NCBI GenBank assembly: GCA_902562525.1
Contig: CACETT010000005.1
Location: 1-51,731, forward strand
Length of the DNA stretch: 51,731 nt
From: an uncultured Alphaproteobacteria bacterium
GTDB taxonomy: Bacteria; Pseudomonadota; Alphaproteobacteria; UBA7887
Direction: 5' to 3'
Shown here piece by piece: positions 1 through 51,731 of the stretch. The position numbers and the translations under genes were made by a program. The notes below the pieces were generated by a model. It had not been told where the DNA came from. It ran no database searches and worked only from the letters and a program-made list of their open reading frames with translations. Position 1 is the first letter of the stretch; each line of letters begins with the position of its first letter.

Positions 1-247
1 AAGGCGGCCAAATCAGGCGGATGTGGTGACCGCGAGAGCGGTTGCACCGTTGCACAAGTTGTTGAGAGACGTGCGCCGTTGGGTAAAGCCTGAAGGGGTC
101 GCTTTGTTGCAAAGGGGCAGCCGGTTCGAAAGTGAGCTGGCGGAAGCGGCAAGGCTTTGGGAGTTTGAGGTCGTACGGCATCCGAGCGTAACTAATCCAA
201 CGGGGGCCATATTAGCAATATCTCAGATAAGGCAGGTAAATGTCTGA
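1..247 (+). CDS. rsmG: 16S rRNA (guanine-527-N7)-methyltransferase RsmG, C-terminal fragment
   Basis: The gene is cut by the left edge. Codons are in frame from base 2 and about 81 C-terminal residues remain, ending with TGA at 245-247. RsmG methylates G527 of 16S rRNA using SAM. The visible part carries the family's late strand, DVVTARAVAPLHKLL, followed by a PEGVALLQRGSRFESEL segment and the terminal TNPTGAILAISQIR strand. The catalytic N-terminal half lies outside the window. The last 8 bases overlap the parA start, so translation is probably coupled; rsmG-parA-parB is a common bacterial order. Identification rests on these motifs plus context. Confidence 0.88.
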   Translation, partial: RRPNQADVVTARAVAPLHKLLRDVRRWVKPEGVALLQRGSRFESELAEAARLWEFEVVRHPSVTNPTGAILAISQIRQVNV

Positions 248-1043
248 AGTAAAACAAGTGGTTAGCCCTGGTTACGGCGGTGGTACTGTCGTAGCCAACC
301 AAAAAGGAGGCGTTGGAAAGACTACGACGACCATCAATTTGGCCACTGGGTTAGCTGCGATAGAGCGGCGGGTCTTGGTGTTGGATTTGGACCCACAGGG
401 AAACGCTAGCACAGGTCTCGGCATTCCACCCGCTCAAAGGCTCCACACTATGTACGATGTGCTGATGGGAGCGGCTACCATAGGTCAGGCCACCATCGAA
501 ACTGAGGTGCCTGGGTTGTCTATAGTACCATCAGACATTCACCTCACGGGCGCGGAATTAGAGCTAGTAGATAAACCTGATCGAGCTTTCCGTCTTAGGG
601 CCGCCCTTGAGACGGTGGCTGCTGATTATGAGGAGTTACTTATTGATTGTCCTCCCTCCCTGGGCCTACTTACTCTTAACGCCATGACAGCGGTGAATAA
701 TCTGTTAATTCCTATGCAGTGCGAGTTCTTTGCCCTAGAGGGGCTATCCCAACTAATGACCACGGTGCAAAGAGTTAGGGAGAATTTTAACCCTGGCCTG
801 CAAATTCAGGGATTACTTTTAACAATGTATGATCAGCGGAACAGGTTGTCGAAGGAGGTTGAAGAGGATGTGCGGTCGCACTTTGGATCCAAAGTCTATG
901 ATACGGTAATCCCAAGAAATGTCCGCGTGTCAGAAGCACCTTCACACGGTAAACCTATTTTACTGTACGACCATCGTTCCAGTGGAGCCAGGGCGTACAT
1001 GCGCCTAGTCAATGAAATTCGTAAACGAGACGGGGTAGAGTGA
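240..1043 (+). CDS. parA: Chromosome-partitioning ATPase ParA (Soj)
   Basis: This 267-residue protein is a normal-length chromosomal ParA. It has the deviant Walker A motif KGGVGKTTTTINLA near residues 20-33 with the signature first lysine. It also has a DLDPQGNAS switch region and the DCPPSLGLLTLNAM Walker B block. ParA binds ATP, coats the nucleoid non-specifically and pulls ParB-parS complexes during origin segregation. The ATG overlaps the rsmG stop by 8 bp, and parB begins 4 bp after its stop, so all three are probably cotranscribed. There is no N-terminal helix-turn-helix extension, as expected for chromosomal rather than plasmid type Ia ParA. Confidence 0.97.
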   Translation: MSEVKQVVSPGYGGGTVVANQKGGVGKTTTTINLATGLAAIERRVLVLDLDPQGNASTGLGIPPAQRLHTMYDVLMGAATIGQATIETEVPGLSIVPSDIHLTGAELELVDKPDRAFRLRAALETVAADYEELLIDCPPSLGLLTLNAMTAVNNLLIPMQCEFFALEGLSQLMTTVQRVRENFNPGLQIQGLLLTMYDQRNRLSKEVEEDVRSHFGSKVYDTVIPRNVRVSEAPSHGKPILLYDHRSSGARAYMRLVNEIRKRDGVE

Positions 1044-1047
1044 AGTT

Positions 1048-1917
1048 ATGAGCAGTAAAGGTAGCGGTGGCCTAGGGAAAGGCCTGGACGCGCTTCTGGG
1101 CAATACAGTTTCCTCGGGGCTGGCCCCTAAAACAAATAAGGCGGGCTTAGAGCAACTGAACCTCGACCAATTGGTGCCTAATCCGGGCCAGCCACGGTCG
1201 ATATTCGATGATTCTGAGCTAAGACAATTGGCCGATTCAATAACAGCCAATGGCATACTCCAACCAATTTTAGTACGGCCTGACCCCCAGGGAACCGGCA
1301 GCTACCAAATCGTGGCTGGTGAACGGAGATGGAGAGCGGCTCAGTTGGCTGGATACCATGAGGTCCCAGTGATTATTCGACAACTGAAAGATAGCGAGTC
1401 ATTGGAAATAGCGCTTGTTGAAAACCTTCAAAGGCATGACCTTAACCCCATGGAAGAGGCCCGTGCCTACCACAAGCTTATAGAAGATTTTGCGGGGACA
1501 CAGTCGTCGGTGGCCGAAAGGGTTGGTAAGAGCAGGAGTCACCTGGCCAATACCCTCAGACTGCTGCAACTTCCCGACGAAGTGCAGGAGTGGGTGGAGT
1601 TAGGTGATCTTCAGGCTGGTCACGCTAGGGCCATTCTATCGGCGGAAGATCCGTTATCGTTAGCGAAGGTGGTGAGAAAAAAGGGCCTAAGCGTCCGGCA
1701 AGCCGAGCAATTAGCTAAGGACCGCCCTGGTAAGGCCAGGGGCCAGACAGGTCGCGATAGTAGTCCAGATACTGAAAGCCTGGAACGTGCTTTAACGACA
1801 GTCTTTGGCATGAAGGTTTCAATAAAAGGGTCGGGACAAAGAGGAGAAGTACGCATTCGTTACTCAAACCCTGCAGAGCTCAGGAAAATCGAGGCGAAAG
1901 TAAGAGGTCAGTGGTGA
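1048..1917 (+). CDS. parB: Chromosome-partitioning protein ParB (Spo0J)
   Basis: This 289-residue protein opens with the alphaproteobacterial GLGKGLDALLG motif. Next comes the ParB/Srx CTPase-clamp domain, with GERRWRAAQLAGYHEVPV near residues 90-108 and ENLQRHDLNPMEEARAY near 130-145. The parS-reading helix-turn-helix (QSSVAERVGKSRSHLANTLR) and a C-terminal dimerisation segment follow. ParB loads at parS, spreads as a CTP-dependent sliding clamp and stimulates ParA. I found no full parS consensus palindrome in the window. The gene converges on holA and the two coding ends overlap by 10 bp. Confidence 0.97.
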   Translation: MSSKGSGGLGKGLDALLGNTVSSGLAPKTNKAGLEQLNLDQLVPNPGQPRSIFDDSELRQLADSITANGILQPILVRPDPQGTGSYQIVAGERRWRAAQLAGYHEVPVIIRQLKDSESLEIALVENLQRHDLNPMEEARAYHKLIEDFAGTQSSVAERVGKSRSHLANTLRLLQLPDEVQEWVELGDLQAGHARAILSAEDPLSLAKVVRKKGLSVRQAEQLAKDRPGKARGQTGRDSSPDTESLERALTTVFGMKVSIKGSGQRGEVRIRYSNPAELRKIEAKVRGQW

Positions 1918-2960
1918 CCGCCTGTTGTTTTTGTACCGGCAATCTTTCGGGCTGCGTTAAGAATTCTCAAAAATGCCATACCAGTGACAACATCGCCGAT
2001 GCCACCTGTTTTCTTACAATACTCTTCTGCGTCGGCTAAAATCGACATTGCGCGTCTTAATTTATCCGGATGCCAGGCTCGCACTTGGCGCTCAAAGGCG
2101 TCCCTAACCGAAAAGTGTACAGGCGGGCGAAGAGCTTTTATACAGGCAGAGGGAGAGCCACCCCCAATAACATTGGCCACCACTTGATGTAGGCGTTGAA
2201 AGTGGCGCAAAGTCGAGCGCAGGATCTGAACAGGGCTGATTCCTTCTAACCTGAGGCTTGCCCATGTTCTCATTAACTGCTGCTGGTCACCATCTGCCAC
2301 GAGAATGGCAAAAACATTCAGGGAATGTGCCGCGCTATCGCCGATCACAGCCATCGCATCGGTCTCGGTAATCTGGTCTGCTGGTCCCAAATACACCACG
2401 AGCTTTTCTAACTCCTGGCGTGTAACCATACGATCGGAACCTAGATGCAGAGCTAAATACTCCAGGGCCTCGGGGGTCACACGAATATTATATTGATCGC
2501 AAAACTCGTGCACCAAGCGACGTATATCACGGGCCTCATCAGGGTAACATCCGATGGAAGCCAAATCGGAGTTGCTATCAAATAGGCGTCGCAAGCTGGA
2601 CGTTCCTCTCAACTCGCCCGCCAGCACTATAACAAGTGAATTGGGATCACCGTCGGATAGGAAAGCCGTGAAGGTTTTATGATCTTTCTCTCCTGCGTCA
2701 GTGACCCGGATGATCTTATTATTGCCCGTTAGTGGCAAAGTGGCGGATTCTTCTGCAAGACGCCCTGGGTTCTTTCGTAGGTTTTCGGCCGGGATCTCGG
2801 CGAGTCGGAAGGGGTCCACTGGGCTACCAAGCCTATTTTTTATGATGGTGTTGCTCCGCTCCTTTACCAGACCCCTGTCCGGTCCATGCAGCAATATGGC
2901 ACGGACGTTCGTTCGGGATTGCTGTATAAATTGTTCTATATTCCGCGGTGGTATTTTCAC
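1908..2960 (-). CDS. holA: DNA polymerase III delta subunit HolA
   Basis: This 350-residue protein has the layout of the clamp-loader delta subunit. An N-terminal strand and loop, AILLHGPDRGLVKERS (residues 21-36), is followed by degenerate AAA+ domains without a functional Walker A, a lid domain, and a C-terminal collar helix region. Delta opens the beta clamp during loading. It overlaps lptE by 4 bp, so the two are likely translationally coupled; lptE-holA is a conserved pair. Its 3' end overlaps parB tail to tail. Sequence similarity in this family is low, so the call leans partly on length, the N-terminal motif and neighbours. Confidence 0.9.
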   Translation of the reverse strand: MKIPPRNIEQFIQQSRTNVRAILLHGPDRGLVKERSNTIIKNRLGSPVDPFRLAEIPAENLRKNPGRLAEESATLPLTGNNKIIRVTDAGEKDHKTFTAFLSDGDPNSLVIVLAGELRGTSSLRRLFDSNSDLASIGCYPDEARDIRRLVHEFCDQYNIRVTPEALEYLALHLGSDRMVTRQELEKLVVYLGPADQITETDAMAVIGDSAAHSLNVFAILVADGDQQQLMRTWASLRLEGISPVQILRSTLRHFQRLHQVVANVIGGGSPSACIKALRPPVHFSVRDAFERQVRAWHPDKLRRAMSILADAEEYCKKTGGIGDVVTGMAFLRILNAARKIAGTKTTGGHH

Positions 2961-3478
2961 CGTGCCCCCTGTGACTTTTGATTCTTCCGAGAGAAGTGAA
3001 AGGATAAGAGGTTGGCTATTTGGCTACCGTTTTGTTTGGCGGCGCGAAGGGAAGCCTCTTCCTCCGCGACAAAGGTCGCGTAAACATTATCTGAAATAAC
3101 GTTGTAGCTGGCATGGGCGCTGGTGTGACCCTCCATGACCATGGAGCCAGAAGAAACTTCGATAAGTGTGTAGCCCACAGTCAGGATCATAGTATAACGA
3201 CCTATCTGACTGTCCTGGCCTGTTATCATTGGGTAATTTGCTGTCTCGTAGTTTAAGGCTAGTTTATATGCCTTTGCCTTTCGGTCATTGAGTTGCAGAT
3301 GATCGTGTAAAGTGTTTTGTAGCTGCACGCCTATAACGCCGTCTAGGGGGGCAAGCTCTATCGAGGATAAATCAGCCATCACCAACTCACCCAGGCGGCT
3401 GCCATAAAGGGGTTGGAATCCGCAGCCAGAAAATAGGGCTACGGATAACAAAGTGAAGATTAGTCTACAGAACCACAT
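2957..3478 (-). CDS. lptE: LPS-assembly lipoprotein LptE
   Basis: This 173-residue protein has a short N-terminal hydrophobic segment and the lipobox FSGC near residues 18-21, followed by the family signature GFQPLYG. It should therefore be an outer-membrane lipoprotein that plugs the LptD barrel and helps deliver lipopolysaccharide to the cell surface. It sits between leuS (14 bp overlap with its 3' end) and holA (4 bp overlap), the classical leuS-lptE-holA operon. Its presence implies an LPS-bearing outer membrane, which fits the polysaccharide locus further right. No odd features were seen. Confidence 0.93.
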
Positions 3479-6026
3479 TAATTACACGGTTAGGCACCAC
3501 CACTACCTTTTTGATTTCTCGGTTTCCAATGTGTGCTTTTATGACTGGATCGGCCAGCGCTCTTTCTTGGGCCAGGTCTGAGGTAATATCCGTGGCCATG
3601 TTTAGAGTGGTTCGCAGTTTTCCATTTATTTGCACTGCCATGGTAACCGTTTGAGAAGATAGCAGGCTCGTATCTGGTAAGGGCCAGCTTTCTTGAGCTA
3701 GGCTGGCGCTGAAGCCTAACCTTTCCCACATTTCCTCGGCCAAGTGGGGCAGCATCGGGCCTATAAGCTTAACGAGGGTTTCGAGAGCCTCACACTTCGC
3801 TTGTTGGGCGCCACTGCCGTTTTCTTGAAATGCCGCTATGGCATTAGTAAGTTGTCTTATGCCCGCCACTGCTCTGTTAAAGCGGAAACTTTCGATATCT
3901 TTGGTCACTGCGGCTATGGTTTGGTGGGTATGTTTGCGTAATTGTATAACTTGTGGACTAGAGTCTTTGGGGTGTTGTTTTGATGCTTGTCTTTCAATAG
4001 GTTCATAACTCTCAGCGATGCGCCACACTTTTTGAACAAACTTCCAAGCCCCTTCAATTCCACTTTCTGTCCATTCTATGTCCCTCTCGGGTGGACTATC
4101 CGATAACATAAAAAGCCGGGCTGTATCTGCACCATATGTTTTAAGGATGGATCCCGGGTCAACCACGTTCTTTTTCGATTTACTCATACTTTCGGAGCGA
4201 CCACTTTGGACAGGCTGCCCGTTGTCGCGGCGTTGCCAATTACCTGCCTCAGTCTGCTCTACTTCTTCAGGATAAAGCCATCCAGAGTCGTCTCTATAAG
4301 TTTCATGGCACACCATGCCCTGGGCTAACAAGCCAGTGAAGGGTTCTTTAAAGCTGACATATCCACATTCTTTCAGCGCTCTCATAAAGAATCGTGAATA
4401 AAGTAAGTGAAGGATTGCATGCTCTATACCCCCAACATACTGATCCACCGGCAACCATGATTTCATGGCTTCTGGATCGAGCGGCATGCTAAATTCGGGG
4501 CAGGCATATCGGCAAAAGTACCATGATGAGTCGACAAAAGTATCGAAGGTATCGGTTTCACGTTCGGCTGCTCCACTGCAGTTGGGGCATGTGGTGTGTT
4601 TCCAAGTCGGATGTCGATCGAGGGGGTTTCCTGGCTGATCAAAGGCCACGTCATCGGGAAGCAGCACCGGTAATGACCCTTTTGGAACTGGCACTATACC
4701 GCATTGGTCACAATGGACGACTGGTATGGGGCACCCCCAGTACCTCTGTCGTGATACACCCCAATCACGGAGCCGATAGGTAACGTGTCGCTTTCCTTGA
4801 TTGGTGGCCTCTAATTTTTCTGCAACCGCCGCCTTAGCTTGGTCAATAGTCATCCCGTCCAAAAAACCGGAGTTGATCATCAACCCATCCCCCGTAAAGG
4901 CTGTATGAGGTGGTAGGGCGGGGTCGGGAAAGTCCCCAGAGGGTGCAACTACTGTTTTGATGGGCAGCTTATATTTGCTTGCAAATTCGATGTCCCTTTG
5001 ATCGTGGGCTGGGCACCCAAAAATTGCCCCAGTTCCGTAACTCATTAATACAAAATTGGCCACGAAGACGGGAAGTTCCTCCTGGCCACTGAAGGGGTGT
5101 TTGGCTTTGAGCCCTGTATCGAAACCTAATTTTTCAGCTTTTTCTAACTCAACTTCGCTTGTGCCCAAGCGGTTACACGTTTCGATAAAACTTAGCATTG
5201 TGGGATTGTTTTCCGCGAGCTGTGACGCCAGGGGATGGTTAGGGGCTATAGCTATGAAACTTGCCCCATAAAGGGTGTCGGGCCGAGTGGTAAAAACTGA
5301 TATGGTCTCACTATGATTTGCTAAGTCAAATTCAATCTTAAGTCCTTCTGACCTTCCTATCCAGTTTGCCTGCATTGTCCGAACTGATTCAGGCCATTCG
5401 TCCAGATTATCAAGAGAGTCTAGAAGGTCTTGGGCGTATGCAGTAATTCGAAACATCCATTGTGAAAGTAGGCGTCTTTCGATCAAGGCCCCGGAGCGCC
5501 AGCCACGCCCATCTATGACCTGCTCGTTTGCCAATACTGTTTCATCAACGGGGTCCCAATTCACCCATGTTTCTTTTTTATAGGCTAGATCTCTGGCGAG
5601 CAGCTCTACGAACATAGCCTGTTCCTGTCGGTAGTAGTCTGGGGAGCATGTCGCAATCTCCCGCGTCCAATCATACGAGAAGCCCATGCTCTTGAGTTGG
5701 TGGCGCATAGTCTCAATATTCGACCACGTCCATTCGGCGGCGGGTATGCCATGTTCCACAGCCGCATTCTCAGCCGGCATGCCAAATGCGTCCCATCCCA
5801 TGGGATGCAGAACGTCGAAGCCCTTGGATTTCTTATAGCGGGCTATAACGTCTCCCAGAGTATAGACCCGCACGTGGCCCATGTGGATACGTCCCGAGGG
5901 ATAGGGAAACATCTCGAGCACGTAGTATTTTTCTTTCCCGTCGTCCCGAGAGCTAACGAAAATTTCGTTCTTGCTCCAATACTCCTGCCACTTCTGTTCT
6001 GTCTTTGCGGGATTGTAGCGTGCCAT
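3465..6026 (-). CDS. leuS: Leucyl-tRNA synthetase
   Basis: This 853-residue class I aminoacyl-tRNA synthetase charges tRNA-Leu. The HIGH-type signature is HMGH (residues 48-51) and the KMSKS loop is SMSKSKK at about residue 614. The CP1 editing domain lies between them, with [25 protein letters not shown] and a zinc-like CDQCG...CPNC stretch. The upstream frame opens with a GTG at 6029, immediately before an ATG at 6026. I prefer the ATG because it gives the usual [15 protein letters not shown]-terminus. Its 3' end overlaps lptE by 14 bp. Length is standard for bacterial LeuRS. Confidence 0.98.
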
Positions 6027-6072
6027 CACGTCTCGGTCTTAGCATCCTGTTTGGTCATAGTACCGTTAGCCT

Positions 6073-6594
6073 TTATCGCGGATTGGCCCTTACTTTGAGC
6101 TCGCGGGCCCGCGCCAACACAGTGTTTTCCAGGTCGACAGCAACATTTCTGTTTACCTCGGATTCAATCCATTCTCCGTTCTCTCCCCGCACCTGTCGGA
6201 AAACGGCAATCTTCAGGGCATCTGATTGAAGAGAGCTGCTGAGAATATATGCTGTTGCTTTGAACCGAGTTAGGGGAGTGTTCGGGGGCGAATACCAGTC
6301 TGTGATTACTACTCCCCCAAATGGGTCAGCCGAAGTCAATGGCATAAAGGAGAGAATGTCCAGACAGGCTCTCCAAAGATAACCATTCACGCCCACCCCT
6401 TGGCCGGCGCTGACTGCATTTGCTGTCTGACTGTTGGTTACGGAGGGTGGGGCCTCAGAATGATCTACCGCGCTAGATGAAATTGTCTGAACTTGGCTCA
6501 GGTCATAATTATTATTGTCAGAAAACGGAAGATTGCTGCAGCCCGTTGTCGACAGTACAATGCTAACGATCGCTGTCCTAGTTAAATATCTCAT
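6073..6594 (-). CDS. DUF3576-family lipoprotein
   Basis: This 173-residue predicted lipoprotein has a short signal segment ending in the lipobox STTGC near residue 19, a polar Ser/Asn-rich linker, then a domain starting at VGVNGYLWRACLDIL. The next part, FMPLTSADPFGGVVITDWY, matches the DUF3576 family, an alphaproteobacterial family usually encoded just upstream of leuS as here. The function is unknown; the lipobox suggests envelope anchoring. It lies 46 bp upstream of leuS on the same strand and probably shares its transcript. A role in envelope biogenesis with LptE is only contextual inference. Confidence 0.85.
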   Translation of the reverse strand: MRYLTRTAIVSIVLSTTGCSNLPFSDNNNYDLSQVQTISSSAVDHSEAPPSVTNSQTANAVSAGQGVGVNGYLWRACLDILSFMPLTSADPFGGVVITDWYSPPNTPLTRFKATAYILSSSLQSDALKIAVFRQVRGENGEWIESEVNRNVAVDLENTVLARARELKVRANPR

Positions 6595-6754
6595 GTATTT
6601 TAGCCCAAAAAATCCGTTCTGTAGTAGGGCTGGCTCAGATTTAGTTTAATCCGAGCTATAAAACCTCTAACAATGCGGCAACCATAGATGGCCAAACGGT
6701 CGCTGTCGAGAGGCAGATCAGCCACTTTTGTTGAAAATAACGAAAGTGTGTTAG

Positions 6755-7405
6755 CTATAGTTGTTCGAACGAAGAGATTCCAGCTAATCCACACAGTTTA
6801 ATGTTCCCAAGGAGCCGCTGGGTCCTCATGTTGACGCCTCCGAGGGCATAGATGGGGATGGGGCAAGAGGCGACTAGACGCCGTAACCGGCTTGTGCCCA
6901 ATGGCTTCGCGTCCGGGTGGCTCTGAGTTTTAAATATTGGGGACAACAAGGCAGCATGCGCCCCTGCCATGGCCGCCCTGTGAAGCGCCGACTCCGAGTG
7001 GGCCGCAACAGTGATAAGCCACTTAGGGTGTCTTGCGCGCCAATAAGGTACGGTTTGAATGTGAACCTCGCTTAGATGGATGCCGTTTGCCGAAAGGTTG
7101 TAGGCTAAACCCCCGTCCCCAGCTACCAAAAAAATTAATCTTTTTTTCTGACATATCACTTTTAGTTTTTTGCCTAGGAGCTTTCGCTCAAGCAGTCCAT
7201 AATCACGAAACAGCACAGCTGAACCTCTTGGGAGGGCAGATGCGATGACTTCTGGGTGAGGTTGGCGCTGTCGGTCGGTAATAAATATGAGGGGAGGCAA
7301 GGGGAGATGTGGCCGGTGTCTCATGAGTTTGGCAACAGTTGCCCGGCTGTTTATTCTGGCCATCCTGCCGATTGGCCATCGCAAATAGGGCTTAGATAGT
7401 AACAT
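6755..7405 (-). CDS. ThiE/TenI-family thiamine-phosphate-synthase-like protein
   Basis: About 216 residues with the TIM-barrel motifs of ThiE/TenI. These are PLIFITDRQR, the SANGIHLSE loop, VAAHSESALHRAAMAGA, LLSPIFKTQSHP and YALGGVN. ThiE joins HMP-PP to thiazole phosphate; TenI-like relatives act on thiazole tautomers or have no known reaction, and I cannot tell which applies. The frame is open to 7537 but that would lie inside yggS. The ATG at 7405, with GGGAG about 11 bases upstream, is preferred; an ATG at 7363 is the alternative. With 7405 the start codon overlaps that of divergent yggS within a single CATG. No thi operon is nearby. Confidence 0.8.
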   Translation of the reverse strand: MLLSKPYLRWPIGRMARINSRATVAKLMRHRPHLPLPPLIFITDRQRQPHPEVIASALPRGSAVLFRDYGLLERKLLGKKLKVICQKKRLIFLVAGDGGLAYNLSANGIHLSEVHIQTVPYWRARHPKWLITVAAHSESALHRAAMAGAHAALLSPIFKTQSHPDAKPLGTSRLRRLVASCPIPIYALGGVNMRTQRLLGNIKLCGLAGISSFEQL

Positions 7406-8117
7406 GGATACAAAGGCTCCCATTAGTGGTGATGAGGATATTGCTATAAGAATAGAAAAGGTTAAAGCTCGGATGAGAACGGCCATAAGAGAGTCGGGTC
7501 TGGCTGCCGCGAATCCCATGCTGGTAGCGGTTTCCAAGACAATAGGTAAAAACCCTATTGAGGTCCTTTTAAGGCATGGCCATAAAATTTTTGGTGAGAA
7601 TAGGGTTCAGGAGGCTGCTAGGAAATGGCCCGAGCTAAAAGCTAACTACCCCGAAGCCAAGCTGCACCTGATCGGGCAATTACAAACCAACAAGGTTAAA
7701 GAGGCAGCCCGACTGTTTGATGTTATCGAGACTGTTGATCGGGTGAAGCTTGCAGAAGAGCTGGCAAGATTTAGAGATCGAAATGGGATTTGCCCGGCAC
7801 TACTGATCCAGGTAAACACGGGTTGTGAGTCCCAAAAGGGAGGGGTGGCTCCGGAGAAAGCAGATAGCCTTATTCAGTATTGTATGTCCGACTTAAAACT
7901 CCCTGTTAGGGGATTAATGTGTATTCCGCCCGTTGATGCCGAGCCGTCGCTTCATTTTGGTTTGGTCAGAGCCATTGCCTTGCGGCACGAGTTAGCTTCC
8001 CTTAGCATGGGTATGAGCGGAGACTTTGAAGTTGCCCTGGCCTTCGGGGCGACGAGTGTGCGTGTGGGAAGCGCCATATTTGGGCCTAGGGAGAAGCGGC
8101 GCGAAGATGATATGTAA
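7404..8117 (+). CDS. yggS: YggS/PLPBP-family pyridoxal-phosphate homeostasis protein
   Basis: This 237-residue protein has an alanine-racemase-like barrel. It carries the PLP lysine in LVAVSKT (about residue 46), FGENRVQEA, LHLIGQLQTNKVKEA, LLIQVNTGCESQKGG and the C-terminal phosphate-binding SVRVGSAIFGPR. The family buffers free PLP and influences amino-acid pools without a known enzymatic reaction. It is divergent from the ThiE-like gene, with overlapping start codons, so the promoters of both must lie inside each other's 5' coding sequence or start region. Length and motifs are normal. Confidence 0.95.
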   Translation: MDTKAPISGDEDIAIRIEKVKARMRTAIRESGLAAANPMLVAVSKTIGKNPIEVLLRHGHKIFGENRVQEAARKWPELKANYPEAKLHLIGQLQTNKVKEAARLFDVIETVDRVKLAEELARFRDRNGICPALLIQVNTGCESQKGGVAPEKADSLIQYCMSDLKLPVRGLMCIPPVDAEPSLHFGLVRAIALRHELASLSMGMSGDFEVALAFGATSVRVGSAIFGPREKRREDDM

Positions 8118-8186
8118 GCGGGGTTACCTACTAGCTTTACAGAGGTGTTGGGGCTTTCCCATTAATTTTGCTGGGAGCATATATAT

Positions 8187-8486
8187 ATGTTAGCAGCATG
8201 GTGGAATGGTGAGGTAATCGCGCGGTCAGAGATTTGCAGAATGGTCGAAGGCAATTGGTACTTTCCGCCAGACTCTTTGAGAAAACAGTATTTTAAAAGC
8301 AGCGAGACCCGGACAAAGTGTAGTTGGAAGGGTACAGCCCACTATTATAACGTGGTTGTTTCAAGATCGGAGAATGTGGATGGGGCGTGGTACTATCCAC
8401 AACCCAAGTCAAAAGCCAGCCATATTGAGGGTTGGGTGGCATTCTGGAAGGGCATAGAGGTGCGAGACGAGCAACGAAATGGCTAG
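8187..8486 (+). CDS. DUF427-domain protein
   Basis: This 99-residue protein matches the DUF427 fold family. It has the typical A-W-W-N-G-E-V-I-A-R-S opening, an EGNWYFPPDSL segment (residues 21-31), then KCSWKGTAHYYNV and a terminal AWYYPQPKS region. It is close to full length for a single-domain member, and the function is not established. The ATG follows GGGAG by about 9 bases within an AT-rich CATATATATATG stretch. The downstream response-regulator frame is open back into this gene's last 55 bp, but its likely start lies after this stop. Confidence 0.85.
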   Translation: MLAAWWNGEVIARSEICRMVEGNWYFPPDSLRKQYFKSSETRTKCSWKGTAHYYNVVVSRSENVDGAWYYPQPKSKASHIEGWVAFWKGIEVRDEQRNG

Positions 8487-8533
8487 TAGATGCCCGCGTT
8501 CTTCTTTCTAGAGATGATGAAGGTTCAAGAAAG

Positions 8534-9217
8534 TTGAAAAAGGACCGCTTTCTTTTGGTGGGGCATGATAGTGTCTTTGCTAGCGGTGTGGTCGAAGTTA
8601 TTGAGCGGTACAAAGCGTGTGAAGTCATTGAGGCCAACTCTCTGGGCGCGGCCGTTCGCTGCTTGTCTGGGGAACAATTTTCCCTAGTGTTGCTTGATAT
8701 TCCCGGGACTGAGCTCTGTAGTTCCGCCTGTTCTAGTTTTGGGTTTCTACTGGGGGTAAATACTCCGGTGGTGGTGTTTATTGACCCCAATTCCGGTCCA
8801 GCTTTAACCATGCAGGTTGGCTTTCTTCCCAACGAATATGTGATCAAGCCGTTTCGCTTGGGCACGTTATTAGATCGAGTTAATTCCTTGCTGCCGCATG
8901 AGGGGACTACTGGCCAAGTATTCTACGATATAGGTCCGGTAACCTTTGCTCCCCTCAAGAGTTTATTGAACAATAGGTCTACAGGTGCGTCTGTCAGATT
9001 AACCGAGAAGGAAACAGTTATACTGGAAATGCTTTATCATGCGGGTTCACAGTCTGTTTCTAGGGAGAGTTTGTTAAAGCAAGGGTGGGGCTATCAAGCC
9101 TCCATTCCTACTCACACCCTAGAGACACACATTTATCGGCTGCGAAAAAAACTGCAGGAAGTTAATGGCTCTGCCAAGATGTTGGTTAAGACCTCCCAAG
9201 GCTACCAGCTAAAATGA
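8534..9217 (+). CDS. OmpR-type response regulator with atypical receiver
   Basis: About 227 residues: an N-terminal receiver-like domain and a C-terminal winged helix (LTEKETVILEMLYHAG, then HTLETHIYRLRKKL and LVKTSQGYQL). The phospho-acceptor position is kept (LVLLDIPG) and so is the VIKPF lysine. However, the acidic pair normally after the first strand reads G-H in LLVGHD, and the usual Thr/Ser after strand 4 is replaced in VVVFIDP. Phosphorylation-independent control is therefore plausible. The start is uncertain: a TTG at 8534 with GAAGG upstream gives the normal family length, while an ATG at 8432 would overlap DUF427 by 55 bp. No histidine kinase is adjacent. It converges on lolA. Confidence 0.83.
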   Translation: MKKDRFLLVGHDSVFASGVVEVIERYKACEVIEANSLGAAVRCLSGEQFSLVLLDIPGTELCSSACSSFGFLLGVNTPVVVFIDPNSGPALTMQVGFLPNEYVIKPFRLGTLLDRVNSLLPHEGTTGQVFYDIGPVTFAPLKSLLNNRSTGASVRLTEKETVILEMLYHAGSQSVSRESLLKQGWGYQASIPTHTLETHIYRLRKKLQEVNGSAKMLVKTSQGYQLK

Positions 9218-9239
9218 GATAAAGCGGTTAGCTGAAACC

Positions 9240-9881
9240 CTAATCATATACTCCGTAACGGTAGTCCTTTCTAAGTTCATCAAATGTAGTGAATCGAAAA
9301 AGCTTTTTGTGAAGGTCGAGGCCGTGCGAGTGGTTGTGAAGAGAAACTTTCGTTTGGTGTCCGTCGGGGTCGGTGATGGTCCACCCTGTTAGCTGCATGG
9401 GATTTTCTGTGAAAGATAACGTAACCGCTCCTGCTTTGAAGTCGTCTTCATCAACGAGAGTAATGTGGAGCAAATCAGGTTCGCGGCTAACAGCGTTTAC
9501 AATCATGTCTTTGGTTAAATCCACATCTTCTCTCAGTAGAAAACGAAAGGGACCTGACTCGTATGAATATTTTGATATTTGATCTATGTCGCGGTCGATA
9601 AAGATCAAATAGGTTCCATCCGCAACGAGTAATAGGTTATTTGGGGGTGCGTATTCTACGCGAAGATGCCTGGGGCGCTGAACCCAAATCCAGCCTTCAG
9701 AATAATGGCCATCGGGCGAAACCTGGATAAATTGGGCCTGGTATGTGTCAAGTTCATTTAAGAAATTCTCCGCAGAGCGTATATCGGCCTGGTCTATTTC
9801 TGACCACTCAAGTGCGTAGGCTCTCGAAGGGCTATTAAGGGTAAGGGCACAAAATAGAACAAATACAATCAAACTAGTCAT
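9240..9881 (-). CDS. lolA: Outer-membrane lipoprotein carrier protein LolA
   Basis: This 213-residue periplasmic chaperone ferries lipoproteins from LolCDE to the outer membrane. It has a cleavable signal (SLIVFVLFCALTLNSPSRA then AYA/L), followed by the LolA half-barrel, with YQAQFIQVSPDGHYSEGWIW and RPRHLRVEYAPPN near residues 47-85. I start at the ATG at 9881 because AAAGGG lies 6 bases upstream; an in-frame ATG at 9887 would abut that Shine-Dalgarno sequence. It follows ftsK on the same strand with about 47 bp between them, the usual alphaproteobacterial ftsK-lolA arrangement. Confidence 0.92.
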   Translation of the reverse strand: MTSLIVFVLFCALTLNSPSRAYALEWSEIDQADIRSAENFLNELDTYQAQFIQVSPDGHYSEGWIWVQRPRHLRVEYAPPNNLLLVADGTYLIFIDRDIDQISKYSYESGPFRFLLREDVDLTKDMIVNAVSREPDLLHITLVDEDDFKAGAVTLSFTENPMQLTGWTITDPDGHQTKVSLHNHSHGLDLHKKLFRFTTFDELRKDYRYGVYD

Positions 9882-9928
9882 GTCCATCCCTTTAGTTTTA
9901 GACCGCGGAAGTCAAACTCTGAGAAATA

Positions 9929-12277
9929 TTAGGTTTCGGATGAGGGGATCAGGATTTCCCTTTTCCCAACGTGGTTTGCAGAGCTTACCACCCCTTCTGA
10001 CTCCATTCTTTCTATAAGCCGTGCTGCTCTATTATAGCCGATTTGTAAATGCCGTTGCACGAAGCTTGTTGACGCCTTTCTTTGGGACAGTACAAGCTGC
10101 AAGGCTTTATCATATAGCTCATCTTGCACGATATTCTCCCCAGGCCCCGCTGCAGCGTCTTCCGTGGGATCTTCCGTGACCTCTGCAAGGTATTCAGGCG
10201 CACCCTGCTCACGTAGAAAGTTGGCTACAAACTCTACCTCGTCCTCGCTTACAAAAGGCCCGTGTACTCTTTTCAGTTGGCCCCCACCAGCCATATACAA
10301 CATGTCACCCATACCCAATAATTGTTCTGCCCCCTGTTCTCCCAAAATAGTGCGGCTATCGATTTTGGAGGTAACTTGAAAGCTAATCCTTGTAGGTAAA
10401 TTTGCTTTAATGGTTCCCGTTATAACGTCAACTGACGGGCGTTGCGTTGCTATAATGAGGTGGATACCAGCGGCCCGCGCTTTCTGTGCTAAGGATTGTA
10501 CAGCGATTTCTATCTCCTTCCCTGCTACTAACATGAGATCGGCCATTTCATCGACCACCACTACCAATAACGGCAATGGCTCCATGTCTAGGAGTTGTTC
10601 CTCGTAGACTGGAACGCCAGTCTCGTGGTCAAAGCCTGTCTGTACAGTCCGAGTTAACTGTTGGCCTTTTATAGCCGCTTCCTGTACCCGCTTGTTGTAG
10701 CCTGCAATGTTTCGGACATTCAAATTTGACATGAGGCGGTACCGTTCATTCATTTCTTTCACCGCCCATTTAAGTGCTACAACAGCTTTCTTTGGTTCTG
10801 TAACAACAGGATGAAGAAGATGCGGTATCCCATCATATACTGATAACTCGAGCATTTTTGGGTCGATCATTATCAGCCTACAGGACTCAGGTGGTAGACG
10901 ATACACCAGGGACAGTATCATGCTGTTTATAGCGACGGACTTGCCGGATCCAGTGGTGCCGGCGACTAGCAGGTGTGGCATCCTTGTTAGGTCCTCGACA
11001 ATTGGTGTCCCCCCAATATCTTTGCCCAGGGCTAACGGCAATTGATGGGCGGCATTCTCGAAATCGGCACTTCCGAGCAGTTCCCTGAGATAAACTGTTT
11101 GGCGACTTGGGTTAGGCAGCTCGATTCCGATGGCGCTCTCGCCAGGTATTACGGCTACTCGAGCGGATATTCTGCTCATGGATCTTGCTATATCATCAGA
11201 AAGGGCAATTACGCGAGCTGCCCGGGTTCCGCTCTCAGGTATAAATTCATGCCTCGTGACGACGGGCCCTATCCTGCTGGCTTCGATCGCACCATCCACT
11301 TTATACTCCCTAAGAGCATTAACGAGTGACTCTCTTTCCGTTTCTTCAGCTCCTCTATCTACATTATTTCCTCTGGGTGTGTCTGGAGCTGCCAACAGGT
11401 TTAAGGGAGGTAATTCGGTACGTTTTTTATCCAGCCTCAAATTTCCTTGGCGTTCCCTGGTCTCCCGGGTTCCGGCCCTTACCCGATCCGGCTCTTTCAC
11501 CTGAGAGGAGCTTACCGAGGAGGCGCGGAGCCTGGGCTCAACGCGGGCTTTGGGTGGTTTGCGGTGCCGTTGCTTAGCGGCAGATCTCATTCTCTTTTTT
11601 TGGACACTTTGCGCAGTGAATGGTCCCACTACATTTCTAACACCATGCCAGCTGCCTAGAACTAGCCAATGGATTGATTTCCACACCAGGGTAAGTAAGG
11701 CTTTCCAGTCCTCCCATGGCACCCCTAAAGTAAGTGGAAGGGTGGCCACTGTAATAACACCGAACAAGATAGGCAGAATCCAAAATGGAATGTTCAAAGC
11801 ACTAGCCGCCAGCAGTTGTTTGCGTTCCATTAGGTCTCCCACAAAGCCGGCTGGTCCTATGTTCCCAGATGGGTTTAGGGGAAGGGCGTCAGGTATAAAA
11901 GCAATGGCAGCCGCAGCTGTCAGCATAAGCAAGGGGGCGGCCGTTATTCTGAGCCATGCGAGATCGAGAGTATGACGACGTATTAGACTCCACCCCCAGC
12001 CACACAAAGCGAGCGCGGGAATAATGGATACTGCACCAAACGAGTCGATCATTATTTCAGATATATATGATCCCCCTAGGCCCAACCAATTCTTTGGAGC
12101 TGTGCCTGTGGCGTGATTGTAGGATGGGTCGGCGGAATTATAGGAGATTAGGGCGGCCATAAGGGATGCAGCTGCAATTACAAGAATCGCGCCCAGCAAT
12201 TCATAGGCCCTGCGGCGAGCGAAGGCCGCTGTGCCTGCGGGTAAAAGGGAAGGGTAGCGATGAGCTGACCGTGCCAT
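9929..12277 (-). CDS. ftsK: DNA translocase FtsK
   Basis: This 782-residue protein links division to chromosome segregation. Four hydrophobic segments occupy roughly the first 200 residues and anchor it at the septum. A short basic, proline-containing linker follows, then the RecA-like motor with Walker A AGTTGSGKS at about residue 440 and Walker B PLLVVVVDEMADLM. The ATQRPSVDVITGTIKANLPTR block is also present. The C-terminal gamma winged helix, which reads KOPS sites, includes SFVQRHLQIGYNRAARLIERME. Full length for alphaproteobacterial FtsK. It lies 9 bp after the aminotransferase stop, so cotranscription is likely. Confidence 0.97.
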   Translation of the reverse strand: MARSAHRYPSLLPAGTAAFARRRAYELLGAILVIAAASLMAALISYNSADPSYNHATGTAPKNWLGLGGSYISEIMIDSFGAVSIIPALALCGWGWSLIRRHTLDLAWLRITAAPLLMLTAAAAIAFIPDALPLNPSGNIGPAGFVGDLMERKQLLAASALNIPFWILPILFGVITVATLPLTLGVPWEDWKALLTLVWKSIHWLVLGSWHGVRNVVGPFTAQSVQKKRMRSAAKQRHRKPPKARVEPRLRASSVSSSQVKEPDRVRAGTRETRERQGNLRLDKKRTELPPLNLLAAPDTPRGNNVDRGAEETERESLVNALREYKVDGAIEASRIGPVVTRHEFIPESGTRAARVIALSDDIARSMSRISARVAVIPGESAIGIELPNPSRQTVYLRELLGSADFENAAHQLPLALGKDIGGTPIVEDLTRMPHLLVAGTTGSGKSVAINSMILSLVYRLPPESCRLIMIDPKMLELSVYDGIPHLLHPVVTEPKKAVVALKWAVKEMNERYRLMSNLNVRNIAGYNKRVQEAAIKGQQLTRTVQTGFDHETGVPVYEEQLLDMEPLPLLVVVVDEMADLMLVAGKEIEIAVQSLAQKARAAGIHLIIATQRPSVDVITGTIKANLPTRISFQVTSKIDSRTILGEQGAEQLLGMGDMLYMAGGGQLKRVHGPFVSEDEVEFVANFLREQGAPEYLAEVTEDPTEDAAAGPGENIVQDELYDKALQLVLSQRKASTSFVQRHLQIGYNRAARLIERMESEGVVSSANHVGKREILIPSSET

Positions 12278-12286
12278 GTTCTTACT

Positions 12287-13471
12287 TTACAGCAAAGCCT
12301 CTATTCGGCGAAGGCCTTCCGCAGTTTTCTGTCGAGAATGCACCAATGCCACTCTTATATATGAAGCCCCTGGGGCATCTCCGTTTTCCGCGCTGAGAAA
12401 CCTACCCGGCATTACTTTCACCCCGGTTTCCTGCCAGAGAGCCTGAGTGACCGCTTCTCCGTCACCGACATTTAGCCAAAGATAGAACCCGCCGTCTGGT
12501 TTGTAGAAGCATGGGTGCTTGCTGAGTAATCTCTCGGCGTCCTCAAACTTCTCTTGGTAAAGCGTGCGATTGACTTCAACATGGGTTTCATCTTTCCAGA
12601 GGGCGGCTGCTGCTGCTAACACTGGGCCAGGGCTGGCATTACCGGTGTATTGACGCAGCTGTCCAAATGACTGGATGAGCTGCTGATCTCCGGCTACGAA
12701 GCCGGAGCGGAGTCCAGGCACATTTGATCTCTTAGATAAGGAATGAAAGGTCAATATATTTTTGGGTACCGCATTTAGCTGGTCGCACGCAGTTAAAACT
12801 CCTGGTAATGGCCTTCCAGAGTATATTTCAGAATAACATTCATCGACTGCAAGAACGAAATCGTACTTCCTCGCCATTTCAATATACTGGCTAAATTGCT
12901 GTGGTGTTGCCGCGGCCCCTTGCGGGTTTGAAGGGCTACATACATAGGTTAAGGCCGTTCTCTGGAGAGTTTCTTCCGGCAGGCGCGACAAATCTGGTAA
13001 AAAGCCGGTTTCCTCCGAAGTTGGCATATATACGGGCTCAGCCCCTGCCATAAGAGCCGCTCCCGAATAGATCTGGTAAAACGGGTCTGGCATCAATACA
13101 GCAGGTCTAGGCCCTTTGGTCCCTTGCGGGGTAGCCAAAAGAGCAATTGAAAATAGTGCCTCCCGGGTCCCGGAAACGGGCAAAATATTTCTATTAGGGT
13201 CGATCTGGACGGACGTCAGGCCATACCGTCGAACTAACCAATCAGCAATAGATTCCCGGAGTTCCCTGGTGCCGGGTGTGGGCGGATATTTTCCCCACAG
13301 CCTGGAATTTTCTGCCAAGACTTGGTTCACAAACTCTGGATATGGATGCTGGGGCTCGCCAATCGACATTATCAGTTGTTCCTGCCCGACGGGGGGCTGA
13401 ATATCCGCCAATAATGCATTCAGCCTTCGGAAGGGATAATCCCGCAATAAGCTAAGCCGTTCATTAATCAT
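12287..13471 (-). CDS. Class I/II PLP-dependent aminotransferase, DapC-like
   Basis: About 394 residues with the fold-type I pattern: a substrate-lid N-terminus (PPVGQEQLIMSIGEPQHPYP), CSPSNPQGA, AVDECYSEIYSG, and the Schiff-base lysine in HSLSKRSNVPGLRSGF at about residue 245. An R-V-A-L-V terminal region follows. The best match is succinyldiaminopimelate aminotransferase (DapC) of the lysine and peptidoglycan pathway, but subfamily assignment by eye is unsafe. A GTG at 13486 opens the frame; the ATG at 13471 gives the usual MINERL...YPFRRLNALL N-terminus and is preferred. It lies directly upstream of ftsK. A strong hairpin separates it from amtB. Confidence 0.85.
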   Translation of the reverse strand: MINERLSLLRDYPFRRLNALLADIQPPVGQEQLIMSIGEPQHPYPEFVNQVLAENSRLWGKYPPTPGTRELRESIADWLVRRYGLTSVQIDPNRNILPVSGTREALFSIALLATPQGTKGPRPAVLMPDPFYQIYSGAALMAGAEPVYMPTSEETGFLPDLSRLPEETLQRTALTYVCSPSNPQGAAATPQQFSQYIEMARKYDFVLAVDECYSEIYSGRPLPGVLTACDQLNAVPKNILTFHSLSKRSNVPGLRSGFVAGDQQLIQSFGQLRQYTGNASPGPVLAAAAALWKDETHVEVNRTLYQEKFEDAERLLSKHPCFYKPDGGFYLWLNVGDGEAVTQALWQETGVKVMPGRFLSAENGDAPGASYIRVALVHSRQKTAEGLRRIEALL

Positions 13472-13562
13472 AGTTGCATTTACCACGAGGCTAGGACCAA
13501 GATCTCTGATACTTGGACATTAAACTACCAGGTTATACTATCAAGCAACCTTACAACGAAAG

Positions 13563-13587
13563 GTGGCGGCCCAAGAGGGGCCGCCAC
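13563..13587 (-). terminator. Strong hairpin, probable terminator after amtB
   Basis: The arms GTGGCGGCCC and GGGCCGCCAC pair perfectly over 10 bp around the 5-base loop AAGAG. The hairpin lies 32 bp past the amtB stop and about 90 bp upstream of the aminotransferase start. In the amtB direction it is followed by CTTTCGTTGT, only moderately T-rich, so it may terminate weakly or protect the 3' end. It explains how amtB could be regulated apart from the ftsK group. Confidence 0.7.
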
Positions 13588-13618
13588 GATATTGCTGTGT
13601 AGTTAACCAACTAAGAGG

Positions 13619-14911
13619 CTAAAGCTCGTACCCTCTTTCCCCGTGGGTTACGATATCTAGCCCGTCCGTTTCTTCTTCTTGGCTCGCCCGGAGGCCGACT
13701 GTAGCTTGAAGGATTTTGGCTATGATAAGTGTAGCGACACCAGACCAGACCAGGGTCGCGATTACGCCTGTAAGTTGAACGCCAAACTGTCCTCCCATGG
13801 TCATGTCTGAGAGCCCTAATCCCCCTAGGGCCACTGTCCCAAATATAGCGGTGAGAAGTGTGCCCATGGCGCCACCAACACCATGAACCGCAAACACATC
13901 CAGAGAATCATCAATCTTCAGGGCATTTTTCACTATTCCGCACATATAGTAGCAGACGAGCCCGGCTGCAACGCCAATGAAGAGGGCGCCCATGGGCCCA
14001 ACGAAACCCGAGGCTGGGGTTATGGTGGCTAAACCCGCTATGGCGCCAGTTGCTATTCCAACCAGCGTGGGCTTTCCATGTTTCAGCCACTCGATCAACA
14101 TCCACGTGAATGCGGCAGTTGCTGCAGAAATATGTGTTACGGTCATGGCCATTCCTGCGGCTTCTCCTGCAGCCAGTGCGCTACCGGCGTTGAAGCCGTA
14201 CCAACCGACCCATAGCATCGCGGCCCCGATCATAACTAGTACGGGGCTGTGAGGGCGTTTGATGTCTCCTGGGAAGCCAGCGCGTGGACCAAGGACAGCC
14301 GCTAGCACGAGAGCCGAGATACCGCAGGTCATATGGACCACTAGACCTCCAGCAAAGTCCTGGACACCCATATTTCCGAGCCACCCGCCTCCCCAGACCC
14401 AGTGGGCTACTGGAGCATAAACAACTATGGACCAGAGCAAGCTAAAAAGAAGTACTGCACTAAATTTAATTCGCTCGACAAAGGCACCGACTATAAGGGC
14501 AGGAGTAATAATTGCGAACGTCATTTGAAACATAAAGAACACAGTTTCTGGCAGATCTCCCGACATTGACGTTAGGCCGACGCCCGCCAAAAATGCTTTG
14601 CCAAGCCCTCCGACATAATCGTTTCCATCGCTGAAGGCTAAACTGTATGTGCAAACAAACCACAACACAGAGGCAAGGCAGCAGATAGCAAAGCAATGCA
14701 TCAAAACAGATACGACGTTCTGCGCGCGCACTAGCCCTGCATAAAAGAGTGCTAGTCCAGGCATTGTCATAAACAGGACTAAGGCGGTACAGGTCAGGAT
14801 CCATGCAGTGTTCGCGCCAGACAAGGCGGCATCTTGCGCAAGGGCTGGCCCTGCAATAAGAGACAGTCCCAGCGTTAGCGCAGGACCAGATAAGTAGTTC
14901 GTTAGCCGCAT
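13619..14911 (-). CDS. amtB: Ammonium transporter AmtB
   Basis: This 430-residue Amt/Rh channel begins with a cleavable signal (LTLGLSLIAGPALA then QDAA), followed by about 11 membrane segments. Recognised parts are FYAGLVRAQNVVSVLMHC, the FQMTFAIITPALIVGAFVERIKF pore region, and the twin-histidine positions in VHMTCG and FAVHGVGGAMG. It conducts ammonium under nitrogen limitation. No glnK lies on either side, although glnK-amtB is the usual pair. A candidate sigma-54 element sits 39-54 bp upstream, consistent with NtrC control. A 10-bp hairpin follows the gene. Confidence 0.96.
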   Translation of the reverse strand: MRLTNYLSGPALTLGLSLIAGPALAQDAALSGANTAWILTCTALVLFMTMPGLALFYAGLVRAQNVVSVLMHCFAICCLASVLWFVCTYSLAFSDGNDYVGGLGKAFLAGVGLTSMSGDLPETVFFMFQMTFAIITPALIVGAFVERIKFSAVLLFSLLWSIVVYAPVAHWVWGGGWLGNMGVQDFAGGLVVHMTCGISALVLAAVLGPRAGFPGDIKRPHSPVLVMIGAAMLWVGWYGFNAGSALAAGEAAGMAMTVTHISAATAAFTWMLIEWLKHGKPTLVGIATGAIAGLATITPASGFVGPMGALFIGVAAGLVCYYMCGIVKNALKIDDSLDVFAVHGVGGAMGTLLTAIFGTVALGGLGLSDMTMGGQFGVQLTGVIATLVWSGVATLIIAKILQATVGLRASQEEETDGLDIVTHGERGYEL

Positions 14912-14949
14912 AGTGTTTTCTTACCCTCTTCTTTTGCCATTCAATACTT

Positions 14950-14965
14950 TGCGTTGACCGTACCA
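14950..14965 (-). promoter_or_regulatory. Candidate sigma-54 (-24/-12) promoter of amtB
   Basis: On the minus strand the sequence reads TGGTAC-GGTCA-ACGC-A. The -24 GG and -12 GC dinucleotides are present with the required 10 bases between them; TGGTAC matches 5 of 6 of TGGCAC, and the -12 part keeps only GC. Transcription would start near 14939, leaving about 27 bases of leader with a GAGGG ribosome site before the amtB ATG. Nitrogen-regulated sigma-54 control is common for amtB. I did not identify NtrC sites upstream. Confidence 0.45.
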
Positions 14966-15093
14966 GAAAGATCTCAGACCCGAAGCGGACCATCCAGGCA
15001 CAATACCATGGCGATTATGCTCAATATTCGATCATTAACCGTTGGGCCTTTTGTACAACCGCATAAATATTAGTCAAGAGCATATATCTGAGT

Positions 15094-16455
15094 TTAGCCC
15101 TGGCCAGAGCCCAAGGCCTTTTCAATCGTTGCGGCTATTCGGAGCAGCCTGTTGTCGTGTCCAGCAGGTGCCATCACCATAAGGCCACATGGGATATCTC
15201 CCGGGATTGGAAGGGTTACGGCGCAGCATGGCAGTATGTTGCCTAGTGTTGTGTTGCGGAGCGCTAACATGTTTGCGATACGATAGGCTTCTGGATCTTG
15301 TTCAATGCTCTTAAGCGTTGGTGGAAGTATTGCTACCGTTGGCATTACCATCGCATCGAAACCTGCAAGCTTCGCATAGAGAGCTGGTGCCTGTTTCCGG
15401 ACCTCGGCCCGAACTATTTCTACATCAGGCGCTGACATCTCTCGACCTTGGTGAAAACGTGCTAAGACATTTGGATCTATGGCCGCGCCTTTGGTGTCTA
15501 CCAAATGGCGCCACGTTGTGTAGGCCTCTGCCGTAGCAATACCACCGTGTTTTATTGCGTCGGTAATTTCATCGAACGCCTGCACGGTGTCGTGGACCAC
15601 CGCGGCCCCTAAGCTAGCGAGGGCGTCGAGGGCTTTGCGAGTGTTTGACTCGACTTTCGGATCAGCCTGATCCCACACTACATTGGTTGGGGACAGAAGG
15701 CGGAGCCGATTAACCGGGTTACGGCCTTCTAAGTCCACGGGAATACGGGCCCCCAAGATTCCGAATATTTCGGCGGCATCAGCTACACTCTTAGTTAGCG
15801 GTCCAACGGTGTCTAGGGTTGGAGATAGTGGCAGGACCCCATCGAGTGGGAGTGCACCATATGAAGTTTTGAGGCCCACGAGACAATTCCATGCTGCTGG
15901 CACTCGCACTGATCCACCAGTGTCGGATCCTATTGCCGCGGCGGCCAGCCCGGTTGCAACGGAGACCGCTGCGCCGCAAGAGGAACCGCCGGGAGCGCGA
16001 GGTGCATCCTTCATAACAGCATTCGGCGGGGTGCCGGTATGAGGATTGCTGCCAATTCCACCCAGCGCGAATTGGACGGTATTGGTTTTACCTAGGCAGA
16101 CTAGGCCAGCCATTGTAGCTCGCTTAAGCACTAGGGCATCTGTCGTGGGTGTTCGCCCTACCAGCAAAGGAGAGCCCCCTTCGGTCGGAATATTGGCAGT
16201 ATCGTATAGGTCCTTCCAAGATATTGGCACACCGTCCAGCCGGCTTCGGGTCATTCCTGTCCTAACTCGCACTCTTGCAGCCTCAGCTTCTTCCAAAGCG
16301 CGGGCCTTCGTGTGGCGGACATAAATTGAGCGGGCTCCATCATGATCTTTGATGCGTTCGAGAAAATATTCCGCTAATTCCACAGGGTCGATGAAGTTTG
16401 TTGCTATTTTGTGTCCTAGCTCAAGCGCGGTCATCGTTTCCCAGTTATTTTGCAT
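15094..16455 (-). CDS. Amidase-signature-family hydrolase
   Basis: This 453-residue protein has the amidase-signature Ser-cisSer-Lys triad elements: the lysine in VPISWKDLYD, the Gly/Ser-rich GGSSCGAAVSVATG, and GSDTGGSVRVPAAWN with the nucleophilic serine. Members hydrolyse amides or act as GatA, AtzF and relatives. No GatB or GatC lies nearby, so I do not call it GatA, and the substrate cannot be read from sequence. The ATG follows GGAAAGG by about 7 bases. Its neighbour is amtB, so a link to ammonia release and nitrogen scavenging is possible but only inferred from adjacency. Confidence 0.88.
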   Translation of the reverse strand: MQNNWETMTALELGHKIATNFIDPVELAEYFLERIKDHDGARSIYVRHTKARALEEAEAARVRVRTGMTRSRLDGVPISWKDLYDTANIPTEGGSPLLVGRTPTTDALVLKRATMAGLVCLGKTNTVQFALGGIGSNPHTGTPPNAVMKDAPRAPGGSSCGAAVSVATGLAAAAIGSDTGGSVRVPAAWNCLVGLKTSYGALPLDGVLPLSPTLDTVGPLTKSVADAAEIFGILGARIPVDLEGRNPVNRLRLLSPTNVVWDQADPKVESNTRKALDALASLGAAVVHDTVQAFDEITDAIKHGGIATAEAYTTWRHLVDTKGAAIDPNVLARFHQGREMSAPDVEIVRAEVRKQAPALYAKLAGFDAMVMPTVAILPPTLKSIEQDPEAYRIANMLALRNTTLGNILPCCAVTLPIPGDIPCGLMVMAPAGHDNRLLRIAATIEKALGSGQG

Positions 16456-16511
16456 TGTCAGCCTTTCCTTCGGGTTCGTGTAGCGGGTATGAAATAGCCT
16501 GTGAGAGGATC

Positions 16512-16534
16512 TTGGAATAGTTTAATATTTCCAA
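16512..16534. promoter_or_regulatory. Inverted repeat upstream of ubiH-like gene
   Basis: The arms TTGGAA and TTCCAA are separated by an 11-base AT-rich spacer in the divergent space between the amidase gene and the monooxygenase gene. Such a dyad could be an operator, but arms this short also occur by chance. Nothing else in the roughly 140-bp gap looks regulatory. Confidence 0.25.
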
Positions 16535-16593
16535 TATTCTGCTGCCGAGAACCGAGTTGTGTCTAATATGAGTTGGTAGGGTGGTGTAACGAA

Positions 16594-17820
16594 TTGAGTC
16601 CGATTGATGATAGTCTAATCGCAGAAATTTTGATAGTTGGTGGTGGGTTGGTTGGGCTTACCTTAGCCATCTCGGCCGCCCAGTCAGGTTTTCGAGTAGT
16701 GGTGATTGATCGAGATGTGCCAGACAATTCGACAGGCGCAGACTTCGATGGTCGCGTTTCATCAGTTGCTGCAGGATCCGCCAATTTGTTTAAAGCCCTA
16801 GGATTGTGGGGAATGGTTTCGTCAGAAGCCCAGCCCATCCACCAAATTCGTGTTTCTGACGGGCAGGCGCCGAGATTTCTGCACTATGACAGTGATGACC
16901 TCGGCGGACAGGCAATGGGGTACATTGTGGAAAACCGGATTCTGCGCCAGGCCCTTCATGAAGCAGTTAAACGTGAAGACAGGATAGTCTTGAAAACGGG
17001 AACCTCCCTGGAAAAACTAGAGACGGATTCTTTTCGAGTAGCGGCAACGTTGTCTGACGGGACTTTAGTGCGGGCCCCGTTGGCGGTGGCAGCTGACGGT
17101 AGAGACTCTTCCGTCAGGCTCTCTTCTGGCATTGGAGCGACGTGCAAAGAGTACGGGCAGATGGGAATAGTTTGTACGGTGGCACATGAATTTGACCATG
17201 AAGGAATAGCCCACGAGCGCTTTCTACGTGGTGGTCCCTTTGCAATATTGCCGATGAAAGGAAAGAAGTCGTCTCTGGTATGGGTTGAAAAAACTGAACT
17301 AGCGCGGGAACTGCTTCGACTGAAAGCAGAGGCTTTTCTGGATGAGTTGAGGTGGCGGTTTGGCGATTTTCTTGGAGACTTGGGCCTGGCCGGAAGGGTC
17401 TGGTCTTATCCTCTTAGCCTTAGTATGGCGAGAGATCTCGTGGCCCAGCGAATAGTCTTAGTTGGTGATGCCGCTCACGCAATCCACCCCATTGCCGGTC
17501 AGGGCCTGAATTTAGGGCTCAGGGATGCGGCGGTATTAGTGGAGGTTATGGATGATGCTCGGTCCATCGGTCTCGATATCGGCGACCAGGGGACCTTGCG
17601 CCGCTATAGCCGGTGGAGGAGGTTTGATGGATTGACTATGGCGTTGGTCACCGATGGCTTAAATAGGTTGTTTGCTCATGACAGTGAGATTTTCCGGGTC
17701 ATGCGAAATGCTGGGCTGACCGCGGTGAATAGCAATAGGCCACTAAAGGCTCTCTTTCAAAAGCATGCGATGGGCCTTTTGGGCAAGCTACCGAAACTTT
17801 TAGAAGGGGAGCGTTTGTGA
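16594..17820 (+). CDS. UbiH/UbiF-family FAD-dependent monooxygenase
   Basis: About 408 residues. The N-terminal FAD-binding motif ILIVGGGLVGLTLAI, the mid-protein PLAVAADGRDSSVR and the C-terminal GDAAHAIHPIAGQGLNLGLRDA are the three signatures of aromatic-ring hydroxylases. The ubiquinone-pathway subgroup (UbiH/F/L) is most likely; which ring carbon it hydroxylates cannot be read. There is no usable ATG: the one at 16568 runs straight into a stop. A TTG at 16594 preceded by GGTAGGGTGG, or a TTG at 16573, must serve, and I prefer 16594. It converges on the DUF971 gene with 5 bp between ends. Confidence 0.9.
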   Translation: MSPIDDSLIAEILIVGGGLVGLTLAISAAQSGFRVVVIDRDVPDNSTGADFDGRVSSVAAGSANLFKALGLWGMVSSEAQPIHQIRVSDGQAPRFLHYDSDDLGGQAMGYIVENRILRQALHEAVKREDRIVLKTGTSLEKLETDSFRVAATLSDGTLVRAPLAVAADGRDSSVRLSSGIGATCKEYGQMGIVCTVAHEFDHEGIAHERFLRGGPFAILPMKGKKSSLVWVEKTELARELLRLKAEAFLDELRWRFGDFLGDLGLAGRVWSYPLSLSMARDLVAQRIVLVGDAAHAIHPIAGQGLNLGLRDAAVLVEVMDDARSIGLDIGDQGTLRRYSRWRRFDGLTMALVTDGLNRLFAHDSEIFRVMRNAGLTAVNSNRPLKALFQKHAMGLLGKLPKLLEGERL

Positions 17821-17825
17821 TAGGC

Positions 17826-18191
17826 TTAGGGATCTCTGCTAAGGCCGGCATCTGACAGGGATTTTAGATACTTAGCCCAGATATCCTCTGCGTTGTTTCC
17901 AAGAAACTTTAGGTACTCCCACGAATATATTCCTGAGTCGTGAAAATCGTCGAAGCGTATACGGATTGCATAGTTGCCGACGTTTTCAACGCCCAGAAAG
18001 CCGACGTGGCGTCTTTTGGGGACGAGTTTTTTTTCTTTTGCACTGTGACCTTGGACTTCAGCAGAGGGGCTCTCGACCCTTAAAAGTTCCGCCGGAAGGC
18101 TGTAGGATTTTCCATCACGAAAATCTATTTCTAATATTTTTTCCTTAGTTTTAACTCGAATGCCAGTTGGCATAGATGGAGATAAGTTCAC
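17826..18191 (-). CDS. DUF971 domain protein
   Basis: This 121-residue protein matches DUF971, the domain also found at the N-terminus of gamma-butyrobetaine hydroxylases. It has [26 protein letters not shown] (quoted as two short runs: [20 protein letters not shown] and ESPSAE), then [20 protein letters not shown] near residues 72-91 and YSWEYLKFL. Stand-alone proteins of this kind have been linked to Fe-S cluster biology in some bacteria; that is not shown here. The start is a GTG overlapping the Trm112-like stop as GTGA, suggesting translational coupling; an in-frame ATG at 18173 has no ribosome site. Confidence 0.87.
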
Positions 18192-18415
18192 TCCTGCGTT
18201 CCCGTTTCCAGTGGGCGAGCCTCTTCGGCAAGCATGATTGGTATGCCCTCCCTGATGGGGAATGCCAGACCGGCTTTCTTACTTATGAGCTCTTGGGCCT
18301 GTTCATCGTATTGTAATGGGCCATGGGTTACGGGACACACTAGCACTTCAAGTAGTTTGGGGTTCACTTTTGGACCTTTTTGCTGAGCATTAGGTGGCTT
18401 GGGATCTTTTTCCAT
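18188..18415 (-). CDS. Trm112-like small protein
   Basis: About 75 residues with the Trm112 family pattern: [15 protein letters not shown], then [21 protein letters not shown]. In bacteria these are short stand-alone proteins (YcaR type), and the eukaryotic relatives activate methyltransferases. Only one cysteine of the usual first zinc pair is evident (CPVT), so metal binding may be lost. I start at the ATG at 18415, which follows AGGGAG by 11 bases; the longer frame opens only with a TTG at 18451. It overlaps the DUF971 gene by 4 bp and follows the LON-domain gene. Confidence 0.87.
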
Positions 18416-18476
18416 CAGAAATGTTTCTCCCTGGTAAAAATTGCGCGCCAATTTTGTTTGCGTGGCGCCCTAAGGT

Positions 18477-19124
18477 TTAATGGCGAGAGGTCGAAGATGT
18501 TGCATTGCTGTCGGCAGCCATAGTTAATAAAGACGTCATGAGATTGGTCAGCTCTATTAGGCTCTGAGCTTCAAGCAGAGCTTGCTTTTCCTCCACGGTA
18601 AAAGGGCATTGCATGGCTAGGGAAGTTACTAGTGAGGAGCTGGGTGTATTTGTTATTTCTTCCCACTTTGCTGGAATGTTTTTGGATTCTAAGTATTGTC
18701 GTAATACTTTTTCAAAATTTTCGCGGTCAATTCCACCTTCGGAGGCGGGTTGAAGATCCGCTTGAAATGGTTCCCAGCCAATTTGGAATTTACGATAACC
18801 GTTCTGTGGCGGCAATTCCTGTTTAGTTTTAAATCTTATTATTCCGCTTAGGGTTATTAGAAAATGATTGTCTTCAGTTTCAGCCAGAGACACAACTTTT
18901 CCAGCACAACCGACCTCGTAGAGATGGTCACCTTCTTTAGCGCCGTTATGTTTCGGTTGTATCATGCCAATGAGCCAATTAGTTTTGAGGGCGTCTCGCA
19001 CCATGCTGAGGTATCGAGGCTCAAAAATGTTGAGCGGTAACTTACCGGAGGGCAGAAGGAGTGCGCCCGCTAAGGGAAAAATGGGGAGTGATTCCGGCAG
19101 ATGTTCAATTTTATATGATTGCAT
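18477..19124 (-). CDS. LON substrate-binding domain protein
   Basis: About 215 residues forming a stand-alone LON N-terminal domain: LPIFPLAGALLLPSGKLPLNIFEPRYL near residues 14-40 (shown as LPIFPLAGALLLPSG and LPLNIFEPRYL), then LIGMIQPK and a GCAGKVVSLAETEDNHFLI strand pair. There is no AAA+ or protease part, so it is not the Lon protease; such proteins probably bind unfolded peptides. It follows the thioredoxin-TPR gene closely, the order trx-LON-Trm112-DUF971 being common in alphaproteobacteria. I prefer the ATG at 19124; a GTG at 19160 would overlap the upstream gene. Confidence 0.9.
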   Translation of the reverse strand: MQSYKIEHLPESLPIFPLAGALLLPSGKLPLNIFEPRYLSMVRDALKTNWLIGMIQPKHNGAKEGDHLYEVGCAGKVVSLAETEDNHFLITLSGIIRFKTKQELPPQNGYRKFQIGWEPFQADLQPASEGGIDRENFEKVLRQYLESKNIPAKWEEITNTPSSSLVTSLAMQCPFTVEEKQALLEAQSLIELTNLMTSLLTMAADSNATSSTSRH

Positions 19125-19128
19125 ATCT

Positions 19129-20043
19129 TTAAGAGAACAAAAGTGATGAAAGTTGACCACGGGCCTCCACGGTTAATGGGTCGGTGGGGCCCATTGCCTC
19201 AAAATATTTTAGCAGCTGTTTGCGAGCCGCCTCTTCATTCCACCCCCGATTTTGTCGAATTATCTCAAGCAGTTCATCTACGGACCCAGCTCGCTCCCCC
19301 ATCCCCCACAGAGCACAAGCTAGATCATACCTCGCTTCGTGATCGGAGGGTGAAGCCTCCAGCCTTATTCTTAGTGGCTCCAGATCCGCATCTGTGTTGG
19401 TTAACCCGGAGGTTTCCTCAGCCAACTGCAGAGCGGCGATCGCCCCGGAAACTTCTGCCTGTTGGTGAATTGCTGGATCTAGGGAGCTCAGCAAGTCGCG
19501 TCCGTCGGATAACTGTCCCATACTAACATGGCAGCGAATAGCGCCGGCAATAGCAGCAGCATTGCCGGGTTCGTGTGCAATGACTTGTTCGAAGATAGTT
19601 TGCGCCTGCGCGTGATTATTTTGAGAAACGAGGGATTCGGCCTCTTCCAAAGCGAGGTCTATAGGGGACGGACCCGACTCTCCAGCCAACCGATCAATGA
19701 AAGCGTTGATTTGACTTTCGGGTTGGGCGCCAACGAAACCATCCACTGGCTTGCCATCTTTAAAAGCAAAGACCGCCGGTATCGACTGTACTTGCAACTG
19801 CGCTGCTATTTCTTGGTTCTCATCCACGTTAATTTTAACGAGTTTGACCGCGCCGTTTCTTCCTGTCACCGCTTTCTCTATTTGAGGGCCAAGTTGTTTG
19901 CAGGGTTCGCACCAAGGTGCCCAAAAGTCTACTACCACGGGTGTCTCGCGGGAAGCTTCGATTACATCAGCAATAAAATTTGCTGCGTCGCTGTCCTTTA
20001 CAACGCCGTCAGGTACAGCCTGACCACCTATAATGGGTTCCAT
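19129..20043 (-). CDS. Thioredoxin-TPR protein, CnoX/YbbN-like
   Basis: This 304-residue protein has an N-terminal thioredoxin fold with a complete WCEPCK active site (about residues 44-49) and the cis-proline region QSIPAVFAFKDGKPVDGFVG. About 170 residues of TPR-type helices follow. This is the CnoX/YbbN architecture, a chaperedoxin that protects unfolded proteins and hands them to chaperones. E. coli CnoX lacks the first cysteine; here both are present, so redox activity is possible. The ATG follows GGAG by 10 bases. It heads a probable operon with the LON-domain, Trm112 and DUF971 genes. Confidence 0.92.
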   Translation of the reverse strand: MEPIIGGQAVPDGVVKDSDAANFIADVIEASRETPVVVDFWAPWCEPCKQLGPQIEKAVTGRNGAVKLVKINVDENQEIAAQLQVQSIPAVFAFKDGKPVDGFVGAQPESQINAFIDRLAGESGPSPIDLALEEAESLVSQNNHAQAQTIFEQVIAHEPGNAAAIAGAIRCHVSMGQLSDGRDLLSSLDPAIHQQAEVSGAIAALQLAEETSGLTNTDADLEPLRIRLEASPSDHEARYDLACALWGMGERAGSVDELLEIIRQNRGWNEEAARKQLLKYFEAMGPTDPLTVEARGQLSSLLFS

Positions 20044-20088
20044 ATGAATGTACTCCGTGGTTCCTGACCATCATTTGATTCATAGCCT

Positions 20089-20102
20089 GGCCTTTAAAGG
20101 CC
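20089..20102. promoter_or_regulatory. 14-bp perfect palindrome upstream of cnoX-like gene
   Basis: GGCCTTTAAAGGCC is a perfect palindrome 46 bp upstream of the thioredoxin-TPR start, inside the 291-bp gap before tRNA-Gly. It could be a repressor site for the gene or a small hairpin in the leader. No other convincing promoter element was seen in this gap. Confidence 0.3.
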
Positions 20103-20334
20103 CGTAGATAAATAGTTTGCCTCCGCAGCCCCAATTACTTAGGTGCGATTTTTCCCGAATCTGCGAGATAATACACCGATTTTGGGGTTATTCCATTGTT
20201 ATTACTAGATCTAAGATTTGTGCTGGGGGTGAAACAAAGAAAAGTCTCCGTGGACTTCGGCGTAAGGGTCTGATATGAGCGTTCCTGTGGGCCCTTCTCC
20301 TGGTGGTGTTGGGACACGGGAGTGGAGTTTTTAT

Positions 20335-20409
20335 GCGGGCGTAGCTCAGGGGTAGAGCGCAACCTTGCCAAGGTTGAAGTCGTGAGTTCGAATCTCATCG
20401 CCCGCTCCA
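20335..20409 (+). tRNA. tRNA-Gly (GCC anticodon)
   Basis: The acceptor arms GCGGGCG and CGCCCGC pair perfectly. The D-arm (GCTC...GAGC), the anticodon stem CAACC/GGTTG with loop TTGCCAA (anticodon GCC at 20367-20369) and the T-arm GTGAGTTCGAATCTCAT are all intact. The 3' CCA is encoded at 20407-20409. It decodes GGC and GGT. It stands alone on + between the cnoX-like gene and pyrE; pyrE runs toward it with 28 bp between the ends, so pyrE read-through would be antisense to the tRNA. Confidence 0.97.
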
Positions 20410-20437
20410 TCATTCTCTGTAGGAGCAGTACAGGCAC

Positions 20438-21001
20438 TTAACTGGCAGATACGTCAAAATCCGACGCGCGGAATAATGCATGGAACGGAAGGTTCCGTCT
20501 GGTAAAGGCTTCTTTAGCACCCTCCTGTCTGTCAACCAGGGTAATGACAACGGAGACTTCGCAACCCGCCGCCTCAACTGCGTCCACTGCTTGCAAGGCT
20601 GAGGCGCCGGTTGTGGTAACATCTTCAATAACAGCAACCTTCGTTCCTGCCGGTTGGTTTGGCTCAATCAAAGATTTGGTGCCGTGGCCTTTTGTTTGTT
20701 TTCTAACAAAAAATCCCGCAATGGGCCGCTCTTTCTGAAAGCTTCGACCTGTTACGGCAGCCGCAATAGGCACTGCACCCATCTCAAGGCCTCCTATGCT
20801 TTCCACGTTATATGGTTCCACCAGTTCTAAGATAAGATCGGATAGGAGCAGGGAGCCCTCCGGATCAAAGGTTGTGTTTTTCATATTAAAGTAATATTGG
20901 CTCGTCTCACCAGAGGCTAGGGTAAAATCGGCACCACTTAAAAGAGACTTGTCTCTTACTAGATTTTTGAGTTTTTCCTTCATATTCTTGCAGCTTTTCA
21001 T
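20438..21001 (-). CDS. pyrE: Orotate phosphoribosyltransferase
   Basis: This 187-residue enzyme converts orotate and PRPP to OMP in pyrimidine synthesis. The PRPP-binding motif VAVIEDVTTTGASA is near residues 117-130, preceded by GGLEMGAVPIAAAV and the flexible-loop FVRKQTKGHG. The ATG at 21001 is preceded by TGGAGAG at 6 bases and is preferred over an internal ATG at 20983 that has no ribosome site. It lies 65 bp after purH on the same strand, a purine-pyrimidine pair that may share a transcript. Confidence 0.95.
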   Translation of the reverse strand: MKSCKNMKEKLKNLVRDKSLLSGADFTLASGETSQYYFNMKNTTFDPEGSLLLSDLILELVEPYNVESIGGLEMGAVPIAAAVTGRSFQKERPIAGFFVRKQTKGHGTKSLIEPNQPAGTKVAVIEDVTTTGASALQAVDAVEAAGCEVSVVITLVDRQEGAKEAFTRRNLPFHALFRASDFDVSAS

Positions 21002-21066
21002 GTGTTTCTCTCCATTGCTTCAGACTCTGGGATCTGTGCCTTCCCGTTTATACAAGAAGCGTAACC

Positions 21067-22653
21067 TTAGTGTCGGAAATTACGCACGCCCGTGAATACC
21101 ATTGCAAGATTGTGTTCGTTTGCTGTTTGTATAACTTCTTCATCACGTATGGAGCCGCCTGGCTGAATAATAGCTTGTGCGCCAGCCTCAACCAACGCCA
21201 AGATTCCATCTGGGAAGGGAAAGAAAGCATCCGATGCGGCTACCGAGTTGGCAGTAGGCAGGAGGTTCGCATTTTCTGTTTCACAGTTTTCTGATGCTTT
21301 CCATGCAGCTATTCGGGCAGAGTCCACCCTGCTCATTTGTCCTGCCCCTACGCCTATCGTCATGCCGCCTTTTGCATATACGATGGCGTTTGATTTAACG
21401 TGTTTACAAACACGAAAAGCAAATAGAAGATCATCCAACTGATTGTCCGTTGGGCTTTTATTGGTTACGACTTTCAGGTCGGAGGCGGCAACCTCTGAGT
21501 TATCAATTTCTTGGACTAGAAAACCACCACTTATTGATTTGACGTTTAGAGCCTTGTCGGCAGATGTTGGCATCGTCCCCGTCAAAAGAAGTCGCAGGTT
21601 CTTTTTTGTTGAAAAAATAATTTTCGCTTCCTCACTTGCAGCGGGAGCGATAATTACTTCTGAAAAAGTTTTGACAACTTCAGAGGCCACGTTTTTATCT
21701 ATTGGGCGATTGAAGGCGACAATTCCGCCGAATGCGCTGGTTGGATCGCATATAAGTGCTTTTTTATAAGCCTCTGCAGCATTTTCCCCTAGTGCGACGC
21801 CGCATGGATTTGCGTGTTTGATAATGGCCGCCGCGGGGCTATCAAATTCTCCAATTAATTCAAATGCAGCGTCGGTATCGTTAAGATTGTTATAACTCAG
21901 CTCCTTACCCTGAATTTGTTTGGCGGTTCCCACGCCGGTACGACCATGGTCTAAAGGGAAGAAAGCGGCCTTCTGGTGCGGATTCTCTCCATAACGGAGC
22001 GGGGTGTGGGTGTTGGTGGATAGCAAAAGCCTGGAGGGAATAGCTTCCCCTAGGTTGTCGCTAAACCACTTGGCAATTGCGACGTCGTAACTAGCGGTTC
22101 TTGCAAATGCAAGGTGAGCCAGCTTTTTGCGGAGCTTAAGAGATGTAGCACCCTGTTTTTCTTTGATTTCTTTAGCAACCATTTCATAGTCAGTTACGTT
22201 GGTAATTATGACAACTCTTTCATGGTTCTTCGCTGCTGAGCGGATCATGGCGGGTCCGCCTATATCTATTTTTTCAATACAGTCCGGCCAACTATTGCCG
22301 TTTCTAACGGTTTCTTCGAATGGGTATAAATTAATCGCAACGAGGTCTATTGGCTTTATTCCATGACGGTTCATATCTTCAGTGTCGTTTTGATTATTAT
22401 GACGTGAGAGAATGCCGCCGTGTATTCGCGGGTGGAGTGTTTTAATCCGCCCCCCCATCATTTCTGGCATGTCCGTCAAACTAGCTACCTCGGTGACCGG
22501 AATGCCGGCGCTTTGCAGAGCTTGCGCTGTACCTCCAGTGGACAATATTTCCACGCCGTGATCGTGCAGGTGTTGGCCGAAGGAAACCAGGTTAGTTTTG
22601 TCAGATACGGAAATAAGGGCCCGCTGGATTTTTAGGATTTTTGGATCAGTCAT
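21067..22653 (-). CDS. purH: Bifunctional AICAR transformylase/IMP cyclohydrolase
   Basis: This 528-residue protein performs the last two steps of IMP synthesis. The N-terminal IMP cyclohydrolase part has ALISVSDKTNLVSF and MMGGRIKTLHPRIHGGIL. The AICAR transformylase part has RYGENPHQKA, the catalytic KHANPCGVALG and, near the end, DAFFPFPDGI and GGSIRDEEVI. Length is standard. Its leader, shared with the 3' end of the dehydratase gene, contains a hairpin and a seven-T run that could end upstream transcription. Confidence 0.97.
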   Translation of the reverse strand: MTDPKILKIQRALISVSDKTNLVSFGQHLHDHGVEILSTGGTAQALQSAGIPVTEVASLTDMPEMMGGRIKTLHPRIHGGILSRHNNQNDTEDMNRHGIKPIDLVAINLYPFEETVRNGNSWPDCIEKIDIGGPAMIRSAAKNHERVVIITNVTDYEMVAKEIKEKQGATSLKLRKKLAHLAFARTASYDVAIAKWFSDNLGEAIPSRLLLSTNTHTPLRYGENPHQKAAFFPLDHGRTGVGTAKQIQGKELSYNNLNDTDAAFELIGEFDSPAAAIIKHANPCGVALGENAAEAYKKALICDPTSAFGGIVAFNRPIDKNVASEVVKTFSEVIIAPAASEEAKIIFSTKKNLRLLLTGTMPTSADKALNVKSISGGFLVQEIDNSEVAASDLKVVTNKSPTDNQLDDLLFAFRVCKHVKSNAIVYAKGGMTIGVGAGQMSRVDSARIAAWKASENCETENANLLPTANSVAASDAFFPFPDGILALVEAGAQAIIQPGGSIRDEEVIQTANEHNLAMVFTGVRNFRH

Positions 22654-22681
22654 GCAGGTATCCTTGTGCTTGGAGTTGTCT

Positions 22682-22716
22682 AAAAAAATCTGGTGGCCTG
22701 CCAGTTATTGACTGGC
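22682..22716 (-). terminator. Candidate terminator between dehydratase gene and purH
   Basis: On the minus strand, GCCAGT-CAATA-ACTGGC (22716-22700) forms a 6-bp hairpin. The overlapping CTGG...CCAG (22704-22690) can form a weaker alternative that sits directly before ATTTTTTT (22689-22682). The element could terminate the polysaccharide transcript, or act as an attenuator before purH because the two hairpins exclude each other. No purine-riboswitch core was recognised. Confidence 0.4.
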
Positions 22717-22740
22717 CTAGCACACTGATAAAAAGTTGTT

Positions 22741-24669
22741 TTATGTGGAATCTCCAGAAGCTTGCGTCGGGCTAAATTCTGGCACCAGTTGGTGTAAGAG
22801 CTCAAGCGTTGAGTCCTCTTCCCGTGCACTGGCTAACGAGGAAAGTTTTGAAAGAGTTACTTGTAATGTCTCTATCGCAGTCGGCTGAGTGACGGCAAGG
22901 CGGATCGCCTCGTGTTTGGTCGGAACCAGGGTTTCCCAGTCGTGAAAGAGCTCTTCCGAGAGTTTTTCGCCTCCTCTAAGGCCAATATATTTGATGGAGA
23001 CATCTTCATCAGGTTTTAGTCCAGAGAGACGAATAATCTGTTTTGCTAGATCCTGGATACGGATTGGTTCGCCCATATCCAGCACATAGAGGTTCCCCAA
23101 CGCTTCAGCCCCGTTGTTCGCTTTTTGGCCCGGAGAGAGGGCTAAGACACAGGCTTGTAATACTAGTTCTACGGCTTCCCTCACCGTCATAAAATAGCGC
23201 TGGATATCCGGATGCGTGACAGTAAGGGGTCCCCCGTTTGCAAGCTGTTCCTGGAATAGGGGCACTACAGAGCCTGTTGAACCCAAAACATTGCCAAATC
23301 GGACTGTCATGAAGCGCGTACTACTATTCGGTTTCAATGTATCCAGGGCTTGGCAGTAGTTCTCCGCAAGCCATTTGGTGGCTCCCATTACGCTACTGGG
23401 TTTCACTGCTTTATCGGTGGAAATTTGAACCATAGCTGAGACATGGAAGGTTTTGCAGACATCAGCAACGTTCATGGTGCCCTTTACATTGGTAAGAATA
23501 GTTTCACAGGGGTTCGACTCGGCGAGCGGGACATGCTTTAGGGCCGCCGCATGAAAGACCAAATCAGGCCTTTCTGCGTCGAACAATTGGGACAAAAAGG
23601 TTTTGTCTCGGATATCTCCTAAAACAGCACATTTATCAAGAGAGGGAGCCTGGTTTGTGAGCTCTTTTTCTATGCAATATAGGTTGTATTCGCCGTGGTC
23701 TAACAGGATGAGTCTATGGGGTTGTTTTGCGGCAACCTGTCGGGACAGCTCGCTGCCTATTGATCCGCCAGCCCCGGTGATCAACACTGTGCGACCGCGT
23801 ACCAGAGAGGTCATCGCCGCCCGATCGAGTCGGGATTGAGGTCTTCCTAGAAGATCCTCAATGGCAATTGGGCGGGATTTGGTTATATTGGAGTTTTCCA
23901 TTTTGAAGTCAGTCAGACGGGGGAGCCGCGCAAGTGTCATGCCGTGACTATCAGCTAATTCCAATAAGCTACTGATCTGGGCCCCGGTTACTGGTGCTCC
24001 TGCAATAAGTATTCGCTGAGGTCTAACGCTCGCCTGATCGAGGTTTTTGAGCACTCCTCCAAGGGTCGTCAAATCGCCAAGAATGGGTACGCCATGGATG
24101 TACCTTCCTATAGCATCCCCGGTGGTTCCGATTAAACCAAGAACGCGGTATTGTTCCTCGGGTCTTTTTTGCTGACGCAGAAAAGCGTCGGCGATATCGT
24201 CCGTGCCAACTACTATGACGGGAATTCGGCTAGGGCCTCTCCTATCTAACAGCCCAACAATACCCCTGTCCTTAAAGATCCTATAGAAGAGCCGCGGACC
24301 TCCTAAAAGAGAGATGAGGAGAAGCCACATAATCACTAATACCGACCTGGGGATAGACTCCAACCTAGTAAGAACAAACATTGCCAGTGCAAAAATCAAT
24401 ATTGCTAGTGAAACGGCCTTAGTAATGGCTAAAAAATCATCCAGGGATGCGTAGCGCCAAATTCCCCGATATAGGTGCATTTTGACAAACACGATCCCAC
24501 AGACGATGGTAAAAATGATCGTGCCTTCTAGCAGAAAGTCCTCTGTCCGGACCCAAAAATCTGTGCCCATCCGAAGATATAGAGAGGAAATAAAAGCAAC
24601 GCCTGCCATAATTATATCGTGGCCGGCGGCTACGTAAGGGCGGTCTAATCTTAGGCGAAAGTGATTCAT
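22741..24669 (-). CDS. UDP-sugar 4,6-dehydratase, FlaA1/CapD/WbpM type
   Basis: About 642 residues: four or five N-terminal membrane segments, a CoA-binding-like middle region (PVIVVGTDDIADAFLRQ), then a cytoplasmic SDR domain. The SDR has TVLITGAGGSIGSELSRQ at about residue 295. The catalytic region STDKAVKPSSVMGATK has Met in place of the usual Tyr, as in WbpM-type large dehydratases. These enzymes make UDP-4-keto-6-deoxy sugars from UDP-GlcNAc for O-antigen, capsule or flagellin glycans. The frame is open to 24804, inside the upstream gene, but the ATG at 24669 gives the normal N-terminus. It follows the WecA-like gene by 11 bp. Confidence 0.93.
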   Translation of the reverse strand: MNHFRLRLDRPYVAAGHDIIMAGVAFISSLYLRMGTDFWVRTEDFLLEGTIIFTIVCGIVFVKMHLYRGIWRYASLDDFLAITKAVSLAILIFALAMFVLTRLESIPRSVLVIMWLLLISLLGGPRLFYRIFKDRGIVGLLDRRGPSRIPVIVVGTDDIADAFLRQQKRPEEQYRVLGLIGTTGDAIGRYIHGVPILGDLTTLGGVLKNLDQASVRPQRILIAGAPVTGAQISSLLELADSHGMTLARLPRLTDFKMENSNITKSRPIAIEDLLGRPQSRLDRAAMTSLVRGRTVLITGAGGSIGSELSRQVAAKQPHRLILLDHGEYNLYCIEKELTNQAPSLDKCAVLGDIRDKTFLSQLFDAERPDLVFHAAALKHVPLAESNPCETILTNVKGTMNVADVCKTFHVSAMVQISTDKAVKPSSVMGATKWLAENYCQALDTLKPNSSTRFMTVRFGNVLGSTGSVVPLFQEQLANGGPLTVTHPDIQRYFMTVREAVELVLQACVLALSPGQKANNGAEALGNLYVLDMGEPIRIQDLAKQIIRLSGLKPDEDVSIKYIGLRGGEKLSEELFHDWETLVPTKHEAIRLAVTQPTAIETLQVTLSKLSSLASAREEDSTLELLHQLVPEFSPTQASGDST

Positions 24670-24680
24670 TGGAAAAACAA

Positions 24681-25688
24681 CTAGGATCCGACTGGCTGAG
24701 ATACTAACCGAAAATAGCATAAAAGGGCTACTATCCCAAAGAAGGCTCCAACAAGACCCGGTAGGATTATAATGGTACTTACCAGGGCACATGCAATCAG
24801 CCAAATGTTGGTTACTACGATTGCTCTGGTAGCTTGAGAATGGCTGAGTTGGCCAGCGACAGCCCTCTGGTAGAAGTGCTGCCTATGGGCTTTCCAAACG
24901 GGCTCAAGTCTAACTGCGCGGCCAATTAAGGTTAGACTTGCATCAACTAGGTAATAGCTTGGTAGAATCACAGCAGCGGCCCATTCTCCCTCCTGGGCGA
25001 GGCTGATAAGTAGCCACCCGAGTAAGAATCCTAAAGGGATACTGCCAACATCGCCCAGAAACAACTTTGCTGGATGCCAGTTCCACCCTAGAAAACCCAA
25101 GGTTGAGGCCGCAACAATGATTGCGAGCGAGGAAAGGTAACTTCCTGATCCAAGAAAGCCTAGTGTGAGGGCTATCCCTGCGCATATGGAAATGGTTTCA
25201 ACTCCAGTTATGCCGTCGATGCCGTCCATAAAGTTGAAGACATTAATAAACCAAATCCAAGCTATACCGACCACTATCATTCCCAGAGGGTGAGTCAGAA
25301 AACCAAACAACATAAAATCTGTCGGGACTAGAAGTATGCTTATTGTTACCACTATTGTTTGTGCAGATAAGCGGCTTCTTACTGAAAGATTGCCGACATC
25401 ATCAAACCAGCTGACTATAGCTATTAGTGCTGCCATTGCAGTTATCACACTAATTTTGCGCATGTGGCCCAGCCCGAGCTCGCTGAGGACGATCCACCCG
25501 ATTAATATTATGGTTACTAGGGCAATTCCTCCGCCTCTTGGGACAGATCCGGAATGACTCGATCGTGTGCCTGGTTTGTCCAGTATACGATGTCTTAACA
25601 GTAAGGAACGCGCGAACGCGGCGCATAGCCATGTTGAGCCGGCGGCAATCCCCACTGACACCGCTAGCGTCATGACATCTAACGGCAT
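24681..25688 (-). CDS. WecA/MraY-family undecaprenyl-phosphate sugar-1-phosphate transferase
   Basis: This 335-residue polytopic protein of about ten membrane segments has the MraY/WecA signatures: DKPGTRSSHSGSVPRGGGIA (residues 37-56), VFNFMDGIDGITGVE with the Mg-binding aspartates, AKLFLGDVGSIPLGF, and the late HRQHFYQR loop. It would transfer a HexNAc-1-phosphate or similar to undecaprenyl phosphate and so start glycan assembly. Adjacent to the WbpM-type dehydratase, this resembles the wbpL-wbpM pair of Pseudomonas O-antigen loci, in which WbpL uses FucNAc/QuiNAc-type sugars. The sugar donor here is inferred from context only. Confidence 0.9.
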   Translation of the reverse strand: MPLDVMTLAVSVGIAAGSTWLCAAFARSLLLRHRILDKPGTRSSHSGSVPRGGGIALVTIILIGWIVLSELGLGHMRKISVITAMAALIAIVSWFDDVGNLSVRSRLSAQTIVVTISILLVPTDFMLFGFLTHPLGMIVVGIAWIWFINVFNFMDGIDGITGVETISICAGIALTLGFLGSGSYLSSLAIIVAASTLGFLGWNWHPAKLFLGDVGSIPLGFLLGWLLISLAQEGEWAAAVILPSYYLVDASLTLIGRAVRLEPVWKAHRQHFYQRAVAGQLSHSQATRAIVVTNIWLIACALVSTIIILPGLVGAFFGIVALLCYFRLVSQPVGS

Positions 25689-26035
25689 AGCGGGCCTGGG
25701 GCCAATGTGGTAACTCCTAGGAAGGGGTGGGAAGGCATGGATCCCGACGTGGACTTTAATTCTACGTCGAGCTCAACATGGTTTTTTTTGATTCTGTGGT
25801 TCATTAATTTTGCAAGGTACATACGCTAAATCCAACTTTTTCTATCGATCGCCACTTGATCAGCCAATGCCTTGATCGTTTGCTTTCTTGGTGACAGCGG
25901 TGCGGTATACTTTGATATTTCTCGGCTCTTGTCCATTTAGGTTGGCGACTAGTCCCCTGTGAACTTAGAAACTATTAATTCGATAGGCCATAGGATGGTC
26001 CACAGTGTCGGACTCTAGTTGGGAGTGCAATGTGC
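25689..26035. other. 347-bp gap between WecA-like gene and cysQ
   Basis: No coding sequence is convincing. It contains an imperfect inverted repeat with arms CGACGT (25745-25750) and ACGTCG (25764-25769), followed on + by a run of eight T (25782-25789). That looks like a +-strand terminator, yet no +-strand gene precedes it. The gap probably carries the promoter of the WecA-like and dehydratase genes and the 3' end of the cysQ transcript. Confidence 0.5.
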
Positions 26036-26809
26036 TCACCCTCCATGAGCGATAAAATTAGGGTTCTCAAATCCCGGCTTTCCGTAGCGTAAAGGTTCCC
26101 CATTTATTTCCTCTACGTCGCCTCCTGCAGCAGAAAGAATCGCATGTCCAGCAGCAATATCCCATTCCATTGTTCTCCCCAGCCTGGGATATAAGTCCGC
26201 ACGGCCCTCTGCTAGAAGGCAAAACTTCAGTGACGATCCCGCTTTGCGGTATGCCCTAATGTTCTGGTTCGATAACCACGCTTTGGTCTCAGAGGTGAGA
26301 TGAGATCGGCTAACTACAATGGTAGCCCCTTCGGGTGGTTGTTTCCGGACCCTAATTGTCTCTGGCTCTCCTGCTCCTGTCCGCTTAAAGGCTCCCGCTG
26401 TGCGGTCTCCCATGTAGGTTATGTTTTGAGCGGGGAGGTGGATAACACCCAGTATTGGTTTTCCCTCAGCTATCAGTGCAATATTTACTGTGAACTCGTC
26501 GCGTCCGGCAATAAACTCTTTAGTTCCATCTAGCGGATCAACTAGCCAGAAGGAACTGTTACCATTCAGATTGTTTAGGCATTCGGAGATACTCTCTTCT
26601 GCTACGATTGGTAAAGCGAGGTCCATAGATTTCAATGAATCAACGATAAAGGTGTTTGCCGCTTCATCCGCAGCTGTCACAGGAGATTGATCGTGTTTGA
26701 TTCGATATTTTGGAGTGGCAGTTCCGGTTACCGAAGCATTGATTATTTTGCCAGCATCCTCGGCGATGAGGCCAATGGTGGAAAGGGGGTCTGGTACTTT
26801 ATTTGTCAT
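26036..26809 (-). CDS. cysQ: 3'(2'),5'-bisphosphate nucleotidase CysQ
   Basis: This 257-residue inositol-monophosphatase-fold enzyme has the metal-binding set PIVAEES, WLVDPLDGTKEF (about residues 91-102) and EWDIAAGHAIL. FIAGRDEFTVNIALI places it with CysQ rather than SuhB. It hydrolyses 3'-phosphoadenosine 5'-phosphate, the by-product of PAPS-dependent sulfate transfer or sulfate assimilation. A sulfotransferase-like gene lies about 12 kb to the right in the polysaccharide cluster, so a role in recycling its by-product is possible. No clear ribosome site precedes the ATG. Confidence 0.92.
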   Translation of the reverse strand: MTNKVPDPLSTIGLIAEDAGKIINASVTGTATPKYRIKHDQSPVTAADEAANTFIVDSLKSMDLALPIVAEESISECLNNLNGNSSFWLVDPLDGTKEFIAGRDEFTVNIALIAEGKPILGVIHLPAQNITYMGDRTAGAFKRTGAGEPETIRVRKQPPEGATIVVSRSHLTSETKAWLSNQNIRAYRKAGSSLKFCLLAEGRADLYPRLGRTMEWDIAAGHAILSAAGGDVEEINGEPLRYGKPGFENPNFIAHGG

Positions 26810-26884
26810 GGCATTTATTCATAAACTCATATAACTGTCTTTACAAAGGATTCCATGAACGGCCTCAGAAAAAGACCTTAAATT

Positions 26885-26913
26885 TTGACCTTGGCTTTTT
26901 TGACGGGTACTCT
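26885..26913 (+). promoter_or_regulatory. Candidate sigma-70 promoter of the KAS III gene
   Basis: TTGACC (26885-26890) matches the -35 box at 5 of 6 positions. After a 17-base spacer comes TACTCT (26908-26913), which keeps T, A and the last T of the -10 consensus. It lies 53 bp upstream of the KAS III ATG. This is a weak prediction, but the only reasonable one in the divergent gap with cysQ. Confidence 0.3.
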
Positions 26914-26965
26914 GGGGGGAGGGTTACCTCTCCTATTCAATCACTGGGCAAGCTAGGAACAACAT

Positions 26966-27916
26966 ATGCGGATTAGCTCGATAGAGTATAAACTTGGATC
27001 TCAGAGCGAAACCTTAGCAGACTTGGGGAAATATAATCCTGACTGGCAGACAGAGCGTTTATTGGCAAAAACGGGTATAGCAAGGCGACAGGTTTTGACT
27101 CCCGATGAAACCCTCCTAGGGTTGGCGGAAGAGGCCTGTGAGAAAGTATTCGCGGACCATCGACGTGATGGAGTTGATGGCTTGCTTTATGTAACCCAAT
27201 CGCCAGATTCAAGAATTCCGACAACGGCCTGCTTACTGCATGAACGTTTGAAATTACCCAAACATTGTTTGGCCTTCGATGTTAACCAAGGTTGTTCAGG
27301 TTTTGTATATGCGTTGTCATTGGCAGTTTCCCTGCTGAGGGCCCGTCAAGTCAATCAGTGTTTGATAGTTTGTGCCGAGGCCTACAGCAGGTATATCCCA
27401 CTCCATGACCGAACCAGCAGGCCAATATTTAGCGATGGCGTTAGCGCTACTATTGTTGATCTGGAAGGAAGTGGGGATATTGGGCCTTTTGTTTTTGCTA
27501 CTGATGGTAGCGGAGCCCCCAACCTTACTCTAACTTCAAGTACTCACGACACGTCGCCTGCTCAGGAAATTCTGTATATGAATGGGCCCAAGGTCCTTGA
27601 GTTTACCATGGATGAAGTGCCGAAGTCTGTGGACCGTCTTCTTAGACGAGCTGACCTCCAACTGAAAGATATAGATATGTTTGTGTTTCATCAGGCCAGT
27701 AAGGTTGTATTGGACCGGATTCAGAGAAAGATTGGCATCGAAGAAGAAAAATTGTTTCGCAACTATCAGAATATAGGCAATACGGTTTCTGCCACGATCC
27801 CTATAGCTATGAAGGAAGCTAGGCGCGCTGGCAAGTTGGGCGAGGGAATGAAAGTACTAGTTATGGGGTTTGGTGTGGGTTATTCGCTGGCGGGCTGTGT
27901 TGTACAAACTGGTTAG
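26966..27916 (+). CDS. Beta-ketoacyl-ACP synthase III (FabH-like)
   Basis: This 316-residue thiolase-fold protein has the full catalytic triad: Cys in VNQGCSGFVYALSL (about residue 111), His in FVFHQASK and Asn in NIGNTVSATIPIAM. FabH condenses acyl-CoA with malonyl-ACP. No plsX, acpP or other fab gene is nearby. It stands alone on + between cysQ and the Wzy/WaaL-like gene, suggesting a paralogue that makes a special acyl group, perhaps for the glycan, rather than housekeeping FabH. It has a good ribosome site, AGGA, 7 bases before the ATG. Confidence 0.9.
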   Translation: MRISSIEYKLGSQSETLADLGKYNPDWQTERLLAKTGIARRQVLTPDETLLGLAEEACEKVFADHRRDGVDGLLYVTQSPDSRIPTTACLLHERLKLPKHCLAFDVNQGCSGFVYALSLAVSLLRARQVNQCLIVCAEAYSRYIPLHDRTSRPIFSDGVSATIVDLEGSGDIGPFVFATDGSGAPNLTLTSSTHDTSPAQEILYMNGPKVLEFTMDEVPKSVDRLLRRADLQLKDIDMFVFHQASKVVLDRIQRKIGIEEEKLFRNYQNIGNTVSATIPIAMKEARRAGKLGEGMKVLVMGFGVGYSLAGCVVQTG

Positions 27917-28038
27917 TTGTGACTCTTTGATTTAGAAAAGCGCGTTGGCCCGTATCGGGAATGTGACCATATCATCTAAAGGACGGTTTTTACCTAAAGA
28001 TTCCGAATGCTAATATTTGGCATTCAGAAACTGTATGG

Positions 28039-29289
28039 CTAAGTGGTTGGATTCATAGCGGTCCGGGTACAGGCCTGTGTTAGCACTGCGGCTATACCAA
28101 GGGTTGCTAGCCACCAACCTTGCCAAAAACCGAAACCCAGTTGTGATATAACAAACCCAGCTGTTAACCCTGATATCGAGATACAACATGCTAGCCTTTG
28201 TTCCTTAGCCCCGGGGATTGCGGTCAGGATAAGGAAGAACAGCATTGAGAATAATATAAGGCCTACTAGACCAAGCTCTAACCAGATTTGGATGAGTGCA
28301 TTGTGGGGGTGTAATGGGAGGGCCTGCCCCAGTATGGGCGCGTCTGGATCTACTGGATGGTCTGCCGTGCCTATGACTATTTCCTCACCACCCCCTGGCA
28401 AAATGCGAGCGGTATTTAAGCCCCAACCTAGTATTGGGTTTTCAAGGATCTGTTCCGAAGAAAATTGCCATATCATTAAGCGATGGACTATAGATGCTGG
28501 GTTGGCTAGGTGTTCTGATAGTATTGAGACAGCATGCGGTGCCATAGATGAAAGGTAGGGGATCGCTATGACCGAACAAAGGTATACTGAACCCAAGGTA
28601 AATTTCGCCAAAGTTGGGGAATGCCAGGCCACTAAAAATGCCAGACTAGCGCAGCATAGTGCCAGGAGAGGCGCGGAAGGCGCTAACAATAAAAGAGATA
28701 TTGTCGCGAGAACAACAAATGCGAATGTGGCGGGGCGGCCAAGAGTTTTTAGAATGGCAAGGGACCATGGCCATAGGAAAATTACGATGACGCTCGCGTT
28801 GCGATTCAGGAACCTAAGTTCATGATCCGTTACTTCAGTTTTTTGAACCCAAATCGTATGTAGGTGGATGGCCCCGATCGATAATATCGTAATAGTGATC
28901 CCAGCTATCGCACCGTATGCCATGCATTTAAGTAGAAGGCCTTGTTCGGAGAACTTGAGCCGGTTAGCCGTCTCACAGAGAATGATTAGTGTTGTTGCCG
29001 CGAGTAGTAAACGAAAAGCAGAGGATAGGCTGTGTAACCCGTCAATGGACCAAATACTGCTTATCGCCGCCCAAGCCGTCAGCAATATTATGATTATGAT
29101 GGAGGTTGTCCGCTTCAGGAACCATCCTTTTTCATTGATAGGGCGCAATAGGCAGACATAAAAAGCCGCTAGAACTGCAGCTGAGGAGATTTGCAAAGGG
29201 GCTAGAGGAGCTAGAGATGGGATAACGCAAGCTAATCCGCACAATACGAAGGTATCTGAAGGCAAACGCATTTTTTTTACAAGAGCCAT
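28039..29289 (-). CDS. O-antigen polymerase/ligase-type membrane protein (Wzy/WaaL family)
   Basis: About 416 residues and some 11-12 membrane segments. The large periplasmic loop carries the Wzy_C pattern: ENPILGWGLNTARILPGG, then LPLHPHNALIQIWLELGLVG near residues 350-370. Proteins of this kind polymerise O-units or ligate glycan to lipid A core; sequence alone does not decide which. The open frame reaches 29418 inside asnB, but the ATG at 29289 follows a GGGAGGAG Shine-Dalgarno, so I start there. Its 5' end lies 41 bp beyond the asnB stop. It converges on KAS III and closes the long minus-strand cluster. Confidence 0.85.
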   Translation of the reverse strand: MALVKKMRLPSDTFVLCGLACVIPSLAPLAPLQISSAAVLAAFYVCLLRPINEKGWFLKRTTSIIIIILLTAWAAISSIWSIDGLHSLSSAFRLLLAATTLIILCETANRLKFSEQGLLLKCMAYGAIAGITITILSIGAIHLHTIWVQKTEVTDHELRFLNRNASVIVIFLWPWSLAILKTLGRPATFAFVVLATISLLLLAPSAPLLALCCASLAFLVAWHSPTLAKFTLGSVYLCSVIAIPYLSSMAPHAVSILSEHLANPASIVHRLMIWQFSSEQILENPILGWGLNTARILPGGGEEIVIGTADHPVDPDAPILGQALPLHPHNALIQIWLELGLVGLILFSMLFFLILTAIPGAKEQRLACCISISGLTAGFVISQLGFGFWQGWWLATLGIAAVLTQACTRTAMNPTT

Positions 29290-29330
29290 TCTCCTCCCTT
29301 TCTTCGAATACCAGTAGCCGTTCTTATAGT

Positions 29331-31289
29331 TTATGCGGCCTCGAGCCATGCTTGGAACATTAATACAGGCCAGAGTTGGTATTGGTGATTGTGTGCTCCC
29401 GAGAGGTGTTCTTTCCATACGGTTCGAACGGTTTTAGGATCAAAATAGCTGGTGTGTTGGAGATTGTTAATACTCAAAAGCTCTTCGGCCCATTCGCGTA
29501 AATCATTACGCAGCCAATTTGCCAGAGGGACGCCAAACCCCATTTTTGGCCTCTCAAAGAGGGGGCGGGGAATATAAGAGCTCAGAACTTCCCGTAATAT
29601 CCACTTTCCGCAACCGTTCTGGACTTTCAAATTTAACGGGAGTCGCCACGCAAACTCAAAAAGTTTGTGATCCAATAATGGCACGCGCGCCTCTAACCCA
29701 ACAGCCATGCTGGCCCGATCTAGTTTTACAAGTATGTCATTGGGAAGATAGAAAATGGTATCCAGGAGCATAATTTGTTGAACAAGACTATTAATCTGGG
29801 GCCATTCATAATGTTTGTGTCTCGGATGTGGCGTTTTCCCGTCGCCTATAACAGCAGAAGAGGGATCTTCCCATTGGGAAACAAGGTGCCAATACATCTC
29901 TCTATAGTCTGGCGCATTAATCATATTTCCTAGCTTGTAAAGCTTGTCACCAAATTGGGCAATCGGTCGCTGTGTCCTCGAATATTTTGTGACCGTAGAG
30001 TATATCTTGTCCCATCGCTCGGGAGATAGGCTGTGAAACCTTCTAGCTAACCAGGAGCGCATCCAGAGAGGGTAACTGTTGACTAGTTTGCCGAGGCGTT
30101 GAGACCATATGTAACGGTTGTAACCTCCAAAAAGTTCATCTCCTCCGTCACCAGAAAGACTGACGGTGACATGCTGTCGTGCAAGCTTTGACACTAAGTG
30201 CGTGGGGAGTTGAGAGGAGTCAGCAAAGGGTTCGTCATAGACCTTGGGCATGTCCGGAATTATTGATTGGGCATCCCTTGATGTTAAGTATAATTCTGTA
30301 TGATCGGTGCCAATTGCTCGGGCAATCTTTTTTGCATCTAGTGCCTCATTGTATCCTTGGTCCACGAAACCAATCGAAAAGGTTTTAATGGGTGTCCTGG
30401 AGTTTTGTTGCATTACAGCCGTGACCAACGAAGAATCTATTCCCCCAGAAAGGAAGGCTCCAATGGGCACATCAGCAACCATGCATCGGGACACAGCATC
30501 GTTGAGTTCAACTTTCAGGTGTTTGACTGCCTGATCGGCTTCGAGTTTTAGAGGTGAAGAAAGGCTTTTGGTAGCGGCTGCTAATGGGGACCAGAAAGCC
30601 TCAGGTTCCCGCAGTCTCCGATACTTAAGATCGTGGGGGCTGATAGTTAAAACAGTTCCTGGCATCAGTTTCCAACAGTCGTGGTAAATGGTACGGGGAG
30701 CGGGAATATTACTATGCTGCAGTAGTAGTTGCACAGAGCCCCTATCGATAGTCTTCTCGAATCCTGGGAAATTCACTAAAGCCGATAACTCCGAGCCAAA
30801 GACAAGATTCTTATTGGCCCAGCCATAGTAGAGAGGCTTCTGGCCAAATCGATCTCTAACAAGGTGTAATCGTTGCTCCTGTCTGTCCCATAAAGCGAAC
30901 GCAAACATTCCATTAATTTTGCTGAGTGTTTCAAGTAGGCCCCACTTGCTTATCGCGGCGATTAAGACTTCTGTATCGGACCGGCCTTTATATTGTATCC
31001 CAACAGCTGCGAGATCTTTTCGTAGCTCTGCAAAATTGTAGATCTCACCGTTATAGGTCAAGATAAGTCTCTCATCTTGACTAATCATAGGCTGGTGCCC
31101 CTGGGCAGAGGGGTCTAAAATGGAGAGTCGACGATGGCCTAGGGCGATTCCAGACTGGCTATCGGTCCAGGTGCCGTGATCGTCGGGTCCACGATGCTGG
31201 AGCTGTTCCGCAGACTTGTGGATCCAAGAAGCAAGAGTGACCTGATCCATAGGCCGTTGCCATGTCATACAGCCAGTTAAACCGCACAT
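29331..31289 (-). CDS. AsnB-type glutamine amidotransferase
   Basis: This 652-residue protein has the N-terminal Ntn-glutaminase, starting directly with the nucleophile (MCGLTGC) and carrying QHRGPDDHG, LGHRRLSILDPS and LTYNGEIYNF. The C-terminal PP-loop synthetase has GAFLSGGIDSSLVTAVM at about residue 270 and SLSGDGGDELFGGYNRY. It uses glutamine ammonia and ATP to amidate a carboxylate. Free-standing AsnB is possible, but within O-antigen loci homologues such as WbpS amidate uronic-acid residues, and I favour that role from context. It is slightly longer than AsnB of E. coli. Confidence 0.9.
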   Translation of the reverse strand: MCGLTGCMTWQRPMDQVTLASWIHKSAEQLQHRGPDDHGTWTDSQSGIALGHRRLSILDPSAQGHQPMISQDERLILTYNGEIYNFAELRKDLAAVGIQYKGRSDTEVLIAAISKWGLLETLSKINGMFAFALWDRQEQRLHLVRDRFGQKPLYYGWANKNLVFGSELSALVNFPGFEKTIDRGSVQLLLQHSNIPAPRTIYHDCWKLMPGTVLTISPHDLKYRRLREPEAFWSPLAAATKSLSSPLKLEADQAVKHLKVELNDAVSRCMVADVPIGAFLSGGIDSSLVTAVMQQNSRTPIKTFSIGFVDQGYNEALDAKKIARAIGTDHTELYLTSRDAQSIIPDMPKVYDEPFADSSQLPTHLVSKLARQHVTVSLSGDGGDELFGGYNRYIWSQRLGKLVNSYPLWMRSWLARRFHSLSPERWDKIYSTVTKYSRTQRPIAQFGDKLYKLGNMINAPDYREMYWHLVSQWEDPSSAVIGDGKTPHPRHKHYEWPQINSLVQQIMLLDTIFYLPNDILVKLDRASMAVGLEARVPLLDHKLFEFAWRLPLNLKVQNGCGKWILREVLSSYIPRPLFERPKMGFGVPLANWLRNDLREWAEELLSINNLQHTSYFDPKTVRTVWKEHLSGAHNHQYQLWPVLMFQAWLEAA

Positions 31290-31304
31290 GCTATAAACCC
31301 CCGA

Positions 31305-32465
31305 TCATGGCACATCTTTTTTTAGGCTACTATAAAGCTGTTGGTAACTTTGAACGCAAGTTTCTAGAGAAAACTTTTTTGCAACCCTACTTTTTCCGGC
31401 GGCACCCATCGATGCTCTGCGATGAGGATCGCTGGCTAGGTGCAGCAGCGCATCAGCTAAGTTATCGCAATCTTTTGGTGATACGAGTATCCCGGTTACT
31501 CCATTTTCTAGAAGCTCTGGATTGCCGCCTACGTTGGTGGCGATCATTGGCAGGCCTGCTGCCATGCACTCCAATATAGCATTGGATGACCCCTCCTCAT
31601 GTGAATTTAGGACTCCTATATCACTGGCACAAAGTATATCCGGTATGTCATTGCGAGACCCTAGCCAGAGAATATTTTCAACCAAACCTAGCTGCTTTGT
31701 TCGGTTTTGTAGGGTTTTTAGAGGACCATCGTCACGTCCCACACACGCTAACCTCCAGTTTTTTGGCAATTTTGCCGAAATTAAGTGGAGGGCGCTTAGA
31801 AGGTCGGCATGACCCTTGTAAGGGATATAATTGGCCACTTTTGTAATAAGAAGAGCTTCTTCCGGAATTCCGAGACTAGAGCGCACTAGTCTGCGTGATT
31901 TTGTCTGCGAAAAGACGCTTGTATCAACTCCATTGTTAATGAGCCTGACGCGCTGTGCATTCCTTCCCGATTCCTTTTTGAGTTCTTCCACAACGGCATT
32001 GCTGTTCCCGATCAAGATATGGGTTTTCCCGTGCAGCCAGTGCTCTAGGCGGGTTAATAAAGGGTGTTTTGTTTGATAGCGGTTTAGGCTCCGACGGCTC
32101 ATAATGCGGACTGGTATTTTTAAAAGTAGTGCCCACAAATTGCCTATTAAGTATGCTTCTGGCAGAAAACTATGTACTGCGGCTGGGCGTAAGGAAGAGA
32201 GTATTTTTCCTAACCACAGGACCTTTAAAAGTAATTTAATGGGTGTGACTTTTTCAGTCCAGCTGGGAAGGTTAGGTGAAAAAACGGAGAGCTCATGTTG
32301 TTCAAATAGGGGAGCCAGCGTCCCTGGTTGGCTGAAAGTAGCTATAGCTATTTTAAAACCTCTTTTTTTTAGACGAGGCAGAATTTGGAGCAAGTGCTTC
32401 TCTGTTCCACCCGTATTGAGTGACCCAATGACAATCAAAACATCAGTATAATGGGTAGCCTTCAT
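31305..32465 (-). CDS. Family 4 glycosyltransferase
   Basis: This 386-residue GT-B protein has an N-terminal acceptor domain with GSLNTGGTEKHLLQILPRL near residues 14-32. The C-terminal donor domain has VANYIPYKGHADLL, LWLGSRNDIPDILCASDIG and the GT4 motif HEEGSSNAILECMAAGLPMIATNVGGNPELL (quoted as HEEGSSNAILECMAAG and LPMIATNVGGNPELL). It is a retaining transferase building the repeat unit; donor and linkage are unknown. It overlaps the next GT4 gene upstream by 4 bp and lies 15 bp before asnB, so these are cotranscribed. Confidence 0.9.
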   Translation of the reverse strand: MKATHYTDVLIVIGSLNTGGTEKHLLQILPRLKKRGFKIAIATFSQPGTLAPLFEQHELSVFSPNLPSWTEKVTPIKLLLKVLWLGKILSSLRPAAVHSFLPEAYLIGNLWALLLKIPVRIMSRRSLNRYQTKHPLLTRLEHWLHGKTHILIGNSNAVVEELKKESGRNAQRVRLINNGVDTSVFSQTKSRRLVRSSLGIPEEALLITKVANYIPYKGHADLLSALHLISAKLPKNWRLACVGRDDGPLKTLQNRTKQLGLVENILWLGSRNDIPDILCASDIGVLNSHEEGSSNAILECMAAGLPMIATNVGGNPELLENGVTGILVSPKDCDNLADALLHLASDPHRRASMGAAGKSRVAKKFSLETCVQSYQQLYSSLKKDVP

Positions 32466-33685
32466 TGCCGCTGGCTATTGCTGATCAGTGTTTGGTAGGC
32501 ATTTATGTATTGCCCAACAATTTTGTCCCAACTGAAGTCCTTCGCTCGTTGTCTCGAGGCTTCCATATAGTGGGAGCGTAAATTTGCATCAGTACGTATT
32601 TTATACATTGCTTCAGCAAGAGCAGAGACATCCCCGACGGAGACCATTTTTCCATAGGAACCGTTTTCTATGACATCTATGCAACCCGGTCCATCAGTAG
32701 TAATGATCGGAAGCCCAGCAGCCATAGCTTCTATTAGTGCGATTCCAAAACTTTCTATGTGAGAAGGAAAAATAAAAGCATCCGCCGTTTTATAGAGATC
32801 TACGAGGTCTTGAGAGGGCCAGTCCGCATCAATCACATTTTTAGAGTCAGCTCCGATTTCTCCTAAGCAGAATATTGTGTCATTTAGTCCTTCTTTGGCA
32901 ATAAGGGCAGACAGCGGCTCAGTGTTTGCCCCCGCAATGACCACGGTGAATGGCACGGACGTAGTTTTCTTGAGTAGGGAAGATGCGCGGATCAAATCTG
33001 AAAAGCCTTTCTTCGGGTGGTTTCTGCCGACCGTTAGGAAAAGAAAAGCTTCCTGCGGCAAATTATACTTTTCACGAAGCGCCTTTGGACAACTATTTTT
33101 TTTAAATCTTCCTAAACTCACTCCATTTGTTATTCGCAGTATTTTGGACTGTGGGATGCCTATGTTTTCGTATTCTTGTTGAATAGATTTTGTTATAGCT
33201 ACCATCCCGTCAGCTTGTGGCAACCATTGCTTTACTATCTTGTCTACCTTGGGATTTATCCTCATACCGTAGTTTATTTTCCGGTTGACCTGGATGTCTT
33301 CCCCTGCGCACCTGATAATGTGTGGAACGTTGTTGAGTCCAAACCGAGCAAGCGCGGTACCAACAGGGTAGCCAACTGTGCCATGCCATATATCAAAGTT
33401 GTACTTCCATTGTAGTACTTTGAAGTAATTGGAAAGAAAAACCGTAGCTGCCTGGGGTGAAATACTGGAAAGGGTTAAGCTCTTAGGGGGTAGACTTAGC
33501 AATTTATAGGGCAGGGTGAAACGATGGCGGCGGAGATCATAAACATGGCTGGCTGGAGCAATCACCATAGGAGTATGACCCTGCTGGGAGAGTCGCTTGG
33601 CTATGTTATGCAGTCCTATTTCAACGCCCCCGATAGCGGGCAAGAAGGTTGAGGTAGGTAGGGCAATTGTTAGTTGATGCGGCAT
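32462..33685 (-). CDS. Family 4 glycosyltransferase
   Basis: About 407 residues, GT-B fold. The N-terminal domain has FLPAIGGVEIGLHNIAKRL; the donor domain has FLFLTVGRNHPKKGFSDLI, then VDLYKTADAFIFPSHIES and FGIALIEAMAAGLPIITTDG. It is probably a retaining sugar transferase of the glycan repeat. The frame opens at an ATG at 33715 that would overlap the upstream gene by 23 bp; the ATG at 33685 starts MPHQLTIALPTS and is preferred. It overlaps the downstream GT4 by 4 bp. The specific sugar cannot be assigned. Confidence 0.88.
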   Translation of the reverse strand: MPHQLTIALPTSTFLPAIGGVEIGLHNIAKRLSQQGHTPMVIAPASHVYDLRRHRFTLPYKLLSLPPKSLTLSSISPQAATVFLSNYFKVLQWKYNFDIWHGTVGYPVGTALARFGLNNVPHIIRCAGEDIQVNRKINYGMRINPKVDKIVKQWLPQADGMVAITKSIQQEYENIGIPQSKILRITNGVSLGRFKKNSCPKALREKYNLPQEAFLFLTVGRNHPKKGFSDLIRASSLLKKTTSVPFTVVIAGANTEPLSALIAKEGLNDTIFCLGEIGADSKNVIDADWPSQDLVDLYKTADAFIFPSHIESFGIALIEAMAAGLPIITTDGPGCIDVIENGSYGKMVSVGDVSALAEAMYKIRTDANLRSHYMEASRQRAKDFSWDKIVGQYINAYQTLISNSQRQ

Positions 33686-33692
33686 CACGTGG

Positions 33693-34787
33693 TCAATCCG
33701 AGGGAATGGTATCATTTATAATGGATAAGACCCGGCTGCAGAATTCTGTCTTAGATTGATCACGGCTCAGGGCTTTTCTATACTCATTCTGAGCTGCTGT
33801 AGCCAGTTCCACCAGCTTACCTGGACATTCAATTGCTTCCGAACATTTTTCTTCAAAATCGCTCAAATCCCACGCATGACTAATCATTGTTTCGTCTTTT
33901 CGGAATAAGTTGGGCCAAGTAACCATGTGAGACATGTCAGGTTTGAGTAGTGTGGCGCCACATAGAGTTGCCTCAAAGTCTTTAAGTGTAATTTCACCAA
34001 AACCAAACGGAGATACAACGAGTCGTGTATTTCTCATTTCCACAAAGTATGCGTGTCTAGAAAGTTTTTCTGTATCCATTTCACTTTCTAAAATATCGTG
34101 AATCTGCTTTCGTTGATACGCAACGGAATCACGTTCGTAACTCAAGCCCATCCTACATGATTTAGGAATGCTTCTCTCTTTCTTTGGCGAGGTGAAGTGT
34201 TGAGGTATTTGGAATAAGAAATTCAACGGAAAGAATTGTCTTAATGCCATTATTTGTGGTCCAAACAGACGATAGTCGGCTATTCCGGAATTCCATGAGA
34301 GCCGCAACTTTCGCAGTGATTCTTGTTCAGTCACGATGCGAGGTTTTGCCGGACAGAGGTCCTGGATGGAGCGCGTGCGAAAATAATAATCGGTCCAAAT
34401 TCGATTTCCGTATTGAGGCTTCATGTAGAGAGTGAGGTCCTTATAGAGTTGTGATTTGCAATAATAGCGAACAAAGGGAAGGACCTGTGGCTGGAGCCAT
34501 CCGGTACTGTCAGAGATATCAAACCAAACTATTGGTACTTTAGCGGCAAGGTTGGATATCTCCGCTAGGACCCTCTCATCGCCGTCCCTTGCCCAGCGGT
34601 GGCTGTAGAAACGACTTTCAACGAATAAAACATCGCAATCAGACAATCGCGGTTTGTCGGCCCCTTTGAAGAAGCGAATCTTAACTCCGGCATCGCGAAG
34701 CTCGCGCTGAAATACGATGAACGGAAACAAAAATGCTATACCGTTGGGTGAAGCAAACCCCGTAGTTAAAATATTTATGTGGTACAT
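33693..34787 (-). CDS. Probable CgeB-like glycosyltransferase
   Basis: About 364 residues. I recognise only a C-terminal GT-B-like donor segment, RLVVSPFGFGEITLKDFEAT then CGATLLKPDM, which resembles the Glyco_trans_1_2 (CgeB-like) group. The N-terminal half, with CDVLFVESRFYS and VPIVWFDISDSTGWLQPQ, fits a Rossmann-like acceptor domain. The frame extends to 34847, but the ATG at 34787 (MYHINILTTGF) looks like the natural start; neither has a clear ribosome site. It sits between the NeuA-like gene and two GT4 genes, so a glycan transferase role is likely. Whether it uses the CMP-sugar made next door is unknown. Confidence 0.65.
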   Translation of the reverse strand: MYHINILTTGFASPNGIAFLFPFIVFQRELRDAGVKIRFFKGADKPRLSDCDVLFVESRFYSHRWARDGDERVLAEISNLAAKVPIVWFDISDSTGWLQPQVLPFVRYYCKSQLYKDLTLYMKPQYGNRIWTDYYFRTRSIQDLCPAKPRIVTEQESLRKLRLSWNSGIADYRLFGPQIMALRQFFPLNFLFQIPQHFTSPKKERSIPKSCRMGLSYERDSVAYQRKQIHDILESEMDTEKLSRHAYFVEMRNTRLVVSPFGFGEITLKDFEATLCGATLLKPDMSHMVTWPNLFRKDETMISHAWDLSDFEEKCSEAIECPGKLVELATAAQNEYRKALSRDQSKTEFCSRVLSIINDTIPSD

Positions 34788-34920
34788 TATTACCGTCTGA
34801 ATACTGTTCAGTTTGTTAACCAAAGATCTTCTAAGAACGGTCCACATTATTCAGAAATATGCAGCTTTTCCGTAAGGCCACTGCTTTGGCACGTTTAAAA
34901 CAAACCGATGGAGTGGGTTC

Positions 34921-35628
34921 TTAGACTTGGTTTAAAATATAGTTTTCCATTAACACTTCACAAAAACGGATGTCCTCAGGCTCATCAATTTGAAAGCTTT
35001 TCCAGAAGTCCATGAGCCACACGCCCATTTTTCCGCCTAGCCGATTTTTATGGGCTCGAATTATACTAGGTCGAAAAATCCAAAATGATCCATTTTCTAA
35101 GTACTGGTCCGGCTTTTCCTGACGACGGCCCCGGTTACGGTAATCGTACGTAAAGCTCTCCAGTTCCCCCCTGTTTGTGCTGCGCCAGAGGTTGAAATCA
35201 GGAACTAAAGTAGCTGAGAAAAGAGAGTCCAGCCCATCGTCAGAGAATTTAGTGAGTGCTCCTTCGAAGTCTGTGCTTGTTCGGATAGGCGAAGTGCACT
35301 GGGGGGCGACTAGGTTGGTTACAGGCACCCTTTGAGAATCAAAGAAATCGAGCGCGTGCATCCATCCAGCCTCTGAAGAGGCGTTATCATTGGCTAACTT
35401 ACTAGGCCGTTTTATTTCACCAATTCCGTATTTTGCTCCAAGATTAAGAATAGCTCGGTCATCTGAGCTTATCCATACCGAGTCTATAGTCTTCGTTGCA
35501 AGTAGTTGTTCAATAGTCCAGGAAATCAAAGGTTTGCCGCAAAATGGGGAAAGGTTTTTTTGGGGAATTCCTTTGGATCCCCCGCGTGCCAGAATTACAG
35601 CTACGTTGGTCACGGCTTTCTGGTCCAC
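34921..35628 (-). CDS. Acylneuraminate cytidylyltransferase-like (NeuA/PseF family)
   Basis: This 235-residue protein has the CMP-sugar synthetase signature VAVILARGGSKGIPQKNL at about residues 9-26, then GKPLISWTIEQL, SVWISSDD and the substrate region SSEAGWMHALDFF. It activates a nonulosonic acid (sialic, legionaminic or pseudaminic type) with CTP. It pairs functionally with the NeuB-type and PseC-type genes at 39.7 and 42.4 kb. The start is a GTG with no obvious ribosome site. No obvious sialyltransferase is adjacent; the neighbouring unassigned transferases are candidates. Confidence 0.87.
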   Translation of the reverse strand: MDQKAVTNVAVILARGGSKGIPQKNLSPFCGKPLISWTIEQLLATKTIDSVWISSDDRAILNLGAKYGIGEIKRPSKLANDNASSEAGWMHALDFFDSQRVPVTNLVAPQCTSPIRTSTDFEGALTKFSDDGLDSLFSATLVPDFNLWRSTNRGELESFTYDYRNRGRRQEKPDQYLENGSFWIFRPSIIRAHKNRLGGKMGVWLMDFWKSFQIDEPEDIRFCEVLMENYILNQV

Positions 35629-35742
35629 GAGAAGATAGACGTTAAGGGAACGCGGATAAATATTTGTGTATTCATTGGGTCTTTAACCTACTGCGAATAG
35701 TTTACAAAGTGGTGGAGCGAGACCCTCAATTATTCGATGTTA

Positions 35743-36525
35743 TTACACTGTGCAATAGAAGGTCATAAAGTTACCGTAAAAGGGTGGGGAAATGCCCTGG
35801 GGGCTGAGTAAATTGAGAAGGGTTTGCCGAGTAAAGTAGGAGGTATCAAAGAAAGGATATTCTACTTTTTGGATTTTGAAACCAATGTCTCTTAGAAGTC
35901 GATGCATGGAGTCATTGGAAAATAAGCTGATGTGTGTTGGATCGTGCAGGAGTCGGTAATTCGTCCCATAACGGCGGGCGGCCCCTGAGTCAAAATCGGG
36001 GGTTCCAAGAATCATGTGCCCTTTTGGAAGTATCATGCTTCGGATAGCTTTGAGGGCATCGACCGGGTTTTGTAAGTGTTCTACGACGTGGTACATAACT
36101 ATCAGGTCGAAGGGCTTACTTTGTATATCCGCGTCTTCCAAGTTTGCTATTTCAATGTTGGCATGAGTAGCCGTTATAGAGCCGGCTGTTCGCGACGGCT
36201 CTACTCCATATTTATCCCAAGCAGGATCAATTGCGGACAGTAACCATCCGGGCCCACACCCAATGTCTAGCACTTTGCCGGGCGTCAATCTTCCAATAAA
36301 TTTTAGCTCTTCCCTGATATTGGAGACGTATGTCTGAGCTTCTTTAAGCCGGTTGCGGGATTGACCATCAGGGTCAACCTTTGGGTCCCAATAGGTATCA
36401 GGCTCCTGATGAGTTCTAGGCGGAAGAGCCACGAAATAGTCCATGGTCTTGTAGAGGTTTGCCATGGCTATGGGGAGATTAAAGGGTGTGCCATCAATGG
36501 TTTTTAAGGTGTTATGCGGATCCAT
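35743..36525 (-). CDS. SAM-dependent class I methyltransferase
   Basis: This 260-residue protein has the Rossmann-fold motif I VLDIGCGPGWLLSAIDP at about residues 86-102, the post-I acidic residue in YGVEPSR, and motif II FDLIVMYHVVEHLQNPVDAL. These are standard for small-molecule and sugar O- or N-methyltransferases in polysaccharide loci. The substrate is unknown; methylation of a repeat-unit sugar or capping of the chain end are the two usual roles. A 497-bp region without a clear gene lies upstream, so it may have its own promoter there. Confidence 0.87.
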   Translation of the reverse strand: MDPHNTLKTIDGTPFNLPIAMANLYKTMDYFVALPPRTHQEPDTYWDPKVDPDGQSRNRLKEAQTYVSNIREELKFIGRLTPGKVLDIGCGPGWLLSAIDPAWDKYGVEPSRTAGSITATHANIEIANLEDADIQSKPFDLIVMYHVVEHLQNPVDALKAIRSMILPKGHMILGTPDFDSGAARRYGTNYRLLHDPTHISLFSNDSMHRLLRDIGFKIQKVEYPFFDTSYFTRQTLLNLLSPQGISPPFYGNFMTFYCTV

Positions 36526-37022
36526 TTTAATGTCTTAGTTAAGATATTGTAGAGCCGGGACTAGCGAGTAAGGGGTCTGAACATTTTCAGCCATTCGTGC
36601 TGTACACAGTCTATCCGAATACGTTTCAATTTGTCTTAATAAATTCATCGATCGCGCGATAACGGGTATATTGTTGTATGCTTCCAGGAGATTCTCTTTT
36701 TCCTATTCGGAGGGATACTTTTCTATATGAGGCCCAGCCGAGCAGGAAAGTTAAGGTTTTCACCATTATTCTATTTTTCACAAAAATCGAAATAGCCTAT
36801 TTTAAAGGGATTGTCTGGTATTTTCGTCGCGGCTCGTTGCATAAATCGACATCCGGCAAACGAGTGCTTTGCGTTGTAGGTGTTTGGTGTTTCGATGGCA
36901 GAGTTGATGAATTTTCTTTTTTAGGTTTTTTTGGGTGAATTGGTGCGCATGAATGTAAAAAGCCTCAACCCTTCAATGCAGATTAGTGGTCTAGATATTG
37001 ACTGGGAACCTTCACATTTATT
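36526..37022. other. 497-bp gap inside polysaccharide cluster
   Basis: This is the longest stretch without a supported gene. It is AT-rich with several T runs on + (around 36915-36935). An 86-codon frame on + (36678-36938) has no ribosome site and an unusual Phe/Arg-rich composition, so I do not call it. A 34-codon + frame at its right end runs antisense into the 3' end of the neighbouring gene. It may hold a promoter for the methyltransferase, or the remains of a deleted gene; I found no recognisable protein fragment. Confidence 0.5.
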
Positions 37023-38630
37023 TCATGCCGCAAAAAATTTCCTGTTAAAGTAGCTGACTGAAGATGATTTGATTTCCATAGAGCTGGCAATAGCGTTGCC
37101 TAGAGTGTCTTTCTCTACACGGAAGCGCCCTTCCTCATTTACTCCAGCTGGTATTATGGGGCATCGGGCAGATAGATCTTCAAACACTGAATTATCAAAA
37201 GGCCTTATACCTAAATCTGCCAACACCATTGGCCGTCCACTCGCGAGAGCGTCAACAAACGCTGTTCCGGCAAAGTCAAAGATAAAACAATCGGCGGTTG
37301 AAGTAGTTGGGTCAAATAAGCCGTTAAGCACCTTATCCGAATAGCGGGCTAGGAACCGTTCGTTTGATATGATGCCGCCAGGATGGGGTTTCAAGATAAC
37401 TTGATATCCAAGCTCCTTCAGCTTTTGAAGCAAATCTATTTGGTAGTCTAGGTAGAGAGGGTCCGGAGGTTTTATGCTAGTAAAATTACTGAATGTCTCC
37501 CCAAGGTAAGCGCCCCCCACATATAAAACTTTTCCCGTAGTTGGATATAGGTTGGCCTTTGTGGAGGGCTTATGGAGATTTTGATGATGTGAGCTGCCGA
37601 TAGTTTTAAAACGAATCTGGTTTTCCGTGCTCATAGTTGGAACAAGTTTATGTTTGATGCGTCGCTCAAGTGCATCACGTTCAGCTTTTCCATGTGTATA
37701 ATAGGTGTCACAGTCAGGGAATTCTGCAAGGCCCCATTCAGGATCTAAAAAAAAGACGCGTTCCCCGCCATGTGCACACCGTATTGTTGTTGCCCCCTCT
37801 CGTCGATATAGCCAGCTTGCTAGTCTTCCAAGGTGTTTGGGGGTTCCGCTGAGCAAAGTGGCTGCAGCAGGCCGGGTTTTGATATGCTTTTCGAGAATAT
37901 AAAAGTCTGTGTGTGCTTTGGATAGGTGGAAGGCAACCAGGCGATATGCGAGTTTTTGAAATTTATCCTGTATACTTTGGTCAGCAAGGTGAGCTTCGGT
38001 GGCTTGGGAAATGGAGCGACAAAGCTCTATGGCGAAATCTTCCAGGAGTGTCGGAAGTTTTCCGGGCTCACGCCAGTCTATATTGGCCATAGGCCAATCT
38101 ACAAATGGGGAAGTAGTTGAAGATAAAAATCCATTGACCAGGTTGTTTCTGTTATGGATATCAATGCGATTGAAGCCCGAGTTGTAGGAATGAAGGTGAG
38201 AAAAGAATCTTCGTGTTTGATTGGCTGCGCGTCTTATCAATCTTTGGTCAACTGGGTGGTGCCATACCCGGGGTATTGGGAATTTATATGGGTCTGTGCC
38301 AGCGTTAAGGTAATGAAGTATTGGACTTCCAACATCATCGCAAATTAAGGAAATTCCAGCGCTTTTTGCTCTTGCCACATTTATTGCTGCACGCAGCAAT
38401 ACAGACAAATCGCAAATAATATCGTATGCTTTAGACCTGAGAATTGCGCAAAGGGTTTCATCATCCCGAGTGTTTCTGAGTTGAGTAATAACTTGTTCTG
38501 AAATACTACTGCTAATGTTGGCGTACGCTGAATAGGGGACGGGCCAGGAGATGTCCTTTAGGCTTTCGTGGGGTGCAGCGATAAGGTCGAGTGAAAACAA
38601 ATCCATAAAAACGGTTTGTGGTCTTCCCAT
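37023..38630 (-). CDS. Unassigned GT-B-like polysaccharide protein
   Basis: This 535-residue protein matches no family I can name with confidence. Its C-terminal half resembles GT-B capsule or teichoic-type transferases: ATTIRCAHGGERVFFLDPEW, then CDTYYTHGKAERDALERR, GYQVILKPHPGG, and DCFIFDFAGTAFVDALASGR followed by PMVLADLG. The His in HGGE and the KPHPG motif recall polysialyltransferase and CDP-glycerol transferase folds. The N-terminal half is helical and unassigned. It lies 11 bp after the sulfotransferase-like gene. Because the cluster has NeuA and NeuB but no known sialyltransferase, this is a candidate for the enzyme that adds the nonulosonic acid; that is inference. Confidence 0.6.
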   Translation of the reverse strand: MGRPQTVFMDLFSLDLIAAPHESLKDISWPVPYSAYANISSSISEQVITQLRNTRDDETLCAILRSKAYDIICDLSVLLRAAINVARAKSAGISLICDDVGSPILHYLNAGTDPYKFPIPRVWHHPVDQRLIRRAANQTRRFFSHLHSYNSGFNRIDIHNRNNLVNGFLSSTTSPFVDWPMANIDWREPGKLPTLLEDFAIELCRSISQATEAHLADQSIQDKFQKLAYRLVAFHLSKAHTDFYILEKHIKTRPAAATLLSGTPKHLGRLASWLYRREGATTIRCAHGGERVFFLDPEWGLAEFPDCDTYYTHGKAERDALERRIKHKLVPTMSTENQIRFKTIGSSHHQNLHKPSTKANLYPTTGKVLYVGGAYLGETFSNFTSIKPPDPLYLDYQIDLLQKLKELGYQVILKPHPGGIISNERFLARYSDKVLNGLFDPTTSTADCFIFDFAGTAFVDALASGRPMVLADLGIRPFDNSVFEDLSARCPIIPAGVNEEGRFRVEKDTLGNAIASSMEIKSSSVSYFNRKFFAA

Positions 38631-38641
38631 AAGTTAATCGC

Positions 38642-39658
38642 CTACCTGTTAAAACGCAGCTGTACACCAGCCTGGGCATCAATCATTAGTTGCTTCAGCG
38701 CATTCCAATGTCTTCGAGCAGTTTTACCCGGATATAAATAAGCATCCAATATTTGCCGTGTAAGGTTTGGGGCGCGAGCGCTAAAGGTCAATAAGAAACG
38801 GATGGATGGGTCGGATACAATCCCTTTTGCTAGAGCACCTATTTCGCTGAGTTCGTCACTTGTGAGGAGTTTTTCCCAGTCATTTTTGGGAGTGAGAAAC
38901 CGGGAGTGCCTGTCAAAGCGGAAATGTGGAGCGAAGCTGAAGAACTTTTCAATCTCAGCAGCCCCAACCGGGAAAAATTGAGTGAGCCTGGATAACTCTT
39001 GCTTATCGCCGGCGCACAACATGTTGAATGAAAAACGAGATACCGAATTGGGGTATTTTTGAATTAAAGAATCTGAAACGACATTTGACATGTACCAAGA
39101 GGCTAACATTAAGCGGAAACGCTTTCGTCGGTTAGGGGGCGCCTCTGGCCAGCTTCGCCAGAACATTGCGGCTGCTATAGCTTCGTAAGGGTCACGATGC
39201 ATTATGGCTAGACGAAGATTAGGTATAAATTTTTTATATGTCTCAAAGAAAAACTCTGGATGTAAATCGAATACAGCCCAAGATCTGCATTGTTGACTTT
39301 CGCAAAAATGGTCCATTACCCAGCCCAGCAGACTAATTTGATGGGTTATCGACGAGGGTATATCTGCTGATATTTTAGCCACCTGGTCCCCCATGTAGTC
39401 TATTGGCGACTCCGTGTGGACTCTATCACTTGTAGTATATCGTGGTCGGTTAAGATATTCGCTGAGTATCCTTTTGCGCTGTGTTTTGAAGAAAGGAAAT
39501 CTACGTCTATTGTACACGTGAAAAACGCCTTCCAACGGGAATCCCGCAATCGGTCCGGCCGAATTTTGTAGTGCCAGTGCCAGTGCTGTTTTTCCTGAAC
39601 GGGCTGCTCCACCGATCAGAGTGGGGTGGGAAATACGGTTTGTATCTGAGGTTTTCAT
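38642..39658 (-). CDS. Sulfotransferase-like P-loop protein
   Basis: This 338-residue protein begins with GGAARSGKTALALAL (residues 16-30). The position matches the 5'-phosphosulfate-binding loop of sulfotransferases, but GKT makes it a full Walker A motif instead of the usual RSGTT. A later segment, LRLAIMHRDPYEAIAAAMFW, resembles the 3'-phosphate loop (R-x-P followed by a small-residue helix). It may sulfate the glycan with PAPS, or be a nucleotide-using kinase of related fold. CysQ at 26 kb, which removes the sulfotransfer by-product, gives weak support. No PAPS-making genes are in the window. Confidence 0.55.
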   Translation of the reverse strand: MKTSDTNRISHPTLIGGAARSGKTALALALQNSAGPIAGFPLEGVFHVYNRRRFPFFKTQRKRILSEYLNRPRYTTSDRVHTESPIDYMGDQVAKISADIPSSITHQISLLGWVMDHFCESQQCRSWAVFDLHPEFFFETYKKFIPNLRLAIMHRDPYEAIAAAMFWRSWPEAPPNRRKRFRLMLASWYMSNVVSDSLIQKYPNSVSRFSFNMLCAGDKQELSRLTQFFPVGAAEIEKFFSFAPHFRFDRHSRFLTPKNDWEKLLTSDELSEIGALAKGIVSDPSIRFLLTFSARAPNLTRQILDAYLYPGKTARRHWNALKQLMIDAQAGVQLRFNR

Positions 39659-39717
39659 TAGGAATGTTGTTCCCTAAGTTTAGTAGAGCAAACAGCAGGT
39701 ATAATTATCCTATTTTC

Positions 39718-40566
39718 TTAAGTCACGTTTTGGCGCAATTTCTCTCTCGCCTCTATCTCGGATTCCAGGATGCGTTTCTTCCCATTGCCCAGGGTTTTTG
39801 GGGTTGCTCTTACTGCAGTAACAAAACTTCTTAGAGATTTTGTTTCAATGGAGGCAGCTTGATCAGATCCATACATTGACCTGTCCAGGGTTATATGTCG
39901 TTCCAGAGAGGTAGCGCCCAATGCTACGGCTGCTATGCAAACAGTTACTAGGCTGGTTTCATGGCCAGAGTAACCTACCTCACACTTGTAACGGTCCCTT
40001 AACATTGGGATGGCAAGAAGATTTGCATCTTCAAGTGGCATTGGGTAGGTGGAGTTGCAGTGCATTAGTTCGAAAGGGCACCCATTCTTTTGAAATATAT
40101 TTACGACTTCGTCTATCTCCTCAAGTGAGGACATTCCAGTGGAAATAACAGTAGGTCTGCCATCGCCTGCTATTTCTCTAAGAAGCGGCAGATGTCCAAG
40201 CATTGGCGACGCAACTTTGTGAAAGGGAGGGTCATAAGACTTCAGAAATGTGAAACTCTCAAGATCCCAACATGAGGCGGTCCACTGAATGTCTAGGTCT
40301 CTGCAGTAAGAATGCAGTGTATTGTATTCTTCCGCATTAAACTCTAAACCCTCTTTTTGCGCGCGCTGTGTGTTGCCCCATGGACTCTCGCGTTTGCCCT
40401 GCAGGTATTGTTGCGAATATACAATGTCTATGGTCCGTTTCTGAAACTTAACAGCATCAAATCCGGCGTCGGATGCTGCGAATATCATTTTTTTTGCAAG
40501 CTCGACGTCACCATTATGGTTGATTCCTATCTCGGCGATTAAAAATGGTTTTTGGTCTAAAGTCAT
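39718..40566 (-). CDS. NeuB/PseI-type nonulosonate synthase lacking the SAF domain
   Basis: About 282 residues with the NeuB TIM-barrel motifs: FLIAEIGINHNGDVELAKKM (residues 8-27), DAVKFQKR, the HKVASP equivalent FHKVASPML, VISTGMSSLEEI, LMHCNSTYPMP and VGYSGHE. It condenses PEP with a six-carbon amino sugar to form a nine-carbon nonulosonic acid. Family members usually reach about 340 residues with a C-terminal SAF (antifreeze-like) domain that lends an arginine to the partner's active site. Here the gene ends right after the barrel (EAREKLRQNVT), and no SAF remnant follows in any frame I checked. The ATG at 40566 has AAAGGA 7 bases upstream. Confidence 0.87.
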   Translation of the reverse strand: MTLDQKPFLIAEIGINHNGDVELAKKMIFAASDAGFDAVKFQKRTIDIVYSQQYLQGKRESPWGNTQRAQKEGLEFNAEEYNTLHSYCRDLDIQWTASCWDLESFTFLKSYDPPFHKVASPMLGHLPLLREIAGDGRPTVISTGMSSLEEIDEVVNIFQKNGCPFELMHCNSTYPMPLEDANLLAIPMLRDRYKCEVGYSGHETSLVTVCIAAVALGATSLERHITLDRSMYGSDQAASIETKSLRSFVTAVRATPKTLGNGKKRILESEIEAREKLRQNVT

Positions 40567-40603
40567 CAAGGGTCCTTTCCGAAAAGTCTCTTGTTCTAGC
40601 GGG

Positions 40604-41437
40604 CTAGTTTGAGTGGTCAAGCAAAAGGCCACTCTGTAATAATTTTTGGCGTAGAGCTCGCGGAATGGCCGGATTATATGTAGGCCTGTTCAGAAAAAAC
40701 GCTCTATGATTCCTGGAATGTGTATTGTTAGCACCAAATGATAGGAAAATTGAGTACTTTGGCTCAGGGCCGGAAAGTATCCCACCTGCGTGCATCAGAC
40801 GTTGGTCAAATATCACACAGTCTCCTGGATGTGTTTTAATAGTGTGGCAGGAAGTGGAAAAAAAGTTGTGGCCAAGTCGGTCGTTTTTCTCATACCGTCT
40901 AAGGTGGGTGCGTATTCGGTTCCATAGAACGTACTCTAATCGGTTGAGTTTAGATTCTTTCTTATGACTTCCAGGCAGGACGACTAGTGAAGAATTGCTT
41001 TCTGAATATTCAGAGAGGTAAATTGCAATCCTCACAACACGGTAGGGTTCGCCCGATTCATCCCAATCTGGGCCAACGCCATAGTTGCGAAAGGCATTAT
41101 CGCGATGCCAACGGCCGCCGGGAAGGTTAACATGGAGATCAGAGTGTTGAGTGTATCTAATGTCGCCTCCGATGAGCGCCTGGACTGCCTTAAGTAATGG
41201 CCGGTTAAATATTATTGGCCAAAATTGCTTCTGTGTTGTCACTCCGTCAGCCAGCGCAAACGTGCGGCCTGCGATGGCTTTGACTGCTTCCGGGCCTTCT
41301 GGGAATCCAAACAAAGTATTTATTTTCTCTCGCCAATGTGTGGCGGCATCTTTTTTAAAAAGTTCCGGCAGAACACAGTAGCCATCTCGCTTGAACGCTG
41401 AGACGTCTGGAAATTTTTCGGTGGTTTCATGGGGCAT
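40604..41437 (-). CDS. Phytanoyl-CoA dioxygenase (PhyH) family protein
   Basis: This 277-residue 2-oxoglutarate/Fe(II)-dependent oxygenase has the HxD metal motif in GGRWHRDNAF at about residue 110, the distal histidine in DQRLMHAGGI at about residue 215, and SSLVVLPGSHKKESK between them. Such enzymes hydroxylate lipids, sugars or small molecules. Within a glycan cluster it may hydroxylate a sugar or its acyl group. It lies 37 bp upstream of the NeuB-type gene and likely shares its transcript. The substrate is not predictable from sequence. Confidence 0.85.
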   Translation of the reverse strand: MPHETTEKFPDVSAFKRDGYCVLPELFKKDAATHWREKINTLFGFPEGPEAVKAIAGRTFALADGVTTQKQFWPIIFNRPLLKAVQALIGGDIRYTQHSDLHVNLPGGRWHRDNAFRNYGVGPDWDESGEPYRVVRIAIYLSEYSESNSSLVVLPGSHKKESKLNRLEYVLWNRIRTHLRRYEKNDRLGHNFFSTSCHTIKTHPGDCVIFDQRLMHAGGILSGPEPKYSIFLSFGANNTHSRNHRAFFLNRPTYNPAIPRALRQKLLQSGLLLDHSN

Positions 41438-41576
41438 TTAACTTGAGCAAACTCGCGAGGTTAAATAATTTTTGAAAGGTTATCAGACGCGATCCAGTCA
41501 GCATATTAAAACTGTGGTGATTGGGCTCCTCTAACAAGGGTTGCCAAAAAGGAAGGCAAAACGTTGCACGTATACT

Positions 41577-42361
41577 TCAGGATTCGAGTGTCAAGCAATA
41601 GGTGGCAACATTATCACGATTAATTTTACCACGGTCTGTTTTCGGAATGTCATCAATTATGAACCAGCGGGATGGGATTTTCTCGCGCGCTAATCTTCCT
41701 GTGCACCACTGTCGTAACTCTTTGACGCTAACATCTAGATTGGTGGCAGGCGCGAGAACTAGGGGGTGGCCGCCCAATAACGGGGTAAGACAATTTCCTA
41801 TCAAACCATGTCCAAAGTGTGTGGGTAGGACCGACAGGGTTCTCGTGAGGATCCCCTGAGATAAGTGTGTTTGGTTGAGGGATACACGCGCTAACAGCGA
41901 TCGGAAGGAGTGAACAACTCCCTTAGGGGTTCCCGTAGTTCCAGAGGTGAAGAGGATGATTGCATTATCATCAAGCTGGGAATGCCCCAAGGTGCCCATG
42001 CCAGAACCTTCGAAGGCACTACTGTCTAGGATTTTGGAGCCTAGCTTTAAATCCAACCTGTGCGATCCAGCATCTAAAATAGCAGCTGCATCAACAAATT
42101 TAATGATACGCTCGATTTCCTCTTGAGTTGTGGAAGGGTTGAGGCATACGGCGCATGCCCCCAGCCTCCAAATACCTATTAAATCAGCAAAAAATTGCCC
42201 CGTCCCTCCATGCCAAATAATGACGTTGTGTTGTTGCCTCACCCCGATTTTTTTAGTTGTTCAGCAGTCCTGCCGCCCTGAGCAATTAGATCGGCTGGGC
42301 TCCATTCCCGTCCATTGTGCCACTCAGTTATGCTTCCAAGGCTATTAGTAGGTATCAGCAT
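41577..42361 (-). pseudogene. AMP-dependent ligase pseudogene (frameshift plus internal deletion)
   Basis: The frame starting at the ATG at 42361 reads 40 codons to a TGA just after an A7/G4 run (about 42242-42251). One extra base there would join it smoothly to the next frame (VRQQHNVIIWHGGTG), which runs on to 41577. That part keeps the adenylation motif ILFTSGTTGTPKGVVHS and the terminal lysine motif IPKTDRGKINRD. However, it jumps from LVLAPATNLD straight to VSVKELRQWC, skipping the region that holds the YGxTE, TGD and hinge motifs, roughly 200 residues. An active enzyme is very unlikely. The single-base shift could be a sequencing error; the in-frame deletion could not easily be. The original acyl or amino-acid substrate is unknown. 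Confidence 0.75.
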
Positions 42362-42396
42362 TTATTTGTTAATCCCATTGAGTTTCAGCAGGTTGT

Positions 42397-43638
42397 CTAA
42401 TTTAGAAAATCCACTAGCATGTCAACTACCCGGTCTACGTCAGTCATGGTCATTGATTCAAAAAGAGGTAAGCTGAGACAAGAATTGTAGTAGGATTCGG
42501 TGCCAGGTAGGCGAGCCGTACCATAGCGATTTTTGTAATATGGTTGCCAGGGGACAGGGATATAGTGTACTTGGCTACCGATTCCATTTTCTTTCAAGAG
42601 TGCCATAAGGCCGGCTCGGGTAATTCCCGCTCTCTCGAAGTCGATAACAACCACTTGTAGATGCCACGCAGCATCACATTTATCTACGACCGTGAGGGCC
42701 CGTATAAGGGGACCTAGCCCGGTTAGGCGGGCCCTATAGTGGGCTGCAAGTGCCCGACGGTGCCTGACAATACTTGGAAGGCGTGACAGCTGACTTGCGC
42801 CTAGTGCGCAATGTAGGTCGCTAATGCGGTAATTAAGGCTGGGTTGGGAAAGTTCGTAGTACCAAGGGTTGATAGATCCATCTGAGGATTGAGCAAGGGC
42901 GTGATTTTGAAATTCCTCCGGGTTGTGAACCATGCCGTGATTACAAAAGATCCGAAGTTTTTTAGCCAGGTCGGGGTCTTCGGTGGTGACCGCCCCGCCT
43001 TCTCCGGTTGTTATAGTTTTTACTGGATGGAATGAGAAGGCAGTTAGGTCACTGTGGGTGTTGGAACCAACGTAGTAGCGAGTTTTGTCCGCTTCATAAG
43101 TAGTTCCGAGCGCATGGCAGGCGTCAGCGATAACGAGAAGACCATGAGCATCAGCTAATTCTCGAAGCTGGGCAGGGTATGAACATTGCCCAGCAAAATA
43201 AACTGGGATTATCGCTTTTACCCTGTGTGCCTCCGTACGAGTAAGGGCCTCTTCTGCATGCTTTGCCAACATGAGGCCAGTATCGGGGTCAACATCTGCA
43301 AATATTACTTCTGCACCCATTAGGCGTACAACGTTTGCGGTTGCAAGGAAGGTGTTTGCTGGGACAATTACGTTGTCCCCTGGGCCTATATTGGCCGCTA
43401 TCATGGATAGGTGAAGTGCGGCTGTTCCGCTGCTGCAGGCTATACTGTATTTTGCATGAGTGTTACTGCATAACGCCTCTTCAAATGTTTTGACTGCTGG
43501 CCCGGTTGTCAGCCAATTGCTCTTAAGAACCTCAATCACTGCATCTATGTCAGTTGTATGGATTGACTGCCGGCCGTAGGGTAATAGCGTTGTTTTTGAG
43601 CTAATCTTCTGATTATGATTTGGTTTATGAAATTTCAT
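42397..43638 (-). CDS. DegT/PseC-type sugar aminotransferase
   Basis: This 413-residue protein is a DegT/DnrJ/EryC1 aminotransferase closest by motif to PseC. It has LLPYGRQSIHTTDIDAV (about residues 18-34), LKSNWLTTGPAVKTFEEAL, ACSSGTAALHLSM, the VIADACHALGTTY loop, and the PLP lysine in FSFHPVKTITTGEGGAV. It would aminate a UDP-4-keto-6-deoxy sugar to a 4-amino-4,6-dideoxy sugar, the step after the dehydratase and before NeuB-type condensation in pseudaminic or legionaminic acid synthesis. It lies 35 bp upstream of the broken ligase. Pse versus Leg or another amino sugar cannot be decided. Confidence 0.9.
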   Translation of the reverse strand: MKFHKPNHNQKISSKTTLLPYGRQSIHTTDIDAVIEVLKSNWLTTGPAVKTFEEALCSNTHAKYSIACSSGTAALHLSMIAANIGPGDNVIVPANTFLATANVVRLMGAEVIFADVDPDTGLMLAKHAEEALTRTEAHRVKAIIPVYFAGQCSYPAQLRELADAHGLLVIADACHALGTTYEADKTRYYVGSNTHSDLTAFSFHPVKTITTGEGGAVTTEDPDLAKKLRIFCNHGMVHNPEEFQNHALAQSSDGSINPWYYELSQPSLNYRISDLHCALGASQLSRLPSIVRHRRALAAHYRARLTGLGPLIRALTVVDKCDAAWHLQVVVIDFERAGITRAGLMALLKENGIGSQVHYIPVPWQPYYKNRYGTARLPGTESYYNSCLSLPLFESMTMTDVDRVVDMLVDFLN

Positions 43639-43707
43639 AGACTTTCTATGTGGCTATTATTCCGATGTAGTTGGATGGAGGAGCAATGATTGGGCCTCAT
43701 TTTAACA

Positions 43708-45504
43708 TTATTGAGAAGTGGGTGTGCGCCTTCTGAAGATTCGAAGGAAAATTATCGCCGTTGGAATTCCCATGATGCCCCCTGCACCAAATGCTATTAA
43801 TAAATGGCGGTACCTCAGTTCCGGCACGTAAGATGCTAGGAGGAAACGAAGACGGTGGAGTGGCCCGAAATCCGAGTCTGATCTGGGTGCGGATGCCAAC
43901 AGATGTTCAGCAATAATCTCTGCGTGGACACGGGTGATCCCTAGATTAGGCATGCTGGCTTTGGGATTATCAAACGTAGGTTCTTGTAAATAGGCTGACA
44001 ACCACCTGGTTGCGCGCTCATCATCCGAAGCCTGTAGGATGCTTTCTCTAGCTTCGCGAAAATCCACAAATGGTTTGTTTTCGAGACGATCGACTTCTGC
44101 AACCCGATCCGCATACGAGCTTTCGCTTAATATAGATATCAGGCGGGTACGTAAACTATCATTCAGGGCAGGGCCGAAGCTTCCGCCGGCTCCGTCAATC
44201 ATATGGCATTGTCGACAACCATAACGATTGATTAGGGCCAGTGGTGACGCGTCTGTCCCTAAGCGATGGGGGTATGTACTATCGGGCGCGGCGCTAATCC
44301 GGAGGACCGTCACCCTACCTTCCTGGTTTGGCAAAATTGGTACAAAATAAAGTCCATCTGGACCTAGCGCAACAGACACAGGGATTTGCATTCCGCTCCC
44401 TCTGTAACTAAGAATGGGATGTGGAACCTGCCCCATTCTTTCGTTGTCCATGTTATAATCTAAAAGGAGAATGCTCCGTTTTCCATCCACGCTACGACCG
44501 ATTTCACCGGGCGATCCTGATGATGCCGTGACAAAAAAGCCGCGGTAATTTTCGGGGAGCACTTCATTCGCTTTAGAGATGTAGTCCAAGTCCACAAGGC
44601 CGACAGCTGGTGCAAAAATTTGTTTTGCCCTCGCGCCTATACCCCAATCGGTACCATCCCAGAGATAATTTTCCCCTTTAAATATTTCGGTGAAGCGGTC
44701 TATATCACCCCCATTCTCTGTTGCGAATAGGCGACCCTCAACCATTTTTAGGCCAAAAATATTCCGAAACCCGTAGGCCCAAACGAAATCAATGGCGGTA
44801 TTTATACCATCGTCCTGAAAGAACGGGTTATCTGCGGGTGGATGAAAGTCGAGATCCGTTCGGATGATGGAACCAAGTGTCGAATGAAGGTTTTGCGCTT
44901 GGGCTTTTTCACTTCCGTAACCAACAGCAGTATACACGTGCCCTTTGTGGACCTCGCATGGACCGATTTGATGGGAGGTGGCGGAGCGCTCAGTGTTAAA
45001 AATGTCGAGAAGGTCAACCCGGTCCACTCCTGATATACCAAAGGTACCGGGTGTTGTAGAATAACGAGCCATGCCGTTCCGATATATTTGGCTTTCATCG
45101 AGGTAAGCGAACGTAACAAATACATAGCCATTTTCAGGTTCTAAACAAATGCCCGTGAGGCCGACCGGGTCGAAGGAGTTTGGTCCCTGAGGAATTGGTA
45201 GCACATCACTTGCAAAGGTATGGATGGACCGATCATTGGTGACCACTTTAATTGTACCCTTCAGCTCCAGAACAAAATATAGTGGATCATTGGGTTGATT
45301 GCCTGGTTGTTCCACAAACATTATGTGGGATGGAAACTTGTAGCCCGTGGTGTCGATATTCATTGTTAAGTTTTCGGCTAACTCCCAGTCATCGCGCCAA
45401 TCAAATGGTCCCTTATCCTGGTTGTTTGAACTAACAATTTTGGACATCAGCACTGTGGTCAAGGTTATACTGGCAAAAAAACATATATTGATTACAACTC
45501 TCAT
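43708..45504 (-). CDS. Membrane-anchored PQQ-type sugar dehydrogenase with cytochrome c domain
   Basis: About 598 residues in four parts. An N-terminal hydrophobic signal or anchor (ICFFASITLTTVLMSKIV) is followed by a glucose/sorbosone-dehydrogenase-like beta-propeller of about 380 residues (VWAYGFRNIFGL, ATENGGDIDRF, then PVSVALGPDGLYFVP). A cytochrome c domain with GCRQCH at about residue 430 and SMPNLGIT comes next, and then a C-terminal membrane helix (LLIAFGAGGIMGIPTAIIFL). It probably oxidises a sugar or aldose in the periplasm with PQQ and passes electrons to its own haem. The frame reaches 45600, but the ATG at 45504 follows AAAGGA by 9 bases. No pqq synthesis genes are visible, and its place between an exporter and sugar genes is odd. 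Confidence 0.8.
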   Translation of the reverse strand: MRVVINICFFASITLTTVLMSKIVSSNNQDKGPFDWRDDWELAENLTMNIDTTGYKFPSHIMFVEQPGNQPNDPLYFVLELKGTIKVVTNDRSIHTFASDVLPIPQGPNSFDPVGLTGICLEPENGYVFVTFAYLDESQIYRNGMARYSTTPGTFGISGVDRVDLLDIFNTERSATSHQIGPCEVHKGHVYTAVGYGSEKAQAQNLHSTLGSIIRTDLDFHPPADNPFFQDDGINTAIDFVWAYGFRNIFGLKMVEGRLFATENGGDIDRFTEIFKGENYLWDGTDWGIGARAKQIFAPAVGLVDLDYISKANEVLPENYRGFFVTASSGSPGEIGRSVDGKRSILLLDYNMDNERMGQVPHPILSYRGSGMQIPVSVALGPDGLYFVPILPNQEGRVTVLRISAAPDSTYPHRLGTDASPLALINRYGCRQCHMIDGAGGSFGPALNDSLRTRLISILSESSYADRVAEVDRLENKPFVDFREARESILQASDDERATRWLSAYLQEPTFDNPKASMPNLGITRVHAEIIAEHLLASAPRSDSDFGPLHRLRFLLASYVPELRYRHLLIAFGAGGIMGIPTAIIFLRIFRRRTPTSQ

Positions 45505-45600
45505 ATGTCGAAATTCCTTTTTGTTATAAAGGGTTTTACCATTATGTCGTTTGTCCGGGCTCGATATATGGTTCGGGAAAGTCAACATAAACCCTGGCAA

Positions 45601-47388
45601 CTAGATTGTAATATCTTGTTCCAAACACATTCTTCGGAAGTGGGAGTCTGTTTTATTAAATAGCTCAGTTACAGAGCCATGCTCAGCAATTTTGCCATCC
45701 TCCATTACATAAATTTGGTCGCAATTGCGAATCGTGGACAGTCTATGAGCAATTACTATTATGGTGCGCTTTCCATGAAGTTGTTCAATAGATTTCTGAA
45801 TTATACTCTCGGCAGCTGAGTCCAGAGCGCTCGTTGCTTCGTCAAAGATTAAAATTTCCGGATCTCGGTAGAGTTCTCTGGCTATGGCAATCCGCTGGCG
45901 CTGCCCTCCCGACAATCTTGTTCCCCGCTCCCCGACAAGTGTTTCGTAGCCTTCTGGGAAAAGGTCTATGAATGTGCTGCAATTCGCGGCATCTGCTGCA
46001 GCTTTAATCTTATTTTGTTCGTTGATTTTGTCGGCTCCTGTTCCCCAAAGGGATAGATTATTCGCCACGGTATCATTGAATATGAGAGGCTCTTGTGGGA
46101 CATAACCGAAAAGGCGTCGTAGTGACCTAAGGCTAAGACTTCGGTAATTTTGGCCATTAATGCTGATGTTGCCACTGGTTGGATTCAACAGCCCGGTAAG
46201 TACATGGAAAAGAGTTGTTTTCCCTGAGCCCGACGCACCCACGATGCCGTATGTCTTGTGTGGCTCTATGCGCATACTAATATCTTTTAGAATGGGGACT
46301 GAGCCATGGTGAAAGGTTACGTTCGATAGCACCAAATCTCCACTGATGTTTTTTATAGATTGAAAACCATCTTTTTCTGCTGAATTCTCAATCTGTTGTG
46401 CGAAATCAGCTACAAAATGTACGCCACCTATTAACTGGTTTAATCTCTGGATTGATACAGGTAGTTCCAGAATTTGCCTAAGCACTCTATAAAGAAGAAG
46501 GGCTACGACAGCTACAGCGGATAGGGAGCCACCTAACAGTTCAACTTTATAAAATAGATATCCAAGCAAAGCGGTAACAGCAATGGGCTCCTTAAACCCG
46601 GAAAGAGTGGCTGTCCTGATTCCTATTCGCATATGGAGGTCAACGAGTTGGTTGACATGTCGCATAATATGTCGACGAGCTTTATCGACGTTTGCAGTAG
46701 CTTTAAGGTAAGGAAATGCCTGAACGAATTCAATCATTTGACTGGAGAGTCCAGCCGCTTCATTTGAAACAGTAATGGAAAGTTTTTTTGTTCGTGAGAT
46801 GAGAGGTCGTACAAGCAAAATTGCTAGCGCACCGACAGCTATTGTCACGAGTGCCATCTCTGTATCAAAAACTACAATAGCTGGGAGGTAGATGAGAATA
46901 TAGATAGATGTGACAAATACCTGTGCGAATGTCCGAAGAGAGGCGGAAAATCTACCTGTTTCTACGGAAAGTAGGTTAGAAAGATAGCCGGTTTTCTGTT
47001 TTAGAAAGAAAGAGTAAGAGGCGTTTTCCAGACCAGTTACCAGAGAGGTTTGGACAGCTTTTCTGACCATTGTAACCGTGCGCACAGTTAGGTAACTGTG
47101 CATAAAAACTAGAGCACCCTTAGCTATGAATATGGCAGCTATGAGGAATATAAGATTAGCAAAGGATGCATCAACACCCAGTTTATTCAACCCAGTAGCG
47201 ACTATTTCAGAAATTGGATTATTCAACGATTCACCAAGTGCAACTTGGAATAATGGCAGTAGGGTCATAATACCTACTAATTCCAGGAGACCTGCTCCCA
47301 ATATAAGTAAAATTAAGAAAGGGAGGCGCCAACCAGCGTATCGGTAGAATATGGTGTAGTAGTTGAAAACTTTGTATGATTTTAACAT
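45601..47388 (-). CDS. ABC half-transporter, MsbA/PglK-like flippase or exporter
   Basis: This 595-residue fusion has six membrane segments (residues about 20-320) and one nucleotide-binding domain. The latter has Walker A GIVGASGSGKTTLFHVLTGL near 380-400, a Q-loop YVPQEPLIF, the signature LSGGQRQRIAIAREL and Walker B ILIFDEATSALD, with IVIAHRLST. It works as a homodimer, exporting or flipping a lipid-linked substrate. With a Wzy-like protein but no Wzx in the window, it may flip the undecaprenyl-linked repeat unit as PglK does in Campylobacter. Drug or lipid export remains possible. It lies directly upstream of the propeller-cytochrome gene. Confidence 0.85.
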   Translation of the reverse strand: MLKSYKVFNYYTIFYRYAGWRLPFLILLILGAGLLELVGIMTLLPLFQVALGESLNNPISEIVATGLNKLGVDASFANLIFLIAAIFIAKGALVFMHSYLTVRTVTMVRKAVQTSLVTGLENASYSFFLKQKTGYLSNLLSVETGRFSASLRTFAQVFVTSIYILIYLPAIVVFDTEMALVTIAVGALAILLVRPLISRTKKLSITVSNEAAGLSSQMIEFVQAFPYLKATANVDKARRHIMRHVNQLVDLHMRIGIRTATLSGFKEPIAVTALLGYLFYKVELLGGSLSAVAVVALLLYRVLRQILELPVSIQRLNQLIGGVHFVADFAQQIENSAEKDGFQSIKNISGDLVLSNVTFHHGSVPILKDISMRIEPHKTYGIVGASGSGKTTLFHVLTGLLNPTSGNISINGQNYRSLSLRSLRRLFGYVPQEPLIFNDTVANNLSLWGTGADKINEQNKIKAAADAANCSTFIDLFPEGYETLVGERGTRLSGGQRQRIAIARELYRDPEILIFDEATSALDSAAESIIQKSIEQLHGKRTIIVIAHRLSTIRNCDQIYVMEDGKIAEHGSVTELFNKTDSHFRRMCLEQDITI

Positions 47389-47401
47389 TGATGATCTAAG
47401 A

Positions 47402-48073
47402 TTATTCGGTGACAGAGTGGCAAAGTATATGGTTAATAATTATATGGCTTACTTCATTGGCGACCTCTTTCGGAGTTCGGTCGAAAACCGAAACTTCTTG
47501 GTAGGGTATCTTGCGAGAACCCAGTAGCTGTATGAGAGTATCTTGGTATTTTGCATTTTGGGAGATAGTCAGTTCTGGATTACGGGAATGGATTCGTTCC
47601 GGCTGATCGGTTAGCACTATGGTTAATGTTGGTCGCGTCATGATTCGGCTGGCTAGGCCAAAAGCTAAGATATTCCGGAATGGATGTTTTCGGAGAGAAA
47701 GGTCGATTAATTGATCGTAAACATAGCGATCAGCTAATGCTAAGTTACCAGACTCGTGGATGCTTTTAATCTTGCGGGCTATTTTTTTTGCATAATTGTA
47801 GGCGTCTAGTAGGGCAACTATCGTCAATCGCACGTCTTTGGGCAGACATCTCCATGCACGTCGTATACCGAAATAGGGAGAGGGCTTTAGGGACTTCTTT
47901 GGTATGCTAACTTTATTGTTTTGGCCTTTGAATCGATGATGAAAACTGCGGACTGAATGTCCCGATCCATTTAATTGGTAGGCTACGAGTTCTAATGTTG
48001 TGCTTTTGCCTACGCCATGGGTGCCTGAGATGACAAAAAATCCTTTGTAGAGTTTGCTCTGTGCCGCAGCCAT
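47402..48073 (-). CDS. Thymidylate-kinase-like P-loop protein
   Basis: This 223-residue protein has Walker A GTHGVGKS (residues 17-24) and a later DRYVYDQLIDLSLRKHPF segment resembling the thymidylate-kinase DRY motif, then TIVLTDQPERIHSR. These match the TMK family, but the context and divergent middle suggest it is not housekeeping Tmk. A related kinase domain lies in the next gene to the right, with parallel motifs DRYVFDRLIRLEIDQRHP and AILLSDTPERIHAR, so the two are diverged duplicates. Homologues of this kind recur in exopolysaccharide loci; the phosphorylated substrate is unknown. Confidence 0.78.
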   Translation of the reverse strand: MAAAQSKLYKGFFVISGTHGVGKSTTLELVAYQLNGSGHSVRSFHHRFKGQNNKVSIPKKSLKPSPYFGIRRAWRCLPKDVRLTIVALLDAYNYAKKIARKIKSIHESGNLALADRYVYDQLIDLSLRKHPFRNILAFGLASRIMTRPTLTIVLTDQPERIHSRNPELTISQNAKYQDTLIQLLGSRKIPYQEVSVFDRTPKEVANEVSHIIINHILCHSVTE

Positions 48074-48269
48074 TTTTTCTAAGGTCCAAAAATTAACAGG
48101 ATAAAGATTGATTTTTTTAGAAATTCATCGCTTTAAAAGCTAAAGGACTTCGGGCCTGACGCTGATGTAAATAATGTGAGTTCTTCATCATACAGAGACT
48201 AACTGGCCTTGCCCCCCTTCGCTGTAGTAAGGTCTTTAAAAGAAATCTGTCGGTGGCCCGGGGCTTTAT

Positions 48270-49718
48270 TTATGGGACGGCTTGCTTGCTCTTAGGCGAC
48301 TTTCGGTGTGCCCGGTCCCAGGCAGCCACCAATGCGGGGACCTCGGGGCCAAGGGAATCAAGGGTTAGGCGCAGGCCTTCCTGGGCCAAATCCTCTGGCA
48401 TTTTGCCGGCGACACGTAGTTCAGCCATAGGAGTTTGGTTGTGCCCAATTAATAGTCGAAGTCGTTTTTCGTAGTATTGGATGGTATCTATATTGAATTG
48501 ATCCTTGCGCGCATGGATGCGCTCTGGCGTATCAGAAAGCAGGATTGCTAGTCGGGGCCGGCGCATAAATCGGCAATTAAGACGGCCCACCCACTTTTGT
48601 AGGGGGTGGCGTTGGTCGATCTCAAGGCGTATTAGACGATCAAATACATAGCGATCGATCAGAGAGGCGCGGCCAGAAAAAAAAGAGGTGCCGATTTTAA
48701 AATTAAGGCGAGATGAGTAGCGTAACTCACCGTTTATTCCAATAATAGCTTGTTGCAGCCAAGTTGGAACGAACAATCGCCAGATAATCTGGGCTATTTT
48801 GTGGACTATGTTGAAGCGCGGTTTAGTGGCTACACCAATCAACGATTTCTCTCTCTCTGGTTGCCAGTTGGTTGTTTTCATTGCGGTAAGGTGGTGGAAG
48901 ATATCAAAATCCATTGGATACTGACTGAGTAAAACCGCTAGATGGGATATCAACGTTGTTTTTCCAACACCGTCAGCCCCCGTTATGACTATGAAAGGTG
49001 GCCGATGTCTTTCCCAAAGAAAGAGACGAAAAAATATAAATCGTGAGAGATGTTTACGAGCCGTTGCTTTGGGATAAGAAAACAGTCTAGGGGATACGTT
49101 AAAACGGTAGTCTTCGCGCCACTTCTCAATAGCCTTGGCGCGTAGCCTAGTGGATTCTAGGCTTGATAGAGCCGATAAAGCTGAGACGGCAGGCTTTCCC
49201 AAAATCCGGGATAGATGGGAAAAGTTTTGAGTTGAAACCAAGGTATCCTGAGGTAATTTTCCGGACCCAGCGAGTCCTCGCAAGACGGCTAGAGTTAATC
49301 GCCAGTCTTCGGTCGGCACAGGGCAGTGAAAACGATCGTTTTGCCAGTTTTCAGTGGTTATATCACCAACTTCGAGGTGGTGCGGGCCAAAGGCAAGATC
49401 CGAGCTAATATCTAGTAAGAGCCATTGTCTCTGGGTTGGATTTAATCTTGGATCTAACCAAATCACCTTGGCGCTCCGGTCCGATTTTTGTTGAACATAG
49501 GCCAGGAGGCCCGCTTCTTGGCCCGCTATAACTGCAGCTGCGCTAGCATGGGAAACATGGCCAGTCTCCACAATGATATCCAAGTCAAAACCACATCTTT
49601 TTGGCAAATACTCAAAAGCACGAAGTATGGCAAAATTTACGTTAGCCGATGACTGGGAGCGATTCCAGAGATTCAGCGCGCACTGTATAGGTTGTCCAAG
49701 GGGTTGCTCTATCAGCAG
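48270..49718 (-). CDS. Fusion of nucleotidyltransferase-like and thymidylate-kinase-like domains
   Basis: About 482 residues if it starts at CTG 49716-49718. The C-terminal half is a TMK-like kinase with Walker A GADGVGKT at about residues 247-254, DRYVFDRLIRLEI and LSDTPERIHARKD. The N-terminal half, FAILRAFEYLPKRCGFDLDI then WLDPRLNPTQRQWLLLDISS, resembles minimal nucleotidyltransferase-fold domains with a D-x-D motif; this assignment is by eye. Coding-like sequence continues 5' of the first ATG/GTG/TTG-type codon (TTG at 49607) up to a stop at 49752-49754 and contains none of them. AGGGAG lies 7 bases before a CTG-CTG-ATA. Function unknown; likely cotranscribed with the formyltransferase. 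Confidence 0.65.
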   Translation of the reverse strand: MLIEQPLGQPIQCALNLWNRSQSSANVNFAILRAFEYLPKRCGFDLDIIVETGHVSHASAAAVIAGQEAGLLAYVQQKSDRSAKVIWLDPRLNPTQRQWLLLDISSDLAFGPHHLEVGDITTENWQNDRFHCPVPTEDWRLTLAVLRGLAGSGKLPQDTLVSTQNFSHLSRILGKPAVSALSALSSLESTRLRAKAIEKWREDYRFNVSPRLFSYPKATARKHLSRFIFFRLFLWERHRPPFIVITGADGVGKTTLISHLAVLLSQYPMDFDIFHHLTAMKTTNWQPEREKSLIGVATKPRFNIVHKIAQIIWRLFVPTWLQQAIIGINGELRYSSRLNFKIGTSFFSGRASLIDRYVFDRLIRLEIDQRHPLQKWVGRLNCRFMRRPRLAILLSDTPERIHARKDQFNIDTIQYYEKRLRLLIGHNQTPMAELRVAGKMPEDLAQEGLRLTLDSLGPEVPALVAAWDRAHRKSPKSKQAVP

Positions 49719-49755
49719 AGTTTTTCTCCCTTTTTTATAACCAAGCTTTGTCTAT

Positions 49756-50553
49756 TTAGAACTGGTGAATGAGGTTTGGTGTCCACTGCTTGAACCGTCC
49801 GTTGAGATAATGATCCACAATGCGATTTTCGTAAAGTTCATAGATAAGCTGTAAATGCTCAGGTTGCCAGTCGCGTGCCCGCCAAATCTTGCCGACTGTG
49901 TGCTGGGTCGTTGCTGGTGCGATTGCATCGTCGGCAAGCATGGTGGTGAGCATCTTCACCTCTTCGGCAATCGTTGTGACCGCGCGACAGGCGAGATCAT
50001 GAACGCCGTCACCTCGTACTAAAGGCGCTGCAACCTGATGCACTATCGGCCCGCCGTCAATCGCAGAGGTAACTTCGTGCACGGTCATGCCAGTAGCCTG
50101 TGGTTCTAGCATATAGCTAGGCCAAAACAGGGTGGTGACTCCTCGATACCAGGGCGATAGGCCACCGTGGATATTCCAGAATCTGCCCTGGACATGAGAC
50201 AGGGTTTCATTGTTCAGTTTGTGGACGCCGTAGACCAATGCGAGATCCGGTTTCTGTACATCCAGGAATTCGCGGACTCTTGGGGTATTTAATGTTTCGG
50301 CGGTGACGTTGATCATGTTTCCGTCGAAATCTAGTCTATTGGAGAGTCCAAATGCTTTTTGTTCGGCCATGTCTCGATCACTGAAATGGCGATTGAATAA
50401 GGCCCTGAGATCATCACCTAGTCCTGTTGGCGGTGTCGGCAACATGTGTTCACGTGTCTCCACTACAATACCGGTGACCATACCTGTTGCGAGGACCTGC
50501 CGTGCTACGAACAGATGACGGGGGTGAGATCCTATTAGCAGAACGATTCGCAT
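49756..50553 (-). CDS. Formyltransferase-domain protein (sugar N-formyltransferase-like)
   Basis: This 265-residue protein has the formyl-transferase fold of the Fmt/PurN/ArnA group. The catalytic Asn-His-...-Asp set appears as FWNIHGGLSPWYRG (about residues 126-139) and VTSAIDGGPIVHQ. The N-terminus, MRIVLLIGSHPRHLFVARQ, is a Rossmann start. It would move a formyl group from N10-formyl-tetrahydrofolate to an amino sugar such as a 4-amino-4,6-dideoxy sugar, fitting the PseC-type aminotransferase nearby. It is too short for Fmt with its C-terminal tRNA-binding domain. It lies 11 bp after the DUF4910 gene. Confidence 0.83.
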   Translation of the reverse strand: MRIVLLIGSHPRHLFVARQVLATGMVTGIVVETREHMLPTPPTGLGDDLRALFNRHFSDRDMAEQKAFGLSNRLDFDGNMINVTAETLNTPRVREFLDVQKPDLALVYGVHKLNNETLSHVQGRFWNIHGGLSPWYRGVTTLFWPSYMLEPQATGMTVHEVTSAIDGGPIVHQVAAPLVRGDGVHDLACRAVTTIAEEVKMLTTMLADDAIAPATTQHTVGKIWRARDWQPEHLQLIYELYENRIVDHYLNGRFKQWTPNLIHQF

Positions 50554-50563
50554 CAGGGTTCTC

Positions 50564-51731
50564 TCAATCTCCTTTTTGTATAAGCCCGGCTCGCTCCAGC
50601 GTGCCGATCACGGGAATCAAATCCCACACACTGCAGCCGCAACGTTCAGCGATGTCGAGGATCGTATGATCGCCGTCACTGTAGTTTAGGATAAAAAGCA
50701 TTCGTTTACGGAAGTGTGGGTCGTCTGGTTGGTCCGCGGAGCCTTGTTTCCAGGTATCGCGTTTATTGATATTAGGATAGAGATCCCGACGTCCAAGTTG
50801 AGGTTCACCAAAGGGATGAAGAGTCCGGAATGGCCCAGCGTATTCGAATGCGCGTAACAGCTGGTCAATTTCATCGGCGCTCCGCACTAGTGAATCAATC
50901 CTCATGAAGTTTTTGTTATCTAGGGAAGTGTGATACCAGTCGGCCTCACCGTCATAGACGGTGCGGGCCATCTGGCCCATCGGGAAATTAAAGCCGGGAG
51001 AGCAGTATTGCCGTTCGTCCGAACCATTTTGTGGGGTGAATGGTCGTACATAGATCTGCGGGGAGCCCGATCTATTAAAGGCGTCCACGACCTTATCTAT
51101 GAGTGCATTTTCTTGGCGACTCTGCTTGTAGGAAAGACTTTGCGAGGGTCCGCCGAGACAGGTTAAGACGAGGCCTCCGACCAGCCGTTGACGCAGATGA
51201 TCTCCATTTCGATGGAGGTAGCAAATGGCCCCTATTGTCTCTGGGTGCAGGGCTAACCGATAGGTGTAACGTCGCCTTCTGCGGGCCAGGCGATTATAGA
51301 GTGCGAGTAAAACAAGCGGCCCGCTCAGCTCATTGTTCGCCATCGATGGATGACAAAGATATGAGGTGAGCAGAATTTCGTTTTCGGATTCACCGGGTAA
51401 TACAAGGTCGGCAAAGTCCAACTGGCCGTCAACGAATTCTGAATCAATTTGCGCATGGTAATTATCTTCGGGCATGCTCCGACGAACGTGGTCGGGTAGG
51501 CAGAAACCCCAATTTTTTTGGTAGTAACTAAAGACGTAGGGTATTGCTTTTGGGACATGGGGTAATGAATGGAGATGGGAGTCAAGCTCGTCGCGCGAAA
51601 GGTGAGTATCTACCGGTTGCGAATAATTGACGACGTGGAGGTTGTTCGTTTCAAAATTTGCATATTCTGTCCCGTCGGAGCAGGTTACTCTCCCAGAGCG
51701 AATCCGCCATTCTTTGGGTACAGTCCAATCG
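50564..51731 (-). CDS. DUF2172/DUF4910 aminopeptidase-like protein with C-terminal winged helix (5' end missing)
   Basis: The frame stays open to the right edge, so at least 389 residues are seen and the start is outside. The visible N-terminus (VPKEWRIRSGRVTCSDGTEY, then NLHVVNYSQPVD and YYQKNWGFCLPDH) is the DUF2172/DUF4910 pattern. LTSYLCHPSMANNELSGPLV follows, a zinc-peptidase-like site with His and the Asn-Glu pair, and then ALHPETIGAICYL. The last 60 residues (MLFILNYSDGDHTILDIAER onward) form a winged helix. These proteins resemble M28-type peptidases but often occur in glycan loci, and their reaction is not established. It pairs with the formyltransferase gene 10 bp downstream. Confidence 0.85.
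   Translation of the reverse strand, partial: DWTVPKEWRIRSGRVTCSDGTEYANFETNNLHVVNYSQPVDTHLSRDELDSHLHSLPHVPKAIPYVFSYYQKNWGFCLPDHVRRSMPEDNYHAQIDSEFVDGQLDFADLVLPGESENEILLTSYLCHPSMANNELSGPLVLLALYNRLARRRRRYTYRLALHPETIGAICYLHRNGDHLRQRLVGGLVLTCLGGPSQSLSYKQSRQENALIDKVVDAFNRSGSPQIYVRPFTPQNGSDERQYCSPGFNFPMGQMARTVYDGEADWYHTSLDNKNFMRIDSLVRSADEIDQLLRAFEYAGPFRTLHPFGEPQLGRRDLYPNINKRDTWKQGSADQPDDPHFRKRMLFILNYSDGDHTILDIAERCGCSVWDLIPVIGTLERAGLIQKGD

Follow-up and report, generated by a model that had tools for sequence, protein, structure and literature searches.

The open reading frame at positions 43708-45504 of the window, as the whole 51,731-nucleotide stretch analysed is called here, encodes a 598-residue protein in which a GSDH-type propeller, a cytochrome c domain and a transmembrane (TM) helix are joined, as judged from the reading frame, Pfam, Foldseek and homologues. 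With a probability of about 45%, it is read as a membrane-tethered, periplasmic, quinohaemoprotein-like oxidoreductase that would serve the modification or turnover of surface glycan. In this scheme, the protein would be exported, its C-terminal helix would anchor it in the inner membrane, and the propeller and the haem domain would face the periplasm. The propeller would oxidise a small carbohydrate or carbonyl group of the surface glycan or of its turnover products, with a cofactor that is probably PQQ, own or scavenged, in an altered pocket. From there, electrons would pass through the fused cytochrome c into the membrane's respiratory chain. We infer redox activity, PQQ as the cofactor and the periplasmic topology; the glycan as substrate, and the exact bond oxidised, are conjecture. 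The genome to which the window belongs measures 1.43 Mb and is 63% complete, and the window makes up one entire contig of it; the window features given by position below lie, like this gene, on the minus strand.

The reading frame is a real gene. It begins with ATG behind a ribosome-binding-like stretch (AAAAAGGA) and is spaced 96 nt after an ABC gene and 69 nt before a PseC gene. The dN/dS ratio among the close homologues compared is ~0.06-0.10, and the 598-residue protein is therefore under constraint by purifying selection. The six-bladed GSDH-type propeller occupies residues ~40-405 (44290-45387) and is recognised by both Pfam and Foldseek. The Pfam GSDH profile (PF07995) matches residues 76-289 with an E value of 3.7e-20 and 72.9 bits against a gathering cut-off of 25, and it is matched in all nine homologues. 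The NCBIfam model for glucose/sorbosone PQQ dehydrogenases, TIGR03606, reaches 27.6 bits, far below its cut-off of 434.55. An AlphaFold model of the protein is of moderate quality (mean pLDDT 62), and its Foldseek matches include 3a9g, 8re0/1c9u and 2g8s, all PQQ sugar dehydrogenases, with values between about 1e-14 and 1e-16.

At the C-terminus, hydropathy indicates a TM helix followed by a basic tail (43735-43806; Kyte-Doolittle 2.06 over residues 567-590). An LRYRH motif stands directly ahead of the membrane (43804-43818), and its RYRH part is invariant, Chloroflexota included. The N-terminal residues ~1-26 (45427-45504; Kyte-Doolittle 2.02) form a putative signal peptide. In relatives this region resembles a normal signal peptide that can be cleaved, with ASA↓Q-type sites, e.g. 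...LASA↓QTPP... The original prediction, in which a single chain combines propeller, haem c and membrane tether, is thus borne out by Pfam, Foldseek, the GCRQCH motif and the C-terminal TM window. Its plural membrane anchors, however, are reduced: the cleavable look of the relatives' N-termini makes that end doubtful as an anchor, so only the C-terminal helix likely remains. Given the plain signal peptides of the relatives, a type I membrane topology is most likely, which would place propeller and haem domain alike on the periplasmic side.

The haem-c attachment motif GCRQCH is found at residues 429-434 (44203-44220), and Met518 (43951-43953) is the likely distal haem ligand. Cys430, Cys433, His434 and Met518 are invariant in nine of nine sequences, which is the combination of CXXCH and distal Met expected of a class I cytochrome c. 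Such conservation is best explained by a redox role. The Pfam Cytochrom_C profile matches weakly in four of the nine homologues (best E 0.0011), and a Foldseek search with the haem domain alone returned no structural match, the model being of low confidence around the haem loop. The segment between GCRQCH and Met518 reads as a helical insertion of ~50 residues in an ordinary class I cytochrome c.

As the original prediction had stated, the gene lies between a flippase-like ABC gene and a PseC-type gene. The former (45601-47388) belongs to the PglK/MsbA superfamily of exporters by profile matches; the latter (42397-43638) is an aminotransferase that scores 453 bits against a cut-off of 423 for its NCBIfam equivalog. 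Beyond it lies a broken acyl-CoA ligase fragment (41577-42242; profile and comparison), 221 residues long compared with 481 in relatives. Across 41577-42361, ~170 internal residues of this ligase are gone and its N-terminal part is in a different frame. A PseG-like gene and a 474-residue membrane protein present in relatives are absent from the window. The conserved cluster genes, recognised by profiles or Pfam and by comparison with relatives, are a PhyH-family dioxygenase (40604-41437), a short-form NeuB-family nonulosonic acid synthase (39718-40632), a sulfotransferase-like gene (38642-39658), a LIC12162-like transferase (37023-38630), a methyltransferase (35743-36525) and a cytidylyltransferase of CMP-sugar type (34921-35628). 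The NeuB homologues of the cluster have ~290 residues, and the C-terminal antifreeze-like domain is apparently missing. The remaining glycan cluster (22741-34847) includes CapD/WbpM-like, GT4 initiating transferase, Wzy_C ligase/polymerase, AsnB-like and glycosyltransferase genes.

The propeller-cytochrome family is very rare: random samples contained it in 1 of 385 alphaproteobacteria and 1 of 398 members of the phylum, each time in the window's own genome (G000). Searches of phage records and viral contigs gave zero homologues, and plasmids yielded distant single-domain GSDH proteins only. Full-length homologues occur in the genus-mate G001, in G060, G061, G062 and G659, and in the Chloroflexota genomes G063 and G597. 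The four in the middle, likewise alphaproteobacteria, belong to a second order of 24 genomes, a list that includes neither the window's genome nor its family. The homologue in G001, with about 47-49% identity, lies in a homologous glycan cluster. A 19.8-kb stretch of this cluster is found twice, on contigs C1 and C19 (L021, L022), with 99.8% identity, and the doubling is either a strain mixture or a duplication. In the G060, G061 and G062 MAGs, found by a genome scan with a best segment of 69% identity, the order is ABC, GSDH, PseC and acyl ligase; where the contigs extend further, genes for a PseG-like protein, a membrane protein, PhyH and NeuB come next. The Caldilineales MAG G063 has two tandem copies (35% identity) surrounded by glycosyltransferases, including a GT10 gene. 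The G597 copy also has glycosyltransferase genes around it; a bacterial sugar transferase gene and one for a polysaccharide tyrosine kinase are near. In G659, the copy is near an MBOAT O-acyltransferase on a contig other than that of the main glycan cluster, which is complete around its ABC gene and lacks GSDH there. This G659 copy (L045:5972-7700) has an in-frame TGA where Trp is conserved, and the remaining 548-residue reading frame is without a signal peptide.

Glycan genes are present in every homologue context examined (eight carriers, two orders and two phyla). A clade of short NeuB proteins with 69-72% identity, found in G000, G001, G060, G062, G659 and G642, marks by its sequence the same cluster type, within which the G061 contig also ends. 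Among 23 alphaproteobacteria inspected, the GSDH gene is found in six of the seven with this cluster and in none of the 16 without it (Fisher p 7e-5, genomes being counted without allowing for relatedness). In the seventh, G642, the contig breaks off within the ABC gene, just ahead of the place expected for GSDH. ABC homologues adjoin the GSDH gene or stand one gene off in five genomes. A function linked to PseC was considered and rejected: the PseC/acyl-ligase/PseG module is missing from the G001 and G659 clusters, and the tie is therefore to the glycan system and not to PseC. Consequently, the use of position as a clue holds for the glycan genes in two orders and two phyla but not for adjacency to PseC, and the window's gene order recurs in G060, G061 and G062 but not in G001 and G659.

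The window GSDH is 67-68% identical to the second order and about 47-49% to the genus-mate, whereas its ABC neighbour shows 42-43% and 50%, respectively. These differing patterns point to lateral exchange. The gene has moved, yet it remains among glycan genes. Chance insertion, the outcome against which the original prediction was to be checked in sister genomes, is rejected as the whole story by the repeated glycan contexts, although the gene is mobile. Its place among surface-glycan genes is not accidental.

The mobility of the gene and the G659 copy outside the main cluster fit an alternative that is unlikely but deserves to be taken seriously: a catabolic, energy-yielding oxidation of aldoses, in which an Asd-like enzyme would oxidise free environmental or released sugars, feed the electrons into respiration and stand in a glycan island only through island exchangeability. 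It is consistent with known Asd/sGDH chemistry and with the PQQ synthesis genes of the window's own genome and its genus-mate. Among six genomes examined, PqqE exceeds the cut-off in G000 and G001 only, with none in G060-G063, and PqqC in G001 only. PqqB does so in G001 alone among eight carriers; none was found over the cut-off in the other seven (G060-G063, G597, G659 and the window's own incomplete genome, which has PqqE). The search for pqq genes elsewhere in the genome, suggested in the original prediction, thus succeeded for the genus and found none over cut-off in the other carriers. The two carriers of eight with such genes also have PQQ alcohol dehydrogenases, which match the pqq pattern and so explain the PQQ synthesis of the genus without the GSDH gene. 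Against the catabolic alternative stand the lack of PqqB over the cut-off in six other carriers, the independent occurrences beside glycan genes in two orders and two phyla, and the Caldilineales tandem pair among glycosyltransferases. The absence of PQQ genes from MAGs is no proof.

For the active site, 10 family sequences were aligned with that of sGDH, which had been verified against 1c9u. His178 (44971-44973) corresponds to the catalytic base His144 of sGDH, and Arg247-Asn248 (44761-44766) to Arg228/Asn229; all are invariant. Equivalents of His144, Arg228, Asn229 and Gly247 are kept in 10 of 10 members, and the arrangement typical of PQQ sugar dehydrogenases, Arg/Asn with the catalytic His at the quinone oxygens, is found in each. 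The ligands of the PQQ carboxylates, Lys377 and the Arg406/Arg408 pair, are missing in all 10; one Caldilineales copy has Arg in the 406 column only. Arg270 and Arg368 are candidates for residues that may stand in for them. Beyond residue 290 identity is low and the exact register less certain. The pair is kept in 16 of 17 single-domain relatives, in the low-identity half of the alignment. The Asp163 position is Tyr/Phe in the alphaproteobacterial members. As aligned, half of the usual residues of the cofactor site are missing. The label 'PQQ-type' consequently stands for the fold and for His, Arg and Asn but does not extend to Lys377, Arg406 and Arg408.

These losses, together with the lack of PqqB in most carriers, mean that PQQ is not assured. 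They also favour a rather improbable alternative, in which a non-PQQ propeller would bind or sense glycan and, with the haem, act as a redox or gas sensor or as the electron carrier of another enzyme. HHIP, with its HHIP-heparin structures, is also among the Foldseek matches of the propeller, and some carriers have no PQQ synthesis genes over the cut-off. However, His, Arg and Asn are retained in 10 of 10, and the fungal CcSDH (AA12), a proven PQQ enzyme, is also without several bacterial PQQ residues (PMC4133262). The loss of residues is therefore not decisive. External PQQ is used by bacteria such as E. coli (PMC6881789), and PQQ use by the family appears possible.

The favoured reading, a periplasmic quinohaemoprotein-like oxidoreductase, finds its closest relatives in three known systems. 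PQQ aldose sugar dehydrogenases (Asd/YliI, 2g8s; Pyrobaculum, 3a9g) and sGDH (1c9u) have the same six-bladed fold, with the catalytic His, the Arg-Asn pair and the Gly at the calcium loop in common; in contrast to them, the family adds a fused haem c and a C-terminal TM helix and lacks Lys377, Arg406, Arg408 and Trp346. The AA12 quinohaemoprotein pyranose dehydrogenase of Coprinopsis (CcPDH/CcSDH) is likewise a fusion of a GSDH-like propeller and a cytochrome, with altered PQQ-binding residues and the His kept (PMC4133262, PMC6881789). Unlike the family, it is secreted and has an N-terminal, b-type AA8 cytochrome and a cellulose-binding domain. Its Arg621 is common to the bacterial enzymes, whereas the family has no Arg at the Arg406/Arg408 positions. 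Hedgehog-interacting protein (HHIP) has the same propeller fold and also misses several PQQ residues (PMC4133262); heparin-bound structures exist, but it is an animal signalling protein without haem.

In regard to the substrate, the chemistry of the enzyme class is restrictive. Known GSDH enzymes need a free anomeric carbon (reducing end) or an aldehyde, and an undecaprenyl- or lipid-A-linked chain has no free anomeric hydroxyl. Chain-end oxidation therefore stays conjecture, and its original form, a PQQ enzyme converting the chain-end aldose of O-antigen to an aldonic acid or lactone, is very improbable: the periplasmic quinohaemoprotein-like anatomy beside an exporter and O-antigen-type genes suits it, but this obstacle, the unconserved adjacency to PseC and the incomplete PQQ site speak against it.

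If the glycan is the substrate, the enzyme would finish a surface polysaccharide by a redox step that takes place outside the cytoplasm and is linked to respiration. We know of no such step described for O-antigen or capsule pathways, and a limited literature search found no such enzyme in glycan clusters, in agreement with the original remark on O-antigen pathways. The data hint that some bacteria oxidise their own surface sugars outside the cell. An undescribed respiratory glycan-oxidase family with a non-canonical pocket, coupling periplasmic polysaccharide oxidation to electron transport in Alphaproteobacteria and Chloroflexota, is a tentative and still doubtful proposal. How much loss from the PQQ site a GSDH propeller tolerates before redox activity ends is a question for which the family also offers a natural test.

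Within the propeller, Cys120 and Cys183 are both invariant, the latter five residues past the catalytic His, and a disulfide between the two is possible.
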